Assembly (NCBI RefSeq): GCF_041468085.1
Contig: NZ_CP121014.1
Location: 310,001 to 374,000, forward strand
Length of the DNA: 64,000 nt
Source: Tistrella mobilis
Lineage (GTDB): Bacteria > Pseudomonadota > Alphaproteobacteria > Tistrellales > Tistrellaceae
Reading direction: 5' to 3'
The notes below the pieces were generated by a model. The model was not told where the DNA came from and made no database searches. It worked only from the letters and a program-made list of their open reading frames with translations. Below are positions 1-64,000 of the stretch, piece after piece. Positions within the stretch are counted from its first letter, which is position 1. Every line of letters begins with the position of its first letter. A program made the translations under genes and the position numbers.

Positions 1-56
1 ACCGCGATGATCCAGGTGCCGGCCCGGACGGCGGCGTGCTTCACGATGCCTGACAT
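1..56 (-). CDS. 5' end of an unidentified minus-strand gene (partial)
   Basis: An ATG at 56-54 on the minus strand is preceded by AAGGA five bases upstream and opens a frame that runs off the left edge after 18 codons, beginning MSGIVKHAAVRAGTWIIA. Too little is present to name a family. It lies downstream of the acyl-CoA dehydrogenase on the same strand, about 200 bases away with a palindromic repeat between them. Start choice rests only on the ribosome binding site. Confidence 0.35.
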   Translation of the reverse strand, partial: MSGIVKHAAVRAGTWIIA

Positions 57-82
57 CGCCGTCCTTACACATCTGCGCGTGC

Positions 83-131
83 CATTCCCGTAGATGCCTG
101 CCTGGATCCCGGCCTTCGCCGGGATGACGGT
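83..131. repeat. Dispersed palindromic (REP-like) repeat, copy 1
   Basis: A roughly 49-base unit starting CATTCCCGTAGATGCCTGC and containing the inverted pair GGATCCCGGC and GCCGGGATGAC. A near-identical copy lies at 28441-28489 and an inverted half at 28311-28338. It sits between two minus-strand genes. Such elements are common in alphaproteobacterial intergenic DNA. Confidence 0.75.
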
Positions 132-256
132 TGTGATGGTGTGCGATGGCGATCGGATGCTGTGCCTGACATCCGCAGTTGAAGAGCCCCGGCGGGCCTG
201 CCGGGCATCGACTGATCCGGCATTCGCTGCATCCAGGCCGGTACCGGGCGTTGTGG

Positions 257-1462
257 TCAGAGGCCCAGGGCGTGTTTGGCCAGGATGTTGCGCTGGACTT
301 CGTTGGAGCCGCCCCAGATGGTGGGGGCGCGGTGGTAGAGGAATTCGGCCAGGATGCCGGCGGCGCCGTCGGGGCCGATCTCGATGCCCTGCGCCTCGGC
401 CTCCAGCAGCCGCACATCGAAGGGGATGCCGTAGAGGCCCAGCACGTCGGTGGCGAGTTCGGTGATCGCCTGCACCAGTTCGCTGCCGCGGATCTTGAGC
501 AGAGAGGCCTCGGCCCCGGGGGCGGCCCCGTCCATGGCGGCATCCAGCATGCGCAGCGTGGTCCATTCCAGCGCCAGCACGCGGATGTCCAGCCGGGCGA
601 CGCGGTCGCGGAAGCGGGGATCGTCGGCCAGCACGCCGCGGCCGTTGGCATGGGGCAGGCGGGCGGCCATGCGCCGGATCTTGCCGATCAGCCGCCTTGC
701 CTTGCCGGTTTCGGCCGAGAGCATGCGCTCATGCCCCAGCAGGAATTTGGCGTAGGTCCAGCCCTTGTTCTCGTCGCCCACCCGCTCACTCACCGGCACG
801 CGGACGTCGTCGAAGAACACTTCGTTCAGATGATGCGCGCCGTCGATGGAGATGATCGGCCGCACCGTCACCCCCGGCTGCTTCATGTCCAGCAGCAGGA
901 ACGAGATCCCCTCCTGGGGCCGCGCGGCATCACCGTCGGTGCGGGCCAGGCAGAACATCATGTCGGCCCAATGGGCCATGGTGGTCCAGATCTTGGAGCC
1001 GTTGACGATATAGTGGTCGCCATCGCGCACCGCCCGGGTCTTCAGCCCGGCCAGATCCGATCCGGCGCCCGGCTCGCTATAGCCCTGGCACCAGAACACG
1101 TCGGACGACAGGATGCCGGGCAGATGCCGTTCCTGCTGATCGGCATTGCCATAGGTGAAGATCACGGGGCCCACATAATTCACCCCGAAGGGCAGCAGCC
1201 AGGGGGCACCGGCGCGCGCGGTTTCTTCCTGGAAGATATAGCCTTCCACCGGCGTCCAGTCGCACCCGCCCCATTTCTTCGGCCAGAACCCGGCGATCCA
1301 GCCCTGTTCATGCAGGATCTTCTGCCAGCGGATGTGATCCGCGCGGGAAAGATGCCGCCCCTCCAGCACCTTCGCCCGGATATCCTCGGGCAGCCGCTCC
1401 TCGCAGAACCGCCGCACCTGATCGCGGAACGCCCGCTCTTCGGCCGTGAACTCGGCGTGCAT
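257..1462 (-). CDS. Acyl-CoA dehydrogenase family protein
   Basis: The 401-residue product is a soluble FAD enzyme that introduces an alpha-beta double bond into an acyl-CoA. The N-terminal helical domain opens with EFTAEERAFRDQVRRFCEE. The middle domain has the FAD/substrate motif GYSEPGAGSDLAGL and then NGSKIWTT. The C-terminal helical domain ends with WGGSNEVQRNILAKHALGL, where family members contact FAD. The catalytic base was not pinned down, so chain-length or branched specificity stays open. A start 25 codons upstream is possible, but the ATG at 1462 begins where family members begin. It is about 160 bases downstream of a small antitoxin-like gene and has no obvious operon partner in the window. 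Confidence 0.9.
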   Translation of the reverse strand: MHAEFTAEERAFRDQVRRFCEERLPEDIRAKVLEGRHLSRADHIRWQKILHEQGWIAGFWPKKWGGCDWTPVEGYIFQEETARAGAPWLLPFGVNYVGPVIFTYGNADQQERHLPGILSSDVFWCQGYSEPGAGSDLAGLKTRAVRDGDHYIVNGSKIWTTMAHWADMMFCLARTDGDAARPQEGISFLLLDMKQPGVTVRPIISIDGAHHLNEVFFDDVRVPVSERVGDENKGWTYAKFLLGHERMLSAETGKARRLIGKIRRMAARLPHANGRGVLADDPRFRDRVARLDIRVLALEWTTLRMLDAAMDGAAPGAEASLLKIRGSELVQAITELATDVLGLYGIPFDVRLLEAEAQGIEIGPDGAAGILAEFLYHRAPTIWGGSNEVQRNILAKHALGL

Positions 1463-1624
1463 GCCTCGCTCCGAACTGATTAATGATTCATGAGTCATTA
1501 TTCTTGTCGCCGAAACCGGGGCGGTGCGCAAGATCAAATCGTGTTGTGCGGTGCGGGAGAAATTTTAGGAGGAATTGTGCGGTGCGGTGGGGGGCGGCGG
1601 CGTGGGGCAGGGGGCGAGGGGGGC

Positions 1625-1783
1625 CTACCTGGGTCTGCGGGCTTCAGCCATGGCGATGTAGCGGGCTTCGAGTTCGTCGAAGACCTCGTCAGCAGGGTGG
1701 GTGCGTCCGGCGGCCCCGTCGGCGAGGCCGCGGAGGATGGCGGCGTCGAGGGGGGTGAGGTCGGGAGTGATTGGATTGTCCAT
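1625..1783 (-). CDS. Small antitoxin-like protein (orphan)
   Basis: A 52-residue protein with an excellent ribosome binding site (GGAGGA, seven bases before ATG at 1783). The core DAAILRGLADGAAGRTHPAD followed by EVFDELEARY resembles the C-terminal part of ParD/CopG-like antitoxins, whose tail wraps a ParE/RelE-type toxin. I see no toxin frame next to it: the acyl-CoA dehydrogenase lies downstream and a divergent helicase upstream. It may be an orphan, or control something unlinked. The family assignment comes from the shape of the motif only. Confidence 0.55.
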   Translation of the reverse strand: MDNPITPDLTPLDAAILRGLADGAAGRTHPADEVFDELEARYIAMAEARRPR

Positions 1784-2047
1784 GTGAATATCCTCCATTT
1801 TGCCGGTATTCGAGTGTATCATCATATCCTTTTCATCCGTGCGTTGACGATCGGAAGCATCGTATCTGAGGGGGACTATGCGGGGGATTGACGTTTCCGG
1901 GTGCCCTGCCTTGATGATTGCCGGATCTCTTCCGGTAGCTGAGCCTTCGGAGATGAGGGCAGGCGAGCACCCTTAGGAGCCGTGTGGGTGTCAACAGATA
2001 CCGCAGGTATCGGCATTCATGTAGAGTCAGGAGTGCGGAGCGGACAT

Positions 2048-5000
2048 ATGTCGAGCCGACCGTATATAAATAAAAATATTGCACAACTCGAACAAATTTT
2101 TCGACACGTGCGCGATGATGTAAATGAACTTGATGTTCTGGTCGACGAATTGTCTTATCGAAAGACGCCCAGAGCGAGAGCACTTGCTATAAAGGTAGAC
2201 AAGGCGCTGGCGGTACTGGTCAAGCGCGGGGCCGTTGCCGAGCCTACTCCTGCCGTTGCGGTGCATCGGTCCGATGCTGCGTCGATGCCTTTTTCTGCAA
2301 CTCCGCCGAGTAATGCGCACGGCTTGGGCAGGTCGATCTCCCCGAGGGGTCCTGAGATCCCGGCTGTGCCCGATACTCCAGTCCTGCAGCCGGAAGTCGT
2401 ACATGTCCCGATAGATCTGGAGGCTCTTCCCTCCTTCTCTCCGTCAGGTCGGCCGGATGATGCGCGCGCCATACTGGCAGCGTGGACAGCCCTGGAGGCC
2501 CTGTCTCCTCAGAGTTACAAACGTCCACAGGACCTTGCGGCCGGCGAGCGGTCTCGGGTCGTGCCATTGGAACGTGGTGTTCCATGGGAAGCATCGGTCC
2601 GCAGCAGGCCAAACCATAAGCTCTACTTCGAGGTCTTTCTCGGCGCCATTGCGCTCGACGGAGCATCGGATGAACTGGCTCAGGCGTTTGGCGAAGACGT
2701 CGAGCGTTCTCGTCCCGATGGCAAGAAGGCGGCGATCGGCTCAATTCTTGTAAATAAAGAAGGTCATGTACTTGAGGAGAAGGGCATTGCCGTCTCCAGT
2801 TTTGCCTGGGCACTCAGGGTAGCACTTGATCGCAAACTCGATAAATTGGGAGCATGGCCGCAGGTAGAACGGCATGTCGTCGAAAAACTGGACCGGATGG
2901 TGCGACATCACGACAGCGACGGAAAACCGATCCCGCTCGATCTGGATGTCGTAAACCAGGTGCATCGATGGCTCGTGGCCCAGTTTGGCGTGCCCGCTCA
3001 TCTTGTCGAGCCGCCAAGCTTTGCACTGAAGGTGTTTCACTACTATAAAGCAAAGACGCCGCCTGAGCCATCTTTGCTGAATTCGTTCTATCTTGAGGAT
3101 CTTGGCCAGGCTGTCAAAGTGATCGAGGGGGGGCGGGGCGGGCTTGGCCTTCTGCGCTATATGGGCATCGGGCAGCCTGCCGAGAAAGTCGACGTCCTCT
3201 CGCCCGCTGCGGCTATTGAACCTTTCGTCTCGCCGTCGCTTATGCCGCCGGCACGTTGGCCGTCGCCGGGCGGCCACCCACTGGTTCTGCTGCAACAGGC
3301 TGCCGTCAATATTGCACGTGCGGAACTTGGCGGAACAGCCGGTATCTTGGGCATCAATGGACCGCCGGGAACCGGAAAGACGACGCTTCTCAGGGACATT
3401 GTCGTCGGATGCATTGTCGATCGCGCCATCGCAATGGTTGCGTTCGACCAGCCGGAGGAGGCGTTTGAGGCGACGGGCCAGAAGGCGGCAATGGGGCAGA
3501 ACGCGTTTCTGCACTTTTATCGGTTGGATGCGTCGCTGAAAGGCCACGAGGTCATCATTGCGTCGTCGAACAATAGGGCCGTTGAGAACGTCAGCAAGGA
3601 ACTGCCTCTGAAGGACGCCAATGGTCGTCATGACCGGATGTCGTACTTCAGGTCGATCAGCGATCTGATCGCGAACCCCAATCCTATCGATTCTTATGGC
3701 GAGAACGACATCTCCTATCGCGAGCCGGTCGAAACCTGGGGACTGATGGCTGCCGTGCTCGGCAACAGCGGTAACCGCGCGGCGTTTCAGCGGGCGTTCT
3801 GGTGGAACGATGACGGTGGCTTTCGTACCTATCTGAAAGCGGCGCGCGGCCTTGACGTCCTGTGCGAGATCAAGGATCAGCAGACCGGCAAAATTCTGGA
3901 TCGGGTGTTGCCACCGGTGGTCGCTCTCGAACGCCCGAGCAATAATGGTACGGATGCTGCTGCTGCCTGGCGGCAGGCCCGTGCTGCCTTCCTGCGGATC
4001 AAAGAGGCGGTGGACACCGAAATTGCCGGCTTTGAGAAAATCCGCAAGGATGTTCTGGCGGCCAAGAAAGCCTCAGACGATCTGCTGAATCTTGAACGAA
4101 TTTTTTCTGAACTGAAGCAGGCCGTCGCGCAATCTCTTCAGACAATAAAACTGTGCCGTCAGGCGCACGAAGACGCCGTGGTACAGGTTGGGGTGCGCAC
4201 GGCACTGCTGGATGCTCACAATGCCAACAGGCCCGGACTCTTTTCTCGTGTTCTCGGATCTGCGGGGAAATCCTGGCGCTCTACTGAACGGGACCTTTCC
4301 GAATCGGTCGACCAAGCCATCCGACAGCAGAAAACGGCGCAGGATGCTCTGCAGAAAGCCGAGACCGGCTTGATGCGACTTCAAGCTCGGCTGCAGGCGG
4401 TCGAGGAAGAAACTTTGAAAAAAAGGCAGCATGTATCCGCTCTTGATGCGGCTGTGGTGCAGGCACGAAACCAACTGGGTGGCAGAATTGTCGATGAGCA
4501 GCTGTTTAAGCGCGCGCATGACGAAATTCATCTGACAGCGCCGTGGCTGCCCAACAACCTCCACAGTATGCGTGAAGATCTGTTTGCTGCGGCCCTGACG
4601 GTCCACAAAGCGTTCATCGACGCCTCTGCAAGTCGTCTGCAGCACAATCTGGGTTTGCTGATGTCAGCGATGAACGCCGGTTCGTTCAAATCTCCGGCCC
4701 ATCGTGAACTGCTGCCCGATCTCTGGTCTACGTTGTTCATGGTAGTGCCGGTTGTCTCAACGACCTTCGCTTCCGTCAGAGCCATGTTCGGCGATTTGCC
4801 CCCTGAGAGCCTGGGTTGGTTGCTGATTGACGAAGCCGGGCAGGCACTTCCTCAGGCAGCGGTCGGCGCGATCATGCGGGTGAAGCGCTCTATTGTCGTG
4901 GGTGATCCGCTGCAAGTTCCCCCGGTAGTCACGCTGCCCGAGAGATTGACGTCTGAAATCTGCAAATACTACAATATTGAGGAAACCAAATGGTCCGCGC

Positions 5001-5683
5001 CATCGGCATCTGCACAGACACTCGCCGATCAGGCATCGCGTTTTCGATCAATCTTCGTTGCGGATGTCGGCGACCGAGAGGTCGGTTTGCCTCTTCTCGT
5101 ACATCGGCGGTGTCAGAATCCGATGTTCGACGTTTCCAATTCCATCGCCTACGCACGCCAGATGGTACATGCAGCAGGGGCGAGGCGTCCCGGCCCGATC
5201 GGCACAGTGTGGGGGCCATCTCGATGGATCAATATTAATGGTCACGCCGACACTAAATGGTGCCCCGAGGAGGGCGAGGTCGTTGTCCGGATGTTAATAC
5301 AGCTGGCTGCATCTGGTGTCCGTAATCCTGATCTCTTTATAATTACACCATTTAAAATAATTGAGACGGAAATGCGAAGACGAGTCGCTGGCGAAGTAGA
5401 CTTGCTCCGAGAGTTCGGGGTACAGAAGGATCAATGGGCCCGGGATCGCGTCGGTACCATCCATACGTTCCAAGGTCGGGAAGCGGATACGGTTATCCTG
5501 CTATTGGGTGCACCCAACGCGGCTCAGCACAGGGCCCGGCAGTGGGCAGCGAACCCGCCCAACATTATCAATGTCGCTGTTACACGCGCGAAACAGAACC
5601 TGTACGTGATCGGCTCAGCCAATGCATGGGCGGGTTCTGGAGCCAGTCTGCAAGTCCTTCAGCGCCATCTGGCTACACACTGA
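2048..5683 (+). CDS. Large SF1 (DNA2/UPF1-like) helicase, possible defence protein
   Basis: The 1,211-residue protein is a superfamily 1 nucleic-acid helicase. Walker A (NGPPGTGKTT) lies near residue 440, the DEAG-type motif II (LLIDEAGQALPQAA) near 928 with motif III (VGDPLQVPPVV) soon after. Motif V (HTFQGREADTVILL) is near 1139 and motif VI (NVAVTRAKQNLYVIG) near 1176. Between motifs I and II lies a roughly 480-residue insert rich in charged helices, likely coiled coil around 665-800. The first 60 residues are helical, with ELSYRKTPRARAL, a helical module I associate with several defence-type proteins. Start chosen at ATG 2048 behind GGAG; an in-frame start at 1982 lacks one. The gene is AT-richer than its neighbours, stands alone and lies between two orphan antitoxin-like genes, suggesting transfer. 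A role in phage or plasmid defence is inference; a housekeeping helicase is less likely. Confidence 0.8.
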   Translation: MSSRPYINKNIAQLEQIFRHVRDDVNELDVLVDELSYRKTPRARALAIKVDKALAVLVKRGAVAEPTPAVAVHRSDAASMPFSATPPSNAHGLGRSISPRGPEIPAVPDTPVLQPEVVHVPIDLEALPSFSPSGRPDDARAILAAWTALEALSPQSYKRPQDLAAGERSRVVPLERGVPWEASVRSRPNHKLYFEVFLGAIALDGASDELAQAFGEDVERSRPDGKKAAIGSILVNKEGHVLEEKGIAVSSFAWALRVALDRKLDKLGAWPQVERHVVEKLDRMVRHHDSDGKPIPLDLDVVNQVHRWLVAQFGVPAHLVEPPSFALKVFHYYKAKTPPEPSLLNSFYLEDLGQAVKVIEGGRGGLGLLRYMGIGQPAEKVDVLSPAAAIEPFVSPSLMPPARWPSPGGHPLVLLQQAAVNIARAELGGTAGILGINGPPGTGKTTLLRDIVVGCIVDRAIAMVAFDQPEEAFEATGQKAAMGQNAFLHFYRLDASLKGHEVIIASSNNRAVENVSKELPLKDANGRHDRMSYFRSISDLIANPNPIDSYGENDISYREPVETWGLMAAVLGNSGNRAAFQRAFWWNDDGGFRTYLKAARGLDVLCEIKDQQTGKILDRVLPPVVALERPSNNGTDAAAAWRQARAAFLRIKEAVDTEIAGFEKIRKDVLAAKKASDDLLNLERIFSELKQAVAQSLQTIKLCRQAHEDAVVQVGVRTALLDAHNANRPGLFSRVLGSAGKSWRSTERDLSESVDQAIRQQKTAQDALQKAETGLMRLQARLQAVEEETLKKRQHVSALDAAVVQARNQLGGRIVDEQLFKRAHDEIHLTAPWLPNNLHSMREDLFAAALTVHKAFIDASASRLQHNLGLLMSAMNAGSFKSPAHRELLPDLWSTLFMVVPVVSTTFASVRAMFGDLPPESLGWLLIDEAGQALPQAAVGAIMRVKRSIVVGDPLQVPPVVTLPERLTSEICKYYNIEETKWSAPSASAQTLADQASRFRSIFVADVGDREVGLPLLVHRRCQNPMFDVSNSIAYARQMVHAAGARRPGPIGTVWGPSRWININGHADTKWCPEEGEVVVRMLIQLAASGVRNPDLFIITPFKIIETEMRRRVAGEVDLLREFGVQKDQWARDRVGTIHTFQGREADTVILLLGAPNAAQHRARQWAANPPNIINVAVTRAKQNLYVIGSANAWAGSGASLQVLQRHLATH

Positions 5684-5752
5684 CGTTGAAGTTATTGTCT
5701 CATAAATCCCTTTATCTAAGGGCATGTCGTCCGATATTTTTCTGACGATCAT

Positions 5753-5783
5753 CCCGGTATATATTCGATCTGGTGTATACGGG
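5753..5783. promoter_or_regulatory. Imperfect inverted repeat before the AbrB-type gene
   Basis: Arms CCCGGTATATA (5753-5763) and TGTATACGGG (5774-5783) form an imperfect inverted repeat whose right arm touches the GGGAGG ribosome binding site. Antitoxins of the MazE/VapB type usually bind such repeats to repress themselves, so this is a plausible autoregulatory operator. Confidence 0.4.
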
Positions 5784-5792
5784 AGGCCCGAC

Positions 5793-6047
5793 ATGCCCCA
5801 GCTCGCAAAGATAGTCAAATCCGGCGATTCACAGGCTGTGTGGTTGCCGAAGGATTTCCGCTTCGATGTTGACGAGGTTGAAATCACGCGAGAGGGCGAT
5901 GCCGTGGTGCTGCGTCCGAAGATTGATGCCGACCGGCGCCGGGCGGCGTTACGCGCCGCCATCGCCCGCGGCCTGAGCGACGACGTCATGATCGACGGCC
6001 GCGACCAGCCCGATTTCCCGCCCGATCTCTCACCCCCCGATCTCTGA
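5793..6047 (+). CDS. AbrB/SpoVT-fold antitoxin (VapB-like), orphan
   Basis: An 84-residue protein. Residues 1-45 form a swapped-hairpin AbrB-like DNA-binding domain: AKIVKSGDSQAVWLPKDF followed by VEITREGDAVVLRPK is the VapB pattern. The tail (about 50-84) is proline- and acid-rich, as expected of a toxin-neutralising segment. Start at 5793 is set by GGGAGG six bases upstream. VapB normally precedes a PIN-domain VapC, but here the next feature is a terminator and then a convergent dehydrogenase, so no toxin partner is visible. It is either an orphan antitoxin or a remnant. Confidence 0.75.
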   Translation: MPQLAKIVKSGDSQAVWLPKDFRFDVDEVEITREGDAVVLRPKIDADRRRAALRAAIARGLSDDVMIDGRDQPDFPPDLSPPDL

Positions 6048-6062
6048 CCCTACCACCCCCCC

Positions 6063-6094
6063 AAAAAAACAGCCGCACCCCCAAGGATGCGGCC
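6063..6094 (-). terminator. Rho-independent terminator for the SDR gene
   Basis: On the minus strand GCCGCATCC pairs with GGGTGCGGC (nine pairs, one G-T) around a TTGG loop, followed by TG and seven T. It lies 44 bases past the dehydrogenase stop. Confidence 0.85.
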
Positions 6095-6137
6095 GTTCTC
6101 ACCCCTCCACCCCGCCCGTATCCGGGCAGGCCAGAGG

Positions 6138-7040
6138 TCAGCTCTTCTTCAGCGCCGCCGTGGCGTTGCCGATTTCGAACGTGCCCTGGGCGGTGCCGCT
6201 TTCGGGCACGATTTCGCGGGCGCGGTCGCCGATTTCGTCGATGCGGGCGGCGATCTGCTCGGCGGCGTCGGGGCCGTCGCCGATGTAGACGCCTTCGGTC
6301 AGCGTCACATAGGCGCGTTCAAAGCTGCCGGCGCCGGCGTTCAGGATCATCCGGGTCGGCGCGTCTTCCGACACCAGATAGAGCAGGCCGGGGGAGACCG
6401 TCTCGGGGCGCAGCGCCGCCAGAACCTCGGCCGTCATCAGGCCCTCGGTCATGCGGGTGGCGGCGGTGGGGGCCAGGCAGTTGACGCGGATGTCGTTCTT
6501 AACGCCTTCCAGCGACAGGGTCTGCATCAGCCCCACCAGCGCCATCTTGGCGGCGCCGTAATTGGACTGGCCGAAATTGCCGTACAGGCCCGAGGACGAG
6601 GTGGTCATCACCACGCGGCCGTAATTCTGCGCGCGCATGATCTCCCACACCGCCTTGGTGCAGATCACAGCACCCATCAGGTGCACGTCGACCACCAGGC
6701 GGAAATCGTCCAGGCTCATCTTCGCGAAGCTCTTGTCGCGCAGAATGCCGGCATTGTTGACCAGAATGTCGACCCGGCCCCAGCGCGCCATGGTCTCGGC
6801 GACCATCGCCTCAACCGCCGCCGCATCGGTCACCGAGGCGCCGCTCGCCATCGCCTCGCCGCCGGCGGCCTCGATCTCGGCCACGACCTGGGCGGCCGCA
6901 TCCGAAGACCGCCCGTCGGCGCCCAGATCGTTCACCACCACCTTCGCACCGCGCGCGGCCAGCGCCAGCGCATGGCAACGGCCAAGACCGCCGCCGGCCC
7001 CGGTCACGATGGCAACGCGGCCGTCGAACCTCATGCTCAT
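6138..7040 (-). CDS. Short-chain dehydrogenase, MFE-2/3-hydroxyacyl-CoA type
   Basis: The 300-residue cytosolic NAD(P)-dependent oxidoreductase has a Rossmann motif TGAGGGLGRCHALALA near residue 13, VVVNDLG after beta-2, NNAG near 100, and a catalytic Ser-Tyr-Lys set in TTSSSGLYGNFGQSNYGAAK near 150-165. The N-terminal sequence and NDLG match the 3-hydroxyacyl-CoA dehydrogenase module of peroxisomal multifunctional enzyme type 2, so a hydroxyacyl-CoA substrate is plausible. About 50 extra C-terminal residues follow the core fold. The ATG at 7040 has GGTGGAG behind it; an ATG six bases later is also possible. The gene is monocistronic, ended by the terminator at 6063-6094. Confidence 0.85.
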   Translation of the reverse strand: MSMRFDGRVAIVTGAGGGLGRCHALALAARGAKVVVNDLGADGRSSDAAAQVVAEIEAAGGEAMASGASVTDAAAVEAMVAETMARWGRVDILVNNAGILRDKSFAKMSLDDFRLVVDVHLMGAVICTKAVWEIMRAQNYGRVVMTTSSSGLYGNFGQSNYGAAKMALVGLMQTLSLEGVKNDIRVNCLAPTAATRMTEGLMTAEVLAALRPETVSPGLLYLVSEDAPTRMILNAGAGSFERAYVTLTEGVYIGDGPDAAEQIAARIDEIGDRAREIVPESGTAQGTFEIGNATAALKKS

Positions 7041-7239
7041 GAACTCCACCTTCCCTGTCGGTCGTCTTCCGCTTTGCAGGTCCGGCCACCCTCTTGGCAT
7101 ATGACCCCTGGGCACACCTTCGCCTCAGGCATATGGGGGCATGATCGGCGGACCCGCCGCCCGCGGCGCGTCTGCCGCGGGCAGGCGCGATCATAGCGGC
7201 TGCGCGCCGCAGCGCAAAATATACGGTGTTTGAAAGATC

Positions 7240-8043
7240 TTACGGCCGGCCATAGGCGCCGGCGCCGCCGGCTTCGGCCGAGGCCTCCCGCGCTGCGGCG
7301 AAGATCAGGGCGCGGTCGTCTTCCGACAGCGCGGTGGTGGTGGTGGTGGTCACCACGCAGGCAACTTCGTGCTGGGCATCGAAAACCGGCGCCGCCTGGC
7401 CGGTGATGCCGGACAGCAGATGGCCGCTGAGTTCATGGCCGAAGGTCTGGCGGATCCGCGCCAGATCGCGGGCGGCCGGCGGCTTGCCGCGGAACGGCGC
7501 CGGCTGGAGCCTGCGCGCCACCTCGATCCGCTCCGGCGGCAGAAAGGCCTGGAAGACCAGGCCGCAGGCGGTGTTGTCGAGCGGCAGCACATCGCCCAGG
7601 CCGATGGCGCTGATCGAGAAATAGGCGCTGCGATACCAGCGCACCACGGTGGGGCCGCGATCGGTCCAGATCGCCACCCCGCCGCTGGCGGCGATGCGCA
7701 TCGCCAGCGCCTTCATATGCCGTGCCGCCACCTCCACCGCATCGATCCGGCGCAGCGCGCCGATGCCGATATCCAGCGCCGTGGGGCCCAGATCATAGCG
7801 GCCGCTGGCGGTTTCCTGCACCGCCAGCCCCTCCTTGATCAGGCTTTGCATATAGCGATGGGCGGTCGAGGTGCCGGTGCCGGCGCGGCGGGCCAGTTCT
7901 CCCAGCGCCATCGGCCCTTCGGCATCGGCCAGAATGGTGAGAAAGCGCGCCGCGATCGAGACCGACTGAATGGTGCCGGATCGCCGCTCCCCCCCCTTTT
8001 CGTCCTCTGTCCCCTTGTCGTCCTCCATCTCCACCCCGCTCAT
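7240..8043 (-). CDS. IclR-family transcriptional regulator of the TRAP operon
   Basis: A 267-residue protein. The winged helix-turn-helix (about residues 25-85) contains LGELARRAGTGTSTAHRYMQ, and the effector domain (about 100-255) contains LDNTACGLVFQAFLP and HEVACVV. A run of six threonines (about 232-237) comes from a GTG repeat in the DNA. Its ATG overlaps the dctM stop (ATGA at 8040-8043), so it is translationally coupled as the last gene of the TRAP operon. It therefore probably senses the imported acid or a product and controls dctPQM and perhaps the divergent VOC gene. The ligand is unknown. Confidence 0.85.
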   Translation of the reverse strand: MSGVEMEDDKGTEDEKGGERRSGTIQSVSIAARFLTILADAEGPMALGELARRAGTGTSTAHRYMQSLIKEGLAVQETASGRYDLGPTALDIGIGALRRIDAVEVAARHMKALAMRIAASGGVAIWTDRGPTVVRWYRSAYFSISAIGLGDVLPLDNTACGLVFQAFLPPERIEVARRLQPAPFRGKPPAARDLARIRQTFGHELSGHLLSGITGQAAPVFDAQHEVACVVTTTTTTALSEDDRALIFAAAREASAEAGGAGAYGRP

Positions 8044-9365
8044 CGGATCACCGAGGGCAGCCAGAGGGAAATGGCGGGGAAGGCGAGCAACAGAACCATG
8101 ACGACCATTTCGGCGAGAAGAAACCACGACGCACCGCGCACGACACGGCCGAACGAGATGCTGGCCGGCATCAGACCATGGGCCGCAAACAAGTTCAATC
8201 CAAGCGGCGGCGTGATCAGCCCGATCTCGATATACTTGACCGCGATCACCCCGAACCAGACCATGTCGAGCCCGCGCGCCTCTACCGCCGGCAGAAAGAT
8301 CGGCAGGGCCAGCAGCATCACCCCCATCGGGTCCAGCACCGTGCCCAGCGCCAGCAGCACCACCGACAGCACCAGCATGAAGGCGATGTCGCTGTCGGCG
8401 AAGACCGCCAGATGGCCGGCGACGACTTCGGGGAAACCGGTCAGCGCCAGATAGGTGGAGAGCGTGCTCGCCCCCACCGCCACGATCAGGATCGCGGCCG
8501 TGGTCCGGGCGGTGTCGGCGATGGCGGCACGAAACGCCGCCCGGTCGAGCGTGCGGCGGATCAGCGCCACGATCAGCGCCGCCAGCGCGCCCAGCCCGCC
8601 CGCCTCGGTCGGCGTCGCGAAGCCGCCATAAAGCCCCGCGATCACCATGGCCGCGATGGCGGCCACCGGCCACACCCCCAGCAGATCCCGCAGGCCCGGC
8701 CGGCCGCCCGCCTCGTCGCGGGCATCGCCGCCGGCGATCGCCGGGTTCAGCCGGGCGCGCAGGATGATCATCACCGTATAGGCAAGGGCGGTCAGCAGCC
8801 CCGGCAGCAGGCCGGCCGCGAACATGGTCAGCACCGATTGTTCGGTCAGGATCGCGAAGATGATGAAGGGGATGGAGGGCGGGATCACCGCGGCGATGGT
8901 GCCGGCGCAGCCGCAGACCCCGGCGATCAGCCCCGGATCATAGCCGCGCTTCAGCATCTGCGGCACGGCGATGCGGCCCACACCCACCGTGGCCGCCAGG
9001 CTGGACCCCGATGCCGTGCCGAAGGCCGCGCAGGTGATGTTGGTGGCAACCGCCAGCCCGCCCGGCACCCGCCGCGTCAGGTGCTGGAACAGCGCGAACA
9101 GCACATCGGCAAGCCCGGCCCGGGCGACGATATTGCCCATCAGCAGGAACATCGGCACGGCCGAAAGTTCCCAGCTGGCGGCGAATTCCAGCGGCGCGCG
9201 CGACAGCAGCGCGAAGCCCGGGCCGATGCCGATCATCGCCACCGTCCCCGCCAGCCCGGCGGTGAACAGGGCGAAGGCGATCGGCACCCGCAGCGCCGCC
9301 AGCCCCAGAAACAGCAGCAGGGCCAGGCAGGCCTGATATTCCGGGGCAAGATAGTCAGCCGCCAT
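8040..9365 (-). CDS. dctM: TRAP transporter large permease (DctM)
   Basis: A 441-residue inner-membrane protein of about twelve hydrophobic segments, the Na+-driven translocation subunit of a tripartite ATP-independent importer. Family features are the GxGxGSSLAATVGVG-like loop (residues about 115-130, FGTASGSSLAATVG), PPSIPFIIFAILTEQSV and the C-terminal LITPPLGLNLF. Its start overlaps the dctQ stop by 11 bases and its stop overlaps the IclR start, so all four genes form one coupled operon. Substrate is not evident from the sequence; C4-dicarboxylates or other carboxylates are typical. Confidence 0.92.
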   Translation of the reverse strand: MAADYLAPEYQACLALLLFLGLAALRVPIAFALFTAGLAGTVAMIGIGPGFALLSRAPLEFAASWELSAVPMFLLMGNIVARAGLADVLFALFQHLTRRVPGGLAVATNITCAAFGTASGSSLAATVGVGRIAVPQMLKRGYDPGLIAGVCGCAGTIAAVIPPSIPFIIFAILTEQSVLTMFAAGLLPGLLTALAYTVMIILRARLNPAIAGGDARDEAGGRPGLRDLLGVWPVAAIAAMVIAGLYGGFATPTEAGGLGALAALIVALIRRTLDRAAFRAAIADTARTTAAILIVAVGASTLSTYLALTGFPEVVAGHLAVFADSDIAFMLVLSVVLLALGTVLDPMGVMLLALPIFLPAVEARGLDMVWFGVIAVKYIEIGLITPPLGLNLFAAHGLMPASISFGRVVRGASWFLLAEMVVMVLLLAFPAISLWLPSVIR

Positions 9366-9870
9366 GGGCCAGCTCCACCGGTTCGCGGCCCGCGGCCACG
9401 CGGACCAGCTGGGCGACGGCCGCCAGCGCCAGCGCGCCGAACCCCGCCACCACCGCCCAGCGCCCCGGCCAGACCGGCAGGGAAAAGCCGGTCAGCACCA
9501 CCCGTTCGCCGCGCAGCGTCGCCACCCAGGCGACATCGAACGACAGCCAGGTGAACAGCCCCGCCACCGCCACCGTCACCAGCGCCGCCGCCAGTCTTTG
9601 CAGCCGGCGCGGCCAGCCGCGCAGGCGATCCGCCAGCACGCCCACCTCGATCTGCCGGCCCGTGACCTGAAGCCCCGCCAGCGGCAGGAACACCGCCATC
9701 ACCATATAGATCCGCGCCACCGCCTCGGGCATGCCCTCGGGCGTGCCGCCGGCGATCAGGCGGATGATCAGATCCAGCGCCATATGGGCGAACATGGCAA
9801 GCACCGCCAGTTCGCCCAGCGCACCGGTGGCCGCGGCGGCGCGCGCCGCCATCCGGTCGAGGATGCGCAT
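9355..9870 (-). CDS. dctQ: TRAP transporter small permease (DctQ)
   Basis: A 171-residue membrane protein with four hydrophobic segments (about 18-40, 52-68, 92-112, 138-158), matching DctQ size and topology. It usually forms a stable complex with DctM and helps dock the binding protein. Start ATG at 9868-9870 overlaps the dctP stop (ATGA). Low sequence conservation is normal for this subunit; identification leans on position between dctP and dctM. Confidence 0.85.
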   Translation of the reverse strand: MRILDRMAARAAAATGALGELAVLAMFAHMALDLIIRLIAGGTPEGMPEAVARIYMVMAVFLPLAGLQVTGRQIEVGVLADRLRGWPRRLQRLAAALVTVAVAGLFTWLSFDVAWVATLRGERVVLTGFSLPVWPGRWAVVAGFGALALAAVAQLVRVAAGREPVELAHGG

Positions 9871-11000
9871 CAGCCGGGGCACGCCGCCAGGCTTTCCGGG
9901 AAGACGGTCTCGGTCAGCAGCCGGGTCATCTCCGCCGGGTCGGCCTTGATCTTCGGCAGATATTCCTCGTGCCATTTGCGGTAGATCCGGGCGATCCGGG
10001 CCGCGAAGGCGTCGGGTTCGGCAATGCCGCGCGCCGCCGCGCGGGCGGCGAGCGCCGTCACCTCGCCCGCCTGATAGGCGGGCCAGGCCGCCTGCATCGC
10101 CGCATCGCCGCCCGAGAAACCGGCCACGGCTTCCAGCTTCGGCCGCACCTGCGCATCGGCATCGATATAGGCCTTCTGCACATAGGGCAGGGCGGATGCG
10201 GCGGCATGGGCCAGGATCGCCTTGCGGTCGGCCTCGCCGATCCGGCACCAGGCCTCCAGGCTGACGGACACCGGGACGGCGCCGCCGACGATGCCCTGGG
10301 GCATGTCGATCACGCCTTTGACGACATCGGTCAGGCCATAGCTCTGCGCCCAGCTGATCGGCACCAGCGCGCAATCGGTCTTGCCCGTCTGAAGCGAGAT
10401 CAGCAGATCGGTGATCGAGGTGGTGACCGGGATCATGCCCAGCGCCTCGGCCCAGCGCGCCTCGGGGCTGGCGATCACGCTGACCCGGCGGCCCTGAAGA
10501 TCGGCCTTGCCCGCAACCGGGCTGGTGCACTGCATCGCCATCGGCGCGGTCGCATTCAGGAACAGCGGGATCTGGCCCTCGCGGCGCATCTCGTCCAGGC
10601 AGTCGGGGCAGCCCTGGAAGAAAGCTTCGTTGATCGCCCCCATCGTCGCCACCGGGTCGACGCCGAAACCGGTCAGCTCGGACATCACCGAGGCATGGGG
10701 CAGGTCGGACGGATAGAAGGCCAGCACCACGAAACCCGCATTGACCACCCCGTCGCGGATCGAGGGCAGCACCGTCGGCATCTTCACCACCGTGCCGCCG
10801 AACAGGCCGCGGAATTTGACCCGGCCTTCGGTCACCGTCTCGATGCCCTTCAGGAAGGGCACCACGCCGTCGCGATTGAACAGCGCCTGTTCCGGCACCG
10901 GCGAGCCGTAGGTCAGCGTCGCCGCGTCGGCCGCCGTACCCGCGGCAAGGCAGATCGCCGCGGCGGCAAGCCCGTGGCGCAGTCTGGTCAGTGTGGTCAT
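9870..11000 (-). CDS. dctP: TRAP transporter periplasmic binding protein (DctP)
   Basis: A 376-residue secreted solute receptor. Residues 1-27 are a Sec signal peptide (LRHGLAAAAICLAAGTAADA) with cleavage near ADA-ATL. The mature part starts LTYGSPVPEQALFNRDGVVP, typical of DctP-family proteins, and contains LISLQTGKTDCALVPISW in the hinge region. Four cysteines in the mature part (QGCPDCLDE, QCTSP, WCRIG) are more than usual. A GGGGGAC sequence precedes ATG 11000. It is the first gene of the dctPQM-iclR operon and diverges from a VOC-family gene. Confidence 0.9.
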   Translation of the reverse strand: MTTLTRLRHGLAAAAICLAAGTAADAATLTYGSPVPEQALFNRDGVVPFLKGIETVTEGRVKFRGLFGGTVVKMPTVLPSIRDGVVNAGFVVLAFYPSDLPHASVMSELTGFGVDPVATMGAINEAFFQGCPDCLDEMRREGQIPLFLNATAPMAMQCTSPVAGKADLQGRRVSVIASPEARWAEALGMIPVTTSITDLLISLQTGKTDCALVPISWAQSYGLTDVVKGVIDMPQGIVGGAVPVSVSLEAWCRIGEADRKAILAHAAASALPYVQKAYIDADAQVRPKLEAVAGFSGGDAAMQAAWPAYQAGEVTALAARAAARGIAEPDAFAARIARIYRKWHEEYLPKIKADPAEMTRLLTETVFPESLAACPG

Positions 11001-11066
11001 GGGTTCTGTCCCCCGGTGCATCGTCTCCCGCTCCGCGACCGGCTTGATGTCCTGTATCGCGGAAGA

Positions 11067-11085
11067 TATTCTGGATCGTGGAATA
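11067..11085. promoter_or_regulatory. Candidate IclR operator between dctP and the VOC gene
   Basis: TATTC and GAATA form perfect five-base arms nine bases apart within the 115-base divergent spacer. The position between dctP and the plus-strand VOC gene suits a shared operator, and the IclR regulator ending the dct operon is the obvious candidate to bind it. The arms are short, so this is tentative. Confidence 0.35.
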
Positions 11086-11115
11086 CCCTCCGCCATCTGT
11101 CAAGGACGCCCGCAT

Positions 11116-11997
11116 ATGCGTAAGGAATTGATCGGTCTCGATCATCTGATGATTTCAACCCCCGATCTGCCGGCGATCCGCGCCTGCTATCTGCGGCTGG
11201 GTTTCTCGGTGACGCCCTGGCGGACCAACGAGCCGATGGGCGGCGGCAAAACCGGCGGCCGCGGCGGCAACCATCTGGTGCTGTTCCGCCCGACCGATGA
11301 CCGCATGACCAATTTTCTGGAATTCGCCTATGCCGACCCGGCCCATGCCGTGCCCTATATGCGCGATCTTCTGGGTCGCCGGCCGGCGCTGGCGATGATC
11401 GTGCACGCGGCGACCGATCTGCGCTCACTCGACGAGGGCTGGCAGGCGGCGGGTTTCCCGCCCTGCCTGTATTACGAACTCGACACCGACTATCACGACC
11501 CCGACGACGGCACGGTCGACCGGATCCATTTCCGCGTTCTGGTGCCCGATGCGCCGCGCGGCCCGCTCGCCTTCAATGCCTGCGAGGTGATGGACCGCAG
11601 CCATTATCTGCGGCCCGGCTGGATCGCGCATGAAAACGGCGCCGAATACTGGGCGGCGGCCACCGTGGTGAGCGATGATCTGGCGGCGATGCGTCGCCAT
11701 TTCGGCGCGATCTACGGCATTCAGCCGGTGCCGGAAGGGCCTGTCTCGGTAACCATGGGCGATCAGACCCTGACGGCGGTCGATGCCGCGGGCTTCGCCG
11801 CCGGCTGGGGCGATGCCGCGCGCCGCGCCGATGGCAGTCTCGCCGAGCTGGCGGTGGAGGTGCGCGTCGCCTCGGCCGATACCGCCCGCGCGGTGCTTAC
11901 CCGCAATGCTGTGAGCTTCCGGGACGAGGGCAGCCGGCTGATCGTGCCGGCGGCCGAGGCCGGCGGCATCGTGCTGGTGCTGGCCGAGGCCGCTTGA
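11116..11997 (+). CDS. VOC-superfamily (glyoxalase-like) protein
   Basis: A 293-residue two-domain protein of the vicinal oxygen chelate fold. Residues 5-130 begin with LIGLDHLMISTPDLPAIRACY, and the histidine in DHL is the usual first metal ligand. The second half (about 155-290) repeats the fold with WAAATVVSDDLAAMRRHF. The arrangement resembles glyoxalase-like domain proteins of the PF13468 kind; no specific reaction can be named. AAGGACG lies eight bases before the ATG. It is divergent from the TRAP operon and followed closely by a racemase gene, suggesting that the two process the imported compound. Confidence 0.75.
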   Translation: MRKELIGLDHLMISTPDLPAIRACYLRLGFSVTPWRTNEPMGGGKTGGRGGNHLVLFRPTDDRMTNFLEFAYADPAHAVPYMRDLLGRRPALAMIVHAATDLRSLDEGWQAAGFPPCLYYELDTDYHDPDDGTVDRIHFRVLVPDAPRGPLAFNACEVMDRSHYLRPGWIAHENGAEYWAAATVVSDDLAAMRRHFGAIYGIQPVPEGPVSVTMGDQTLTAVDAAGFAAGWGDAARRADGSLAELAVEVRVASADTARAVLTRNAVSFRDEGSRLIVPAAEAGGIVLVLAEAA

Positions 11998-12033
11998 GCC
12001 ATGCGCGCCCCCAGATCCCGCGAGACCCTCCCC

Positions 12034-12714
12034 ATGACCGGCGCCATCGGCCTGATCGGCGGCACCGGCTGGCCCTCCACCGCGCTTTATTACGAGCGTC
12101 TCAACCGGCTGGCGGAGCCCGGCACCGTGCCGGTGCTGATCGCCAGCCTGTCCTTCGCCCCCGTGCTCGCCCATGCCGAACAGGGCCGGTTCGATCTGGT
12201 CACCGCCGCCTTCGTGGGGGCGGCGCAGGCGCTGGATGCCGCCGGCGCCGGGGTGATCGGCCTTTGTGCCGCCACGGCGCATCTGGCGTTCGATGCCGTC
12301 GCCGCCGCGGTCGATCTGCCCTGCCTGCACATCGCCGATCCCTTCCGCACCCCCGCGGATCTTGTGCCCCCGGGGGCGGTGGTGGGCGTGCTCGGCACGG
12401 CGCAAACCCTGGAGCAGGGCGTGTTTTCGGGCCCCCTGGCCGCGGCCGGCCACCGGGTGCTCAGGCCCGAAGGCCGGGTGGCGGCGGGGCTCGACCGGGC
12501 GATCAAGACCGGCATCTCGGCGGGGCGCCCGGCCCCGGAGGATATCGCCGCGGTCCAGGCGGCCCTGGACGATCTTGTCGCCGGCGGGGCCGATGCCGTC
12601 GTGCTCGGCTGCACCGAACTGCCGCTGATCCGCGACCGGCTGCGCACGCCGCTGCCGCTGATCGATGCGGTGGCGGCGCATTGCCGGGCCTTGCTGGCCG
12701 CACCGCGGGGCTGA
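12034..12714 (+). CDS. Aspartate/glutamate racemase family protein
   Basis: A 226-residue cofactor-independent racemase-fold enzyme. It opens with GAIGLIGGTGWPSTALYYERL. The two active-site cysteines expected in the family are present: one in GLCAATAHLAFD (about residue 80; usually CNTAH) and one in VVLGCTELPLI (about 190). Related enzymes epimerise Asp, Glu or hydantoins, or decarboxylate arylmalonates, so substrate is open. An alternative ATG at 12001 sits three bases after the VOC stop and would add 11 residues. I prefer 12034, where the conserved domain begins. It probably forms one transcript with the VOC gene. Confidence 0.8.
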   Translation: MTGAIGLIGGTGWPSTALYYERLNRLAEPGTVPVLIASLSFAPVLAHAEQGRFDLVTAAFVGAAQALDAAGAGVIGLCAATAHLAFDAVAAAVDLPCLHIADPFRTPADLVPPGAVVGVLGTAQTLEQGVFSGPLAAAGHRVLRPEGRVAAGLDRAIKTGISAGRPAPEDIAAVQAALDDLVAGGADAVVLGCTELPLIRDRLRTPLPLIDAVAAHCRALLAAPRG

Positions 12715-12729
12715 TCGCCCGGCCCGCAC

Positions 12730-12772
12730 AAAAAAAACCGCGCCGCGGGAAACAGGATCCCGGCTGGCGCGG
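12730..12772 (-). terminator. Hairpin with a T-tract on the minus strand
   Basis: CCGCGCC and GGCGCGG (seven pairs) flank a loop containing a second CGGGA/TCCCG pair. Reading the minus strand the hairpin is followed by eight T. On the plus strand it also lies just after the racemase stop but has no U-tract. It may serve the plus-strand gene weakly and block antisense transcription. Confidence 0.55.
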
Positions 12773-12812
12773 TGGAGGATCGCACAGGGAAAGTGCGGGC
12801 AAGGAGACGACC

Positions 12813-12935
12813 ATGACGAGCCGAAGGTCCGATGACCCGGTCCGTCCCGATGTCCAAATCAGATTATCGCCATGCTGCTTAACGAGGCGTGAAGGCGGAT
12901 CGTTTTTTCACGGCCGGCGACAGGAAACTGCATGA
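12813..12935 (+). CDS. Possible 40-residue small ORF or leader peptide
   Basis: ATG at 12813 has a near-perfect AAGGAG ribosome binding site seven bases upstream and opens a 40-codon frame with the motif SPCCLTRR in the middle. Adjacent cysteine codons in a short, well-initiated frame are reminiscent of regulatory leader peptides, but no sulfur-related gene follows directly (the next gene is an OsmC-like protein 340 bases on). No homologue recognised. Confidence 0.3.
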   Translation: MTSRRSDDPVRPDVQIRLSPCCLTRREGGSFFHGRRQETA

Positions 12936-13275
12936 TATGTCGCCGGTTGCGATCGGGGATGGGGTATGGATCTGTGTCATTTTCAGGGCAGGAGGGTATC
13001 TGAACCGGTTTTTCTTGCCTGTATGTCGCCGGCAACAGCAGATGCCCGAACGGATATCTGTCCTGCCGGGTGAAAAACATTGCCGGAAGATGTCCTCGGG
13101 ATGTCAGCCCTGGCGGATGGGCCCGGAATGGCGCGGAGCCCCCGGATGTGGCCACACGGCGCCGCCTGGATCTTTGTGGCATCGGACCCATATGATCTGA
13201 CAGGCGCGGCGGAACTGAACAGAGACCGCAGCCGCTCGCCTGTCATCGGTCAACACAGCCGACGGGGGATGCGTC
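12936..13275. other. Intergenic stretch without a recognisable gene
   Basis: About 340 bases of lower GC content upstream of the OsmC-like gene. Short open frames here have no good start or family pattern. It presumably carries that gene's promoter; I could not single out a convincing -35/-10 pair. Confidence 0.4.
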
Positions 13276-13701
13276 ATGTCACATGTCACCGCAAGTATCG
13301 GAAATCTTCCCTACGCCGTCTCGATTTCGACCGGGAACCATCGCCTGTCATCGGACGAACCCGTTGTCATGGGCGGCAGCGATCACGGGCCCACACCGCA
13401 TGACCTTCTTCTGTCGAGCCTTGCGTCCTGCACCCTGATCACGCTGAAGATGTATGCGCATCACAAGCACTGGCCGTTGCTGGCGCTCGACGTGGAGTTG
13501 AGCTTCATTCGCGATGAAGCCGCAGAAGATGCAGTGACGGTGGAACGGGTGATCACCCTGCACGGCCCGGTCTCCGATGCCGCCCGGGCTGAACTCGCAG
13601 ATCTGGCCGAGCGTACGCCCGTCACCCTGCGCCTGAAGCCCGGCCTGCCGATCCACACCATCTTCCGTCAGGCGTCGGCGCCGGCGATGGCGGAGGCCTG
13701 A
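13276..13701 (+). CDS. OsmC-family protein lacking the second active-site cysteine
   Basis: A 141-residue protein with the OsmC/Ohr fold: HGPTPHDLLLSSLASCTLIT with Cys52 on the central helix, then a second half with DLAERTPVTLRLKPG. In peroxidatic OsmC/Ohr a second cysteine sits in the ACP(V) motif of this latter segment. Here it is threonine, so a classical two-cysteine hydroperoxide reductase mechanism is unlikely. Several OsmC-like subfamilies share this feature. GGGGG lies about nine bases before the ATG. It is convergent with the chemoreceptor at 13732. Confidence 0.85.
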   Translation: MSHVTASIGNLPYAVSISTGNHRLSSDEPVVMGGSDHGPTPHDLLLSSLASCTLITLKMYAHHKHWPLLALDVELSFIRDEAAEDAVTVERVITLHGPVSDAARAELADLAERTPVTLRLKPGLPIHTIFRQASAPAMAEA

Positions 13702-13715
13702 ACAGGCCTCCGCCA
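13688..13715. terminator. Bidirectional hairpin between OsmC gene and chemoreceptor
   Basis: TGGCGGAGGCCTG and its exact complement CAGGCCTCCGCCA flank AA, overlapping the OsmC stop codon and lying 17 bases past the chemoreceptor stop. There is no T-run, but the 13-bp stem between convergent genes suits a two-way terminator. Confidence 0.6.
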
Positions 13716-13731
13716 TTGCCGATCCGCGGCG

Positions 13732-15435
13732 TCAGGCCGCCGCCACCGCCCTCAGGAAGCCGTCCACCGTGCTGCGCAGCCGGGTGGAGCGTTCCGAGAG
13801 CGTGCGCGCGGTGCTCAACACCTGCGCCGACCCCGAAGCGGTGGCCTCCGCCGCCATGCTCACCCCGCCGATCGTGTCGGTGACGTCCTGGGTGCCGCGG
13901 GCCGCCTGATCGGCGTTGCGGCCGATTTCGGCCGTGGCCGCCGACTGCTGCTGCACCGCGGCCGAGACAGCACCCGACATGCCCTGCACCCGGTGCACCA
14001 CCTCGGCCATGCGGCCGACGGCATCGAGCGCCGCGCCGATGCTGCCGTGCATATGCTCCACCCGGCTGCGGATATCGCCGGTCGCGCGGCCGGTCTGGGT
14101 GGCGAGCCCCTTCACTTCAGAAGCCACCACCGCGAAGCCCTTGCCGGCCTCTCCGGCGCGTGCCGCCTCGATCGTCGCGTTCAGCGCCAGCAGATTGGTG
14201 CGGCTGGCGATCTCTTCGATCAGGGCGATCACCGCGGCGATGTCGTTGCCCGCACGGTCCAGCTCGCCGCCCAGCGCCTTCACGCGCTCTACCTCATCGC
14301 TTGCATCGCTTGCCACGCTGCGCGCGGTTTCCATCTGCCGGGCCACTTCAGAGACGGTCGCGGTCAGCTCTTCGGTTGCCGCCGCCACCGCCTGAACATT
14401 GGCCGATGCCTGTTCCGCCGCCGTGCCCACGGTCGAGGCCTGGCGCGAGGTTTCTTCCGAGGTCGACGACAGCAGCTGCGCGGTCGCCTCCAGCTCCACG
14501 GCCGAACTGCTCATCACCGCCAGCATTTCGGCCACCTCGCGGTCGAAATCGCGGATCAGCTGTGCCACCTCGGCGGCGCGGCGTTCGCGTGCCGCCACCT
14601 GCGCGGCCTCCGCCTCCAGCAGGCGGCGGCGCTCCTGCGCATTGTCGCGGAAGATCAGCATGGCGCGGGCCACGTCGCCGATCTCGTCGCGGCGATCGGT
14701 GCCCTGAACCTCGGCATCCAGATCGTCGGCCGCCAGCCCGTTCAGCCGCCGCACGGTGCGCTGCAGGGGGCGCGCGATGGTTGCGATCGCGATCAGGAAG
14801 CCGGCGGCCAGGCCGATCAGCGTGCCGGCGATGGCCGTCGCCACGATCTCCGTCTCGGTTTCGGTGCCCAGCGTCCGGGCCTCGTCGGCAACCGCATGCG
14901 CCCGGGCCTCGATCTCCTCGACGAGATGCGCCACCTCGTCGGACAGGGCGTGGGCGGTGGCGCGGCCCCGCTCCACTTCTTCCACCACGGCCTGCTGGGC
15001 GGCGTCGATCTCGCGGCCCTCATGGCGGCGCGCCACCTCCAGGGCGTGGTGGACTTCCCCGATATAGGCTGCGAAATGCTGCTCGATCAGCGCGATGCGC
15101 GGCAGATCGCCGGGTTCGGCATGATGGGTCATGTCGTCCATCAGTTCGCGGAAGCGCAGCACGCTTTCCTCGATCTCGGCGGTCGCTGCATTCAGCTCGC
15201 GCGGATCGGCCGCCAGCCGGTATTCGGCCCGGCGGATATCGCTGATCGCCTTGGTCACGAGCGTGCCGTCCAGCACCTCCATCCCGGCCTCTTCGACCCG
15301 GGTGGTTGCATCGATGCAGACCACCAGCCCGCGATACGACACGACCGAGATCGCCGCGGTCACGGCCGACATCAGGATGACGATCGATGCGACCTTGTGG
15401 GTCATCTTCAGGTTGGAGACAAACCGGCTGAGCAT
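13732..15435 (-). CDS. Methyl-accepting chemotaxis protein 1
   Basis: A 567-residue transmembrane chemoreceptor. TM1 lies at about 14-36, a roughly 150-residue helical (four-helix-bundle-like) sensory region follows, and TM2 is at about 185-208. A HAMP domain (about 208-262, [19 protein letters not shown]) leads to a long cytoplasmic signalling helix pair. The hairpin tip [17 protein letters not shown] that contacts CheA/CheW is intact. No CheR/CheB-docking pentapeptide is present at the C-terminus. It is arranged head-to-tail with MCP 2 (the next gene upstream on the same strand), which shares the same layout and much of the signalling domain, consistent with duplication. The ligand is unknown. 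Confidence 0.92.
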
Positions 15436-15577
15436 GGCAATGATAACCTCGTAAGGACGATGCTTGTTTTTGCTCAGTATCCAAGCGGCTGTTTAAATTA
15501 CGGTAAAACGATGTCCAATTTTTCTGAGAAAAAATGGCAACATGATTTAGTAGAGAATGATGATGATTATGAAGCGC

Positions 15578-15615
15578 AAAAAAGACGCGCTGCCCGAAGG
15601 GATTCGGGCAGCGCG
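15578..15615 (-). terminator. Strong terminator after MCP 2
   Basis: On the minus strand a perfect 12-bp stem (CGCTGCCCGA core, positions 15586-15597 with 15604-15615) with a six-base loop is followed by TCTTTTTT. It lies 26 bases past the MCP 2 stop, so the two tandem receptors are separate transcripts. MCP 1 should then use its own promoter in the AT-rich spacer 15436-15577. Confidence 0.9.
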
Positions 15616-15641
15616 CAGGTGGTGTCGGGGGATCGGCTTGA

Positions 15642-17339
15642 TCAGCCGGCAGAGACTTCGCGCAGGAAACCGTCGACGGTGCTGCGCAGGCGGGTGGAGC
15701 GTTCCGACACCTCGCGGGCGGCGCGGAGCACCTTGGTGGAGCCGTCGGCGGTGGTCTCGGCGGCGCTGCTCACGCCGGTGATGTTGTCGGTGACATGGGT
15801 CGTGCCCTGGGCCGCCTCGTTGGCGTTGCGGCCGATTTCGGCAGTGGCCGCCGACTGCTCCTGCACGGCGGCAGAGACGGTGGTCGCCATGTCGTTCAGG
15901 CGGTAGATGACCGTGGCGATGCGGGTGATGGCGTCGACCGCCTTGTCGATGCTGCCCTGCATGCCGTCGACCTGGGTGCGGATTTCGTCGGTCGCCTTCG
16001 ACGTCTGGTTGGCGAGGCTCTTCACCTCGGAAGCCACGACCGCGAAACCCTTGCCGGCATCGCCGGCCCGTGCGGCCTCGATGGTGGCGTTGAGCGCCAG
16101 AAGATTGGTCTGGGCGGCGATTTCGCTGATCAGCGTGATGACCGACGAAATGGCGCGGCCGGCCTGGTTGAGGTCGTTGACGAAGGTCTTGGCGCGATCG
16201 GCTTCGCCCGATGCGTCGGTCGCGACCATCCGCGCCTCTTCCATCTGCCGGGCGACTTCGGCGACGGTCGAGGTCAGTTCCTCGGTGGCGGCGGCGACGG
16301 TCTGGACGTTGACCGAAGCCTGTTCCGCGGCGGCGCTGACGGTCGCCGCCTGGCGCGAGGTTTCTTCCGAACCGGCGGAGAGCAGCTGAGCGGTCGCCTC
16401 CAGTTCCTGCGCCGACTGCTGCATCACGCCGAGCAGTGCGGCAACGTCGCGATCGAAGCTGCGGATCACGCCGTTGATGTGCTCGGCGCGCTGCACCTTG
16501 GCGGCAGCCGCCGCCGCCTCGGCATCGGCCAGCTGCTTGCGTTCGATGGCGTTCTGCTTGAAGACCAGCATGGTGCGGGCGATGTCGCCGACCTCGTCGC
16601 GGCGTTCGGTGCCATGCACCTCGATGCCGAGATCGCCGGCAGCCAGGCCTTCCAGCCCCTTCACCGTGCCCATCAGCGGCTGCACGATGCCCCGGCTGGA
16701 GATCAGCAGGCCCAGAGAGATACCCAGCACGACACCGGCCCCGGCGATCACGATCAGGATCATCGTGGTGCGCTGACCCAGATCCTCGGCCATCTCATAG
16801 GTCTGATCGGCGCGATCCACGGTGGCGTCGACCAGGGCGGAGACCCGCTTGCGCAGTTCCGCCGATGCCACGCCACTGGCATTGACTTCGTCGACGACGG
16901 CGGTCTGCGCTGCCGAAAGGGTGCGGTCGCCGGCCTGCACGGCCACCCGGAAGGTGCCGTCCAGCTGGTCGTAATAGGTCCGGGACTGTTCTTCCACCCG
17001 CTGGATCAGCGCCAGCTCATCCGGGGTGGCGCGGGATTTCGTCGAGGCGAGAAGGGTCTCGAACCGCGTCCTGGCGGCCAGCGCCTCTTCCTTCGACCGG
17101 TCGAAGGTGCGGGCATCGGCGGCGATGCGGTACTCCGCCCGGTTCATGTCGATGACCGACTGGTTCGACCGGGCGGCATCGCGGACGTTGAGACTTGCTT
17201 CCTTGAGTGCCTGGGTCGCGCCGATCAGGTCGCGCATGCCGGACTGCGCCACCAGGGCGATGACGATCGACACCACCGCCATCACGGCGATGATCATCAG
17301 GATCTTGCGGGATATCTTCAGGTTGTGGATCGCGATCAT
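15642..17339 (-). CDS. Methyl-accepting chemotaxis protein 2
   Basis: A 565-residue chemoreceptor with the same plan as MCP 1. TM1 is at about 10-32, a helical periplasmic domain of about 150 residues follows, then TM2 at about 188-212, HAMP (about 212-266) and a signalling domain with tip [17 protein letters not shown]. The start at 17339 puts the first transmembrane segment directly after [12 protein letters not shown]. Upstream in-frame ATGs would add an unlikely polar leader. Paralogy with MCP 1 is clear in both HAMP and signalling regions (for example ETSRQA and [15 protein letters not shown] against [15 protein letters not shown]). Confidence 0.92.
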
Positions 17340-17633
17340 TGGGTATTTCCGACACAGGGTGCTGATTCCTCCGGATCGCGGGCGAGGTGTGTGGGCGATC
17401 ATTTCGATCGAACGAAAAGATTCTGCACCCTGACGCTTCCGGCTCCGATACACGATCGGTGCGAGAAGACATTGGGGTATATTGATTTAAGGAGAGGTAA
17501 ATTTCAGGGTGGAGAGATTTATAAACGGAGGCGCATGTTTAATTTTTGGTTTTTATTCTGAATGGTAATGTGAGTCCTATACTCGAAATGAAGCCAGAAA
17601 ATCTTGTCCTCAACCCTGAATTCCCGACGGCGA

Positions 17634-18095
17634 TCAGCCCCGCATCAGTCGCGTGATCACCCGGTCGAGCGTTTGCAGAAAATTGGACCGGTCGCGCTGG
17701 GTCATCGGCTTCGGGCCCTTCAGCCCGCCCTGGTCGGCGCCGGCGCGCAGATCGGCCATCAGGGCGCGCATCGCCAGCGCCTGGCCGATATTGGCCCGGC
17801 TGAATTCGCGACCATCGGGCGCGATCACGGCCGCCCCCGCATCCAGGCAGCGGGCGGCCAGCTGGATATCGGCGGTGATCACCACATCGCCCGGCGTGAC
17901 ATCGGCCACGATCCGGTCATCGGCGGCATCGAAGCCGTCGCTGACGGTGACCAGCTCGATCCTCGGGTCCTGCGGCACGTTCAGCCAGGCATTGGCGACG
18001 ACGCGCACCTTCAGCGACAGGCGCTGCGCCACCTTGTAGGTTTCAGCCTTCACCGGGCAGGCATCGGCATCGATATGGATCACGGGCGGGGTCAT
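17634..18095 (-). CDS. UPF0178 (YaiI/YqxD) family protein
   Basis: A 153-residue protein with the DUF188 hallmarks: IHIDADACPVKAETYKVA at the N-terminus, then VITADIQLAARCLDAGA and GREFSRANI. The fold is related to PIN-like nucleases (acidic residues in DADACPV and TADI), but biochemical function is unproven in the family. It overlaps the CitE-like gene by four bases (ATGA), so it is the last gene of a coupled three-gene operon. A metabolic link to the lyase is not obvious. Confidence 0.9.
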   Translation of the reverse strand: MTPPVIHIDADACPVKAETYKVAQRLSLKVRVVANAWLNVPQDPRIELVTVSDGFDAADDRIVADVTPGDVVITADIQLAARCLDAGAAVIAPDGREFSRANIGQALAMRALMADLRAGADQGGLKGPKPMTQRDRSNFLQTLDRVITRLMRG

Positions 18096-19018
18096 GGCAC
18101 GGGACTATGCCGGGACCCGCCCGCAGATGCCAGCGCCGCGGCACGGGCCAGCAGCCGTTTCGCATTGCCGTAGCGGGGCAGTTCCACCTCGATCCCGTCC
18201 AGCATGACCCGGGCCTCGCCGCGCGCCCGCGCCGCTTCGAAGGCGGCGACCACGCGTTCCGCCCGGGCCACCTCGTGTGGCGAAGGTGTCAGCACGGCGT
18301 TGATCACCGCGGCATGCGCGGGGTCCACCAGGCTTTTGGCCACATAGCCCAGCCGTCTTGCGCGGCAGGTATCGGCCTCGGCGCCGGCCGGGTCGTGCCA
18401 GGTATAGGGGCAGTCGACCGCGATCACCCCCGCCGCCACGCAATCGACCAGGAAGCGGCCGCGGGCATGGTCCAGCTCCGTCGCATCCGGCCCGCGTTCG
18501 GCGCCCAGATCGGCGGCCAGATCTTCCGAGGCCAGCACACAGCCGGCGACGCGCGGGCTGGCGGTCGCAATCTCGAAGGTCAGCCTCAGCGCCCGCGCGC
18601 TCTCTATATTGGGCAGCAGCGCGGTCGTACCCGGCGCGATGCCATGTGCCGCTTCCAGCGCGGCCACGGCCTCGGCAAGTCGGATCACATCGTCGGGCCC
18701 GCTCACCTTGGGCAGGGCCACGATGTCGGGCCGGCCGCGCATCACGGCCGCCAGATCGGCCATGCCGTCGCCGTCGAGGGGATTCACCCGCACCGCCACC
18801 CGCTTGCCCGCCGCCCGCCAGCGGTCATAGGCCGCAGGCGCCAGCGTCCGTGCCTCGGGGCGGCGCTCCGGCGGGGTGAAATCTTCCAGCTCGTGGATCA
18901 GCAGATCGGCAGGGCAGGCCGCCGCTTCCGCGATCGCGGCCTCTGAGGCGCCTTCCACGAACAGCCAGCTGCGGCACAGCCGGAAGCGATCCGGTGCCGG
19001 GGCCGTGGCGGCGGTCAT
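18092..19018 (-). CDS. CitE-like (HpcH/HpaI family) CoA-ester lyase
   Basis: A 308-residue TIM-barrel protein of the citrate lyase beta/malyl-CoA lyase family. It starts LCRSWLFVEGASEAAI. Mg2+-binding acids and substrate arginine are in LIHELEDFTPPERRPEAR, VAVRVNPLDGDG, LLPNIESARAL and LASEDLAADLGAERG. These enzymes cleave or form 3-hydroxyacyl-CoA thioesters with acetyl-CoA or glyoxylate. Stand-alone CitE-like proteins without CitD/CitF, as here, are usually not citrate lyase. It overlaps the IclR gene upstream (ATGA) and the UPF0178 gene downstream. Confidence 0.85.
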   Translation of the reverse strand: MTAATAPAPDRFRLCRSWLFVEGASEAAIAEAAACPADLLIHELEDFTPPERRPEARTLAPAAYDRWRAAGKRVAVRVNPLDGDGMADLAAVMRGRPDIVALPKVSGPDDVIRLAEAVAALEAAHGIAPGTTALLPNIESARALRLTFEIATASPRVAGCVLASEDLAADLGAERGPDATELDHARGRFLVDCVAAGVIAVDCPYTWHDPAGAEADTCRARRLGYVAKSLVDPAHAAVINAVLTPSPHEVARAERVVAAFEAARARGEARVMLDGIEVELPRYGNAKRLLARAAALASAGGSRHSPVP

Positions 19019-19791
19019 CCCCGCACCCGCTCCGTCGCCTCGAACTGCCGGGCGGCATCCAGCAGCACCGGCAGATATTCGCCCTCCAGCATCTCCACGC
19101 TCACCCGTGCCGCCTGGGCGCTGACATTCATGGCCGCGACCACCACGCCGCTGCGGTCGTGCAGCGGCACGGCGATCGAGCGCAGCCCCAGCTCCAGTTC
19201 CTGATCGGCGATGGCATAGCCCTGGTCGCGGACCAGGGCCAGCCGGTCGCCCAGGCTTTTCATGTCGCTCAGGCTATGGGGGGTGCGCGGCTCGAAGGAG
19301 ACGTCGCGCAGCAGCATGTTGCGCCGGGCCGGCGGCAGATTGGCCAGCAGCACCTGGCCCATCGAGGTGCACCAGGCCGGCAGCCTCGCCCCGACATTCA
19401 GGCTGATCGCCAGAATGCGGTGGCGGGCGGCGGCACGGGCGACATAGATGATGTCGATCCCGTCGAGCACGGCGGCGGAGCAGCTTTCCCCCAGCGTGTC
19501 GCTCACCCGGCGCAGCCAGGGCTGGATCGCCTCGGTCATGTCCAGCGACGAGAGATACGAGAAGCCCAGCTCCAGCACCATCGGCGTCAGCTCGAAATGC
19601 TTGCCGTCGCTGCGGGCATAGCCCAGCGCCTCCAGCGTCAGCAGAAAGCGCCGCGCGGCGGCACGGGTCAGCCCCGTGCGGTCGGCCACCTCGCTCAGCG
19701 TCTGGCGTGGCGCCTCGGCACCGAAGGCGCGCACGACACTCAGGCCGCGGGCGAAGGAGGCGACGAAATCAGGCGAATCCGGGTCGATCAT
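19015..19791 (-). CDS. IclR-family regulator (PcaR/PobR-like)
   Basis: A 258-residue regulator. The N-terminus FVASFARGLSVVRAFG, helix-turn-helix (LSEVADRTGLTRAAARRFLL, about 25-60) and effector domain (GESCSAAVLDGIDIIYVARA, SMGQVLLANLP, VPLHDRSGVVVAAMNVS) are typical of the PcaU/PcaR/PobR subgroup that responds to aromatic-acid intermediates. ATG at 19791 has GGAG in front; a GTG/ATG 17 codons upstream is possible. As first gene of an operon with the CitE-like lyase it likely controls that lyase. Confidence 0.85.
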   Translation of the reverse strand: MIDPDSPDFVASFARGLSVVRAFGAEAPRQTLSEVADRTGLTRAAARRFLLTLEALGYARSDGKHFELTPMVLELGFSYLSSLDMTEAIQPWLRRVSDTLGESCSAAVLDGIDIIYVARAAARHRILAISLNVGARLPAWCTSMGQVLLANLPPARRNMLLRDVSFEPRTPHSLSDMKSLGDRLALVRDQGYAIADQELELGLRSIAVPLHDRSGVVVAAMNVSAQAARVSVEMLEGEYLPVLLDAARQFEATERVRG

Positions 19792-19925
19792 CGGCCGCTC
19801 CGCGACAGCTGGTGTGCCGTTCGTGGGGTGAACTCGCCCCATGCTAGGCGAACGGCCGCCATCCGTCCATCCGCCCATCCGCGTCGTTTTGTGGCCGCAT
19901 GGAAAATTCCCGGCCGGGATCCGCG

Positions 19926-22079
19926 TCAGGCCGCGCGGATGCCGGCCAGGAAGTCTTCCACCCGCCGGCGCAGGATCTGCGCCTCTTCAGACAGGGCATG
20001 GGCGGCGTCCTGCACCCGGCCGGCGGCGGATCCGGTGGTGGCTGCGGCCTTGGCGACTTCGTCGATATTGGTAGAAACCTCGCTGGTGCCGGCAGAGGCC
20101 TGGGCGACATTGTGGGTGATTTCGCGTGTCGCAGCCGATTGCTCTTCCACGGCGGAGGCGATGGCGGTGGCGATTTCATCGATCCGCCGGATCGTGCCGC
20201 CGATGCCGTCGATCGCCTTGACCACGCTTGCGGTGGCCTGCTGCACGCCGGTCACCTCGCCGGTGATTTCGTCGGTCGCCCGGGCGGTGGCGCCGGCCAG
20301 GGCTTTCACCTCGGATGCGACCACCGCAAAGCCCTTGCCCGCCTCTCCGGCGCGCGCCGCCTCGATCGTCGCATTCAGTGCCAGAAGATTGGTCTGGGCG
20401 GCGATATCGTTGATCAGCGCCACCACCCGATCGATCTTGCCCGCCGCCTCCGCCAGCTCCTGCATGCGCCGGCTGGTTTCCGTCGCATCGGCCACGGCCC
20501 GGCCCGCCAGGCTTGCCGAATGGCCGGACTGATGGCCGATTTCGGCGATCGACGCGCTCAATTCCTCTGCGGCACCGGCCACGGCCTGGACATTGACCGA
20601 GGCTTCCTCGGAAGCGGCCGCCACGGCGCCTGAGCGGCGCTCGGTTTCTTCGGCAGTGCCGGCCATCGCCGCGGCGGTGGCGGTCATTCCGTCGGCGGCC
20701 GTGGCAACCGTGTCCAGGGCGCGGGCGATGTCGCGCTCGAATGCCGCGATCAGCTCTTCGACCGTGCGGGCGCGGGCATCGCGCCGGCGCAGTTCCTCGG
20801 CCTCGCGTGCCGCCAGTTCACGGGCTTCGACCATGCTGTCCTTGAAGACACGCACCGCCTTCGACATGACGCCGAGTTCGTCCCGCCGGTCGGTGCCCGG
20901 AATGTCGACATCGTCGCGGCCGCCGGCCAGCTGGTCCATCGCCAGGGTCATGGCGTTGATCGGCCGGGTGATCCGGCGGGCGACGGCGATGCCCGCCGTG
21001 GTCACCACGGCCAGGATGATCAGGCCGGTGATCAGGCTGCGGTCCCGCAGGCGATGGACCGGGGCCAGCACTTCGGCCAGATCGGCCTCGCCGATGATCG
21101 CCCAGCGCACCCCCTCGAAATCGATCGGACGATGAACCGAAAGCACCTCGTGGCCGCGATAGTCGATGATCTCCGCCATGCCGGTTTTGCCGGCCAGGCC
21201 CGCCCGGGTTGTCGGGCTGTCGACCTGTGTCACCAGGATGGTCGAGGTCGTGCCGAAGCGCGAATCGCTCCGCATCAGGCCGTCGGCGCCCACCAGATAG
21301 GTTTCGCCGGTCCGGCCCATGCCGGTGGTGGCCTGCATGATGTCGTTGATCCGCCCGATCGGCATCTGGAAGGCCAGCACGCCGACCAGGCGCGGGCCGT
21401 CGAAGACCGGGGTGGCGATGAAACTGGCCGGTGCCCCGGCGCTGGGGGCATAGGCTTCGAAATCGACCAAGGCGACCTGTCCCGGCGCCCCGGCATCCCG
21501 GGCGGCGCGGAACACGCCGGCCAGCCCGGTCCGGCTCCACGGGCCCTGCTCCAGGCTGGTGCCGAAATCATTCTCCTTGAACACGGTATAGACCACCTCG
21601 CCCTGCGGCGAGATCAGAAAGACGTCGTAATAGCCGCGGGTCTGCTGAAAATCCCGGAAGCCCGGATGATACCGCGTATGATTGAAGCTGTAGGTCGAAC
21701 CGTCGCTGGCGCCGTCCAGCTTCTGCTTCTCGCCGGTCGGGAAGGGGTTGTCGGTGATGTAGAGGCGCTGCAGCAGATCCGGCGCGCCACCACGCACGTT
21801 CAACGTGGCATAGGCGGAACGGAAATCGTTCAGCGCCTTGATCGTGGTCGGCTGGCCTGCCGTCAGCAGAAGGTCTTCCCGGATGGTGCTGAGATAGGCC
21901 TGCAGCGTGTCGTATCGCGCTTCGACCGCGACCGAGAGCTTTTCCTCCGCCGCCTGGCGCACCGCCGAGGCGGCGGCGAGATAGCCGGCGCTTCCCACCG
22001 CGACGACGGCGATCAGGGCGGCGGCGGCCACCAGCCCGGGAATTCTGGCGGACAGGCGTAAGTGTCGGAAAAGGGACAT
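19926..22079 (-). CDS. Methyl-accepting chemotaxis protein 3 with dCache-type sensor
   Basis: A 717-residue chemoreceptor. TM1 (about 12-35) is followed by a roughly 280-residue periplasmic double-Cache domain. Features such as [22 protein letters not shown], a mid-domain [10 protein letters not shown] and [17 protein letters not shown] are typical of receptors for small metabolites. TM2 is at about 345-368, then HAMP and a signalling domain with tip [17 protein letters not shown]. Start at ATG 22079 places GGAG nine bases upstream; the ATG at 22088 would have no spacing. It is unrelated to MCP 1/2 in the sensor half. No C-terminal pentapeptide is seen. Confidence 0.92.
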
Positions 22080-22263
22080 CCCGATCATCTCCAGGTCGAC
22101 ATGCGGCCCGGCTTCGCCGAGGGAGCCGGGCCGCCTGGCATCTCTGAAGACAGAATGCGGGCGATGTCTTAAGAAATCGGTGTCGTCATCACATCGTCAT
22201 AATATTTCGGAGATGAGGTATGGAAGGTTTGTTGAAGAGTTCAACGACCTCCGCCTCTCGTCT

Positions 22264-23700
22264 TCAGAGAGGATCCACCGGGAGGGTCGGGCCCAGCCTG
22301 GCCTCGATCGCGGCACCGGCATCCAGCATGGTCGCCTCCTCATAGCGGCCGCCGACGATCTGCACGCCCAGCGGCACCCGGCCCCTGCCGTCGGGCGAGG
22401 GCATGAAGCCCACCGGCACCGACAGTCCCGGCAGGCCCAGAATGGCGGTGGCGTTCAGCGGCGCGAAGGCGTCGATCAGCGGCCGAAGCTCTGCCGCGGG
22501 CCTGCGGTCGGCCTCGCGGTCCATGGCTGGTTCCAGCGACACCGGCATCAGGATCAGGGGCGTGTGCTCGAAGAAGGCCAGCCAGTTGCGCAGGATGGCG
22601 TTGCGCCGGGCAAGGCCGGCGATGAAGCCGGTCAGGTCCAGTTCCCGCCCGGCCAGCGCCATGGCGTCGACCATGTTGTTCAGCACCGGATCGCCATAGG
22701 TCCGGGCGGTCTCGCGGGCGCCGAACAGGTTTTCGGTGGCAAGCAGGTCGAGCCACAGCTGATGGGCTTCGGCGAAATTGGGCGGGCTCGCCTCTTCGAC
22801 CACATAGCCCGCTTCGCTGAGCCAGGTGGCCGCCAGGCGCAGCGCATCGGCCATCGGCGGGGTGGTGCCTTCAGGCACGAACAGGGCGACCCGGATCGGG
22901 GCCGCATGCCGCCGGGGTCGTTCCGGCACCGGCACCCACCAGGGGTCGCGCGGATCGCGTGCCGCCATGGCGCCCAGGCCAAGCCGCAGATCGCGGATGC
23001 TGCGCGCCAGCGGCCCCTGCACCGCGGCAAGGTTGGAGACGATCATCCGTTCCACGCCCAGCGACGGGTTGAAGGCGGGCACCCGGCCCAGAGTCGGCCG
23101 GATGCCGGTCACCCCGCAGCAGAAGGCCGGCAGGCGCACCGATCCGCCCAGATCATTGCCATGGGCAAGCGGCCCGATACCGGCGGCCAGCGCCGCCGCC
23201 GCGCCGCCGCTCGACCCGCCGGCCGACCGGCCGGGGGCGTGCGGGTTCAGCGTTGCTCCGTGCAACGGGTTGTCGGTGAACCAGCGCAGCGACATGCCCG
23301 GCGCATTGGTCCGGCCGAAGGGCACGGCGCCGGCCAGCTTCCAGTTGCGGGAAACCGGCGCATCCTCGGCCGCGATATTGCCGGCCAGCGCCGGCAGGCC
23401 GTTGGTGGTGGCGGAACCGGCAAGATCGATGTTGATCTTGATCGTCACCGGCACGCCGTGCAGCGGCCCGGCTTCCTCTCCGGCGGCGAGCGCCGCGTCG
23501 GCGCGGTCGGCGGCCTTGAAGGCGCTTTCGTCCAGCCGGATCACCACGGCGTTGATCCGGCCGTTCACGGCGTCCATCCGCTCGAAACAGGCGGTCAGCG
23601 CCTCGCGTGCCGAAATCGCCCGGCTGCGGATGCCGGCCGCGATATCGGTCGCATCCCATTGCCAGAGCGGCGTGGTCGGCAGTGATGTCTCCGTCGTCAT
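22264..23700 (-). CDS. Amidase (amidase-signature family)
   Basis: A 478-residue hydrolase with the complete Ser-cisSer-Lys triad: Lys88 in VPVTIKIN, cis-Ser163 in AGGSSGG and nucleophile Ser187 in GNDLGGSVRLPA. It hydrolyses a carboxamide to acid plus ammonia; the specific substrate cannot be read from sequence. ATG at 23700 follows GGAGGG by about seven bases. It is last in the minus-strand series that begins with a peptide-type ABC importer, and lies 43 bases after the PaiB-like gene, so it probably acts on the imported compound. Confidence 0.9.
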   Translation of the reverse strand: MTTETSLPTTPLWQWDATDIAAGIRSRAISAREALTACFERMDAVNGRINAVVIRLDESAFKAADRADAALAAGEEAGPLHGVPVTIKINIDLAGSATTNGLPALAGNIAAEDAPVSRNWKLAGAVPFGRTNAPGMSLRWFTDNPLHGATLNPHAPGRSAGGSSGGAAAALAAGIGPLAHGNDLGGSVRLPAFCCGVTGIRPTLGRVPAFNPSLGVERMIVSNLAAVQGPLARSIRDLRLGLGAMAARDPRDPWWVPVPERPRRHAAPIRVALFVPEGTTPPMADALRLAATWLSEAGYVVEEASPPNFAEAHQLWLDLLATENLFGARETARTYGDPVLNNMVDAMALAGRELDLTGFIAGLARRNAILRNWLAFFEHTPLILMPVSLEPAMDREADRRPAAELRPLIDAFAPLNATAILGLPGLSVPVGFMPSPDGRGRVPLGVQIVGGRYEEATMLDAGAAIEARLGPTLPVDPL

Positions 23701-23743
23701 GAAGGACCCTCCGGCAGGTTGGGAGAAGGAGGAAATCAGGGGC

Positions 23744-24412
23744 TCATCGCCCCGACAATGTGGCACCGCCGGGGGCGTCGGCACCCTCGGTTTCGAAGGC
23801 GCGGAGCATGGCGGCCATGGCCCGGGCCTGATCGTCACCGGCGGCATCCAGCGCCGCGATCACCCCGGCGCGGTCGGCGGCGGTTTTGTCCTGGTTGAGC
23901 TTGAACTTCGCCTCGACCCTGTCGAGCGGAATGTCGAGCGCCACGATCCGTTCCAGCCTGGGCAGGATCAGCGCGTCGGGCATGGCCGCGAACGACCAGG
24001 GGCCGCCGAGCGGCGTGTCCCAGAGGGCGACGGTGCGGCGAAGCACCGCCAGGATCTCTTCCGGCTCCTCCACCAGAAGCGGCCGGCCGATGCCGTGGAT
24101 GGCGGCATAGTTCCAGGTCGGGAAGGTCATCCGGTCTTCGTACCAGGACGGCGAGATGAAGGCGTGCGGCCCCTGGAAGATGGCGAGGGCCGGGGTTTCC
24201 CCGTCGATGAAATGGCGCCATTGCTCGTTGTTCCGCGCCATATGGGTCACGAGCCGCGGCGGCGCATCCGGGCGTTCGTCCACCAGCATCGGCAGATGGG
24301 TGGCGACCGGCCCCTCGGCGCCGGTGGAGACCAGGGTGGCGAAGCTCCAGGCCCGCATCGCCTGGTGGATGACCTCTGGCCGCTCTTCCAGATAGGCGGC
24401 GGGGGTGTACAT
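23744..24412 (-). CDS. PaiB-family FMN-binding protein
   Basis: A 222-residue protein of the PaiB/FMN-binding split-barrel family. It starts MYTPAAYLEERPEVIHQ and carries FATLVSTGAEGPVATHLPML, LVTHMARNN, IFQGPHAFISPSWY and TWNYAAIHGIG, all characteristic. PaiB was named as a negative regulator of sporulation and degradative enzymes in Bacillus, but most homologues are uncharacterised flavoproteins. It sits between the hydrolase and amidase genes (gaps of 33 and 43 bases) as part of one operon. Confidence 0.88.
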   Translation of the reverse strand: MYTPAAYLEERPEVIHQAMRAWSFATLVSTGAEGPVATHLPMLVDERPDAPPRLVTHMARNNEQWRHFIDGETPALAIFQGPHAFISPSWYEDRMTFPTWNYAAIHGIGRPLLVEEPEEILAVLRRTVALWDTPLGGPWSFAAMPDALILPRLERIVALDIPLDRVEAKFKLNQDKTAADRAGVIAALDAAGDDQARAMAAMLRAFETEGADAPGGATLSGR

Positions 24413-24445
24413 CGGCGGTGTCTCCCTCAAAGCCCGGGCCGGGCG

Positions 24446-25411
24446 TCAGTTCAGGCCCAGCGTCTGGCCCAGCCAGTGCGCGGTGTCGTCCAGCGCCTCG
24501 CCGGCCACTTTCGCCACCGAGACCGCTTCAAGGAAGCTGTGCACCGTGCCGGGATAGACCTTCGCCCCCACCTGCACCCCGGCTGCCGCCAGACGATCGC
24601 GCATCTCCAGGTTTTCGTCATAAAGCGGGTCGCATTCGGTGATCACCATCCAGGCCGGCGGCAACCCGGTCAGGTCGGCATCCAGCACGCGCAGCCGCGG
24701 GTCGAAGCGCTGCTCGGGGTCCGACACGTAATTCATCAGGAACCAGAGCATCATATGGGTGGTCAGCAGATAGTTGCCGCCGCCCCAGCGCAACACCGAC
24801 GGGCTCACCAGATCCATCGAGAACCCGCCGTAATTCAGCACCATGGCCGCAACCGGCGCCTCGCCGGCATCGCGGAAGGTCAGGCAGGCCGAGACGGTCA
24901 GGTTGCCGCCGGCCGAATCGCCGCCGAGCGCGATCCGGTCCGGATCGAGGCCGAATTCGGCCGCGCGGGCATGGATGGCGCGCACGACATCCACCACCTC
25001 CTGCGGCGCCTGCGGGAAGCGGGCTTCCGGCGCCAGGGAATAGTCAATGCCGATCACCACCATCCGGGCGCGGGCGGCATATTCGCGCATCAGCCGGTCA
25101 TGGGTATCCAGGCTGAACAGCACGAAACCGCCGCCATGGATATAGATCAGCGCCGGTGCCGGTGCCGCCAGCCCTTCGGGCCGGTGGAAACGGATCCGGA
25201 CCGGGCCGTGGCGGGTGGGGATCATGTGATCCTCGCGGCTGGCCATCACCGGCCCGCCTTCGGTCCAGGGCTTGCGGACGATCTCGGCCACCCGCCGTGC
25301 CTCGGGCGGGGTCAGCTGTTCCCGGGGCGGGTGGGCCGAGGCATCGGCGATCATCCGGCGCACGAAGATCGCGATGTCGGGGTCGAGAACATCGTATGGA
25401 GAGGCGGTCAT
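24446..25411 (-). CDS. Alpha/beta hydrolase, HSL (class IV) esterase type
   Basis: A 321-residue hydrolase with the oxyanion motif HGGG (92-95), nucleophile Ser166 in GDSAGG, and a probable Asp261 (ECDP) and His291 (VHSF) completing the triad. This pattern marks the hormone-sensitive-lipase family, which acts on short acyl esters and sometimes amides or carbamates. ATG 25411 is used; an in-frame TTG 15 bases earlier is possible. It starts 11 bases after the ABC ATPase gene, which supports co-transcription with the importer. Confidence 0.9.
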   Translation of the reverse strand: MTASPYDVLDPDIAIFVRRMIADASAHPPREQLTPPEARRVAEIVRKPWTEGGPVMASREDHMIPTRHGPVRIRFHRPEGLAAPAPALIYIHGGGFVLFSLDTHDRLMREYAARARMVVIGIDYSLAPEARFPQAPQEVVDVVRAIHARAAEFGLDPDRIALGGDSAGGNLTVSACLTFRDAGEAPVAAMVLNYGGFSMDLVSPSVLRWGGGNYLLTTHMMLWFLMNYVSDPEQRFDPRLRVLDADLTGLPPAWMVITECDPLYDENLEMRDRLAAAGVQVGAKVYPGTVHSFLEAVSVAKVAGEALDDTAHWLGQTLGLN

Positions 25412-25422
25412 GAGCGTACCTG

Positions 25423-27081
25423 TCAAGCGGGGGATGGCGCATCCGATGCCGCCCCGTGACGGGCGGCGAAGATCGTGCGGCCGGGAATGGCGGCCAGAAG
25501 ATCGCGGGTATAGTCGTGGGCGGGGTTTGCGAAGAGCGCCGCGGTCGGGCCCTGTTCGACGATGCGGCCATGGCGCATCACGATGGTGTGGTCCGACACC
25601 TCGGCGGCGACGCGGAGGTCGTGGGTGATGAAGATCATGGCGAGGCCCAGCTCGCGTTTCAGATCGGCGAGCAGGGCCAGGATCTGCGCCTGGACCGAGA
25701 CGTCCAGCGCCGAAACCGCCTCGTCGGCGACCAGGATCGCGGGGTCCGGCGCCAGCGCCCGGGCGATGCAGATCCGCTGGCGCTGGCCGCCCGAGAATTC
25801 ATGCGGGTAGCGCGCCGCCGCCGAGGCGTCGAGCCCCACCCGTTCCAGCAGCCGGGCGGCGATGGCCATCGCCTCGGCCCTGGGCGTGCCGAAGGCGATC
25901 GGGCCGCGGGCGATGGCATCGCCCACCTTGTGGCGCGGGTTGAGCGAGGCGAAGGGGTCCTGGAACACCATCTGCACCCGGCGGCGATAGGTTTTGAGCG
26001 CCGCCCCGCCGAGCCCGGCGACATTGCGGCCTTCGAACAGGATTTCGCCGCCATCCGGGCGGGTCAGCGCCATCACCATGCGGGCGAGTGTCGACTTGCC
26101 CGAGCCGCTTTCCCCCACCACCGCCAGGCTTTCCCCGGCACGGAGTGCGACCGTCACATCGTCGGTGGCCTTCACCACCCGCCGGCCGTGCCAGCCGGTG
26201 CGGCTGGCGTACTGCTTCCGAAGGTTGTTGAGTTCCAGAATAACCGGAGCTTTGGTTGTGGTATCGGCCGCGGCCCGCGGCCCGGCCCGGCCCGGCACCG
26301 CCTCGATCAGGCTTCGGGTATAGGCGTGCGAGGGCCGGGCCAGCACCGTGCGGCCGGGGCCCGCCTCCACGACCTTGCCATGGCGCATCACCACCACCCG
26401 GTCGGCGATGTCGGCGACGACGCCGAAATCATGGGTGATGAACAGCACGCCCATGCCCCGCGCCTTCTGCTGGGCGCGGATCAGATCCAGGATCTGGCGC
26501 TGGGTGGTGACGTCGAGCGCCGTGGTCGGCTCGTCCGCCACCAGCAGCGCCGGATCATTGGCCAGCGCCATGGCGATCATCACCCGCTGGCGCTGGCCGC
26601 CCGACAGCTGGAAGGGGAAGCGCCGGCCGATGGTCTCAGGGTCGGGCAGGCCGACCCCGGCGAACAGCTCCACCACCCGGTTGCGGCGGCCGTCGCGGTC
26701 GAGCCGGCCATGGATCACCATCGCCTCCGCCACCTGATCGCCGACCCGGGTCAGCGGGTTCAGCGCGCTCAACGGTTCCTGAAAGATCATGCCGATATCG
26801 GCGCCGCGGATCCGGCGGAGCGCCGTCTCGTCCAGGCGGCCGATATCGTTGTCCCGAAACCGGATCTCGCCGCCGGCCAGCCGCACCCGGGGCGGCAGCA
26901 GGCCCAGAACCGCATGGGCGGTCATCGATTTGCCCGAACCGCTTTCGCCCACCAGGCAGACGATTTCATCGGCGGCGACCGACAGCCAGACCCCGTCCAC
27001 GGCCCGTGCCCGGTCACCGCCCCGGGGCAGGGCGATGGAAAGATCGCGAATGTCGAGAAGGGAGGTTTCTGTCACCGTCAC
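25423..27081 (-). CDS. Fused double ATPase of a peptide-type ABC importer (DppD-DppF)
   Basis: A 552-residue cytoplasmic protein containing two complete ABC ATPase domains in tandem. Domain 1 (about 5-255) has [17 protein letters not shown] and [11 protein letters not shown]. Domain 2 (about 275-530) has a second [17 protein letters not shown] and [11 protein letters not shown]. Most peptide/nickel importers make these as two polypeptides (DppD, DppF); the fusion is a known variant (GsiA, YejF). Start GTG at 27081 overlaps the permease stop (GTGA) with GGGAGG just upstream; GTG 27075 is an alternative. It energises the permeases at 27078 and 28573. Confidence 0.92.
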
Positions 27082-27929
27082 TGCCCTCCCTGGGTGCTGC
27101 GGGCGCGGGAGATGCGCGGGTTCAGCGCATCGTTCAGCGCCTCGCCCACCAGATTGACCGCCACCACCGTCAGCAGGATGGCGAGGCCGGGAAACACGCT
27201 GGTCCACCAGGCCTGGCGGATCACGGTGCGGGCGGAACCGACCATGAAGCCCCAGGACATGTCGTTGGGATCGCCGAGCCCCAGAAACGACAGCGCGCTT
27301 TCGATCAGGATCGCGGTCGCCACCGTCAGCGAGGTTGCAACCACGATCGGCGAGGCGGCATTGGGCAGGATGTGGCGGATGATGATCGCCAGCGCGCTTT
27401 CGCCCTGGCAGCGGGCGGCATGGACGAAATCGCGGGTGGCGAGGCTCATGAACTCGGCACGGGTCAGCCGGGCGAGCGGCGGCCAGCTGACCACCGCGAT
27501 CGAGAAGATCACCGTTTCCATGCCGGGAGAGAGGATCGCGACCAGCAGGATGGCGAGCACGAAGCCCGGGATGGTCTGGAACAGTTCGGTGATCCGCATC
27601 AGCACGTCGTCGACCAGCCCGCCGAAATAGCCGGCGGCGGCGCCGATGATCACCCCGATGCCGGCGGCAGAGACGGCCGAGGCGATGCCGATGATCAGCG
27701 ACACCCGCGCCCCCCAGGCGATGCCGGCGGCGACGTCGCGCCCCAGCGTGTCGGAGCCGAAGATCAGCCCTTCGGACAGCGGCGGCTCGAAGGGGGCACC
27801 GACCATTTCCCAGGGATCGACCGGAAACAGCAGCGGCGCGCCGAGGGCGAGCCCCGTCACCAGCGCCAGCAGCACCGCACCGGTGATCCCGCTCGGGTGA
27901 CGGAAGAAGGCGGAGAAGAAGGCCCGCAT
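27078..27929 (-). CDS. Peptide-type ABC importer permease (DppC-like)
   Basis: A 283-residue membrane protein with the OppBC fold: an N-terminal transmembrane helix (about 12-32), the extracytoplasmic GSDTLGRDV motif, then five helices. The cytoplasmic EAA loop is AARCQGESALAIIIRHILPN, which docks on the ATPase. DppC-type proteins carry GTDxxGRD at this place, as seen. Weak AGGA lies 11 bases before ATG 27929. It is separated from the partner permease gene by 643 bases of repeats, unusual inside such an operon. Confidence 0.9.
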   Translation of the reverse strand: MRAFFSAFFRHPSGITGAVLLALVTGLALGAPLLFPVDPWEMVGAPFEPPLSEGLIFGSDTLGRDVAAGIAWGARVSLIIGIASAVSAAGIGVIIGAAAGYFGGLVDDVLMRITELFQTIPGFVLAILLVAILSPGMETVIFSIAVVSWPPLARLTRAEFMSLATRDFVHAARCQGESALAIIIRHILPNAASPIVVATSLTVATAILIESALSFLGLGDPNDMSWGFMVGSARTVIRQAWWTSVFPGLAILLTVVAVNLVGEALNDALNPRISRARSTQGGQ

Positions 27930-28076
27930 GGGTTTATCGAGTCCTCGTTTTTGATTCGGTGCTTGCCAAACTCTGTTCACCTTGTTGGCCGACCTTCGCC
28001 GGGATGACGGTGGAAAGGTTGTACAGAGGATGTCGGACACCGAGCCTGACGGGATGATGGGGCCGGACAGCGGCGA

Positions 28077-28323
28077 GGGCGGGTCCGTTCTGCGCCGCGC
28101 ATGTCCGGTTCTGTCCCGACCGGCTTCTGTACGACACCGATACCGTCATCCCGGCGAAAGGGCGGGTCCGTTCTGCGCCGCGCATGTCCGGTTCTGTCCC
28201 GACCGGCTTCTGTACGACACCGATACCGTCATCCCGGCGAAAGGGCGGGTCCGTTCTGCGCCGCGCATGTCCGGTTCTGTCCCGACCGGCTTCTGTACGA
28301 CACCGATACCGTCATCCCGGCGA
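28077..28323. repeat. 83-bp tandem repeat, three copies
   Basis: Units begin GGGCGGGTCCGTTCTGCG at 28077, 28160 and 28243 and are essentially identical over 83 bases. The third changes only at its last few bases, where it runs into a palindromic repeat. Each unit ends with GTCATCCCGGCGAA, half of the REP-like palindrome, so the array seems to have grown from a palindromic element. Confidence 0.95.
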
Positions 28324-28338
28324 AGGCCGGGATCCAGG
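28311..28338. repeat. Palindromic REP-like element (inverted copy)
   Basis: GTCATCCCGGCGAAGGCCGG continuing to GATCCAGG is the reverse complement of the core of the elements at 83-131 and 28441-28489. GTCATCCCGGC pairs with GCCGGGATC across a short loop. Confidence 0.75.
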
Positions 28339-28440
28339 TTCGCCTCCGCACAAAGGGTGTCGGACAGGCGGTGTCCGGCCGGGATGGCGGTATTCGCCGC
28401 GATGCCCGACAGGCCCGTCCCTCCCCGAACATCAGCCGCT

Positions 28441-28489
28441 CATTCCCGTAGATGCCTGCATGGATCCCGGCTTGCGCCGGGATGACGGT
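28441..28489. repeat. Dispersed palindromic (REP-like) repeat, copy 2
   Basis: It matches 83-131 at all but a few of 49 positions, including CATTCCCGTAGATGCCTGC and the GGATCCCGGC / GCCGGGATGAC arms. The two copies are 28 kb apart in the same orientation. Confidence 0.8.
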
Positions 28490-28572
28490 GGGTATTGTTG
28501 TGTGAGTACTTGAAATGACAGTGCCGGACAGTCCTGCTTCCGTCCTGCGCTGTCATTGCCGGCCGTCTTCGG

Positions 28573-29553
28573 TCACCCGGCCCGGGCCAGCCGTGGATCG
28601 ATGATCCGGGTGATCAGGTCGGTCAGCAGGTTGATCGCGATCACCAGCACCGACATGACCAGAAAGATCCCGAGCAGCACCGGATAGTCGCGCTGCATCA
28701 CCGCATCGAAGGTGAGCCGGCCGAGGCCGGGCCAGGCGAAGACCGTCTCCACCACCACCGAGCCGCCGATCAGCGCGCCGGCCTGGACGCCCGCGAAGGT
28801 GATCACCGGCAGCAAGGCGTTGCGCAGCATGTGGTGGCGGATGATCCGGCCGCGCGAGGCTCCCTTGGCCCGGGCGGTCTTTACATAATCCTGATGCTCC
28901 ACCTCGATGATCGAGGCCCGCATCAGCCGGGCGTAGATCGCGAGATAGATGGCCGCCAGCGTGGTGACCGGCAGGATCATATGGGTCGCGACATCCAGCA
29001 CCAGATCGAGGCCGGTGAGGTTGGGGCCGATGGTCGCGAAGCCGAAGGCCGGCAGCCAGCCCAGCTGAACCGAGAAGATCAGCACCAGCATCAGCCCCAG
29101 CCAGAAGACCGGCATGGCATAGAACAGCAGCGCCAGCACCGAGATCACCGTGTCGGTCCAGCGGCCGGCGCGCATGCCGGCCAGCGTGCCGAGCAGGCTG
29201 CCGATGGCCAGCGCCAGCAGGAAGGCGGTCACCGTCAGCAGCAGGGTGGCGGGCAGGCGTTCGCCGATCAGCACCGAAACCGGCTGGCGCTGGCGGTAGG
29301 AATAGCCGAGGTCGAAGCTCGCCACCTTGGCCAGATAGTCGGTCAGCTGAACATGGAGCGGCTGGTCCAGCCCGTATTCGGCCCGGATCTGGGCGATCAG
29401 TTTTTCATCCGAGGCGCCCGACTGGCCGGCGATCACGGCCGCCGGGTCGCCGGGGGCGGCATGGACCAGCAGGAAGTTGAAGGTCGCGATGACCAGGATC
29501 ATCACCGCGATCTTCACCAGCCGGGCCGCCGCCGCCGCGATGGCCTGGTACAT
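28573..29553 (-). CDS. Peptide-type ABC importer permease (DppB-like)
   Basis: A 326-residue six-helix membrane permease. TM1 is at about 12-33, followed by the DppB-type HAAPGDPAAVIAG motif and IRAEYGLDQPLHVQ. The EAA loop is TARAKGASRGRIIRHHMLRN. It starts two bases after the binding-protein stop, so it is translationally linked to it. It should pair with the DppC-like subunit across the repeat-filled gap. Confidence 0.92.
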   Translation of the reverse strand: MYQAIAAAAARLVKIAVMILVIATFNFLLVHAAPGDPAAVIAGQSGASDEKLIAQIRAEYGLDQPLHVQLTDYLAKVASFDLGYSYRQRQPVSVLIGERLPATLLLTVTAFLLALAIGSLLGTLAGMRAGRWTDTVISVLALLFYAMPVFWLGLMLVLIFSVQLGWLPAFGFATIGPNLTGLDLVLDVATHMILPVTTLAAIYLAIYARLMRASIIEVEHQDYVKTARAKGASRGRIIRHHMLRNALLPVITFAGVQAGALIGGSVVVETVFAWPGLGRLTFDAVMQRDYPVLLGIFLVMSVLVIAINLLTDLITRIIDPRLARAG

Positions 29554-29555
29554 GC

Positions 29556-31148
29556 TCAGCCCTCGTACCAGGCCTGGTCGAAATCGTCGTTCACGCCGAT
29601 GGCCGAGACCACCAGATCATGGAAGCGCTTGTCGTACATGGTGGGGAAATCGAGTTCGACCAGCCAGCCCACCGGCACCTCTTCGACCAGCAGGCGCTGA
29701 ACCTCGGAATAGAGCGCCTGGCGCTTCGCCGGGTCGACCGCCACGGCGGCCTCGGCGAACAGGGTGTCGACCTTGGGGTTGCTGTAGCCCGAGGTGTTGG
29801 AGAACAGCACGCCCTTGCGGATGTTCGACGAGATATAGGTCCGCGACACGCCGAGCGCCGGGTCGCCGAACTGGTAGAGCCAGGGGGCGGTGACCTCGAA
29901 ATCCCAGTTGCCGACCCGGGTCGCCCAGCCGGCGACGTCGATTGCCTCCAGCACCACCTCGATGCCCACTTTCGACAGCGCCTGGCGGATGTATTCGGCG
30001 AAGCGCATCCAGACCTCGCCATAGGGCGGGACCAGATAGGTGATCTTCGCCCGCTTGCCGTCGGCGCCGGGCTTCAGCCCCATTTCGTCGAGCAGGGCGA
30101 TCGCCTTGGCCGGGTTGAAATCGTAGATCTTGACCTTGGGGTCGTAGAATTTCGTCGCCTTCGACATCGGCCCGGTGGCGGGCCGGGCCAGGCCGAACAG
30201 CACCTTGCGGACCAGGAAATCCTTGTCGATGGCATGCATCACCGCCTGGCGGAAGCGCTTGTCGTCCATCGGCTTGATGCGGTTGTTGAATTCCAGCCAG
30301 AGCAGCGGCGCGTAGAATTCATAGCCCCTGGTGGTGAACTCCACATGGGGCAGCTGCTTCAGCCGCGGCACGTCGAACATTTCGACATCGCCCCATTGGG
30401 TGAGATCGACGGTGCCGTTCTCCAGCGCCAGCGCGCGCGAGGCGGCGTCGGGCACGATCCGATAGATGATCTCGTCCAGATAGGGCTGGCCGGGCTTGTA
30501 ATAGTCGTCGTTGCGGACCAGCCGGATATGCGAGCCGCGTTCCCATTCCGCGAACTTCCACGGGCCGGTGCCGATCGGCTTCGCATTGTGGGGATTGTTG
30601 CGGTAGTCGGTGCCCTCGTAGAGGTGCTTCGGCATGATCGGGCAGGACGACATTTCGAAGCATTGCAGGAAGGGGCCGAAGGGCTCCTTCAGCTTGAAGA
30701 CCACGGTATGGGCATCGGCGGCGGTGATGCTGTCGCAGCGGGCGAAGTTGCCGCGCGCCCGGGCATGGGTCTCGGGCAGGATCTTGGTGGTCGAGAACAC
30801 CACGTCGTCGGCGGTGAAGGGCGTGCCGTCATGCCACTTCACCGTCTCTTCCAGATGGAAGGTATAGGTCAGGCCGTCGTCGGACATCTCCCAGCTCTTC
30901 GCCAGGCCCGGGCGCGGGGTCTGGTCGAAATTGAACTTCAGCAGGCTTTGATAGATCTTGCCGGCGACGGTCAGCGTCGGGGCCTGCTGGTTGATCGCCG
31001 CCACCAGAACCGGCGGTTCGGGCTGGATGATCACGTCCAGCGTGCCGCCCCGGGTCTGACCGGCGGCGCGGCGGATGCCCAGCGGAATGCCGGTCGATCC
31101 CACGATCCCGGCCATCAGCATCAGTTTGTTGAAGTCGCGACGGTTCAT
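29556..31148 (-). CDS. Family 5 solute-binding protein of the peptide ABC importer
   Basis: A 530-residue periplasmic receptor. The N-terminus NRRDFNKLMLMAGIVGSTG is a twin-arginine signal, so it is probably exported folded by Tat. The mature part has the family hallmarks LAKSWEMSDDGLTYTFHLE, VKWHDGTPFTADDVVFS and FRQAVMHAIDKDFLV. Such proteins carry oligopeptides, but also opines, nickel, amides or sugars. The amidase and esterase downstream hint at a non-peptide amide or ester. It is the first gene of the operon, about 165 bases downstream of a predicted AraC-type operator. Confidence 0.92.
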   Translation of the reverse strand: MNRRDFNKLMLMAGIVGSTGIPLGIRRAAGQTRGGTLDVIIQPEPPVLVAAINQQAPTLTVAGKIYQSLLKFNFDQTPRPGLAKSWEMSDDGLTYTFHLEETVKWHDGTPFTADDVVFSTTKILPETHARARGNFARCDSITAADAHTVVFKLKEPFGPFLQCFEMSSCPIMPKHLYEGTDYRNNPHNAKPIGTGPWKFAEWERGSHIRLVRNDDYYKPGQPYLDEIIYRIVPDAASRALALENGTVDLTQWGDVEMFDVPRLKQLPHVEFTTRGYEFYAPLLWLEFNNRIKPMDDKRFRQAVMHAIDKDFLVRKVLFGLARPATGPMSKATKFYDPKVKIYDFNPAKAIALLDEMGLKPGADGKRAKITYLVPPYGEVWMRFAEYIRQALSKVGIEVVLEAIDVAGWATRVGNWDFEVTAPWLYQFGDPALGVSRTYISSNIRKGVLFSNTSGYSNPKVDTLFAEAAVAVDPAKRQALYSEVQRLLVEEVPVGWLVELDFPTMYDKRFHDLVVSAIGVNDDFDQAWYEG

Positions 31149-31311
31149 GGCGAGCCCTGACTCCCTTGGCTTGATAGTCCCGCATGCGTCGGCGCGCCGG
31201 TTTTCCGGCGTCACCCTGGCCTCCCCGGCCGTGTTTGCCCCCGTGGCGGGGGCCTGTCGTTCTGTCGTCGATCAGTGTAGGGCCCGGCCCGGGTGGCCCG
31301 CGTCGCGGCAT

Positions 31312-31339
31312 GGGCCATCTTTCGTCGCGTCCGGGCCAT
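31312..31339. promoter_or_regulatory. Predicted AraC-type operator before the ABC operon
   Basis: Two GGGCCAT heptamers start 21 bases apart (31312 and 31333), with TCGTCG between them. The same arrangement recurs at 32386-32413. Direct repeats two helical turns apart are what AraC/XylS proteins bind. The site lies 164-191 bases upstream of the binding-protein ATG and 18 bases beyond the D-2-hydroxyacid dehydrogenase stop. Confidence 0.6.
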
Positions 31340-31357
31340 TTCCGGTCCGCGGCCCGA

Positions 31358-32290
31358 TCAATAGCCGCGGTCGCGTTCCACCGGGTTGAGCGGCGGACGG
31401 CCGCATGCGATCCGCCAGGCGTTCTCGACGATCTGGCCGATCACCGCCGCGTCGCTGGCGATCGCCGCCATATGGGGCGTCACCAGCGCGCCCGGATGGG
31501 TCCAGAGCGGATGGGCCGGGTCCAGCGGTTCGGCGGCGAAGACGTCGAGCACGGCGCCCCGCAGATGGCCGCTGTCCAGTGCCGCGATCAGATCCTCGGG
31601 CACCAGATGTTCGCCGCGGCCGACATTGATCACGGCGGCGCCCCGGGGCAGTTTCGCGAAGGTTGCAGCCCCCAGAATGCCGCGGGTGCGGGGCGTCAGC
31701 GGCAGCAGGTTGACCAGGATTTCGCTGCGGGCCAGCAGGGCATCCAGCCCGTCGGGTCCGTGATGGCCGGCGATGCCCGGCAGGCTGCGCGGGGTGCGCG
31801 ACCAGCCGGCGACATCGAACCCCTGTGCGGAGAGCGCCCGGGCCACCCGGCCGCCGATCTCCCCCAGCCCCAGCACGCCGATGCGGCGGTCGGTGGCGGC
31901 ACGCTGCGGCGGGCGCTGCCAGCGGAGCGCCGGGCGGTCGCGCAGGACCACCTGGTCCAGCCCGCGATGGAACCAGAGCACCGACCAGAGCACGAATTCG
32001 GTCATCGCGGCCGGCAGGCTGTCGTCCACGATCCGCGCCACCGGCAGGGCGGGGTCCAGGCCCGCATCGTTCAGCACGCCGTCGACGCCGGCGGCGATCG
32101 ACTGCACCAGTTTCAGCTTCGGCATGGTGCCGAGCAGCCCGGCGGGCGGGCGCCAGCAGACCGCGATGTCGGCCTCGGCGCCGTCATCCTCGGGCCAGAC
32201 GGTGATGTCGAGCCGGGGATCGGCCGCCAGCAGCGGCGCCTTCATGAAGCCGAGGTCCAGGATGCCGCCGATCAGAATCAGTTTGGGCAT
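31358..32290 (-). CDS. D-2-hydroxyacid dehydrogenase (GhrA-like)
   Basis: A 310-residue NAD(P)H-dependent dehydrogenase reducing a 2-oxoacid such as glyoxylate or hydroxypyruvate. The dinucleotide site GVLGLGEIGGRVARAL is at about 140-155. The catalytic set is Arg in NVGRGEHL, Glu in FAAEPLDPAHPLW, and His in ALVTPHMAA. The substrate loop sequence WRPPAGLLGTMPKLKLVQSI resembles GhrA. GGGAG precedes ATG 32290. It is divergent from the AraC regulator, whose predicted operator lies about 95 bases upstream of this start, so it is a probable regulon member. Confidence 0.88.
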   Translation of the reverse strand: MPKLILIGGILDLGFMKAPLLAADPRLDITVWPEDDGAEADIAVCWRPPAGLLGTMPKLKLVQSIAAGVDGVLNDAGLDPALPVARIVDDSLPAAMTEFVLWSVLWFHRGLDQVVLRDRPALRWQRPPQRAATDRRIGVLGLGEIGGRVARALSAQGFDVAGWSRTPRSLPGIAGHHGPDGLDALLARSEILVNLLPLTPRTRGILGAATFAKLPRGAAVINVGRGEHLVPEDLIAALDSGHLRGAVLDVFAAEPLDPAHPLWTHPGALVTPHMAAIASDAAVIGQIVENAWRIACGRPPLNPVERDRGY

Positions 32291-32385
32291 GGATGCTCCC
32301 GCATGTGGTCGTCCTTTCGGGGGCCGGTTGCATCCGGCGCCGTCCCGAAGGATACTGATGGCACATCCGACCTCCGCCGGGTCCC

Positions 32386-32413
32386 GGGCCATTTATCGTC
32401 GAGGATGGGCCAT
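32386..32413. promoter_or_regulatory. Predicted AraC-type operator at the regulator's own start
   Basis: GGGCCAT at 32386 and 32407, 21 bases apart, with TCGTCG between, match the site at 31312-31339 in 21 of the first 30 aligned positions. The right repeat ends at the base before ATG 32414. Binding there would block translation or transcription start of the regulator and could also act on the divergent dehydrogenase. Confidence 0.6.
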
Positions 32414-33298
32414 ATGCTCGGACATGCCGGATCTTCGGCTTTCGACGCGGCGGCAGACCTGCCGTCGCCCGAACCCTATGTCACCGGGATCGTCGGCCAT
32501 CTGGCCGCGCGGTCTGCGGCGGAACGCCTGCAGGCGATCGACCGGCCGGTGGTCGGCATGGCGGCGGAGTTTGCCGCCGGCAATGTCGGCAGCCATCACG
32601 ATCACCCGCGCGGGCAGATCGAATACGCGCTGACCGGGGTGATGACCGCGATCACCGATCATGGCACCTGGGTGGTGCCGACCCGCACCGCGCTCTGGAT
32701 TCCGGCCCATACCATGCACCAGGTGCGCAACTGGGGGCCGCTCACCCTGCGCACGCTCTATCTGGACATGAGCGTCTGCGGCGCGCTGCCGGCCGAATGC
32801 CGCGTCTTCCGGGTGTCGGAGCTTCTGCACGCGCTGATCGTGGAAATGGTTGCCGCGCCGCATGAATATGATCTGGCCGGCCGCGAGGCGCGCATCGCCG
32901 AGCTGCTGATCGGCGAACTGGCCCGCATGCCCGATGTCGATCTGCACGCCCCCATGCCCCAGGACCGGCGCCTGGCGCGCATCTGCCGCGCGGTGCTGAA
33001 AGACCCGGCCGCCGAACACGATCTGGACCACTGGGCGGCGGTGGGCGGCATGGCCCGGCGCACCCTGACCCGCCAGTTCCGCCGCGAAACCGGGCTCACC
33101 TTCGCCGAATGGCGCCAGCAGATCCGCCTGCTCGAAGCCCTGCCGCGCCTCGCCTCGGGCGAAACGGTGACCAATGTCGCGCTCGACCTCGGCTATGACA
33201 GCCCCAGCGCCTTCACCGCCATGTTCCGCCGCATCCTGGGCGCCAGCCCGCGCGATTACCTCCGCACCACGGCGGAGGGTGGGCGGGCGGTGGGGTGA
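32414..33298 (+). CDS. AraC-family regulator with cupin sensor
   Basis: A 294-residue regulator. The cupin-like half (about 40-130) has SHHDHPRGQIEYALTGVM and IPAHTMHQVRN. The paired helix-turn-helix half (about 190-290) has HWAAVGGMARRTLTRQFRRE and VALDLGYDSPSAFTAMFRR. This is the AraC subgroup that reads a small ligand through the cupin. ATG 32414 has GAGG nine bases upstream; ATG 32405 (two codons and GGGCCAT earlier) is possible but lies on the GAGG. It is divergent from the dehydrogenase and the importer operon; likely activator or repressor of both. Confidence 0.88.
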   Translation: MLGHAGSSAFDAAADLPSPEPYVTGIVGHLAARSAAERLQAIDRPVVGMAAEFAAGNVGSHHDHPRGQIEYALTGVMTAITDHGTWVVPTRTALWIPAHTMHQVRNWGPLTLRTLYLDMSVCGALPAECRVFRVSELLHALIVEMVAAPHEYDLAGREARIAELLIGELARMPDVDLHAPMPQDRRLARICRAVLKDPAAEHDLDHWAAVGGMARRTLTRQFRRETGLTFAEWRQQIRLLEALPRLASGETVTNVALDLGYDSPSAFTAMFRRILGASPRDYLRTTAEGGRAVG

Positions 33299-33384
33299 GG
33301 GGAATAGGTGGGGCGTGTGGTCAACACTCTGTATCCGGAGTGTATGCCGCCGTGGCCAAAAATTCTTCTAGACTCCAGAATCAA

Positions 33385-33640
33385 TCATATCCAGAACGTA
33401 ATGATGGCCGCCAGAATCATCGCTGACAGGACATTGACCGCAATCTCGTCATAGCGTGTCGCGACACGCCTGCAGTTCTTGAGACGGCAAAGCGCGTTGT
33501 CGACGAGATGGCGATTGCAATAGCGCTTACGTCGTGCGCCACCTTCCGTTTTCGGTTGGTGCGTCCCTTAGCCTGATTGCCACCGGCGATTTGATCACCC
33601 TGCCAAGCTGTGAACTGGCCCTTGTCGCCGGGACGTGGTT
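33385..33640 (-). pseudogene. Degenerate IS5-family transposase, C-terminal part
   Basis: On the minus strand the last 50 codons read CNRHLVDNALCRLKNCRR, then VATRYDEIAVNVL and IITFWI followed by stop at 33385. This is the C-terminal end of IS5-family DDE transposases, where the catalytic Glu normally sits near RNRIERxFxRLKxxRR; here that Glu is replaced. A frameshift near 33530 separates it from an upstream piece (GRTNRKRKVAHD) that fits the preceding conserved segment. No intact element or clear terminal repeats remain. The piece further upstream, to about 33740, is not recognisable. Confidence 0.7.
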
Positions 33641-33754
33641 CGGCACACCGAACGACAAACAGCTCGCTACCCTTGCCATGATCAATGATCTCGACAAGAT
33701 GACAAATCTCATAATGCCCGCAAACGCGGCGACAGATTTTTGATAATAGTCGCT

Positions 33755-33878
33755 TAAAATGGGGGGAACGGCCCGCTCCGACCGTTCCGTTACCCCACCC
33801 CCCGATTGATACAGGGGAAAGGGTGGGCGCTTGTGTGTGAGCTGCCAACAGCCATTAAGGGTAGAGCGGAGCGCCGAC
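33755..33878 (-). ncRNA. Candidate DRT3-associated structured ncRNA
   Basis: Directly after the drt3b stop the minus strand encodes a compact set of stems. A GCTG/CAGC hairpin (33841-33852) is followed by an unpaired CACACACAA stretch (33831-33839). Next comes a G/C-rich stem, CCCACC/GGTGGG extended by CCCC/GGGG (33794-33827). A nine-pair stem GGAACGGTC/GGCCGTTCC (33765-33788) follows, and then CCCCATTTT. The loop of that last stem (with one closing base) can pair perfectly over seven bases with CGCTCCG near the 5' end (33867-33873), making a pseudoknot that encloses the ACACAC. DRT3 systems are known to carry an ncRNA; position and boundaries here are inferred. Confidence 0.6.
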
Positions 33879-33879
33879 A

Positions 33880-35949
33880 TTAATATACCTCACGGCTGCG
33901 CTTGGCGTCCAGCTCCTTACCGAGGTCGAATTTATCGCCCCATGCGGTGAACCAATGGTCATTGGTCGCTTGAACAGCGGCGAGGCCGGCGGCGTCCAGC
34001 CCGAAGATTGCCCCGATTTTGCCCTTGGTTGCATTGCTGATGTATGGGCACACGATCAGGTCGAGTAGCATGATCAGCGTCTCGGCGTCGTTCGGGCAAT
34101 GTGCCTTCATGTATTGAAGCTTGGCGAGGATTTGGGCTTCCACGAAGTCTTTCAGCTTCGCGTATCTGACCTTATGTTTGATATAGGAAAGTAGGATCGT
34201 TACCGAGAAATGGTTCATGAAGCCGGTCGGCCGAATGTAATTTCCGGTCCCCTCTTCCTCCTTGATCAGAAAGTGCCGCAGTAGCACAGAGACTGGCAGC
34301 CAATATTCTCGCCCGATCTGCGAGAGCGATATCAGCAAGTACAGGCTTTCTACCTCGCGATATTCGCTCATCGTGTTTTTTTCGAGCTGTTGCATCACGT
34401 TATCGTGAACGTACTTAAACAAAAGATGCTTCTGCTCGTAGGGCAGCCCTTGCGCGTGGACGAAGTCCACCGAGGTCGCGATCATCCGGCAGATGCGGAT
34501 GGTGTGATTGACCTTGGGACTCGCGGAATAGGCGAAGAACGCAAACTCCATGATTGCCAAGAGAGCATTGGACAAACGCTTGCGGTCCCGGTCCGATTTG
34601 TCGCTCTCAACGTAGGTCTTGAAAAGCTTCTCGATTTTGTTCTCGATGATCGCGAAGGTGTAATTCAGAAGGTCGCCGTAAGTGACGCTGGCTTCCTTGA
34701 TCGCGGCTTTGTAGCGAATGGTCAGCCGATTAGCATTGATCGCGCAGACAAGTTTCTTCTTTGGCGGCTCGGCCGGATCGACCAGCGGCTCTTCCTCGCA
34801 CGCCGGGTCAATTTCGTTGTTTAGGAGTGCAGAAATACGCTCTTTGGCGATCGTAATCTCGGTGATGATCGGCTTCTGGTAATATTTAATCTTTCCGGTG
34901 TTGATACTGAGCTTCTTGCTCTTGAGGATTTGCTGGAGCGCCTCAAAAATCTTGAGTTGCGTCGATTCCTCATTGTAGAAAATGAAAAAGTCATCGACAT
35001 AGCGAAAAATCTCATAATCCACCTTGTGGTGGAGGTTAGCTTTCGTCAATTGCTTGAGCAAATCGTCATCCACCGACTGTAAAATGATTTCGGCGAAAAT
35101 TCGCGAAAATTCTGGACCGATAACAATGCCGTTTGTCTCTTTATGATTTAGGTTCTGCATAAGGGCGTCAAAACGCCCCGCGAAAGTTCTTTTTGACTCA
35201 TTCAGTTTGAATTTCGTTTGATCTTTGCCAAGAACGGCCCAGGGAAGCGAGTGAGTGTAGATGCTGTCGAAACACTTGCTGATATCGATCTGTACCATCG
35301 CATTATACTTCTTCTCGCTGCGATGGTATTGGTAGGACTCGAAGAAGCGATGGATATTCCGATATTTCCGGTAAACGAAATAGGATCCTACCTGCTCATA
35401 CTCGCGATCTTCCTCTTCCAGCCCTGCGACTGACTCCAGCCGCTCTTCATGAAGCTTGTCCTTAAAATAGACATATCGTGACACCGACACCGGGCGGCGG
35501 ATTGAAAATTCGCTAATCGACGTGTGGTAGATGATCAGTGCGCTGTGGGTCGCGTAGAAGTTCGCGACTGCGACCTGATTGCGCGGGTGGACGACGCTCA
35601 GGGTGCGGCCATCTAAATTATGCGCGACCCGAAAATTGAACGGGATCGTGGCCATCTGGCACTTGTTATAGGGCACCGACCGTCTGGTCTTGGTCTTGCC
35701 CCATTCGATCGCCACTTCGGCAGTGATGGACCTGATATCTTTGATACCGAACAGAAGTTGCATCGTGCGGTCGAGCGCGTCAGTCTCGCAAACCCAGCAC
35801 AATTGATCTTTCTTGATCTCTACGCTGTTGTCGCGCAGGAAGCGATAATAGCCCCGGTTTGAAAACGTGGGGGGCACCTCGAACGGTAGCATGTCCGTGA
35901 GGATAGACCGTTGTTTTCGATGGGTGAGCGAAACACGACGCTTAGACAT
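33880..35949 (-). CDS. drt3b: Defence reverse transcriptase Drt3b (UG8-like)
   Basis: A 689-residue reverse transcriptase. The long N-terminal region (1-200) precedes the catalytic domain. Motif A is MVQIDISKCFDSIYTHSLPW with Asp222, motif B is GIVIGPEFSRIFAEIIL (about 274-290), and motif C is RYVDDFFIF with the YVDD aspartates at 319-320. A thumb and a roughly 300-residue helical C-terminal domain follow. All catalytic acids are intact. It overlaps the upstream RT gene by eight bases (ATGTCTAA), so both are co-translated. Two adjacent unrelated RTs of this size are the layout of antiphage DRT type 3. Base composition is clearly less GC-rich than the chromosome, implying transfer. Assignment as the b subunit rests on size, order and motif style. 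Confidence 0.8.
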   Translation of the reverse strand: MSKRRVSLTHRKQRSILTDMLPFEVPPTFSNRGYYRFLRDNSVEIKKDQLCWVCETDALDRTMQLLFGIKDIRSITAEVAIEWGKTKTRRSVPYNKCQMATIPFNFRVAHNLDGRTLSVVHPRNQVAVANFYATHSALIIYHTSISEFSIRRPVSVSRYVYFKDKLHEERLESVAGLEEEDREYEQVGSYFVYRKYRNIHRFFESYQYHRSEKKYNAMVQIDISKCFDSIYTHSLPWAVLGKDQTKFKLNESKRTFAGRFDALMQNLNHKETNGIVIGPEFSRIFAEIILQSVDDDLLKQLTKANLHHKVDYEIFRYVDDFFIFYNEESTQLKIFEALQQILKSKKLSINTGKIKYYQKPIITEITIAKERISALLNNEIDPACEEEPLVDPAEPPKKKLVCAINANRLTIRYKAAIKEASVTYGDLLNYTFAIIENKIEKLFKTYVESDKSDRDRKRLSNALLAIMEFAFFAYSASPKVNHTIRICRMIATSVDFVHAQGLPYEQKHLLFKYVHDNVMQQLEKNTMSEYREVESLYLLISLSQIGREYWLPVSVLLRHFLIKEEEGTGNYIRPTGFMNHFSVTILLSYIKHKVRYAKLKDFVEAQILAKLQYMKAHCPNDAETLIMLLDLIVCPYISNATKGKIGAIFGLDAAGLAAVQATNDHWFTAWGDKFDLGKELDAKRSREVY

Positions 35950-37456
35950 ATTTCCATGCTCTCACGATCGTCTGCAATTCCTCAACGCTGAAATTATGGT
36001 ACCGGCGTTGCTCGAATCCCGTAGTAAATTCGAGATTCTTCAATTTCTGTTGCAGGCTGCTGCTACGTAGGGACTTGATCCGCACCTTCAGTTCCCGGTC
36101 CAGCTGTTGGAGGCTTGTCAGGTCGGTGGCGATCGAGTTGTTGTAGTAGATGCCGGTAACCGCGCAAGATTTGCTGTTTTTAAGCCGCGTGTTGCCGGTC
36201 AGGAATTTGATTCGCGAGATCAATTTGCGGTAGGCGCACCGCGGACGCAACGGCCTCTCCCGCTGATATTCATTGAATGCGATTTCCATCCGCGCACGAT
36301 ATTTTTTTATCTTCGTCGTGCTAGGTGAAATCTCGCATCCTTTAGAGTCTATGTTGAATTTGTAACCGAGATACTCAAAATGTTGCGAACTCTGGTCCGG
36401 AAAAGCAAATTCGTGCGTCTTCTCTGCATTGTGCGTAAGCCCGTTCTTGCCGAAGATGTCGATGATCCGGTCCTTGTAGGAGCCGAAGCTGTCGCCAGCC
36501 GGGGGCCGTGCAAAGACAGCCACGATATCATCGACGAACCGGCAATAAAGAACCAGACCGGGGATTGCCCGGATCGCGCTATCAATGGGGCGCAGGTAAA
36601 ATTCGGCGAGGTAGGCACTGATACCCACCCCGCGTGGTATGCCGACTGTAGCGTCGGATTTCACGCCATAGGATTCCAGGATCTGTTTGATGTACTTCTT
36701 CGATGCCGGGCTTAGGAGCTGGTCGCCGTCGAGCTTTTCGAGAAGCTTCTTTCTGTCGATACTTTCGTAGAAAGAAGAAATATCGGTTCGGACCAACTCG
36801 AAGGGGAAGGGGCTGCCCAGCATGTCGCGAACTTGACAGACAAGGTCGTGCCGATTTGCTGGTTTAACTTTATAGATCTTATTGATATTACGTTGCAGTT
36901 GCTTGATGACAAAAAATGTCTCAGGCTCTGCATCGATACAAAACACCGGTTTTCCATTCGGGCCGTCTTTTTTAGACAGCTCGATCTTGAAGCTGGACTT
37001 GAGGACTTTATGGCTCAACTCATCCATCAGGGCATCGATGGCGGCCGATTTGTCCGCCTTAAGGGCGTTGAGTTCATTTTGCAGAACCAGCAACGTCGCT
37101 TCAAACTCTTTCACATTCATTGTCGCCCGGGCGGCGCGAAGATCACGAATGTCCTGCACCTTTGCGCGAACAGCAAGAGTGAGTGGTTTGAGCGAGGGAA
37201 AGTAACGGCTAACCAAGTCCAGGCCTTTGCGGTTCTCGGCGTCATAAATGCGGCGGAAGTTCTCCGCTGTGAACATCTGATCGAGCATTACTAAGGTAAC
37301 ATCCTGTGCTCGGTTGCGACGGTGTTCGAGAATAAAGTTGTCCCGCAAGGCTCCATTGCGGGTCTTCTGTGTAGGGATGTTTGTAGATTGAGCGCGGCTT
37401 ACAAGGAGCACATCCTGAGATGACGGTCGGCACTTTTTCCTAAGACGGGAGAACAT
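35942..37456 (-). CDS. drt3a: Defence reverse transcriptase Drt3a (UG3-like)
   Basis: A 504-residue reverse transcriptase. The N-terminal 180 residues include a helical region with LDQMFTAENFRRIYDAENRK. The RT core then shows motif A FELVRTDISSFYESID with Asp225, motif B VGIPRGVGISAYLAEFYL (about 271-288), motif C YCRFVDDIVAVF with FVDD at 307-310, and FEYLGYKFN beyond it. A basic helical C-terminus (about 370-504) is likely RNA-binding. It is the first gene of the two-RT operon. Catalytic residues are intact. The start at 37456 has a weak ribosome binding site. No tumour-like retron msr/msd pair is evident upstream, which argues against a retron. In DRT3 this subunit works with Drt3b and an ncRNA. 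Confidence 0.8.
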   Translation of the reverse strand: MFSRLRKKCRPSSQDVLLVSRAQSTNIPTQKTRNGALRDNFILEHRRNRAQDVTLVMLDQMFTAENFRRIYDAENRKGLDLVSRYFPSLKPLTLAVRAKVQDIRDLRAARATMNVKEFEATLLVLQNELNALKADKSAAIDALMDELSHKVLKSSFKIELSKKDGPNGKPVFCIDAEPETFFVIKQLQRNINKIYKVKPANRHDLVCQVRDMLGSPFPFELVRTDISSFYESIDRKKLLEKLDGDQLLSPASKKYIKQILESYGVKSDATVGIPRGVGISAYLAEFYLRPIDSAIRAIPGLVLYCRFVDDIVAVFARPPAGDSFGSYKDRIIDIFGKNGLTHNAEKTHEFAFPDQSSQHFEYLGYKFNIDSKGCEISPSTTKIKKYRARMEIAFNEYQRERPLRPRCAYRKLISRIKFLTGNTRLKNSKSCAVTGIYYNNSIATDLTSLQQLDRELKVRIKSLRSSSLQQKLKNLEFTTGFEQRRYHNFSVEELQTIVRAWKYV

Positions 37457-37486
37457 CTCGCCAAACAGTAATTTTGAAACATCTTG

Positions 37487-37503
37487 AGTAGAAAAAGTCT
37501 ACT
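37487..37503. promoter_or_regulatory. Small inverted repeat in the drt3 leader
   Basis: AGTAGA and TCTACT flank a five-base A/G loop, 31 bases upstream of the drt3a ATG. It could be an operator or a leader hairpin. Confidence 0.3.
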
Positions 37504-37584
37504 GTTATTTTTCTCGAATGCATATCAGCAGCGGCGGTCGACGTTATAGGGCCCGAACCCAACCAACCTTCTGATAAGTGAGCA

Positions 37585-37625
37585 TCACGTGATTCTCGTG
37601 GCTCGCAACCACGAGGAATGTGATT
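37585..37625. other. Interrupted 15-bp hairpin upstream of drt3a
   Basis: ATCAC, ATTC and TCGTGG pair in order with CCACGA, GAAT and GTGAT around a seven-base loop, with small bulges. It lies about 130 bases before drt3a and just before the right-hand transposase remnant. It may be part of a 5' untranslated RNA, or a decayed insertion-sequence end. Confidence 0.4.
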
Positions 37626-37629
37626 GTCT

Positions 37630-37901
37630 CAGTTTTCTGGCTGTCGGACGAACAGTGGGCGCAGCTAGAACCGCACCTACCCAGGAACCAGCAGGGCGTC
37701 CGACATGCAGATGAGCGGCGGCTGATCGCAGGACCATCGGCGTAGTGCGGACCGTGTGTCGGTGGTGTGGCTGCCTGGCCGACCATGGGACTTCCTACAA
37801 TCGTCTATAATCCGCTACCGCGGATGGTCCGGGCGTCTTTCCTTGATAGACTGAGTGAAGGCCTTGGGGCCGTTCGACGCTATCAGACGCAAGTTGTGTG
37901 A
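37630..37901 (+). pseudogene. Degenerate IS5-family transposase, N-terminal part
   Basis: The plus strand reads LSDEQWAQLEPHLPRNQQG and then, after a frameshift, RTVCRWCGCLADHG. It returns to the first frame as PTIVYNPLPRM, ending at a stop at 37899-37901. LSDxQWxxLEPxLP and RTGCRWxDxPxxYGPxxTVYNRF are the standard N-terminal blocks of IS5-family transposases. The orientation is opposite to the C-terminal fragment at 33385, so the two are not halves of one simple element. Confidence 0.75.
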
Positions 37902-38140
37902 AGGCTCGGCCTACCGGCGCTGCACATGGGGGAAGAAGGGGGCAAACGTTCAGGCGATCGGCAGGTCGCGGGGGCGAGCCATAAATCTACCTCCTGACGG
38001 ATATGCAAGGATTTCAATCATCTCGCACCCCGCCATGACGATCTCATCGTTATCGTCGCATTCTGGGGAGATGGAGCCTGGGGCCGAGGAGCGTGTTTCT
38101 GCAATCTTCAGGCCGGCAATATCGTTCGCCGCGGGAAATG
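37902..38140. other. Decayed intergenic stretch beside the defence island
   Basis: No intact gene is recognised. On the minus strand AGGAGG sits seven bases before an ATG at about 37980 that opens MARPRDLPIA and then stops. This looks like the first codons of a gene cut off by the neighbouring insertion remnant. A 69-codon minus-strand frame spanning 37950-38159 has no family signal. Confidence 0.4.
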
Positions 38141-38326
38141 TTATGGCCTGGAACCGCACCCCATCCGCCCCTCCAGCATGATCCGGATCTCTTCGAACGC
38201 CGCTTCCCCGTCAATGGCGGGGCCGCTCGCAAGGCCTTCGTCCCACAGGCGCACGATCTCCCGGATTGCCCGGGTGCGGTCGTCCGCGGTGTCGTGGACA
38301 TCATCAATCGGCGGATCGCCTGCCAT
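38141..38326 (-). CDS. Small antitoxin-like protein
   Basis: A 61-residue acidic protein. RTRAIREIVRLWDEGLASGP, then EAAFEEIRIMLEGR, is the spacing typical of the helical C-terminal half of ParD-like antitoxins (helix, GxxSGPxxxxEexF, helix). It resembles the protein at 1625-1783 in layout (helix, GxxxG, DEVF/EAAF, helix). No ParE/RelE toxin frame is identifiable downstream, where the sequence is decayed. If real, it is a remnant or orphan antitoxin. Confidence 0.45.
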   Translation of the reverse strand: MAGDPPIDDVHDTADDRTRAIREIVRLWDEGLASGPAIDGEAAFEEIRIMLEGRMGCGSRP

Positions 38327-38401
38327 CGGGCCTGTTCCCTGGAATGAGCGTCGCCTGAACAGCCTAACACGCCCGTGGCATCTGCGAGGAGGCCCCACCC
38401 G

Positions 38402-38433
38402 AAAAAAGCCCGGCTCCCCAAGGGTGTCCGGGC
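38402..38433 (-). terminator. Terminator of the PRC-barrel gene
   Basis: On the minus strand GCCCGG and CCGGGC close a stem-loop containing a further CCC/GGG pairing, followed by six T. It lies about 70 bases beyond the PRC-barrel stop. Confidence 0.85.
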
Positions 38434-38504
38434 CTTCCTCCACCGATCGGCACGGCGAGGGCGGGGCTGCGCTTTGGCCGTGCCGATCTCGGGTAAGACG
38501 AAGA

Positions 38505-38876
38505 TCAGATCCAGTAGGGCGGCACGCCGTAATGGCGGTGGACCGATTCCTCATAGGTCCGGTCATAGAGCCGCCGCTCGTCGCCGCGATCATAGGTCGG
38601 GGCGTTTTCAAGCTGATCGCGGGTCAGATTGACCAGATAACCTTCTTTTGAGGTATCATATTTCAGCACCTCCCAGGGAACCGGGTGGTACTTCTCGCCG
38701 ATGCCGAGAAAGCCGCCGAACGAGATTACCGCGTAAGCCACGCGACCGTTCAGCTTGTTGAGCATCACGCCGTAGACCGAGCCGATCTTCTCGCCGTCGG
38801 CCCCATACACTGATGTGCCCTCGACCCGGTCGGCCGAGATGAGGTTCGAGGTTTCGGTCGTCGCAGGGGTCGCCAT
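38505..38876 (-). CDS. PRC-barrel domain protein
   Basis: A 123-residue soluble protein. Residues 12-90 form a PRC barrel: LISADRVEGTSVYGADGEKI, then GSVYGVMLNKLNGRVAYAV, GIGEKYHPVPWEVLKYD and YLVNLTRDQLENAP. Stand-alone PRC-barrel proteins are common in alphaproteobacteria, often stress-related and of unknown mechanism. The C-terminal tail is Tyr/Arg-rich (YDRTYEESVHRHYGVPPYW). GGAAGGA precedes ATG 38876. It is monocistronic and divergent from a Crp/Fnr gene, with a perfect palindrome between them. Confidence 0.9.
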   Translation of the reverse strand: MATPATTETSNLISADRVEGTSVYGADGEKIGSVYGVMLNKLNGRVAYAVISFGGFLGIGEKYHPVPWEVLKYDTSKEGYLVNLTRDQLENAPTYDRGDERRLYDRTYEESVHRHYGVPPYWI

Positions 38877-38961
38877 GGGAGCGTCCTTCCTCTTGCTGTC
38901 CATGCCCACCGGCTGGCGGGTACGGACGGCTCAACACTTGCCCGCATCTTTTGTTCCGGGC

Positions 38962-38977
38962 TTTAAACCGGTTTAAA
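38962..38977. promoter_or_regulatory. Perfect 16-bp palindrome in a divergent promoter region
   Basis: TTTAAACCGGTTTAAA lies 85 bases upstream of the PRC-barrel start and about 140 upstream of the Crp/Fnr-type gene. It is AT-rich at the ends in otherwise GC-rich DNA. It is a likely regulator site; it does not match the Fnr or Crp consensus. Confidence 0.5.
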
Positions 38978-39116
38978 CCCTGACATTTATTTTCGGCTGG
39001 CCTGGACTGTTAAAACATGTCATTTTGCATCAGATGCAGAGATTTCGGAACCAGAATGCCGGTATGCTACTTACAAAAAAAGGTATCTACGAACTGTGGC
39101 ACGGGCGAATCCTCGT

Positions 39117-39905
39117 ATGAGAGATCTTTATACAAGAAAATCACCGCGATCGGGTGACTGCCTCATCGATAAGATGGGGTATTATCTTGAGCTTTCCCGA
39201 CAGGATGTGGAACACCTCACCGATCTTCAGCGCCAGGAACAGACATGGCGGATCCGGGATGTGGTGCGCGAGATGGGCGCCCCCACGGAAATGTTCTATG
39301 TCGTCAAGACCGGCTGGTGTTTTTCCTACACCATCATGGCCGATGGCCGCCGGCAGGTGCTTCAGATCCATCATCCGGGCGATGTGATCGGCATTCCCGA
39401 CATCGCCTATGAACATGCCGTCACCGGCCTGCAGGCGGCGACCGACCTTTGTCTCTGCCCGTTCCCGAAAAGCCGGCTGGACACGATCTTCACCGACAGC
39501 CCCAGGCTGACCGCGCTGATCATGACGCTCGGCATGATCGACCATGTGGTTCTGCTCGACCGGATCCGCACCATCGGCCGGATGAATGCCGATGAGCGGG
39601 TGGCGCATTTCCTGCTCGAAATCCTCAGCCGGCTGCGCATCACCAACCCCGATGTCGGCGACAGTTTCGAACTGCCGCTCAGCCAGGAGCTGATCGGCGA
39701 CACGCTGGGGCTGACCAATGTCTATGTCAGCCGCACCCTGTCGCTGATGGAACGCGCCGGGCTGATCGAGCGCATCGACCGCTCGATCCGCATCGCCGAC
39801 GAGCAGGGCCTGCGCGACATGGCGGATTTCCAGGACCGCTATTACCGCATCGACACCTCGTGGTTCCCGGGCGGCACGCTGGAGAAGCTGTCGGCGGGCG
39901 CCTGA
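39117..39905 (+). CDS. Crp/Fnr-family transcriptional regulator
   Basis: A 262-residue regulator with a cyclic-nucleotide-binding-type sensor domain (about 15-140: FYVVKTGWCFSYTIMADGRR, QVLQIHHPGDVIGIPDIAY) and a winged helix (about 165-240: LSQELIGDTLGLTNVYVSRT). Sequence between the domains is the usual dimer helix. The N-terminal cysteine cluster of Fnr is absent; isolated cysteines occur in GDCLID and LCLCPF. A GTG start at 39096 would add seven residues. The gene precedes the ATPase-PIN-ligase cassette by about 110 bases on the same strand, but I see no proof that it controls it. Confidence 0.88.
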   Translation: MRDLYTRKSPRSGDCLIDKMGYYLELSRQDVEHLTDLQRQEQTWRIRDVVREMGAPTEMFYVVKTGWCFSYTIMADGRRQVLQIHHPGDVIGIPDIAYEHAVTGLQAATDLCLCPFPKSRLDTIFTDSPRLTALIMTLGMIDHVVLLDRIRTIGRMNADERVAHFLLEILSRLRITNPDVGDSFELPLSQELIGDTLGLTNVYVSRTLSLMERAGLIERIDRSIRIADEQGLRDMADFQDRYYRIDTSWFPGGTLEKLSAGA

Positions 39906-40012
39906 GCCGCCGCCGTCAGGCTGCGACCCCGGGTCCTCTGGCCATGGGCGGGCGGGCTTGATAGGGTCGGCCCGTTCCGCATCATGCGGACCCGGCCGGA
40001 GATCTGCCCCCC

Positions 40013-41248
40013 ATGTACACCACCATCCGTCTGCGCAATGTCAGGGCCTGGGCCGATAGCGGCGAGATCGCTCTGGCCCCGCTCACCCTGTTCTACGGCG
40101 CCAATGGTGCCGGCAAAAGCAGCATCGCCCAGGCGCTCGACGCGCTGGCCCGCATCGCCGGGCGTGGTCTTACCGATCCGGCGGCCCTGGTCGCCGCCCT
40201 GCCGGGCGATGCCGTGCACGACATGATCCGCGACCGCGACGCCCGGCGGCTGATCGGCATCGATCTGGCCTGGCAGCCGGATGCATCGATGCAGGCGGCC
40301 CTGGTGCAGGGCGCGCGCCGGCTGGCGGTGTCGGTTGAACTGGGCCTCGATCCGGCCGGCCGGCCGCGGCTGCACGGGCTTCACTGGACCGTGACCGACA
40401 GGGCCGACCGCCCGCTGCGGGTGGTGGCGGTTCATGACGGCAACCCCGTGGACAAGGATGCCGCTGCCATCGATGTGCTGGCCGCCGCCACCGCCGCCGC
40501 GGCCGGCCGTTTCGTGATGCTGGGCCCCCTGCGCGCCCGGCCGCGGCGCAGCTATGCCGTGCCGGCGCGGGTGCCGGCGGGCGTGGGGCCGCGCGGGCAG
40601 GGCGCCGTGCCGGCCATGGCCGCGGCCGACCGCGCCGGCCGTCGGCTGTCGGTGGACGATGGGGCGGAGCGCGGCTTTGCCGATGTCATTTCCGACCGTC
40701 TGGCGGCCCTGGGGCTGGTGGAAGGCGTGGACCTGGTCGATGCCCCGGGCGGGGTGGCGCTGATGGCCCGCGGCCGGCGCGGCGGCCAAGCCCCCTTTGC
40801 CGAAGCCGGGTTCGGCCTGTCGCAGGTATTGCCGGCGGCGGTTGCGGCCTTTCTGGTGCCGGCGGGCTCCACGCTCTGGCTGGAACAGCCCGAACTGCAC
40901 CTGCATGCCGCCGCCCAGGCGGGGCTGGGCGATCTGCTGATCGATGCGCTCGACGCCCGCGAGGGCGGCCGCGCGCGCCGGCTTCAGATCCTGGTCGAAA
41001 CCCATTCCGAACCGCTGCTGAACCGCATCCAGCGGCGCATCGCCGAGGCGCGGCTGGATGCGGAGCGGGTGGCGGTGCACTGGTGCCCGGGCACGGTGCC
41101 GGCCACGATCGAGCGGCTGGAGATGGACGAGACCGGCGAGATCCTGAACTGGCCCGACGATGTTTTCGGCGACGAGATGGCCGATGTCACCGCCCGCGCG
41201 GTGGCGGCTGCCGCCCGGCGCAAGGCGCGCCGGGAGGGCGGGGCATGA
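40013..41248 (+). CDS. OLD/DUF3696-like SMC-type ATPase (cassette gene 1)
   Basis: A 411-residue ATPase of the ABC/SMC superfamily. It starts IRLRNVRAWADSGEIALAPL, has Walker A GANGAGKSS (29-37), an ABC-signature-like GFGLSQVLP (266-274), Walker B LWLEQPELHLH (288-298) and an H-loop ETHSE with His331. The EQPELHLH and ETHSE pattern is that of OLD and DUF3696 ATPases, but the TOPRIM nuclease domain of OLD is missing. Such ATPases are the sensor or switch half of several two-gene defence systems (Gabija, PARIS, Septu-like). Its stop overlaps the next start (ATGA). The gene has native-like high GC. A sensor or regulator role for the linked nuclease is inferred. Confidence 0.8.
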   Translation: MYTTIRLRNVRAWADSGEIALAPLTLFYGANGAGKSSIAQALDALARIAGRGLTDPAALVAALPGDAVHDMIRDRDARRLIGIDLAWQPDASMQAALVQGARRLAVSVELGLDPAGRPRLHGLHWTVTDRADRPLRVVAVHDGNPVDKDAAAIDVLAAATAAAAGRFVMLGPLRARPRRSYAVPARVPAGVGPRGQGAVPAMAAADRAGRRLSVDDGAERGFADVISDRLAALGLVEGVDLVDAPGGVALMARGRRGGQAPFAEAGFGLSQVLPAAVAAFLVPAGSTLWLEQPELHLHAAAQAGLGDLLIDALDAREGGRARRLQILVETHSEPLLNRIQRRIAEARLDAERVAVHWCPGTVPATIERLEMDETGEILNWPDDVFGDEMADVTARAVAAAARRKARREGGA

Positions 41249-41775
41249 GCGAGGGACGCATGCCCGGCCCGCGGTGGATCATCGACACCAATGTTCTGCT
41301 GATCGCCAACGGCGCCCATGACGATGTCGGGCCCGACTGCGTGGCGGCCTGCGCGCTCACCCTGCAGGAGATCCTGCAATCCGGCCGGGTGGTGATCGAT
41401 GACGGCTGGGCGATCCTGGAGGAATACGGCCACAAGCTGCGCCCCAATCGCGGCAAGGGGCCGGGGGATGTGTTCCTGAAATGGCTGCTGCGCCAGACGG
41501 GCAATCCGGCGCGCTGCGAACAGGTGGCCATCACCCCCGACGAGGCCCGGGGCTGGGCCGAATTCCCCGACGATCCGGCCCTTGGCAATTTCGATCCGCC
41601 CGACCGGAAATTCGTCGCCGTGGCCGCAGCCCATCCCGCCCATCCGCCGATCCTGCAGGCGGCGGATTCGAAATGGCTCGACTGGGCGCCGGATCTGGCG
41701 CATCACGGGGTGGAGGTCCGCTTCATCTGCAAGGATGAGGCGCAGCGTTTCCACCACAACAAGTTCGGCCGATGA
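41245..41775 (+). CDS. PIN-domain ribonuclease-like protein (cassette gene 2)
   Basis: A 176-residue protein matching the PIN fold: WIIDTNVLLIAN with Asp14, an acidic helix position Glu42 (LQEIL), then PDRKFVAVAA with Asp120 and AADSKWLDW with Asp141. These four acids are those that bind the metal in PIN nucleases, most of which cut RNA. It is longer than VapC toxins (about 130-140). Both ends overlap neighbours by ATGA, so it is strictly coupled to the ATPase and the ligase. No VapB-like antitoxin accompanies it; control may instead come from the ATPase. Confidence 0.75.
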   Translation: MSEGRMPGPRWIIDTNVLLIANGAHDDVGPDCVAACALTLQEILQSGRVVIDDGWAILEEYGHKLRPNRGKGPGDVFLKWLLRQTGNPARCEQVAITPDEARGWAEFPDDPALGNFDPPDRKFVAVAAAHPAHPPILQAADSKWLDWAPDLAHHGVEVRFICKDEAQRFHHNKFGR

Positions 41776-42464
41776 CAGGGTTCTTCCGCTTTCCCCAGAC
41801 CGCCCATGTCGCCTGGCTGGGGGCAGGCGCGCCGCGCGACGACAAGCTGCTCTCGCCCGACGAGATCGATCACCTTCTGGATGGTCCGGTGGTGATCGAA
41901 GAGAAGGTCGACGGCGCCAATCTGGGCCTGTCGGTCGATCCCGACACCGGGCTGGTGCGCGCGCAGAACCGCGGCCAGTATCTTCATGCCCCCTTCACCG
42001 GCCAGTTCGAGCGGCTGGGCGACTGGCTGGCGCTGCATGAAGACCGGCTGTTCGATGCGCTGGCCATCGACCGGCTGATCCTGTTCGGCGAATGGCTGGC
42101 CGCCCGGCATTCCCTGGGCTATGACGCGCTGCCCGATCTGTTCCTGGCCTTCGACGTTTACGAGCGTGAAACCGGCCGCTTCCGCAGCACCACGGCCCGC
42201 AACCGCCTGGCGCAGCAGATCGGCATCGAAACCGTGCCCGCCCTGTTTACCGGCCGGGTCACCGACGGCGTCGCCGGGCTTCTGCGCATCCTGACCGGCG
42301 CCCGCAGCCGCTATCGCGACGGCCCGCCCGAAGGCATCGTGATCCGGCGCGAGGACGATACCCACCTCATCGCCCGCGCCAAGCTGGTCCGCGCCGATTT
42401 CACCCAGGCGATCGGCGAGCACTGGCGCCGCCGGGCGATCGAGTGGAACCGCGTACGACACTGA
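41772..42464 (+). CDS. RNA ligase family protein (cassette gene 3)
   Basis: A compact 230-residue nucleotidyltransferase. Motif I is EEKVDGAN with the AMP-accepting Lys45. Then come RAQNRGQ, motif III FGEWLAARHS (Glu107), motif IIIa FLAFDVYE, motif IV EGIVIR (187-192) and motif V AKLVR with Lys204. This is the complete adenylyltransferase set of Rnl2-like RNA ligases, with no OB-fold as in DNA ligases. It would seal 3'-OH/5'-phosphate RNA ends. The four-base overlap with the PIN gene suggests a break-and-seal pair. Stand-alone homologues of this ligase type occur in phages and bacteria; function here is inferred. Confidence 0.8.
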   Translation: MTGFFRFPQTAHVAWLGAGAPRDDKLLSPDEIDHLLDGPVVIEEKVDGANLGLSVDPDTGLVRAQNRGQYLHAPFTGQFERLGDWLALHEDRLFDALAIDRLILFGEWLAARHSLGYDALPDLFLAFDVYERETGRFRSTTARNRLAQQIGIETVPALFTGRVTDGVAGLLRILTGARSRYRDGPPEGIVIRREDDTHLIARAKLVRADFTQAIGEHWRRRAIEWNRVRH

Positions 42465-42474
42465 GCCGACCGCG

Positions 42475-42960
42475 TCACCCGCCCCCCACCGGCAAAACCC
42501 GCGAATACTTCACCTGCCCCAACGCAAAACTCGATTCGATCGAGCCCACCCCGTCCAGCTGGGTCAGCCGGTCCCTCAGAAACGCCTCGTAAGCCGCAAG
42601 GTCGGCGCAGACCACGCGCAGCAGGAAGTCGCGGGCGCCGGTCATCAGGTAACATTCCATCACCTCGGGCCAGGCGGTGATGGCGCGGGCGAAGGCGTCG
42701 AGTTCGGGGGCGCGCTGGCGTTCCAGTTTGATCGAGACGAAGACCGAAACCGGCAGGCCGACCGCGTTCTGGTTGACCAGCGCCGCATAGCCGGTGATCA
42801 CGCCGGCCTCTTCCAGCATCCGGATCCGGCGCAGGCAGGGGGAGGGGGAGAGGCCGACCTTGTCCGCCAGGGCCTGCACGGTGGTGCGGCCGTCTTCCTG
42901 CAGCGCCCTTAAGATCCGGCGGTCGACGGCGTCCAGATCGGCTTCGGCAGATGCTGCCAT
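42475..42960 (-). CDS. Lrp/AsnC-family regulator
   Basis: A 161-residue feast/famine regulator. The helix-turn-helix (about 10-60) has LDAVDRRILRALQEDGRTTV and VGLSPSPCLRRIRMLEE. The RAM ligand domain (about 75-150) has MTGARDFLLRVVC. It is divergent from the AceE/MdeB-like E1 gene with a 140-base spacer. In Pseudomonas putida an Lrp-type regulator (MdeR) controls the 2-oxobutyrate dehydrogenase MdeB, which supports a regulatory link here. Convergent with the RNA ligase (10-base gap). Confidence 0.9.
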   Translation of the reverse strand: MAASAEADLDAVDRRILRALQEDGRTTVQALADKVGLSPSPCLRRIRMLEEAGVITGYAALVNQNAVGLPVSVFVSIKLERQRAPELDAFARAITAWPEVMECYLMTGARDFLLRVVCADLAAYEAFLRDRLTQLDGVGSIESSFALGQVKYSRVLPVGGG

Positions 42961-42984
42961 GCGGGGGCCCCTTTTTAGCAGAAC

Positions 42985-42996
42985 ACTGCGTGCAGT
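42985..42996. promoter_or_regulatory. Short palindrome between Lrp and E1 genes
   Basis: ACTGC and GCAGT flank GT in the 140-base divergent spacer, 25 bases upstream of the lrp-like start. A plausible half of an Lrp-type site, but short. Confidence 0.3.
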
Positions 42997-43100
42997 CTGT
43001 CTTTGGGACCGAAAATAGGCAAGAACCGCTGCTCAACCCGGCGCAGAATAGGACGTTCGGTGGCAGAGGCCACCGGTGCGACGGGAGGAGTGAAACGCCC

Positions 43101-45512
43101 ATGACCGGCATGGTGACGCGCGAGACTGAAGAGAAGATGGCGGGGCAGCATATGACCGTGCTGGAGGCGCTGAACCGCAAGGCGCTGTGGCTGTCGAACT
43201 GGATGATCCACCACGCCAACCACATCCGGCCCAATGCTTCGGGCGTGAAGGTGGGTGGCCATCAGTCGTCCTCGGCCTCGATGACCGCGATCATGACCGC
43301 GCTGTATTTCGACGTGCTCCGGCCCGAAGACCGGGTCGCCGTCAAGCCCCATGCCGCCCCGGTCTTCCACGCCATCCAGTATCTGTTCGGCCGCCAGAGC
43401 CTGGACAAGCTGAAGGCCTTCCGCGGCTTCGGCGGTGCGCAGTCCTATCCCTCGCGCACCAAGGATACCGACGATGTCGACATCTCGACCGGCTCGGTCG
43501 GGCTGGGCGTCGCCTTCACCGCCTTCGCATCCATGGTGCAGGACTATATCCGCGCCAAATCCTGGGCGCGCACCGACCGGCCCGAAGGCCGGATGATCGC
43601 GCTGGTCGGCGATGCCGAGCTGGACGAGGGCAATGTCTATGAATGCCTGCTGGAAGGCTGGAAACACGGGCTGCGCAACACCTGGTGGGTGATCGACTAC
43701 AACCGCCAGAGCCTGGACGGCGTGGTCCGCGAGGGGCTGTACGAGCGGATCGAAGCGATCTTCAAGGCCTTCGACTGGCGGGTGGTGACGGTGAAATACG
43801 GCGCCCTGCAGCGCGCCGCCTTTGCCGAGCCCGGCGGCGAAAAGCTGCGCGCCTGGATCGATGCCTGCCCGAACGGGCTCTATTCCGCGCTGATGTTCCG
43901 CGGCGGCGCCGCCTGGCGCGAGCGGCTGGAGGATGATCTGGGCGATCAGGGCGAGGTGAGCGCGCTTCTGGCCCGGCGCAGCGATGCCGAGCTGGCGGAA
44001 TTGATGGCCAATCTGGGCGGTCACTGCCTGGAAAGCCTGCTCGATGCCTTCCACGGCATCCGGGACGACCGGCCGACGGTGTTCATCGCCTATACGGTCA
44101 AGGGCTGGGGCACGCCGCTCGCCGGCCACAAGGACAATCATTCCGGCCAGATGACCGAGGCGCAGATCCATGCGCTGCGCGATGCCATGGGCATCCGCGC
44201 CGGCCATGAATGGGAGCCCTTCGAAGGGCTGGACCTGGACGAAGCGGTGCTGCGCGACGTCCTGGACCGGGTGCCGTTCAACACCGCGGAGAGCCGCCGG
44301 CTGACGGCACCGGTCGCGGCCCCGATCGGCCCGCAATTCACCACCACCGGCACCACCTCGACCCAGGCGGCCTTCGGCCGGATCATGGATGCGATCGCCA
44401 AAACCGACAGCGATCTGGCAGAGCGCATCGTCACCACCTCGCCCGATGTGACGGTGTCGACCAATCTGGGCGGCTGGGTGAACCGCCGGGCCTTGTTCGC
44501 CGCCGACGAGATCGCCGACATCTTCCAGCGCCAGCGCATCCCCAGCACCCAGAAATGGCATTTCTCGCCCCAGGGCCAGCATATCGAACTGGGCATCGCC
44601 GAGATGAACCTGTTCCTGATGCTGGGCGCCGCCGGGCTTGCCCATGAACTGTTCGGCGAACGGTTGCTGCCGGTCGGCACGCTTTATGATCCGTTCATTT
44701 CGCGCGGGCTCGATGCGCTGAATTACGCCTGTTATCAGGATGCCCGGTTCATGGTGGTGGCCACACCTTCGGGCGTGTCGCTGGCGGGCGAGGGCGGGGC
44801 GCATCAGTCGATCGCCCAGCCGCTGATCGGCATGAGCCAGGACGGGCTCGCCTCGTTCGAGCCGGCGTTCGCCGACGAGCTGGCGGTGATCATGGACTGG
44901 GGCTTCGCCCATATGCAGCGCGCGGGCAAAAAGACGCCCGACCCCGATACCTTCCTGCCCGATGCCGCCGGCGGCTCGGTCTATCTGCGCCTGTCGACCC
45001 GGCCGGTGGAGCAGATCCGGCGCGAGATGACCGACCGGCTTGCGGCCGACATCCTGGCCGGCGGCTACTGGCTGCGGGCGCCGGAGCCCGGCTGCGAGGT
45101 GGTGATCGCCTGTCAGGGGGTGACGATCACCGAGGCAATCGCCGCGGCGGGCATGATCGGCGGCAGCCGCCGCAATGTCGCGGTGCTGGCCGTCACCTCG
45201 GCCGATCGGCTGCATGCCGGCTGGACCGCGGCCGAAAAGGCCCGTGCCGAGGGTGAGCCCGGGGCGGTGTCGCATGTCGAACGCCTGCTCGACCAGGTGC
45301 CCGACCATGCCGGCCTCGTGACCGTGATCGACGGCCACCCGGCGACGCTGGCCTGGCTGGGCGGGGTGAACGGCCACCGGGTTGCGGCGCTGGGCGTCGA
45401 CCATTTCGGCCAGACCGGCACGGTCGAGGATCTTTATGCCCATTACGGCATCGATGCCGAGGGCATCGTCGCCGCCGCCCGGCGCTTCATCGGCGGCCGG
45501 CGGCGGCGCTGA
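43101..45512 (+). CDS. AceE/MdeB-like homodimeric 2-oxoacid dehydrogenase E1
   Basis: An 803-residue thiamine-diphosphate enzyme of the single-chain E1 type. The N-terminal third has HANHIRPNASGVKVGGHQSS and SIGSVGLG-like STGSVGLGVAFT. The ThDP/Mg site is GDAELDEGN with NRQSLDG downstream. The pyrimidine-binding domain (about 470-680) has GIAEMNLFLMLGAAGLAHE, and a transketolase C-terminal domain ends with VDHFGQTGTVEDLYAHYGID. It decarboxylates a 2-oxoacid and hands the acyl group to a lipoyl E2. Shorter than E. coli AceE (about 890) and like MdeB in size, so 2-oxobutyrate or a related oxoacid is plausible. GGGAGGAG precedes ATG 43101. The divergent Lrp gene supports this; no methionine gamma-lyase gene lies nearby. 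Confidence 0.85.
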   Translation: MTGMVTRETEEKMAGQHMTVLEALNRKALWLSNWMIHHANHIRPNASGVKVGGHQSSSASMTAIMTALYFDVLRPEDRVAVKPHAAPVFHAIQYLFGRQSLDKLKAFRGFGGAQSYPSRTKDTDDVDISTGSVGLGVAFTAFASMVQDYIRAKSWARTDRPEGRMIALVGDAELDEGNVYECLLEGWKHGLRNTWWVIDYNRQSLDGVVREGLYERIEAIFKAFDWRVVTVKYGALQRAAFAEPGGEKLRAWIDACPNGLYSALMFRGGAAWRERLEDDLGDQGEVSALLARRSDAELAELMANLGGHCLESLLDAFHGIRDDRPTVFIAYTVKGWGTPLAGHKDNHSGQMTEAQIHALRDAMGIRAGHEWEPFEGLDLDEAVLRDVLDRVPFNTAESRRLTAPVAAPIGPQFTTTGTTSTQAAFGRIMDAIAKTDSDLAERIVTTSPDVTVSTNLGGWVNRRALFAADEIADIFQRQRIPSTQKWHFSPQGQHIELGIAEMNLFLMLGAAGLAHELFGERLLPVGTLYDPFISRGLDALNYACYQDARFMVVATPSGVSLAGEGGAHQSIAQPLIGMSQDGLASFEPAFADELAVIMDWGFAHMQRAGKKTPDPDTFLPDAAGGSVYLRLSTRPVEQIRREMTDRLAADILAGGYWLRAPEPGCEVVIACQGVTITEAIAAAGMIGGSRRNVAVLAVTSADRLHAGWTAAEKARAEGEPGAVSHVERLLDQVPDHAGLVTVIDGHPATLAWLGGVNGHRVAALGVDHFGQTGTVEDLYAHYGIDAEGIVAAARRFIGGRRRR

Positions 45513-45528
45513 GCGGCGCCGGCCCGGA

Positions 45529-45596
45529 TCCGGGGGGGCGATCCCCCGGAGTCCTGGCCGGCGGTGTCAGCCGGCCTCGGCTTTCCTGAGGCCGGC
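45529..45596 (+). terminator. Two hairpins after the E1 gene
   Basis: The first stem is TCCGGGGG/CCCCCGGA (45529-45550). The second is GCCGGCCTC/GAGGCCGGC with a nine-base loop (45570-45596), followed 12 bases later by AAATTTTTTT. Together they should end the E1 transcript before the separate branched-chain operon. Confidence 0.65.
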
Positions 45597-47174
<1,578 letters not shown>

Positions 47175-47178
47175 CCCC

Positions 47179-48192
47179 ATGCCACGCATGACGATGATCG
47201 AGGCCATCCGCGACGCGCTCGACGTGATGATGGGCCGCGACGACCGGGTGGTGGTCTATGGCGAGGATGTCGGCTATTTCGGCGGCGTCTTCCGCTGCAC
47301 CCAGGGTTTGCAGCAGAAATACGGCAAGACCCGCTGCTTCGATGCGCCGATCAGTGAAAGCGGCATCGTCGGCACGGCGATCGGCATGGCCGCCTATGGC
47401 CTGCGCCCCTGTGTCGAGATCCAGTTCGCCGACTATATGTACCCCGCCTATGACCAGATCACCCAGGAAGCGGCGCGCATCCGCTATCGCTCCAATGGTG
47501 ATTTCACCTGCCCGCTGGTGATCCGCATGCCCACCGGCGGCGGCATTTTCGGCGGCCAGACCCACAGCCAGAGCGTGGAAGCCCTTTTCACCCATGTCTG
47601 CGGGCTGAAGGTGGTGGTGCCGTGCAGCCCGCACGACGCCAAGGGTCTGCTGATCTCGGCCCTGGAAGATCCCGATCCGGTGATCTTCCTGGAACCGAAG
47701 CGGCTCTATAACGGCCCCTTCGACGGCCATCACGACCGCCCGGTGACCCCCTGGTCGAAGCACGAGGCGGGCGAGGTGCCGGCGGGCCATTATTCCGTGC
47801 CGCTGGGCAAGGCCAATATCGTCCGTCCTGGCTCTGCCGTCACGGTGCTCGCCTACGGCACCATGGTCTATGTCGCCCAGGCGGCCGCGGCCGATACCGG
47901 CATCGATGCCGAGATCATCGACCTGCGCACGCTGGTGCCGCTCGACCTCGACACCATCACCGCCTCGGTGCGCAAGACCGGGCGCTGCCTGGTGGTGCAC
48001 GAGGCCACGCTCACCTCGGGCTATGGCGCGGAACTCACCGCCCTGGTGCAGGAAAACTGCTTCCATCATCTGGAGGCGCCGGTCACCCGCATCGCCGGCT
48101 GGGACACGCCCTATCCGCATGCCCAGGAATGGGATTACTTCCCCGGCCCCGCGCGTGTCGGCCGTGCCCTTCAAGAGATCCTGGAGAGCTGA
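47179..48192 (+). CDS. bkdA2: Branched-chain 2-oxoacid dehydrogenase E1 beta
   Basis: A 337-residue transketolase-like subunit forming the alpha2beta2 E1. It starts MTMIEAIRDALDVMMGRDDR and has VYGEDVGYFGGVFR, the conserved ISESGIVGTAIGMAAYG (with the Glu that activates ThDP), and the C-terminal VHEATLTSGYGAEL. ATG at 47179 lies four bases after the alpha stop. Order and spacing confirm it as partner of the preceding gene. Confidence 0.93.
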   Translation: MPRMTMIEAIRDALDVMMGRDDRVVVYGEDVGYFGGVFRCTQGLQQKYGKTRCFDAPISESGIVGTAIGMAAYGLRPCVEIQFADYMYPAYDQITQEAARIRYRSNGDFTCPLVIRMPTGGGIFGGQTHSQSVEALFTHVCGLKVVVPCSPHDAKGLLISALEDPDPVIFLEPKRLYNGPFDGHHDRPVTPWSKHEAGEVPAGHYSVPLGKANIVRPGSAVTVLAYGTMVYVAQAAAADTGIDAEIIDLRTLVPLDLDTITASVRKTGRCLVVHEATLTSGYGAELTALVQENCFHHLEAPVTRIAGWDTPYPHAQEWDYFPGPARVGRALQEILES

Positions 48193-48195
48193 CCC

Positions 48196-49536
48196 ATGGG
48201 CGAGCATATCATCAAGATGCCCGATGTCGGCGAAGGCATCGCCGAGGCCGAGCTGGTCGAATGGCATATCGAGGTCGGCCAGATCGTCCGTGAGGACGCG
48301 GTCCTGGCGGCGGTGATGACCGACAAGGCGACGGTGGAAATCCCCTCGCCGGTCGACGGCAAGGTGCTGTGGCTGGGCGCCGAGATCGGCGACGTGGTCA
48401 GTGTCGGCGCGCCGCTGATCCGGCTGGAGGTGGAAGGCGAGGGCAATGTCGCCGCCGGTGCGGCGGCACCGGCCGCCGCGGCGTCAAAGCCCGCCGCGGC
48501 CCAGCCTGCGGACGAGGAAGACGGCGCCCCGCCGGCCGCCCCCGCCCAGGCGGCGGAGCCGGCGCCCGAGTTGAAGACCGTGCCCAAGCCGCAGCCGGCT
48601 GCGAAGCCGCTGGGAGCTGGTGCCGGCACAGTCGCCATGGCCCCGGGTGCCCCCCGGGGGGAGCACGAAAAGCCGATCGCCTCTCCCGCCGTGCGCCATC
48701 GGGCGCGCGAGGCCGGGGTGGATCTGCGCCAGGTGCGCGGCACCGGCCCGGCCGGCCGCATCACCCATGAAGACCTGGACCGCTTCTTTGCCGGCCAGGA
48801 CCAGCGCCCCGCCGCGGGCGGGCTGGTGGCCGATACCAGCGTCAGCGAAATCAAGGTGGTGGGCCTGCGCCGGCGCATCGCCGAGCAGATGACGCTGTCG
48901 AAGTCGCGCATCCCCCACATCACCTATGTGGAAGAGGTGGACGTCACGGCGCTTGAAGAGCTGCGCGGCAAGCTCAACGCCGAGAAGGGCCGCGACCGGC
49001 CCAAGCTCACCATCCTGCCCTTCCTGATGCGGGCGATGGTCAAGGCGATCGCCGAACAGCCGCGGCTGAATGCGCGCTATGACGATCAGGCGGGCATCAT
49101 CCATCAGTATGGCGGCGTGCATATCGGCGTTGCCGCCCAGACCCCCACGGGCCTGGTCGTGCCGGTGGTGAAGCATACCGAGGCCCGCGACATCTGGGCC
49201 TGCGCCGCGGAACTCTCGCGCCTGGCCGAGGCCGCCCGGAACGGCACCGCAACGCGCGAAGAGCTGACCGGCTCCACCATCACCATCACCTCGCTGGGGG
49301 CGCTTGGCGGCGTGGTCACCACGCCGGTGATCAACCATCCGGAAGTTGCCATCATCGGCGTCAACAAGATGATGATCCGCCCGGTCTGGGACGGGTCTGC
49401 CTTCGTGCCGCGGAAGATGATGAACCTGTCGTCCAGTTTCGATCATCGCGTGATCGACGGCTGGGATGCCGCCGTTTTCGTCCAGCGTATCAGGTCGCTG
49501 CTGGAAACCCCGGCGACCATCTTCATCGAGGGCTGA
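48196..49536 (+). CDS. bkdB: Branched-chain 2-oxoacid dehydrogenase E2 (lipoamide acyltransferase)
   Basis: A 446-residue core subunit. A single lipoyl domain (1-80) has the lipoyl lysine Lys44 in [13 protein letters not shown]. An Ala/Pro-rich linker (about 85-150) and a peripheral subunit-binding domain ([20 protein letters not shown], then [11 protein letters not shown]) follow. The catalytic domain ends with [15 protein letters not shown], whose His/Asp perform acyl transfer. It starts three bases after E1 beta. It could also serve the AceE/MdeB-like E1 upstream, which has no E2 of its own in the window. Confidence 0.93.
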
Positions 49537-49540
49537 GACG

Positions 49541-50938
49541 ATGAAGGATATTTCCTGCAAGCTGCTGGTGATCGGCGCCGGCCCGGGCGGTTATGTCTGC
49601 GCGATCCGCGCCGGCCAGCTGGGCGTCGACACCGTGATCGTCGAGGCGAAGAAGCCGGGCGGCACCTGCCTCAATGTCGGCTGCATCCCTTCCAAGGCGC
49701 TGATCCATGCCGCCGAGGAGTTCGAGAAGCTGGTGCATATGGCCGGGGGCACGTCGCCGCTCGGCATCACCGCCACGGCGCCCAGGATCGATCTTGCCCG
49801 CACCGTCGCCTGGAAGGACCAGATCGTCGGCCGGCTGACCGGCGGCGTCTCGGGCCTGCTGAAGAAGGCGCGGGTCAAGGTGGTTCAGGGCCATGCCCGT
49901 TTCCGCGACGGCAAGACGGTGGAGGTCGAAACCGAAACCGGCCTTCAGGTGATCAAGGCCGAAGCGGTGGTCATCGCCACGGGCTCCGAGCCGGTGGAAC
50001 TGCCCTTCCTGCCCTTCGGCGACCGGGTGATCTCGTCGACCGAGGCGCTGGCGCTGCCGGCGGTGCCGGAGCGCTTCGTGGTGGTCGGTGCCGGCTATAT
50101 CGGCCTCGAACTCGGCACCGCCTATGCCAAGCTGGGTGCGAAGGTGACGGTGGTGGAAAGCCAGTCGCGCATCCTGCCGCTCTATGATGCCGAATTGACC
50201 AGGCCGGCCGCGAAGCGGCTGGAAGAGCTGGGCGTCGAGGTGCTGACGGGTGCGAAGGCGCGCGGCCTGTCGCGCGGCGGCGACGGTCTCGTGGTCGAAA
50301 CCCAAAGCGGGGACGAGATCACCCTGCCGGCCGACAAGATCCTGGTCACCGTCGGCCGCCGCCCGGCCACCCGCGGCTGGGGGATCGAGGAGCTGGTGCT
50401 CGACATGCAGGGCCCCTTCATCTCGGTCGGCGAGCGCTGCCAGACCTCGATGCGCGGCATCTATGCCATCGGCGACGTGACCGGAGAGCCGATGCTGGCC
50501 CACCGTGCCATGGCCCAGGGCGAGATGGTCGCCGAGATCATCGCCGGCCATAAGCGCGTCTGGGACAAGCGCTGCATCCCGGCGGTCTGCTTCACCGATC
50601 CTGAAATCGTGACCGCGGGCCTGTCGCCGGAAGAGGCGAAGCGCCTCGGCACCGAGGTCAGGACCGCCCAGTTCCCGTTCACGGCCAATGGCCGCGCGAT
50701 GACGAAGCTGGGCGAGCAGGGCTTCGTGCGGGTGGTCTTCCGTGCCGACAACAATCTGGTGCTGGGCATCCAGGCCACCGGCCAGGGTGTCTCGGAACTC
50801 TCCGCCGCCTTTGCGCTCGCCATCGAAATGGGCGCGCGTCTGGAAGACATCGCCGGCACCATCCACGCCCACCCCACCCAGGGCGAGGCCTTCCAGGAGG
50901 CGGCGCTCAAGGGCCTGGGCCACGCCCTGCATATCTGA
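49541..50938 (+). CDS. lpdA: Dihydrolipoyl dehydrogenase (E3)
   Basis: A 465-residue FAD disulfide reductase that reoxidises E2 lipoamide with NAD+. The FAD site is [13 protein letters not shown], the redox disulfide [17 protein letters not shown], and the NAD site [16 protein letters not shown] second FAD segment is [18 protein letters not shown], and the base His is in [17 protein letters not shown] 49541 lies four bases after the E2 stop. It is the last gene of the operon, followed by a hairpin terminator. Confidence 0.93.
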
Positions 50939-50966
50939 CCGGGTAACGCCCTGCATATCGACGCCG

Positions 50967-50996
50967 CGGCCACGCTCCCCTTGGGGGGCGTGGCCG
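50967..50996 (+). terminator. Hairpin terminator after the bkd operon
   Basis: CGGCCACGC and GCGTGGCCG form nine pairs with an inner CCCC/GGGG, 28 bases after the E3 stop, followed by a modestly T-containing TCGTCGTT. Confidence 0.65.
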
Positions 50997-51225
50997 TCGT
51001 CGTTCCGGCCTGTAAGCGGCCCACCTTGTGACGCGTCTCACCAGGATTAATGAACCACGGTCATAAAGCCGATCGGAAAATCGCCCCTGATCCGCCCGGC
51101 GCCGCTGTGCCATCTTCTTCATCTACCGGACCCGCATCCGCCATGGCTGGCGGAGCAATAACCTCAAGGACGGGGGCGCGGGACGGGGGGCGAGACGACG
51201 ACAAGGCGGAATGGGGACAAGAGCC

Positions 51226-51684
51226 ATGGCCTTCGAGATCACGATCAACGGCGCCCGCCATCGGGTGGACGTCGACGGCGACACGCCGCTGCTCTGGGTG
51301 CTGCGCGACGTGCTGGGCATGACCGGCACCAAATTCGGCTGCGGTGCAGCACTCTGCGGCGCCTGCACCGTCCACATGGACGGCCAGCCGGTCCGGTCCT
51401 GCATCACGCCGGTCGAGGCGGTGGGCGAGGCACCGGTCACCACCATCGAGGCGCTGGAGACCCTGCCGGTCGGCCCGGCGCTGCAGGCGGCCTGGGTGGC
51501 GCTGGACGTGCCGCAATGCGGCTATTGCCAGTCGGGCCAGCTGATGTCGGCCGCGGCCCTGCTGACCGCGACGCCGAAGCCTTCCGATGCCGAGATCGAC
51601 GGCGCCATGTCGGGCAATGTCTGCCGCTGCGGCACCTATCCCCGCATCCGTGCGGCCATCCATCGCGCCGCCGGCGCGGCCTGA
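51226..51684 (+). CDS. iorA: Molybdenum hydroxylase 2Fe-2S subunit (IorA-like)
   Basis: A 152-residue electron-transfer subunit with two [2Fe-2S] clusters. The plant-type site is [16 protein letters not shown] with a fourth Cys in RSCITPV (about 43-63). The helical-domain site is [10 protein letters not shown] and [11 protein letters not shown] (about 101-146). It passes electrons from the molybdenum subunit encoded 14 bases downstream. The start at 51226 is used; ATG 51211 would add five residues. There is no FAD subunit gene, as in isoquinoline 1-oxidoreductase and related two-subunit aldehyde dehydrogenases. Confidence 0.9.
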
Positions 51685-51697
51685 GGGGGGCGATCCG

Positions 51698-53875
51698 ATG
51701 ACTCATATCGCGACGACCCGCATGAACCGGCGCAGCTTCCTGAAGGCCGGCGCCGCCGTGACCGGCGGCCTGGTCGTGTCGCTGACCCTGCCTTTGGGCA
51801 CCCGCCCCGCCGATGCTGGCACCGCCACCGCCGATGCCGCGCGCTTCAGCCCCAACGCCTTCATCCGCATCGATCATCAGGGCATCGCCACCCTGGTGAT
51901 GCCGATGGTGGAGATGGGCCAGGGCGTGTATCAGGGCCAGGCCATGCTGATCGCCGAAGAGCTGGAGATCGGCCTGGATCAGGTCCGGCTGGAGCATGCG
52001 CCGGCCGACCCCGCCTATATCAATCCGCTGATCGGCGGCCAGATCACCGGCGGGTCGACCACCATCCGGGCGATGTGGCTGCCGCTGCGGCAGGCCGGGG
52101 CGGTGGCCCGTACCCTGCTGGTCCAGGCGGCCGCCGCGCGCTGGGGCGTGGATGCCGCCGGCTGCACCGCGCGTGACGGCCGCGTGCATGATGCCGCAGG
52201 CGGGCGCAGCTTCGGCTATGGCGCGCTGGTCGACGATGCCGCCCGGCTGCCGCTGCCCGATGCCGCCGCCGTGGCGCTGAAGGATCCCGCCGATTTCCGC
52301 CTGATCGGCCGGCCGCTCCACCGGCTGGACACGGCCGACAAGGTGAACGGCCGGGCGCAGTTCGGCATCGATGCCCGGCTGCCGGGCATGAAGATCGCCG
52401 CGATCGCCATCGCCCCGGTCTTCGGCGGCCGCCCCGCCGGGCTGGACGAGGCGGCGGCAAAAGCGGTGCGCGGCGTGCATCAGGTGGTGACCACCGACGA
52501 GGCGGTGGCCGTGATCGCCGACCATTGGTGGGCGGCCCATAAGGGGCTGGAGGCGGCCGCGATCCGCTGGGACGATGGCGACCACGGCAGCGTCGGCATG
52601 GCCGATCTCCGTGCCGATCTGGACGCCGCCTCGCGCCGTCCCGGTGCCATTGCCCGCGACGAGGGCGGGGTGGATGCGGCGCTGGCCGGGGCGGCGCAGC
52701 GGCTGGAGGCGGTCTATGAACTGCCCTTCCTGGCCCATGCGGCGCTGGAGCCGATGAACTGCACCGTGCACGTCCATGACGGCGCCTGCGACATCTGGGT
52801 CGGCACCCAGATCCCCGGCATCGCCCGGGCGGTGGCGGCGGGCATTCTGGGCATCCCGGCGGAGAAGGTCGTGATCCACAACCATCTGATCGGCGGCGGT
52901 TTCGGCCGGCGGCTGGAGGCCGACGGCATCGCCCATGCGGTGAAGATCGCCCGTCAGGTTTCGGGCCCGGTCAAGCTGGTGTGGAGCCGGGAGGAAGACA
53001 TCCGCCATGATGTATATCGGCCGTATTACTACGACCGGTTGCAGGCGGGGCTCGATGCCGGGGGCCGCCCGGTGGCCTGGACGCATCGGGTTTCGGGCTC
53101 GTCGATCATGGCCCGCTTCGCGCCGGCCGCGGTGGTCAACGGCGTCGATCCGGATGGCGTCGAGGGTGCCGCCGAACCACCCTATGCCTTCCCGGCCATC
53201 CGGGTGGAATTTCAGCGGGTCGAGCCGCGCCATGTGCCGACCGGCTGGTGGCGGGGCGTCGGCCCCACCCACAACGTCTTCGTGGTCGAAAGCTTCGTCG
53301 ACGAGCTGGCGGCCGCGGCCGGCGCCGATCCGGTCGCCTGGCGTCGCAGCCTGCTGGATGCCAATCCGCGCGCCCGCGCCGTGCTCGACCGTGCCGCCGC
53401 GGCGTCCGGCTGGGGCGGGGCGCTGCCGGCCGGCCATGGCCGCGGGGTGGCGCTGCAATACGCCTTCGGCAGCTATCTGGCGATGGTCGCAGAGGTGGAG
53501 GTCGCGGCCGATGGCGGGGTGCGCGTCCACCGCCTGGTCGTGGCGGTGGATTGCGGCCGTGCGGTCAACCCCGATCAGATCCGCGCCCAGATGGAAGGCG
53601 GCGCCATTTTCGGCCTGACCGCCGCACTCCATGGCGAGATCACCATCACCGACGGCCGGGTGGCGCAGGGCAATTTCGACACCTGTCTGCCGATGCGCAT
53701 CGACGAGGTGCCGGTGGTCGAAACCCATCTGATCGACAGCAGCGAGGCCCCGGGCGGCATCGGCGAAACCGCCACCGCCGCGGTCTCCCCCGCCGTCACC
53801 AACGCCATCTTCGCCGCCACCGGTAAACGCCTTCGCCGCCTGCCGATCGATCCGGCGGCGCTGAAGCGGGTGTGA
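51698..53875 (+). CDS. iorB: Molybdopterin-binding hydroxylase subunit (IorB-like)
   Basis: A 725-residue catalytic subunit. The N-terminus MNRRSFLKAGAAVTGGLVV is a twin-arginine signal, so the folded complex (with its small partner) is probably sent to the periplasm. Molybdopterin and substrate segments include MGQGVYQGQAML, GGGFGRRLEADG, TGWWRGVGPTHN and the catalytic-glutamate motif GGIGETATAAVSPA near the C-terminus. Substrates of this family are N-heterocycles or aldehydes; which one cannot be told. A GGGGGG ribosome binding site precedes ATG 51698. Confidence 0.9.
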   Translation: MTHIATTRMNRRSFLKAGAAVTGGLVVSLTLPLGTRPADAGTATADAARFSPNAFIRIDHQGIATLVMPMVEMGQGVYQGQAMLIAEELEIGLDQVRLEHAPADPAYINPLIGGQITGGSTTIRAMWLPLRQAGAVARTLLVQAAAARWGVDAAGCTARDGRVHDAAGGRSFGYGALVDDAARLPLPDAAAVALKDPADFRLIGRPLHRLDTADKVNGRAQFGIDARLPGMKIAAIAIAPVFGGRPAGLDEAAAKAVRGVHQVVTTDEAVAVIADHWWAAHKGLEAAAIRWDDGDHGSVGMADLRADLDAASRRPGAIARDEGGVDAALAGAAQRLEAVYELPFLAHAALEPMNCTVHVHDGACDIWVGTQIPGIARAVAAGILGIPAEKVVIHNHLIGGGFGRRLEADGIAHAVKIARQVSGPVKLVWSREEDIRHDVYRPYYYDRLQAGLDAGGRPVAWTHRVSGSSIMARFAPAAVVNGVDPDGVEGAAEPPYAFPAIRVEFQRVEPRHVPTGWWRGVGPTHNVFVVESFVDELAAAAGADPVAWRRSLLDANPRARAVLDRAAAASGWGGALPAGHGRGVALQYAFGSYLAMVAEVEVAADGGVRVHRLVVAVDCGRAVNPDQIRAQMEGGAIFGLTAALHGEITITDGRVAQGNFDTCLPMRIDEVPVVETHLIDSSEAPGGIGETATAAVSPAVTNAIFAATGKRLRRLPIDPAALKRV

Positions 53876-53905
53876 TGGCGGCCCGGCCCGTCTGATCCCC
53901 TGATC

Positions 53906-53932
53906 CGGCGGCGGCTTCCGAAGCCGCCGCCG
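53906..53932 (+). terminator. GC-rich hairpin after iorB
   Basis: A perfect stem of about 12 pairs (GGCGGCGGCTT with AAGCCGCCGCC plus the closing C-G) with a three-base loop, 30 bases after the stop and followed by CGCCTTTCC. Confidence 0.7.
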
Positions 53933-53949
53933 CGCCTTTCCATCGAAAT

Positions 53950-53966
53950 TGACTGACCGTCAGTCA
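53950..53966. promoter_or_regulatory. TetR-type operator overlapping the MFS promoter
   Basis: TGACTGACCGTCAGTCA is a perfect 17-bp palindrome of the kind bound by TetR/AcrR repressors. It overlaps a -35-like TTGACT and lies next to a -10-like TAATAT/TATAGA. The MFS gene starts 70 bases on, and the TetR regulator at 55287 follows it, so this is probably its operator. Confidence 0.75.
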
Positions 53967-54036
53967 TAATATAGACAGATGGAGCGATCCGGCGACGACC
54001 GCCGGCGCAAGGGCCGTCGGGGATGGAAGCCGCATC

Positions 54037-55233
54037 ATGCAGACAACTGAACCTGCCATAGCCTCAGGGGTGCCGGGCCGGGCGGCGATCACGATCGCTT
54101 TCGTCCTGGTCTGCCTCAACCTTCGCATTGTTTTCGGCGGGGTGGGGCCGCTCCTGCCCTATCTGTCGCTCGACCCGTTGACGGCCGGCGCGCTCACCGC
54201 TTTTCCGCCGCTGTGCATGGGCCTGTTCGCGCCCCTCGGCGCCATGGCAGGGCGACGGCTGGGCGAGCCGCGTGCCCTGTTCGCGGCCATGGCCATCCTG
54301 ACCGCCGGGATCCTGATCCGGTCCTGCGGGATCACCGGGCTTCTGGCGGGCACCGTCGTTGCCAGCCTGGGCGTTGCGGCGCTGAACGTGCTGACACCGG
54401 TTTTCGTGCGCCGCAATTTCGGCGGCCCCCGGATCGGGGTGATGATGGGGGTCTATGCCATGATGATGGGTGGCGGTGGCGGCATCATGGCCGCGCTGAC
54501 GGTGCCCATCTATCATGCCGCCGGCGACAGCTGGCCGGTTGCGCTGGTCAGTGCGGCGGTGCCCGCCGTCATGGCGCTGGCGGCACTGGTTCCCCTGCTT
54601 GGCGCGCCCCGTCCGCCGGCCGGTTCCGGCGGCGCGGCGCGGCGTGCGCACTGGCTGCTCAGGCATCCCACGGCCTGGAGCCTGGTCTGCTTCTTCGGCA
54701 TCCAGTGCCTTGTGTTCTATGTGATCCTCGCCTGGCTGCCCGCGATTTATGTCGACAAGGGCGCCGCGCCCGCCACGGCCGGCCTCTATCTCGCCCTCTG
54801 CATCCTGGCGGTTGCGGGTGGGGGCTTCCTCGGGCCCATGCTGGCGGCGCGCCGGCCGGATCATCGCCGCCATATCATCGCCTGCATCGTGCTCTGCATC
54901 ATCGGCCTCGCCGGTATTCTTCTGGCGCCGGCGGATATGGGGGCCGTGTGGTCGGTCGTTCTCGGGGTCGGGATGGGGGCGGGGCAGGGGATCCCCGGCG
55001 TTCTTTACGCCCGACGGACCGCCGACCAGATCGGCATGATGCAGCTGTCCGGCATGGTGCAGAGTTTCGGATATCTGATGGCTGCCACGGGGCCGGTGAT
55101 CGCGGCGGCGCTGCACGACTGGCGCGGCGGCTGGGACTGGCCGATCGGTTTCCTGCTTGCCCTGCTCGTCTTCAACGGCTTTGCCGGGCTGCGGGGCGGC
55201 CGCGATCACGTCATCGGCGCGGAGCGTGGGTGA
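54037..55233 (+). CDS. MFS transporter, CynX/NimT type
   Basis: A 398-residue membrane protein with about 12 hydrophobic segments. The first half shows NLRIVFGGVGPLLPYL, GALTAFPPLCMGLFAPLGAMAGRR-like spacing and LGVAALNVLTPVFVRRNFG. The second half has VFYVILAWLPAIYVDKGAA and MMQLSGMVQSFGYLMAATGP. This is the pattern of the cyanate/2-nitroimidazole transporter (CynX/NimT) group, often exporters. It is regulated by the palindrome at 53950 and followed by its probable TetR repressor. Confidence 0.88.
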   Translation: MQTTEPAIASGVPGRAAITIAFVLVCLNLRIVFGGVGPLLPYLSLDPLTAGALTAFPPLCMGLFAPLGAMAGRRLGEPRALFAAMAILTAGILIRSCGITGLLAGTVVASLGVAALNVLTPVFVRRNFGGPRIGVMMGVYAMMMGGGGGIMAALTVPIYHAAGDSWPVALVSAAVPAVMALAALVPLLGAPRPPAGSGGAARRAHWLLRHPTAWSLVCFFGIQCLVFYVILAWLPAIYVDKGAAPATAGLYLALCILAVAGGGFLGPMLAARRPDHRRHIIACIVLCIIGLAGILLAPADMGAVWSVVLGVGMGAGQGIPGVLYARRTADQIGMMQLSGMVQSFGYLMAATGPVIAAALHDWRGGWDWPIGFLLALLVFNGFAGLRGGRDHVIGAERG

Positions 55234-55286
55234 AACCCGTGGGCGGATGGGCTATCACTTCGAAAGCGATCCGAAGGGGGCGGCAG

Positions 55287-55892
55287 ATGACCGGGGCGGC
55301 CGAAAAGCGACCAAGGACAAAGCCGGCGGACATCCGTCGGGACGAATTGATGGATGCCGCAGAGGCCCTGTTTCTGCGCAAGGGTTTTGCGGCGACGAGT
55401 GTCGGTGAAATCGTCGTGGAAGCCGGGGTCGCCAAGGGCACCTTCTACCTGTACTTCAAGACCAAGGACGATGTTCTGGACGCCCTCCGCACCCGATTCA
55501 TCGAAGGGTTCTGCGAAAAGCTGGACACGGCCCTTGCGGTCGAGGATGGGGACTGGCCCGGCCGCATCGACATCTGGGTCAGGACCAGCGTGAACGCCTG
55601 GCTCGACGGCGTGGCGCGGCATGATCTGGTGTTTCATCAGCACGCGCCGGCCAATCGGGAGATGAAGGCCGACAATCTCGTGATCCTCCGGCTCGCCTCG
55701 CTGCTGGAACAGGGCGCGCAGGCGGGGGCCTGGACGATCGACCATCCGCGCCTGATCGCGGTCATGCTGTTCGACGCCCTGCATGGGGCGGTCGACGACA
55801 GTCTCGCCTCGAAAACCCCGGTCAACCGGGCAGATCTCATCGATCTGGTGACGTCGTTCTACCGCCGGGCACTTGCCCTCCCTCATGGCTGA
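55287..55892 (+). CDS. TetR-family repressor
   Basis: A 201-residue repressor. The N-terminal helix-turn-helix is LMDAAEALFLRKGFAATSVG then VAKGTFYLYFKTKDDVLDAL. The helical ligand domain follows. AAGGGGG lies eight bases before ATG 55287, 53 bases after the MFS stop on the same strand. It likely controls the MFS gene through TGACTGACCGTCAGTCA. The ligand is unknown. Confidence 0.9.
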   Translation: MTGAAEKRPRTKPADIRRDELMDAAEALFLRKGFAATSVGEIVVEAGVAKGTFYLYFKTKDDVLDALRTRFIEGFCEKLDTALAVEDGDWPGRIDIWVRTSVNAWLDGVARHDLVFHQHAPANREMKADNLVILRLASLLEQGAQAGAWTIDHPRLIAVMLFDALHGAVDDSLASKTPVNRADLIDLVTSFYRRALALPHG

Positions 55893-55950
55893 GCGTCGGT
55901 GATCGGGGGCGGCGGGCGTGCCCGGATTGCAAGCCCGCCGGGACCACCCC

Positions 55951-56649
55951 TCAGGCCGCCGCCTCCGCCTCGGCCTGCCAGCGCGCCACCATCTCATCCG
56001 TCGTGGTGACGTCGCCGAACTGCAGCGCGAAATTCGTCAGCGCGCCGCAATGTTCTTCGGCCGTCAGGCTGGCATTGGCATCCGCCACCATGGTGGTGCG
56101 GTAGTTCAGCATCATCGCATCGCGCGCCGTGCTGTCGCAGCAGACATTGGTCATGGTGCCGGCCACCGCGACCGCGGTGATGCCGCGCGCCTTCAATACA
56201 GCATCCAGATCCGATGCGCCCTGGATGAAGGCGCTGTAACGGGTTTTGCCCACCACCAGATCTTCCGGCCGCACATCCAGTTCGGGCCAGAGCAAAGAGG
56301 GCCGCGCGGTTTCGGCCAGGGCGGCCGATCGGGCCTGCATGCGTTCCGGGCGCATCAGCACCCGGTGGAAATGCGGGATTTCGGCCAGGGCCTGATCGGT
56401 ATAGAGCGTGCGGATCCACACCACCGTGCCGCCGGCCGCGCGCAGCGCCGCTGCCAGCCGGTTGACATTGGGCACGATCGCGCGGGCCGCCGGCACCTCT
56501 GCCGGCATGCCCGGTTCCATGAACCAGATCTGAAGGTCCACCACCACCAGCGCCGTCTCCCGCGCCGGCAGGCGGTGATGGACCAGCGGCGCCCCCTGGC
56601 GGGCCACAATCCGCTCCAATGCCCAATCTGGCATCAAATACTCGTGCAT
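55951..56649 (-). CDS. Isochorismatase-like cysteine hydrolase
   Basis: A 232-residue hydrolase with the full triad Asp38 (VVVDLQIW), Lys135 (VGKTRYSAF) and Cys170 (MTNVCCDSTARDAM). The family includes nicotinamidase, N-carbamoylsarcosine, ureidoacrylate and biuret amidohydrolases. The second adjacent cysteine (CC) is common in them. It is divergent from an NMT1-type ABC importer, with a 16-bp site between them that recurs before the TauE gene. Hydrolysis of an imported carbamoyl or amide compound is the best guess. Confidence 0.88.
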   Translation of the reverse strand: MHEYLMPDWALERIVARQGAPLVHHRLPARETALVVVDLQIWFMEPGMPAEVPAARAIVPNVNRLAAALRAAGGTVVWIRTLYTDQALAEIPHFHRVLMRPERMQARSAALAETARPSLLWPELDVRPEDLVVGKTRYSAFIQGASDLDAVLKARGITAVAVAGTMTNVCCDSTARDAMMLNYRTTMVADANASLTAEEHCGALTNFALQFGDVTTTDEMVARWQAEAEAAA

Positions 56650-56712
56650 CTGATCAAACCTTGTGCAGTTTTGGTCCGGAAACGGGTTCCGGATCCGGGA
56701 GGCGGGGGTCTT

Positions 56713-56728
56713 AAAATCGTATACAGTA
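56713..56728. promoter_or_regulatory. Shared GTATAC-centred site, copy 1
   Basis: AAAATCGTATACAGTA lies in the 186-base spacer between the isochorismatase-like gene and the ABC importer, 64 bases upstream of the former's ATG. The same 16 bases occur at 59691-59706. The GTATAC centre is typical of GntR-family operators. No GntR gene is in the window. Confidence 0.6.
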
Positions 56729-56835
56729 GACAGTAGGCGAGCAACGGCCATCTGGCCCGCGGTTTGCATTCCTCCGCTCCCAGGCTCATCACATGCCTCC
56801 GCAGGCGGAGGCCGGCTCAGGGGAATGAGGGACGG

Positions 56836-57888
56836 ATGATCAACCGGATCGGGGATCGGCAGGGTGGTGCCGCTGCGGCGGTTCTGGGTGCGATGCTGGC
56901 CATGACGGTGGCGGCGCTGCCGGCTGCGGCTGAAGAGCTGACCGAAGTCAGCTTCATGGAGCCGATCCACTCGCTGTTCTACGCGCCGCTCTATGTGGCC
57001 GACGGCAAGGGCTTCTTCGCCCAAGAGGGCATCAAGGTCGATTTCGCGGTGTCGCAGGGCAGCGACAAGGCGACCGCGGCGCTGCTCTCGGGCTCGGCCG
57101 ATGTGGTGCTGGTCGGTCCTGAAACGGCGGTCTATATCGCGGGCGGCCGCTCGCCGGTGAAGACCAGAATCTTCTCGGGCCTGACGGCCACCGACGGTTC
57201 GTTCCTGATGGGGCGCAAGGGGGCGCCGGGTGTGGGGGCCGACGGCGCTTTCGACTGGTCGACGCTCAAAGGGGCCACGATCATGTCCTGGCGCAAGGGC
57301 AGTGCGCCGGCGCTGTTCATGGAGGCGGCGCTGCGCAAGGCCGGGCTCGACCCCGAAACCGACGTCACGCTGATCACCAACACCGCCATTCCGGCGCGGG
57401 TCGGCGCCTTCATGGCCGGCACCGCCGATTACGGCACCTTCTTCGAACCCGACGTGTCGCGGATCGAGGCCGAGGGCAAGGCCACCGCACTGGCCAATGT
57501 CGGCGGCGCGGTCGGCCCGATCGACTACACCGTTTTCGTCGCCACCGAGCCTTTCATCGAAAACCATCCCGAGGTCATCCAGGGCTGGACCGATGCCATC
57601 GCCCGCGGCCTTGCCTGGACGGCGAGCGCCGACCCGGCCGAGGTGGCAGGCGTGCTCGCGCCCTACTTCCCGGGCGTCGACCAGGGGCTTCTGGCGGACA
57701 GCGTCGAGCGCCATCGCGCGGCCGGGATCTGGAAGACCTCGCCCCTGGTCGAGCCGGCGGCGATCGACGGCCTCCAGACCCTGCTGACCGAGGCCGGCAT
57801 CCTGAAGCCCGAGGCGCGGGTCGCCTATGACGATGTCGTGATCACCCGTTTCGCCGAGGCCGCACCCAAGGCGGTCGCCGCGAAATGA
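56836..57888 (+). CDS. NMT1/SsuA-type ABC substrate-binding protein
   Basis: A 350-residue periplasmic receptor. Residues 1-35 form a signal peptide (AAAAVLGAMLAMTVAALPAA, cut near AAA-EEL). The mature start VSFMEPIHSLFYAPLYVADG and the segment GKGFFAQEGIKVDFAVSQGS are standard for the NMT1/THI5/SsuA group, which binds sulfonates, pyrimidine precursors, nitrate or aromatic acids. GAGGGACGG precedes ATG 56836. It heads an operon with the ATPase and permease genes. Confidence 0.9.
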   Translation: MINRIGDRQGGAAAAVLGAMLAMTVAALPAAAEELTEVSFMEPIHSLFYAPLYVADGKGFFAQEGIKVDFAVSQGSDKATAALLSGSADVVLVGPETAVYIAGGRSPVKTRIFSGLTATDGSFLMGRKGAPGVGADGAFDWSTLKGATIMSWRKGSAPALFMEAALRKAGLDPETDVTLITNTAIPARVGAFMAGTADYGTFFEPDVSRIEAEGKATALANVGGAVGPIDYTVFVATEPFIENHPEVIQGWTDAIARGLAWTASADPAEVAGVLAPYFPGVDQGLLADSVERHRAAGIWKTSPLVEPAAIDGLQTLLTEAGILKPEARVAYDDVVITRFAEAAPKAVAAK

Positions 57889-57925
57889 GCCGGCCGGCAC
57901 ATCGTTCATCGAGGGGAGACAGGGC

Positions 57926-58750
57926 ATGACCATCGGTTCCGTCCTGGATCGGGGCCCCGTGGCGGCAGAGGCGCCGCCGCGGATCTCGTTCCGCAATGTC
58001 GGCCTGCGCTATTTCAGCCCGCGCGGCGAGACCGAGGCGCTGCGGGGCATCGATCTCGACATCCGCCCGGGGGAATTCGTCGCCATCGTCGGCCAGTCGG
58101 GCTGCGGTAAGAGCACGCTGCTCTCTCTCCTTGCAGGGCTCGTGCCGCCGGGCAGCGGCACGGTTGCGATCGACGGCGTGCCGGTCACCGGCCCCGGCCG
58201 GCGGGTCGGCTTCATGCTCCAGCAGGACACGCTGTTCGAATGGCGCACGATCCTGGAAAACACCCTGCTCGGGCCCGAACTTCAGGGCGGCGACATGGCG
58301 GCCGCCCGCCGCCGGGCCGAGGCGCTGCTCATCCGCTATGGCCTCGGCGAGTTCATGCATCACAAGCCCGGCCAGCTGTCGGGCGGCATGCGCCAGCGCG
58401 CGGCGTTGGCCCGGACCATGTGTCTGGAGCCCGACATCCTGCTGCTCGACGAGCCGTTCTCGGCGCTCGATTTCCAGACCCGGCTGATGCTGGCCGACGA
58501 GATCGCCGACATCATCCGGCGCGAGGGCAAGACCGCGATCCTGGTCACCCACGACATCCCCGAGGCCATCTCGATGGCCGACCGGGTGGTGGTGTTGAGC
58601 CGGCGCCCGGGGCGGATCCGCGCCATCCACGACATCGCCTTCCCCAGCGCCGGCGGCATGCGCCCGCGGGCGATGGCGGTGCGCGAGACCCCGGAATTTC
58701 CCCATCTCTTCAACCTGGTCTGGGAGGAGCTTGAAGTTCATGCGGAGTGA
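57926..58750 (+). CDS. ABC transporter ATPase (SsuB/TauB type)
   Basis: A 274-residue cytoplasmic ATPase. Walker A is GQSGCGKS (about 54-61), the Q-loop MLQQDTLFEW, signature LSGGMRQRAAL, Walker B ILLLDEPFSALD and H-loop VTHDI. Sequence style matches nitrate/sulfonate/taurine importers. It starts 37 bases after the binding-protein stop and overlaps the permease start by 11 bases. Confidence 0.92.
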   Translation: MTIGSVLDRGPVAAEAPPRISFRNVGLRYFSPRGETEALRGIDLDIRPGEFVAIVGQSGCGKSTLLSLLAGLVPPGSGTVAIDGVPVTGPGRRVGFMLQQDTLFEWRTILENTLLGPELQGGDMAAARRRAEALLIRYGLGEFMHHKPGQLSGGMRQRAALARTMCLEPDILLLDEPFSALDFQTRLMLADEIADIIRREGKTAILVTHDIPEAISMADRVVVLSRRPGRIRAIHDIAFPSAGGMRPRAMAVRETPEFPHLFNLVWEELEVHAE

Positions 58751-59585
58751 GGCCATGCAGAGTGACGCCGTGAAGGGCAGCCCGGCCGCCGCACCGGCGG
58801 CCAGCCCCGAATACCGCGCCTGGGTGGCGGCACGGCGGCGGGAGCGGGTCGCCGTGCTGGGCTGGCGGGTGCTGCTGGTGGCGGCGGTGCTGGCGCTCTG
58901 GGAAGCGGCACCCCGCCTCGGCCTGGTCAACCCGATGCTGACCAGCCATCCGAGTGCGGTCTGGCAGGGTTTCCTGCTGCTGATCGACGAGGGCGATCTG
59001 GGCCTTCACATCGGCGTCACGGTGATGGAAACCATTGCCGCTTTCGCGCTGTCGATGATCATCGGCACCGCCGCCGCACTTGCGCTCTGGTCCTGGCCGA
59101 TGGTGCAGAAGGTGCTGGATCCCTTCCTGGTGGTCGCCAACGCCCTGCCCAAGATCGCGCTGGTGCCGATCTTCTACATCTGGCTGGGCCCCACCCAGTC
59201 GATCTATGCGGTGGCCGTCGCGGTCGCGGTCTTCATCACCATCCTGATGATGTATACCGGCTTCGTGCAGACCGACCCCAACAAGATCAAGCTGGTCCGC
59301 ACGCTGGGGGCCAGCCGCGCGCAGATCCTGCGCAAGGTGGTGCTGCCGGCCAATCTCGCCACCTTCATCGCCACGCTGAAGGCCAATGCCGGCCTGGCCC
59401 TGGTGGGCGTGATCGTGGGCGAGTTCCAGTCGGCCAAGGCCGGGCTCGGCTATCTGATCGTCTATGGCAGCCAGATCTTCCGCATGGACATGGTGATGGC
59501 CGCGATCGTCATCCTGGCCCTGCTGTCGCTGCTGATCTACCTGGCCATCCAGCTGGCCGAGACCCGGTTGACGCGGGGCGGCTGA
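58740..59585 (+). CDS. ABC transporter permease (SsuC/TauC type)
   Basis: A 281-residue inner-membrane protein with about six helices. The EAA loop is KLVRTLGASRAQILRKVVLP. LVVANALPKIALVPIFYIWLG and LGYLIVYGSQIFRMDMVMA are typical of SsuC/TauC. Start ATG 58740 has GGGAGGAG about ten bases upstream inside the ATPase gene; ATG 58755 is an alternative without overlap. It completes the importer. Confidence 0.9.
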   Translation: MRSEAMQSDAVKGSPAAAPAASPEYRAWVAARRRERVAVLGWRVLLVAAVLALWEAAPRLGLVNPMLTSHPSAVWQGFLLLIDEGDLGLHIGVTVMETIAAFALSMIIGTAAALALWSWPMVQKVLDPFLVVANALPKIALVPIFYIWLGPTQSIYAVAVAVAVFITILMMYTGFVQTDPNKIKLVRTLGASRAQILRKVVLPANLATFIATLKANAGLALVGVIVGEFQSAKAGLGYLIVYGSQIFRMDMVMAAIVILALLSLLIYLAIQLAETRLTRGG

Positions 59586-59690
59586 TGCGGCGCGGCTGAT
59601 GCGCAGCGGGCCGGGGCATTGAGCGGACAGTGACGGGGGATTGGCGGGGCTGTGCTCCGGCGGGCCGGACAAGCCCCTCGTCTTGTCGTC

Positions 59691-59706
59691 AAAATCGTAT
59701 ACAGTA
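59691..59706. promoter_or_regulatory. Shared GTATAC-centred site, copy 2
   Basis: AAAATCGTATACAGTA is identical to 56713-56728 and lies 31 bases before the TauE-like start, at about the core promoter. It suggests joint control of importer, hydrolase and exporter. Confidence 0.6.
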
Positions 59707-59736
59707 TGGAAAAACCAGAAACAGACGGAGGCATCG

Positions 59737-60471
59737 ATGCCGTTCTTCACGCAGGACTGGCTGATCGCGGGCGCGGTGATCGCCGTGGCGGCCTGCCTGC
59801 AAGGCACCGGCGGGATCGGTTTCGGCATGATCGCGGCGCCGGTGATGGCGATCCTGATGCCCGAACTGCTGCCGGGGCCGATGCTGCTGCTGGGGTTGCT
59901 GGTCGCCGTGCTCGCGGTCAGGCGGGAGAGGGCGGCGCTGGATCCGAAGGGGCTGGGCTTTGCGCTGGCCGGGCGGCTGCCCACCTCCATCGCCGCCGCC
60001 ACGCTCATCGGCATCCTGCCGGTCCGGGAACTCTCGATCGTCTTTGCGCTGGTGATCCTGGGCGGGGTGGCGATCAGTGTCGCGGTGTCGCTGCGCGGCC
60101 GGCAGATCGTGCCCTCGCCGGCGAAGCTTTTCGCCGCCGGCCTGGTCTCGGGCTTCATGGGCACGATCACCTCGGTCGGCACGCCGCCGATCGCGCTGGT
60201 CTATCAGAACGCCGATGCGGCGGCGCTGCGCGCCACCATCGGTGCCTATCTGGTCGCCGGCACGCTGATCTCGATCGGGGCCCTTGCGGCCGTCGGCCGG
60301 TTCGGCCTGCATGATCTGGCGCTGGGTGCCTGGCTGGCCCTGCCGCTGGCGGTGGGGTTCTGGATCTCGGGCCCGCTGGCGGCCCGGCTGCCGCGCGATG
60401 CCATGCGCTGGCTGGTGCTGGCGCTGTCGGCGGCGGCGGCCGGGCTGCTGCTGGTGAAGCAGGTGATCTGA
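59737..60471 (+). CDS. TauE/SafE-family membrane transporter
   Basis: A 244-residue membrane protein with seven to eight helices. It has the two-fold DUF81 repeats: ACLQGTGGIGFGMIAAPVM in the first half and AAGLVSGFMGTITSVGTPPI in the second. The family exports sulfite, sulfoacetate or related organic anions. GGAGG lies six bases before the ATG. Placed beside an SsuABC-like importer and sharing its putative operator, it may export a by-product of the same pathway. Confidence 0.88.
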   Translation: MPFFTQDWLIAGAVIAVAACLQGTGGIGFGMIAAPVMAILMPELLPGPMLLLGLLVAVLAVRRERAALDPKGLGFALAGRLPTSIAAATLIGILPVRELSIVFALVILGGVAISVAVSLRGRQIVPSPAKLFAAGLVSGFMGTITSVGTPPIALVYQNADAAALRATIGAYLVAGTLISIGALAAVGRFGLHDLALGAWLALPLAVGFWISGPLAARLPRDAMRWLVLALSAAAAGLLLVKQVI

Positions 60472-60482
60472 AGACCCTGTCC

Positions 60483-60920
60483 CTACCAGACCCCCGTATT
60501 GGGCATCGACGCCCAGGGCTCGGCCTTGGGCAGCGGCTCGCCCTTCTGCAACAGCTCCACCGAGATCAGATCGGGGGAGCGCACGAAGGCCATATAGCCG
60601 TCGCGGGGCGGGCGGTTGATGGTCACGCCCGCCTCCATCAGCCTATGGCAGGTGGCATAGATGTCGTCCACCGCGAAGGCCAGGTGGCCGAAATTGCGCG
60701 CGGTGCCATAATCTTCCGGATCCCAGTTCCAGGTCAGCTCGATCAGCGGCGCGGTCTGATCGGGGCCGGTCACGTCGTCCGGGGCGGCAAGGAAGACCAG
60801 GGTGAAGCGCCCCGCCTCGGACTCTTTCCGCCGCACCTCCTTCAGCCCCAGCTGGTCGCAGAAGAAGGTGAGGGCGGCGTCGAGGTCGCGGACGCGGATC
60901 ATGCTGTGCAGATAGCGCAC
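60483..60920 (-). CDS. Lactoylglutathione lyase-like VOC protein
   Basis: A 145-residue glyoxalase I fold protein. [20 protein letters not shown] carries the first His ligand, [13 protein letters not shown] the Glu, [16 protein letters not shown] the second His, and [10 protein letters not shown] the last Glu, matching the GloA metal set. It would isomerise the methylglyoxal-glutathione adduct. No ATG fits the domain start, so GTG at 60920 is chosen (GGAAGG ten bases upstream). Convergent with the TauE gene. Confidence 0.85.
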
Positions 60921-61009
60921 GGGAAACAGTCCTTCCGGCAGTCTTGAACGGGTGCAGGCGGGCGCCAGGGGGGCGCCCGCCTTCACCATAGACCTTCGGC
61001 CGCCCGGCG

Positions 61010-61399
61010 TCAGCCGGCCTTGCCGCGCAGCCGGTCCAGGCTCCAGATGCCCGGGCCGGCGGTGGCGATGAACAGGAAGACGAAGGCGTAAAGCGCCGCC
61101 AGCTCGCCCTTGTTCACGATCGGCAGCAGCCCGCCATTGGCATGGCCCACCCAATAGGCCGCCGCCGCCATGCCGCTGCACAGGAAGGCGGCCGGGGTGG
61201 CGAACAGGCCGATCATCACCAGCGCGCCGCCGATCAGCTCGATCGGCCCGGCGGTGTAGACGATCCAGGCGGGCGGGGTGAAGCCCGCCGGCGGCAGGCC
61301 GAACAGTTTCTGGGTGCCGTGCCACAGAAACAGGAAGCCGGTCACGATGCGCAGCAGCGCATAGGCCTGGGGCTGGAAGGGCCTGAGCAGTTTGTCCAT
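61010..61399 (-). CDS. DoxX-family membrane protein
   Basis: A 129-residue four-helix membrane protein. [40 protein letters not shown] and [21 protein letters not shown] fit DoxX/DoxD-like proteins (YphA type). Members have been linked to thiosulfate oxidation in archaea and to oxidative-stress resistance in actinobacteria, but most are uncharacterised. GGAG precedes ATG 61399. Confidence 0.9.
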
Positions 61400-61505
61400 C
61401 GGATGTCTCCGGGGAGGGAGGGGCGCGTGGTGCGGCAATCTGCCGCGTCGCCCGCATCCTGCGCCCGGCAGGGGTCCGCCGCAGTGGCCTTCGCCACAGC
61501 CCCGC

Positions 61506-62054
61506 TCATCCGCGTGTCAGGATCGCCCCGGTGATGATGTCGAACAGATGATCCGCCCGCGGCACCAGAGGCGGCTGATCGGCCAGCCAGGCCAGGGCGC
61601 TGATCAGGGCGAACAGGTCGTTGCCGTCCATATCGGCCCGGGCGGCGCCGGTTTCCTGGGCGCGGTGCAGCAGCTGCGTGCCGGCGGCGCGCAGCCCCGT
61701 GCAGGACCCGTGCAGCGCCGACTCTTCGTCGGCGATCGCCGCCACCATCAGGGCGATCGCGCCCCGGTATTCATGGGTCATCGCCACCGCCTCGCGCAGC
61801 CAGGCGACCAGGGCGGCGCCGCGATCTTCCCGGGCTTCAAGCTCTGCCGCCCGCCCGGCCAGCGCGTCGAAACCGTTGCGCAGCAGGGCGTCGAGCAGGG
61901 CCTCGCGGGTCGGGAAATGGCGATACAGCGTGCCGAGCCCCACACCCGCCCGGCGGGCGATGTCGCGCAGCGACGCCTCGGCGCCCTCGTCAGCGATCAC
62001 CTGGCGCGCCACGGCCAGCAGCTGTTCGTAGTTTTTCTGTGCGTCCGCTCTCAT
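61506..62054 (-). CDS. TetR-family repressor of the quinone oxidoreductase
   Basis: A 182-residue repressor. The helix-turn-helix is GAEASLRDIARRAGVGLGTL followed by YRHFPTREALLDALL, and the C-terminal domain is SBP-type helical. ATG 62054 is preceded by AAGAGG. It is divergent from an NADP-dependent oxidoreductase with an inverted repeat in the 89-base spacer, the usual arrangement for a TetR repressor and its target. Confidence 0.88.
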   Translation of the reverse strand: MRADAQKNYEQLLAVARQVIADEGAEASLRDIARRAGVGLGTLYRHFPTREALLDALLRNGFDALAGRAAELEAREDRGAALVAWLREAVAMTHEYRGAIALMVAAIADEESALHGSCTGLRAAGTQLLHRAQETGAARADMDGNDLFALISALAWLADQPPLVPRADHLFDIITGAILTRG

Positions 62055-62069
62055 CCGGCCTCTTGAAAA

Positions 62070-62109
62070 ACGGAGCACCGATCCGGATATAACCGGTGCA
62101 CTGCTCCGT
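62070..62109. promoter_or_regulatory. Inverted repeat between TetR and oxidoreductase genes
   Basis: ACGGAGCA (62070-62077) and TGCTCCGT (62102-62109) are exact inverted arms with an inner CCGG/CCGG pair. The position in the divergent promoter region fits the TetR operator. Confidence 0.5.
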
Positions 62110-62143
62110 ATTTGATAGCACAGATGCCATGATGGAGAAAGCC

Positions 62144-63163
62144 ATGTCGGGCGCGATGATGAAGGCGGTCAGGATCCACCGTTTCGGCGGCCCTGAGGTT
62201 CTGGTTTACGAAGAGGTGCCGCGCCCCCGGCCTGCCCCGGGCGAGGTGCTGGTGCGGGTGCATGCGGCGGGGCTGAACCCGCCCGACTGGTATCTGCGCG
62301 ACGGCTATCGCAGCCTGCCGCCCGCATGGCGGCCCGATGGCGGCTTGCCGATCATCCCCGGCACGGATGTTTCGGGCGTGGTCGCGGGCCTCGGCGAAGG
62401 CGTCGGCGGTTTTGCCGCAGGCGATGCGGTCTATGCGCTGGTCCGCTTCCCCGAAGGCGTCTTCGGCGGCAGCAACGGTTATGCCGGCTATGTCAGCGTG
62501 CCGGCCGCGCAGCTGGCGCCGAAGCCGGCCGGCATCGATCATGTCCATGCCGCCGCCGCGCCGATGTCGCTGCTCACCGCCTGGCAATTCCTGGTCGATC
62601 CGGGCCACGACGTGCCGAACCCGCTTCAGCCGGCCCCCCACCGACCGGTACCGCTCGATGGCCGGACGGTGCTGATCAACGGCGCCGCCGGTGGCGTGGG
62701 GCATCTGGCGCTTCAGATCGCGAAGCTGAAAGGCGCCCGGGTGGTCGCGGCCGCCTCTGGCCGGCACCGGGCGCTGCTGCATGATCTGGGCGCCGACCGG
62801 GTCATCGACTATCGCGAGACCCCGCCGGAAGATGTCGTCCGCGATCTCGATCTGGTGGTCGATGCTGTGGGCGGTGCGGCGACCGGCCGTTTCCTGAAGA
62901 CCCTGAAGCCCGGCGGCGCCCTGTTCCCGATCTTTCCGCTCGGTTTCACCGGCGCTGCCGATGCCGCGCGGCAGGGTGTCGTCGTCTCCACCACCCAGGT
63001 TCGTTCCAGCGGCGCGCAGCTGCGGCAGCTGGCGCCGCTGTTGAGCGACGGCCGTATCCGGGTGGTGATCGACAGCACATATCCGCTGGCCCGGGCCCGT
63101 GCGGCGCATGAGCGGGCCGAAGCCGGGCATATCCAGGGCAAGATCGTGCTCACCGTCGATTGA
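62144..63163 (+). CDS. Zinc-free NADP-dependent quinone oxidoreductase
   Basis: A 339-residue medium-chain reductase. MKAVRIHRFGGPEVLVYEEV at the start, GEVLVRVHAAGLNPPDWYLR and the cofactor motif INGAAGGVGHLALQIAK (about 178-194) are those of the quinone oxidoreductase/zeta-crystallin group. The zinc cysteines of alcohol dehydrogenases are missing. The start at 62144 has GGAG seven bases upstream; ATGs at 62129 and 62132 are possible. Probably a stress or detoxification enzyme under the divergent TetR. Confidence 0.9.
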   Translation: MSGAMMKAVRIHRFGGPEVLVYEEVPRPRPAPGEVLVRVHAAGLNPPDWYLRDGYRSLPPAWRPDGGLPIIPGTDVSGVVAGLGEGVGGFAAGDAVYALVRFPEGVFGGSNGYAGYVSVPAAQLAPKPAGIDHVHAAAAPMSLLTAWQFLVDPGHDVPNPLQPAPHRPVPLDGRTVLINGAAGGVGHLALQIAKLKGARVVAAASGRHRALLHDLGADRVIDYRETPPEDVVRDLDLVVDAVGGAATGRFLKTLKPGGALFPIFPLGFTGAADAARQGVVVSTTQVRSSGAQLRQLAPLLSDGRIRVVIDSTYPLARARAAHERAEAGHIQGKIVLTVD

Positions 63164-63181
63164 CGGTCGGGCGCCGGCGGC

Positions 63182-63946
63182 TCAATCCAGCCCGGTCTTG
63201 CCCGGCGCCCAATAGGCCTTGGCCCGGATCCGTGCCGCCGGCACGCCGATCGCCTTCAGGGCCCGGCTTATCCGCTGGATCGATCCGGCCTTGCCGGTCA
63301 GGGCGAAGCGGGCGCCCCGGGCGGCAAGGCGGATCAGCTCGGCCTCGGCCGCCGCCAGATGTGCATCCCCCGCCTGCCGGCCGATCACCCGCGCACGGTC
63401 CAGCCCTATCCGCGCCAGCACCAGCCGTGCCTCGGCAACATCCGACACCTCGAACAGATGTGCGCTCTCGTCGCTCCGGGGCCCGAGCGAGGCCGCGAGG
63501 GCGAACGAGGTTTCGTCGCCGAACACCACGACCGGCCATCCGCTGCCGGGATCGGAGAGATCCAGCGACCGGCGCGGCCCGAAGACACGGTATTCCGCAC
63601 CAACCGTCAGCCCGGCGGCCCAGCGGCTGCCGGGTGTCGCATCCGGCCCTGCGTCCCGGTCGTGCAAGTAGGCCAGCAGCTGCGTCCGCCCGGCGGCGGC
63701 ATCCCAGAAAATCGGCGTGTAGGTCCGGGCGGTCATGCCGGTTCCCATCGCCACCTGCAGCTTCTGGCCGATGGTCCAGGCGACATCCTTGAGCGCCGCC
63801 CCCTCCAGCGTGATCAGCCGGAAATGCGGCGACAGCGTCTCCACCGCCGCGACCCGTGCCGGGCGCATGAACCAGCTCTGCAAGGTGCGGGCGATCCGGC
63901 CGGGCTGCGGTGCGGCATCAGTGCGCGGTTCGAAGGTCGAGGTCAT
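63182..63946 (-). CDS. Siderophore-interacting protein (ViuB/FAD-binding 9 family)
   Basis: A 254-residue flavin reductase-like protein. The FAD domain (about 28-125) has LSPHFRLITLEG, the FAD-contacting ARTYTPIFWD and GPRRSLDLSD. The SIP domain (about 130-250) has VVVFGDETSFALAASL and KAYWAPGKTG. Members reduce ferric siderophores with NAD(P)H in the cytoplasm to release iron. No siderophore uptake gene lies in the window. Convergent with the oxidoreductase (18-base gap). Confidence 0.9.
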   Translation of the reverse strand: MTSTFEPRTDAAPQPGRIARTLQSWFMRPARVAAVETLSPHFRLITLEGAALKDVAWTIGQKLQVAMGTGMTARTYTPIFWDAAAGRTQLLAYLHDRDAGPDATPGSRWAAGLTVGAEYRVFGPRRSLDLSDPGSGWPVVVFGDETSFALAASLGPRSDESAHLFEVSDVAEARLVLARIGLDRARVIGRQAGDAHLAAAEAELIRLAARGARFALTGKAGSIQRISRALKAIGVPAARIRAKAYWAPGKTGLD

Positions 63947-64000
63947 GGCAGCGCTCCTGTGGTCGGGCGTCGAATCTTGGCGTCAGGGGCAAGATAGGTA

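Follow-up and report, generated by a model that had tools for sequence, protein, structure and literature searches.

A HEC-03-like ATPase and PIN nuclease pair accompanied by an RNA ligase in Tistrella and other bacteria

Relatives among described systems

Cutting of tRNA under ATPase control is known from the anticodon nucleases PrrC and RloC, in which the ATPase and a HEPN-type nuclease form one protein and sealing is carried out by phage enzymes. The cassette described here would, by analogy, share ATPase-controlled cutting of tRNA with them. In contrast to PrrC and RloC, however, its ATPase and nuclease are separate proteins, the nuclease is of the PIN type, and the ligase is encoded in the cassette itself. 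Another related system is PARIS, which consists of the ATPase AriA and the Toprim nuclease AriB. It shares with the cassette an AAA_21-type ATPase next to a small nuclease and, by analogy, an effector that likely acts on RNA, but the effector here has a PIN fold and a ligase is added. A PARIS paper describes how phages counter such cutting by mending the tRNA, with T4 Pnk and Rnl1 as the enzymes (PMC12409363). Bacterial RNA ligases for broken RNA ends also occur in the Pnkp-Hen1 and Pnkp1-Rnl-Hen1 repair complexes, which carry end-healing and methyltransferase activities but no nuclease (PMC4411300). Conversely, the cassette holds a nuclease and lacks both an end-healing kinase/phosphatase and a Hen1 methyltransferase. 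More generally, the published accounts, as far as their accessible parts go, treat repair of immune RNA cuts as a function of phages or of separate operons.

The most similar named system is HEC-03 (Hma-embedded candidate 03), which PADLOC models as the pair HEC-03A and HEC-03B. HECs are defined in a preprint (10.1101/2024.01.29.577857), and some of them, HEC-06 being named, are described as verified anti-phage systems in the portion of the literature at hand. In the cassette, as in HEC-03, a gene for an HEC-03B-type ATPase lies directly beside one for an HEC-03A-type PIN protein, here on the same strand and with a 4-base overlap; the RNA ligase has no counterpart in the PADLOC pair. Thus, the initial annotation's view that no named system has exactly this composition has to be narrowed: the ATPase and the PIN nuclease are already covered by HEC-03, and the ligase stands outside the PADLOC models. 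Our literature search found no paper naming the trio, although the HEC-defining preprint, 10.1093/nar/gkw722 and 10.1093/nar/gkaa726 may hold an earlier description.

Composition and conserved sites

The cassette spans positions 40013-42464 of the window (the whole 64,000-nucleotide stretch of Tistrella mobilis DNA that was analysed), and its three genes, all on the + strand, are joined by two ATGA overlaps (Table 1), as first noted from the sequence. The three-gene set is real: Pfam, PADLOC and predicted folds bear out an ATPase without TOPRIM, a PIN nuclease and a small Rnl2-like ligase. These genes make up the whole of the cassette, and none of them encodes a kinase or phosphatase.

Table 1. 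Genes and gene junctions of the cassette, in window positions
Feature	Position	Strand	Size and basis
ABC/OLD-type ATPase, C-terminal DUF3696, PADLOC HEC-03B-like	40013..41248	+	411 aa; Pfam and PADLOC profiles, alignment
PIN-fold (VapC-like) nuclease, PADLOC HEC-03A-like	41245..41775	+	176 aa; PADLOC profile, predicted structure, alignment
Rnl2-type RNA ligase, nucleotidyltransferase domain alone	41772..42464	+	230 aa; Pfam, predicted structure, alignment
ATGA start/stop overlap, ATPase to PIN	41245..41248	+	4 bases
ATGA start/stop overlap, PIN to ligase	41772..41775	+	4 bases

The ATPase matches the Pfam families AAA_21 (5e-17) and AAA_15 (3e-14), and DUF3696 above the cut-off of 22 bits (23.5 bits); Toprim is absent from the 10 Pfam families listed for it. 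Its match to the PADLOC profile HEC-03B (PDLC04148) reaches 4e-59, and that to the AriA profile is weaker (3e-16). Among 98 aligned rows, S270/Q271, E329 and H331 are kept in all and E291 in 97, while Walker A is found in the 93 rows that cover it, the other five beginning late owing to start-codon choice. This protein is likely a sensor or scaffold.

The PIN protein has no Pfam match, and HEC-03A (PDLC04147; 6e-25) is its sole PADLOC match at E <= 1. The structure predicted for it (pLDDT 94.9) gave only weak Foldseek matches (best E 0.05). The VapC ranking comes solely from a second look with VIA-align, a tool that often reports best Z values of 7-8. Its top 20 rows (Z 8.0-9.3) comprise 15 with VapC, FitB, PIN or toxin-antitoxin in the title, four uncharacterised proteins and one Cas9 complex. 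The four metal-binding acids claimed initially hold up well: none of the 102 aligned homologues lacks D14, E60, D117 or D120. A further acid, D141, is kept in 101, in an alignment that, like the tree, leaves out five duplicate loci (L106, L118, L126, L133, L136) and two with PIN reading frames that are too short (L081, L116). The protein is likely the effector RNase. Although it shares a VapC-type PIN fold with VapBC, the small DNA-binding antitoxin gene of that system is absent beside it, the gene being flanked instead by those for the ATPase and the ligase.

The third protein matches PF09414 (1e-32) and none of the PADLOC models. Its predicted fold is nearest to the Naegleria, trypanosome, archaeal and T4 Rnl2 RNA ligases, with DNA ligases ranking lower, which disfavours its identification as a DNA ligase. 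In agreement with the original reading of all nucleotidyltransferase motifs, the residues tested in motifs I to V are unchanged across 90 aligned ligases, apart from a single letter that could not be read. The C-terminal domain of T4 Rnl2 is missing, since the model of the 230 residues shows a single domain that aligns with the ligase core, and sealing by this enzyme unaided may consequently fail. A truncated T4 enzyme, Rnl2 1-249, reportedly adenylates without efficient sealing. The ligase could therefore be imagined to join the attack, by linking or 5'-adenylating the ends of cut RNA so that dead products result, or by blocking phage repair enzymes, and relatives without it could be weaker forms of the system. 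Nevertheless, the tested motif residues are conserved throughout and nothing speaks positively for such a role, which we regard as improbable.

Linkage, distribution and neighbourhood

A scan of 84,980 species genomes yielded 363 relatives, and at 73 of the closest 80 PIN loci all three genes are present in order; these 80 are the closest relatives only, more distant ones often being without a ligase. The phyla of the 73 loci include Pseudomonadota, Myxococcota, Verrucomicrobiota, Planctomycetota and Spirochaetota; Chloroflexota is not counted, as its only record with the trio (L065) has a PIN gene nearly identical to Burkholderiales rows and is probably mis-binned. The cassette is thus widespread in bacteria, and linkage of the three families in other genomes, the check set beforehand, did not refute the proposal. 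With start codons picked by script, the overlap is 4 bases in 54 of 79 measured loci for ATPase and PIN and in 40 of 74 for PIN and ligase. Among 398 genomes of the phylum, the HEC-03A profile matches 15, a patchy presence; 11 of these, the Tistrella genome included, carry the ligase, and the 11 best ligase matches fall exactly in the 11 full-trio genomes. The conserved order, the overlaps and this agreement between ligase and trio rule out chance neighbours. Moreover, the PIN and ligase distance matrices correlate (r = 0.72, 82 rows).

The ligase is nonetheless missing from 12 of 101 scorable loci, where the PIN acids are kept (one D141E). A locus counts as lacking it when tblastn at E 1e-3 gives no match in the surrounding DNA, which at L077, L117, L127 and L130 reaches only about 0.8-1.5 kb past the PIN gene, and it concerns locus DNA rather than the rest of the genome (one genome, G556, has a distant ligase elsewhere); L063 is in the tree but unscored, its contig stopping 17 bases past the PIN gene. 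Outside the genus, the PIN relatives in a 59-genome class sample are without ligase in four of four cases. Because loci without it keep their PIN acids, the ligase could be an obligatory antidote only if a different ligase stood in for it there, and the strict form of an obligatory antitoxin is ruled out. Judged from gene content, it would be a modulator that is not strictly required. A ligase that mends RNA damage from phages, rival bacteria or other defence systems, travelling as an independent repair gene beside a defensive ATPase-PIN pair, would also account for these loci, and for a close ligase (52% identity) that stands by itself next to an rRNA methyltransferase gene (L107). This explanation is unlikely, since close relatives show tight linkage both ways, often with the 4-base overlap, and the PIN and ligase distances correlate.

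As proposed at the outset, enrichment near defence genes was checked: restriction and other defence genes abound beside the cassette, unlike at random loci. At E <= 1e-15, 256 PADLOC families were matched by 115 neighbouring proteins and two (mad3 and GlgB) by 115 control proteins, counts that refer to profile families, which are redundant, rather than to neighbours, and that rest on gene calls by our own heuristic; mad3 also matches four test proteins. The neighbours come from 123 nearest ones listed for loci without obvious context copies, eight being dropped as context copies or for length; proteins longer than 600 aa were cut to 600 aa, and at L090 the second downstream gene replaced the first. 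The controls, 115 proteins out of 120 listed, were taken at 20 fixed positions in nine genomes without matching by species. For instance, the cassette is flanked by type I methylase/specificity genes and a type I restriction gene at L053, lies two small genes downstream of AbiEii at L132, and at L069 is flanked by HmaB-like and Orf5/HEC-06-like genes, which recalls the Hma embedding. The window copy has Crp and AsnC regulators as its immediate neighbours and DRT3 genes 2.6 kb upstream.

The PADLOC HNH profile matches 6 of the 115 neighbours, HNH genes lie past the ligase at several loci, and at L135 one occupies the ligase position. Such genes would suit a PIN nuclease that hits DNA or phage nucleic acid directly, with the third enzyme sealing host nicks. 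We consider this very improbable, given the structural ranking of the third protein among RNA ligases and the VapC-like PIN fold.

Ten of the 12 plasmid records that contain the PIN gene are of the conjugative or mobilizable type, and one copy lies on the same contig as phage portal and terminase genes. Phage-borne spread was considered and rejected: the PIN protein has no match in 50,697 phage records, where ligase matches all stay below 60% identity, and the trio was found on one IMG/VR contig. A search of 5,426 E. coli genomes with the Aeromonas veronii cassette gave no DNA-level match. A tie to a tRNA gene or known RNA was likewise dismissed, as the window holds no tRNA and positions 33000-43500 have no Rfam match up to E 0.1; among 37 further loci scanned out of the 80, three contain a tRNA or tmRNA, always over 3.5 kb away from the cassette.

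Three of three Tistrella genomes carry the trio, it sits in pTM2 among mostly metabolic genes, and dN/dS within the genus is 0.02-0.25 (nine pairwise values), indicating purifying selection. This setting would also suit a domesticated role, and could reflect a cellular RNA-processing or splicing operon without defence function, which would cleave a defined host RNA with its PIN protein and join it with its ligase. That role seems improbable: presence is patchy, defence genes abound nearby, and copies occur on plasmids and beside phage genes. Furthermore, the PIN tree places Tistrella with Myxococcota, Verrucomicrobiota and Planctomycetota rows and two Pseudomonadota rows.

A possible role in defence and recovery

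The cassette is probably a defence against viruses. The chances are roughly even that it is a HEC-03-type, PARIS-like anti-phage cassette with its own RNA-sealing enzyme, in which the ATPase controls the PIN RNase and the ligase can reseal. The composition, the conservation of catalytic sites, the linkage and co-divergence, the defence genes nearby and the mobility are observed, and we infer every biochemical step. The ATPase would keep the nuclease inactive and sense an infection trigger, as AriA does for AriB in PARIS. The freed PIN protein, with its VapC-like fold, would cut a structured and essential RNA, with the loop of a tRNA or rRNA as the most likely site, so that translation halts. 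Metal-dependent PIN enzymes yield 5'-phosphate and 3'-OH ends. RNA ligases of the Rnl2 class require such ends (PMC7824862). Thus, the ligase could reseal the PIN cuts unaided by a kinase or phosphatase, and it may damp leaky cutting or permit recovery after the trigger ends.

The initial reading of a reversible RNA damage switch finds support in the composition, conserved sites, linkage and defence neighbours, but is weakened by the 12 loci where the ligase is missing. We hold only tentatively, at somewhat less than even chances, that the cassette is a host-encoded reversible abortive-infection switch, in which a single operon would detect infection, cleave an RNA essential to the host and reseal it afterwards with its own ligase, undoing dormancy. 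If so, RNA repair would be part of the immune system itself, and a two-gene, automatically annotated defence candidate would have a frequent third component that its model misses. A single operon and a single active-site mutant would then suffice to test reversible abortive infection directly. Should the ligase heal the PIN cuts, programmed recovery would be a third outcome of RNA-cutting immunity, which is usually seen as leading to death or awaiting phage-encoded repair.

Composition and classification of the cassette

The window spans bases 310001-374000 on contig 1 in a 6.3 Mb genome of 4 contigs. The three genes of the cassette overlap by an ATGA at both the ATPase/PIN and PIN/ligase junctions, as described in the initial annotation, and the PIN gene is 97% identical in the Tistrella mobilis plasmid pTM2. 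The ATPase had been said to lack TOPRIM and, in effect, Toprim is absent among the 10 families listed as matching it. This protein also matches the profile of AriA, the ATPase of the PARIS defense system (3e-16), and falls about 50 residues below its typical relative (411 aa versus a median of 464). Of 98 aligned ATPases, the 93 whose sequence covers Walker A all have its residues, apart from two changes of S to T.

Features of the cassette, its neighborhood, and related loci
Locus	Feature	Coordinates	Strand	Remarks
Window	DRT type 3 reverse-transcriptase defense pair	33880-37456	-	about 2.6 kb upstream of cassette
Window	Drt3b	33880-35949	-	665 bits
Window	Drt3a	35942-37456	-	411 bits
Window	Stretch resembling IS5-type transposase start	~37640-37760		by eye; next to DRT3 pair
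Window	ATPase	40013-41248	+	AAA_21, AAA_15, DUF3696 matches
Window	PIN nuclease, predicted	41245-41775	+	PADLOC HEC-03A 6e-25
Window	RNA ligase, predicted	41772-42464	+	PF09414 1e-32
L037	HNH endonuclease gene	9225-9992		beyond ligase
L135	HNH gene	12526-13281		ligase's position
L107	Lone ligase	8703-9386
L111	Distant ligase locus	7411-9976

No match to the PIN protein was found in a Pfam search, and its predicted structure (mean pLDDT 94.9) gave weak matches in Foldseek (best E 0.05). VIA-align often gives a best Z of 7-8; in a second look with it, the top 20 rows comprised 15 titled VapC, FitB, PIN, or toxin-antitoxin (Z 8.0-9.3), four uncharacterised proteins, and one Cas9 complex. The acids D14, E60, D117, and D120 are invariant in 102 aligned PIN proteins, and D141 is changed to E once; the agreement of the VIA-align titles with the conserved acids is taken as a stronger sign of PIN identity than Z. 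The description of the third protein as an Rnl2-like RNA ligase holds as well: the structures nearest to its predicted model (pLDDT 90.9) are RNA ligases of Naegleria, Trypanosoma, archaea, and phage T4 (Rnl2), with E from 1e-8 to 1e-6, DNA ligases rank lower, and K45, D47, G48, R67, E107, F127, D128, E187, G188, and K204 are invariant in 90 aligned ligases, R202 being unreadable in one.

The proposal that no named system has this composition stands only in part. The ATPase and PIN pair is, by sequence, HEC-03, a candidate defense system of PADLOC, whose sole appearance found in print is as an entry in a list (PMC13356809). Several HECs, HEC-06 by name, are antiviral according to two papers (PMC12988326, PMC12409356). 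No paper naming the trio was found in literature that was partly accessible, the HEC-defining preprint and two likely sources lying outside the reach of the search. The cassette is thus classed as HEC-03 with an added RNA ligase, and what seems new here is the ligase as a frequent third component.

Linkage, neighborhood, and mobility

Linkage of the three families in other genomes, which had been put forward as a check, is common among close PIN relatives. When 84,980 species genomes were scanned using a five-row PIN alignment, 363 relatives emerged, and among the best 80 (the closest PIN relatives) the trio is complete and in the same order in 73 loci. Six others have ATPase and PIN but no ligase; L063, among them, stops at a contig edge. 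L033 has PIN and ligase with no recognised ATPase. Among these best 80, going by record titles, the trio is found in Pseudomonadota, Myxococcota, Verrucomicrobiota, Planctomycetota, and Spirochaetota; the ligase is missing from two Acidobacteriota loci (L046 and L074), and the trio's only Chloroflexota record (L065) is probably mis-binned. Among more distant PIN relatives, ligase presence is mixed. The PIN gene is present in 7 genomes of a 59-genome class sample, with the ligase in 3 Tistrella and without it in 4 others.

The HEC-03A profile matches 15 of the 398 genomes sampled from the phylum, and in 11, the genome holding the window included, the ligase lies beside the match. These same 11 genomes provide the 11 best of 16 ligase-profile matches (E <= 1e-20) in a phylum sample of 398; the 12th, in G387, is a C-terminal ligase piece beside a gene whose start, by eye, resembles that of HNH genes found at other loci, and the last four have far lower scores and longer reading frames. 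A lone ligase 52% identical to that of the window lies downstream of an RsmB/F-type 16S rRNA methyltransferase gene (L107), with no PIN or ATPase match in 18 kb of sequence.

Regarding the surroundings of the relatives, 256 PADLOC profiles match 115 neighbor proteins at E <= 1e-15, versus 2 for 115 control proteins (20 fixed positions in 9 genomes, not species-matched), these figures being redundant profile families and not numbers of neighbors. For instance, the trio lies between type I methylase and specificity genes and a type I restriction gene (L053). In L069 it has an HmaB-like methylase on one side and an Orf5/HEC-06-like gene, then a helicase, on the other, and on an Aeromonas plasmid it lies two small genes downstream of AbiEii; further loci are, by eye, among metabolic-looking genes. 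HNH genes lie beyond the ligase in several loci (one gene further out in L090), those of L071, L086, L090, and L093 being judged from similarity of the first residues alone.

Among 72,556 plasmid records, 12 contain the PIN gene, and 10 of these plasmids are conjugative or mobilizable. The trio is present in five of six annotated plasmid regions inspected, the exception being an Acinetobacter plasmid (L135) with an HNH gene in the ligase's place and an ATPase annotated as two pieces. A Rhodococcus plasmid (PIN gene 35-37% identical) has the trio. No match to the PIN gene was found in 50,697 phage records; on one IMG/VR contig, whose phage genes are presumably of P2 type, the trio lies at 2.7 kb from a portal gene, and a terminase is further out. 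In a quick tree search, the Tistrella PIN falls in a 12-row set (support 85, not starred) with Myxococcota, Verrucomicrobiota, Planctomycetota, and two Pseudomonadota rows, and this grouping with other phyla suggests horizontal transfer.

The DRT3 pair upstream of the cassette is probably a recent arrival. Its GC content is 51% versus 66% for the window, and it is not annotated at the matching locus of pTM2. Its site may be a defense hotspot.

Role of the ligase

Comparisons within the genus put dN/dS at 0.09-0.15 in the ATPase, 0.02-0.25 in the PIN gene, and 0.05-0.07 in the ligase. Over 82 rows, the pairwise distances of the ligase correlate with those of PIN (r 0.72) and with those of the ATPase (r 0.59), shared ancestry adding to both values. 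When near-copies from the genus are left out, the top identity of the window proteins to this set is 40% for the ATPase, 60% for PIN, and 64% for the ligase, against medians within the set of 58%, 55%, and 57%; this much greater divergence of the window ATPase would fit a fast-changing sensor. In the L128-L131 branch, PIN is only 29-32% identical to that of the window, against 51-56% for the ligase, which three of the loci possess; it is as if the ligase had changed most slowly of all parts or had been exchanged.

The ligase could be thought of as an obligatory antidote to the nuclease. Nevertheless, it is absent from 12 of 101 scorable loci (in some, the DNA examined extends only a short way past the PIN gene), and the PIN acids persist in every one of the 12 (D141E in one), which argues that it is not. 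Its presence on the tree requires nine gains or losses, four of them forced by well-supported branches. Full sealing by the T4 enzyme needs a C-terminal domain; the cassette ligase has one domain only and thus may require a partner.

Most likely, the ligase reseals the PIN protein's own cuts, a reading in which we infer every biochemical step. In PARIS, AriA controls the nuclease AriB, and the cassette resembles this system in its AriA-like ATPase. AriB is a tRNA-cutting nuclease (PMC12409363), VapC-kind PIN domains cut tRNA, and two further PIN systems depended on the PIN site for phage defense (PMC13092281). The cassette contains no kinase or phosphatase gene, unlike L111, an apparent RNA-repair operon where a distant ligase adjoins an AAA_33 kinase-like protein and a methyltransferase. 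Metal-dependent PIN enzymes leave 5′-phosphate and 3′-OH ends, of which the literature search returned no printed statement. Ligases of this class require those same ends (PMC7824862), so a PIN cut would be sealable without a kinase or phosphatase. Such resealing would limit leakage or permit recovery. Weighing against this reading, the cassette is present in all three Tistrella genomes sampled, and a Crp/Fnr regulator gene lies upstream in both the window and pTM2, which would fit a settled function of the Tistrella copy.
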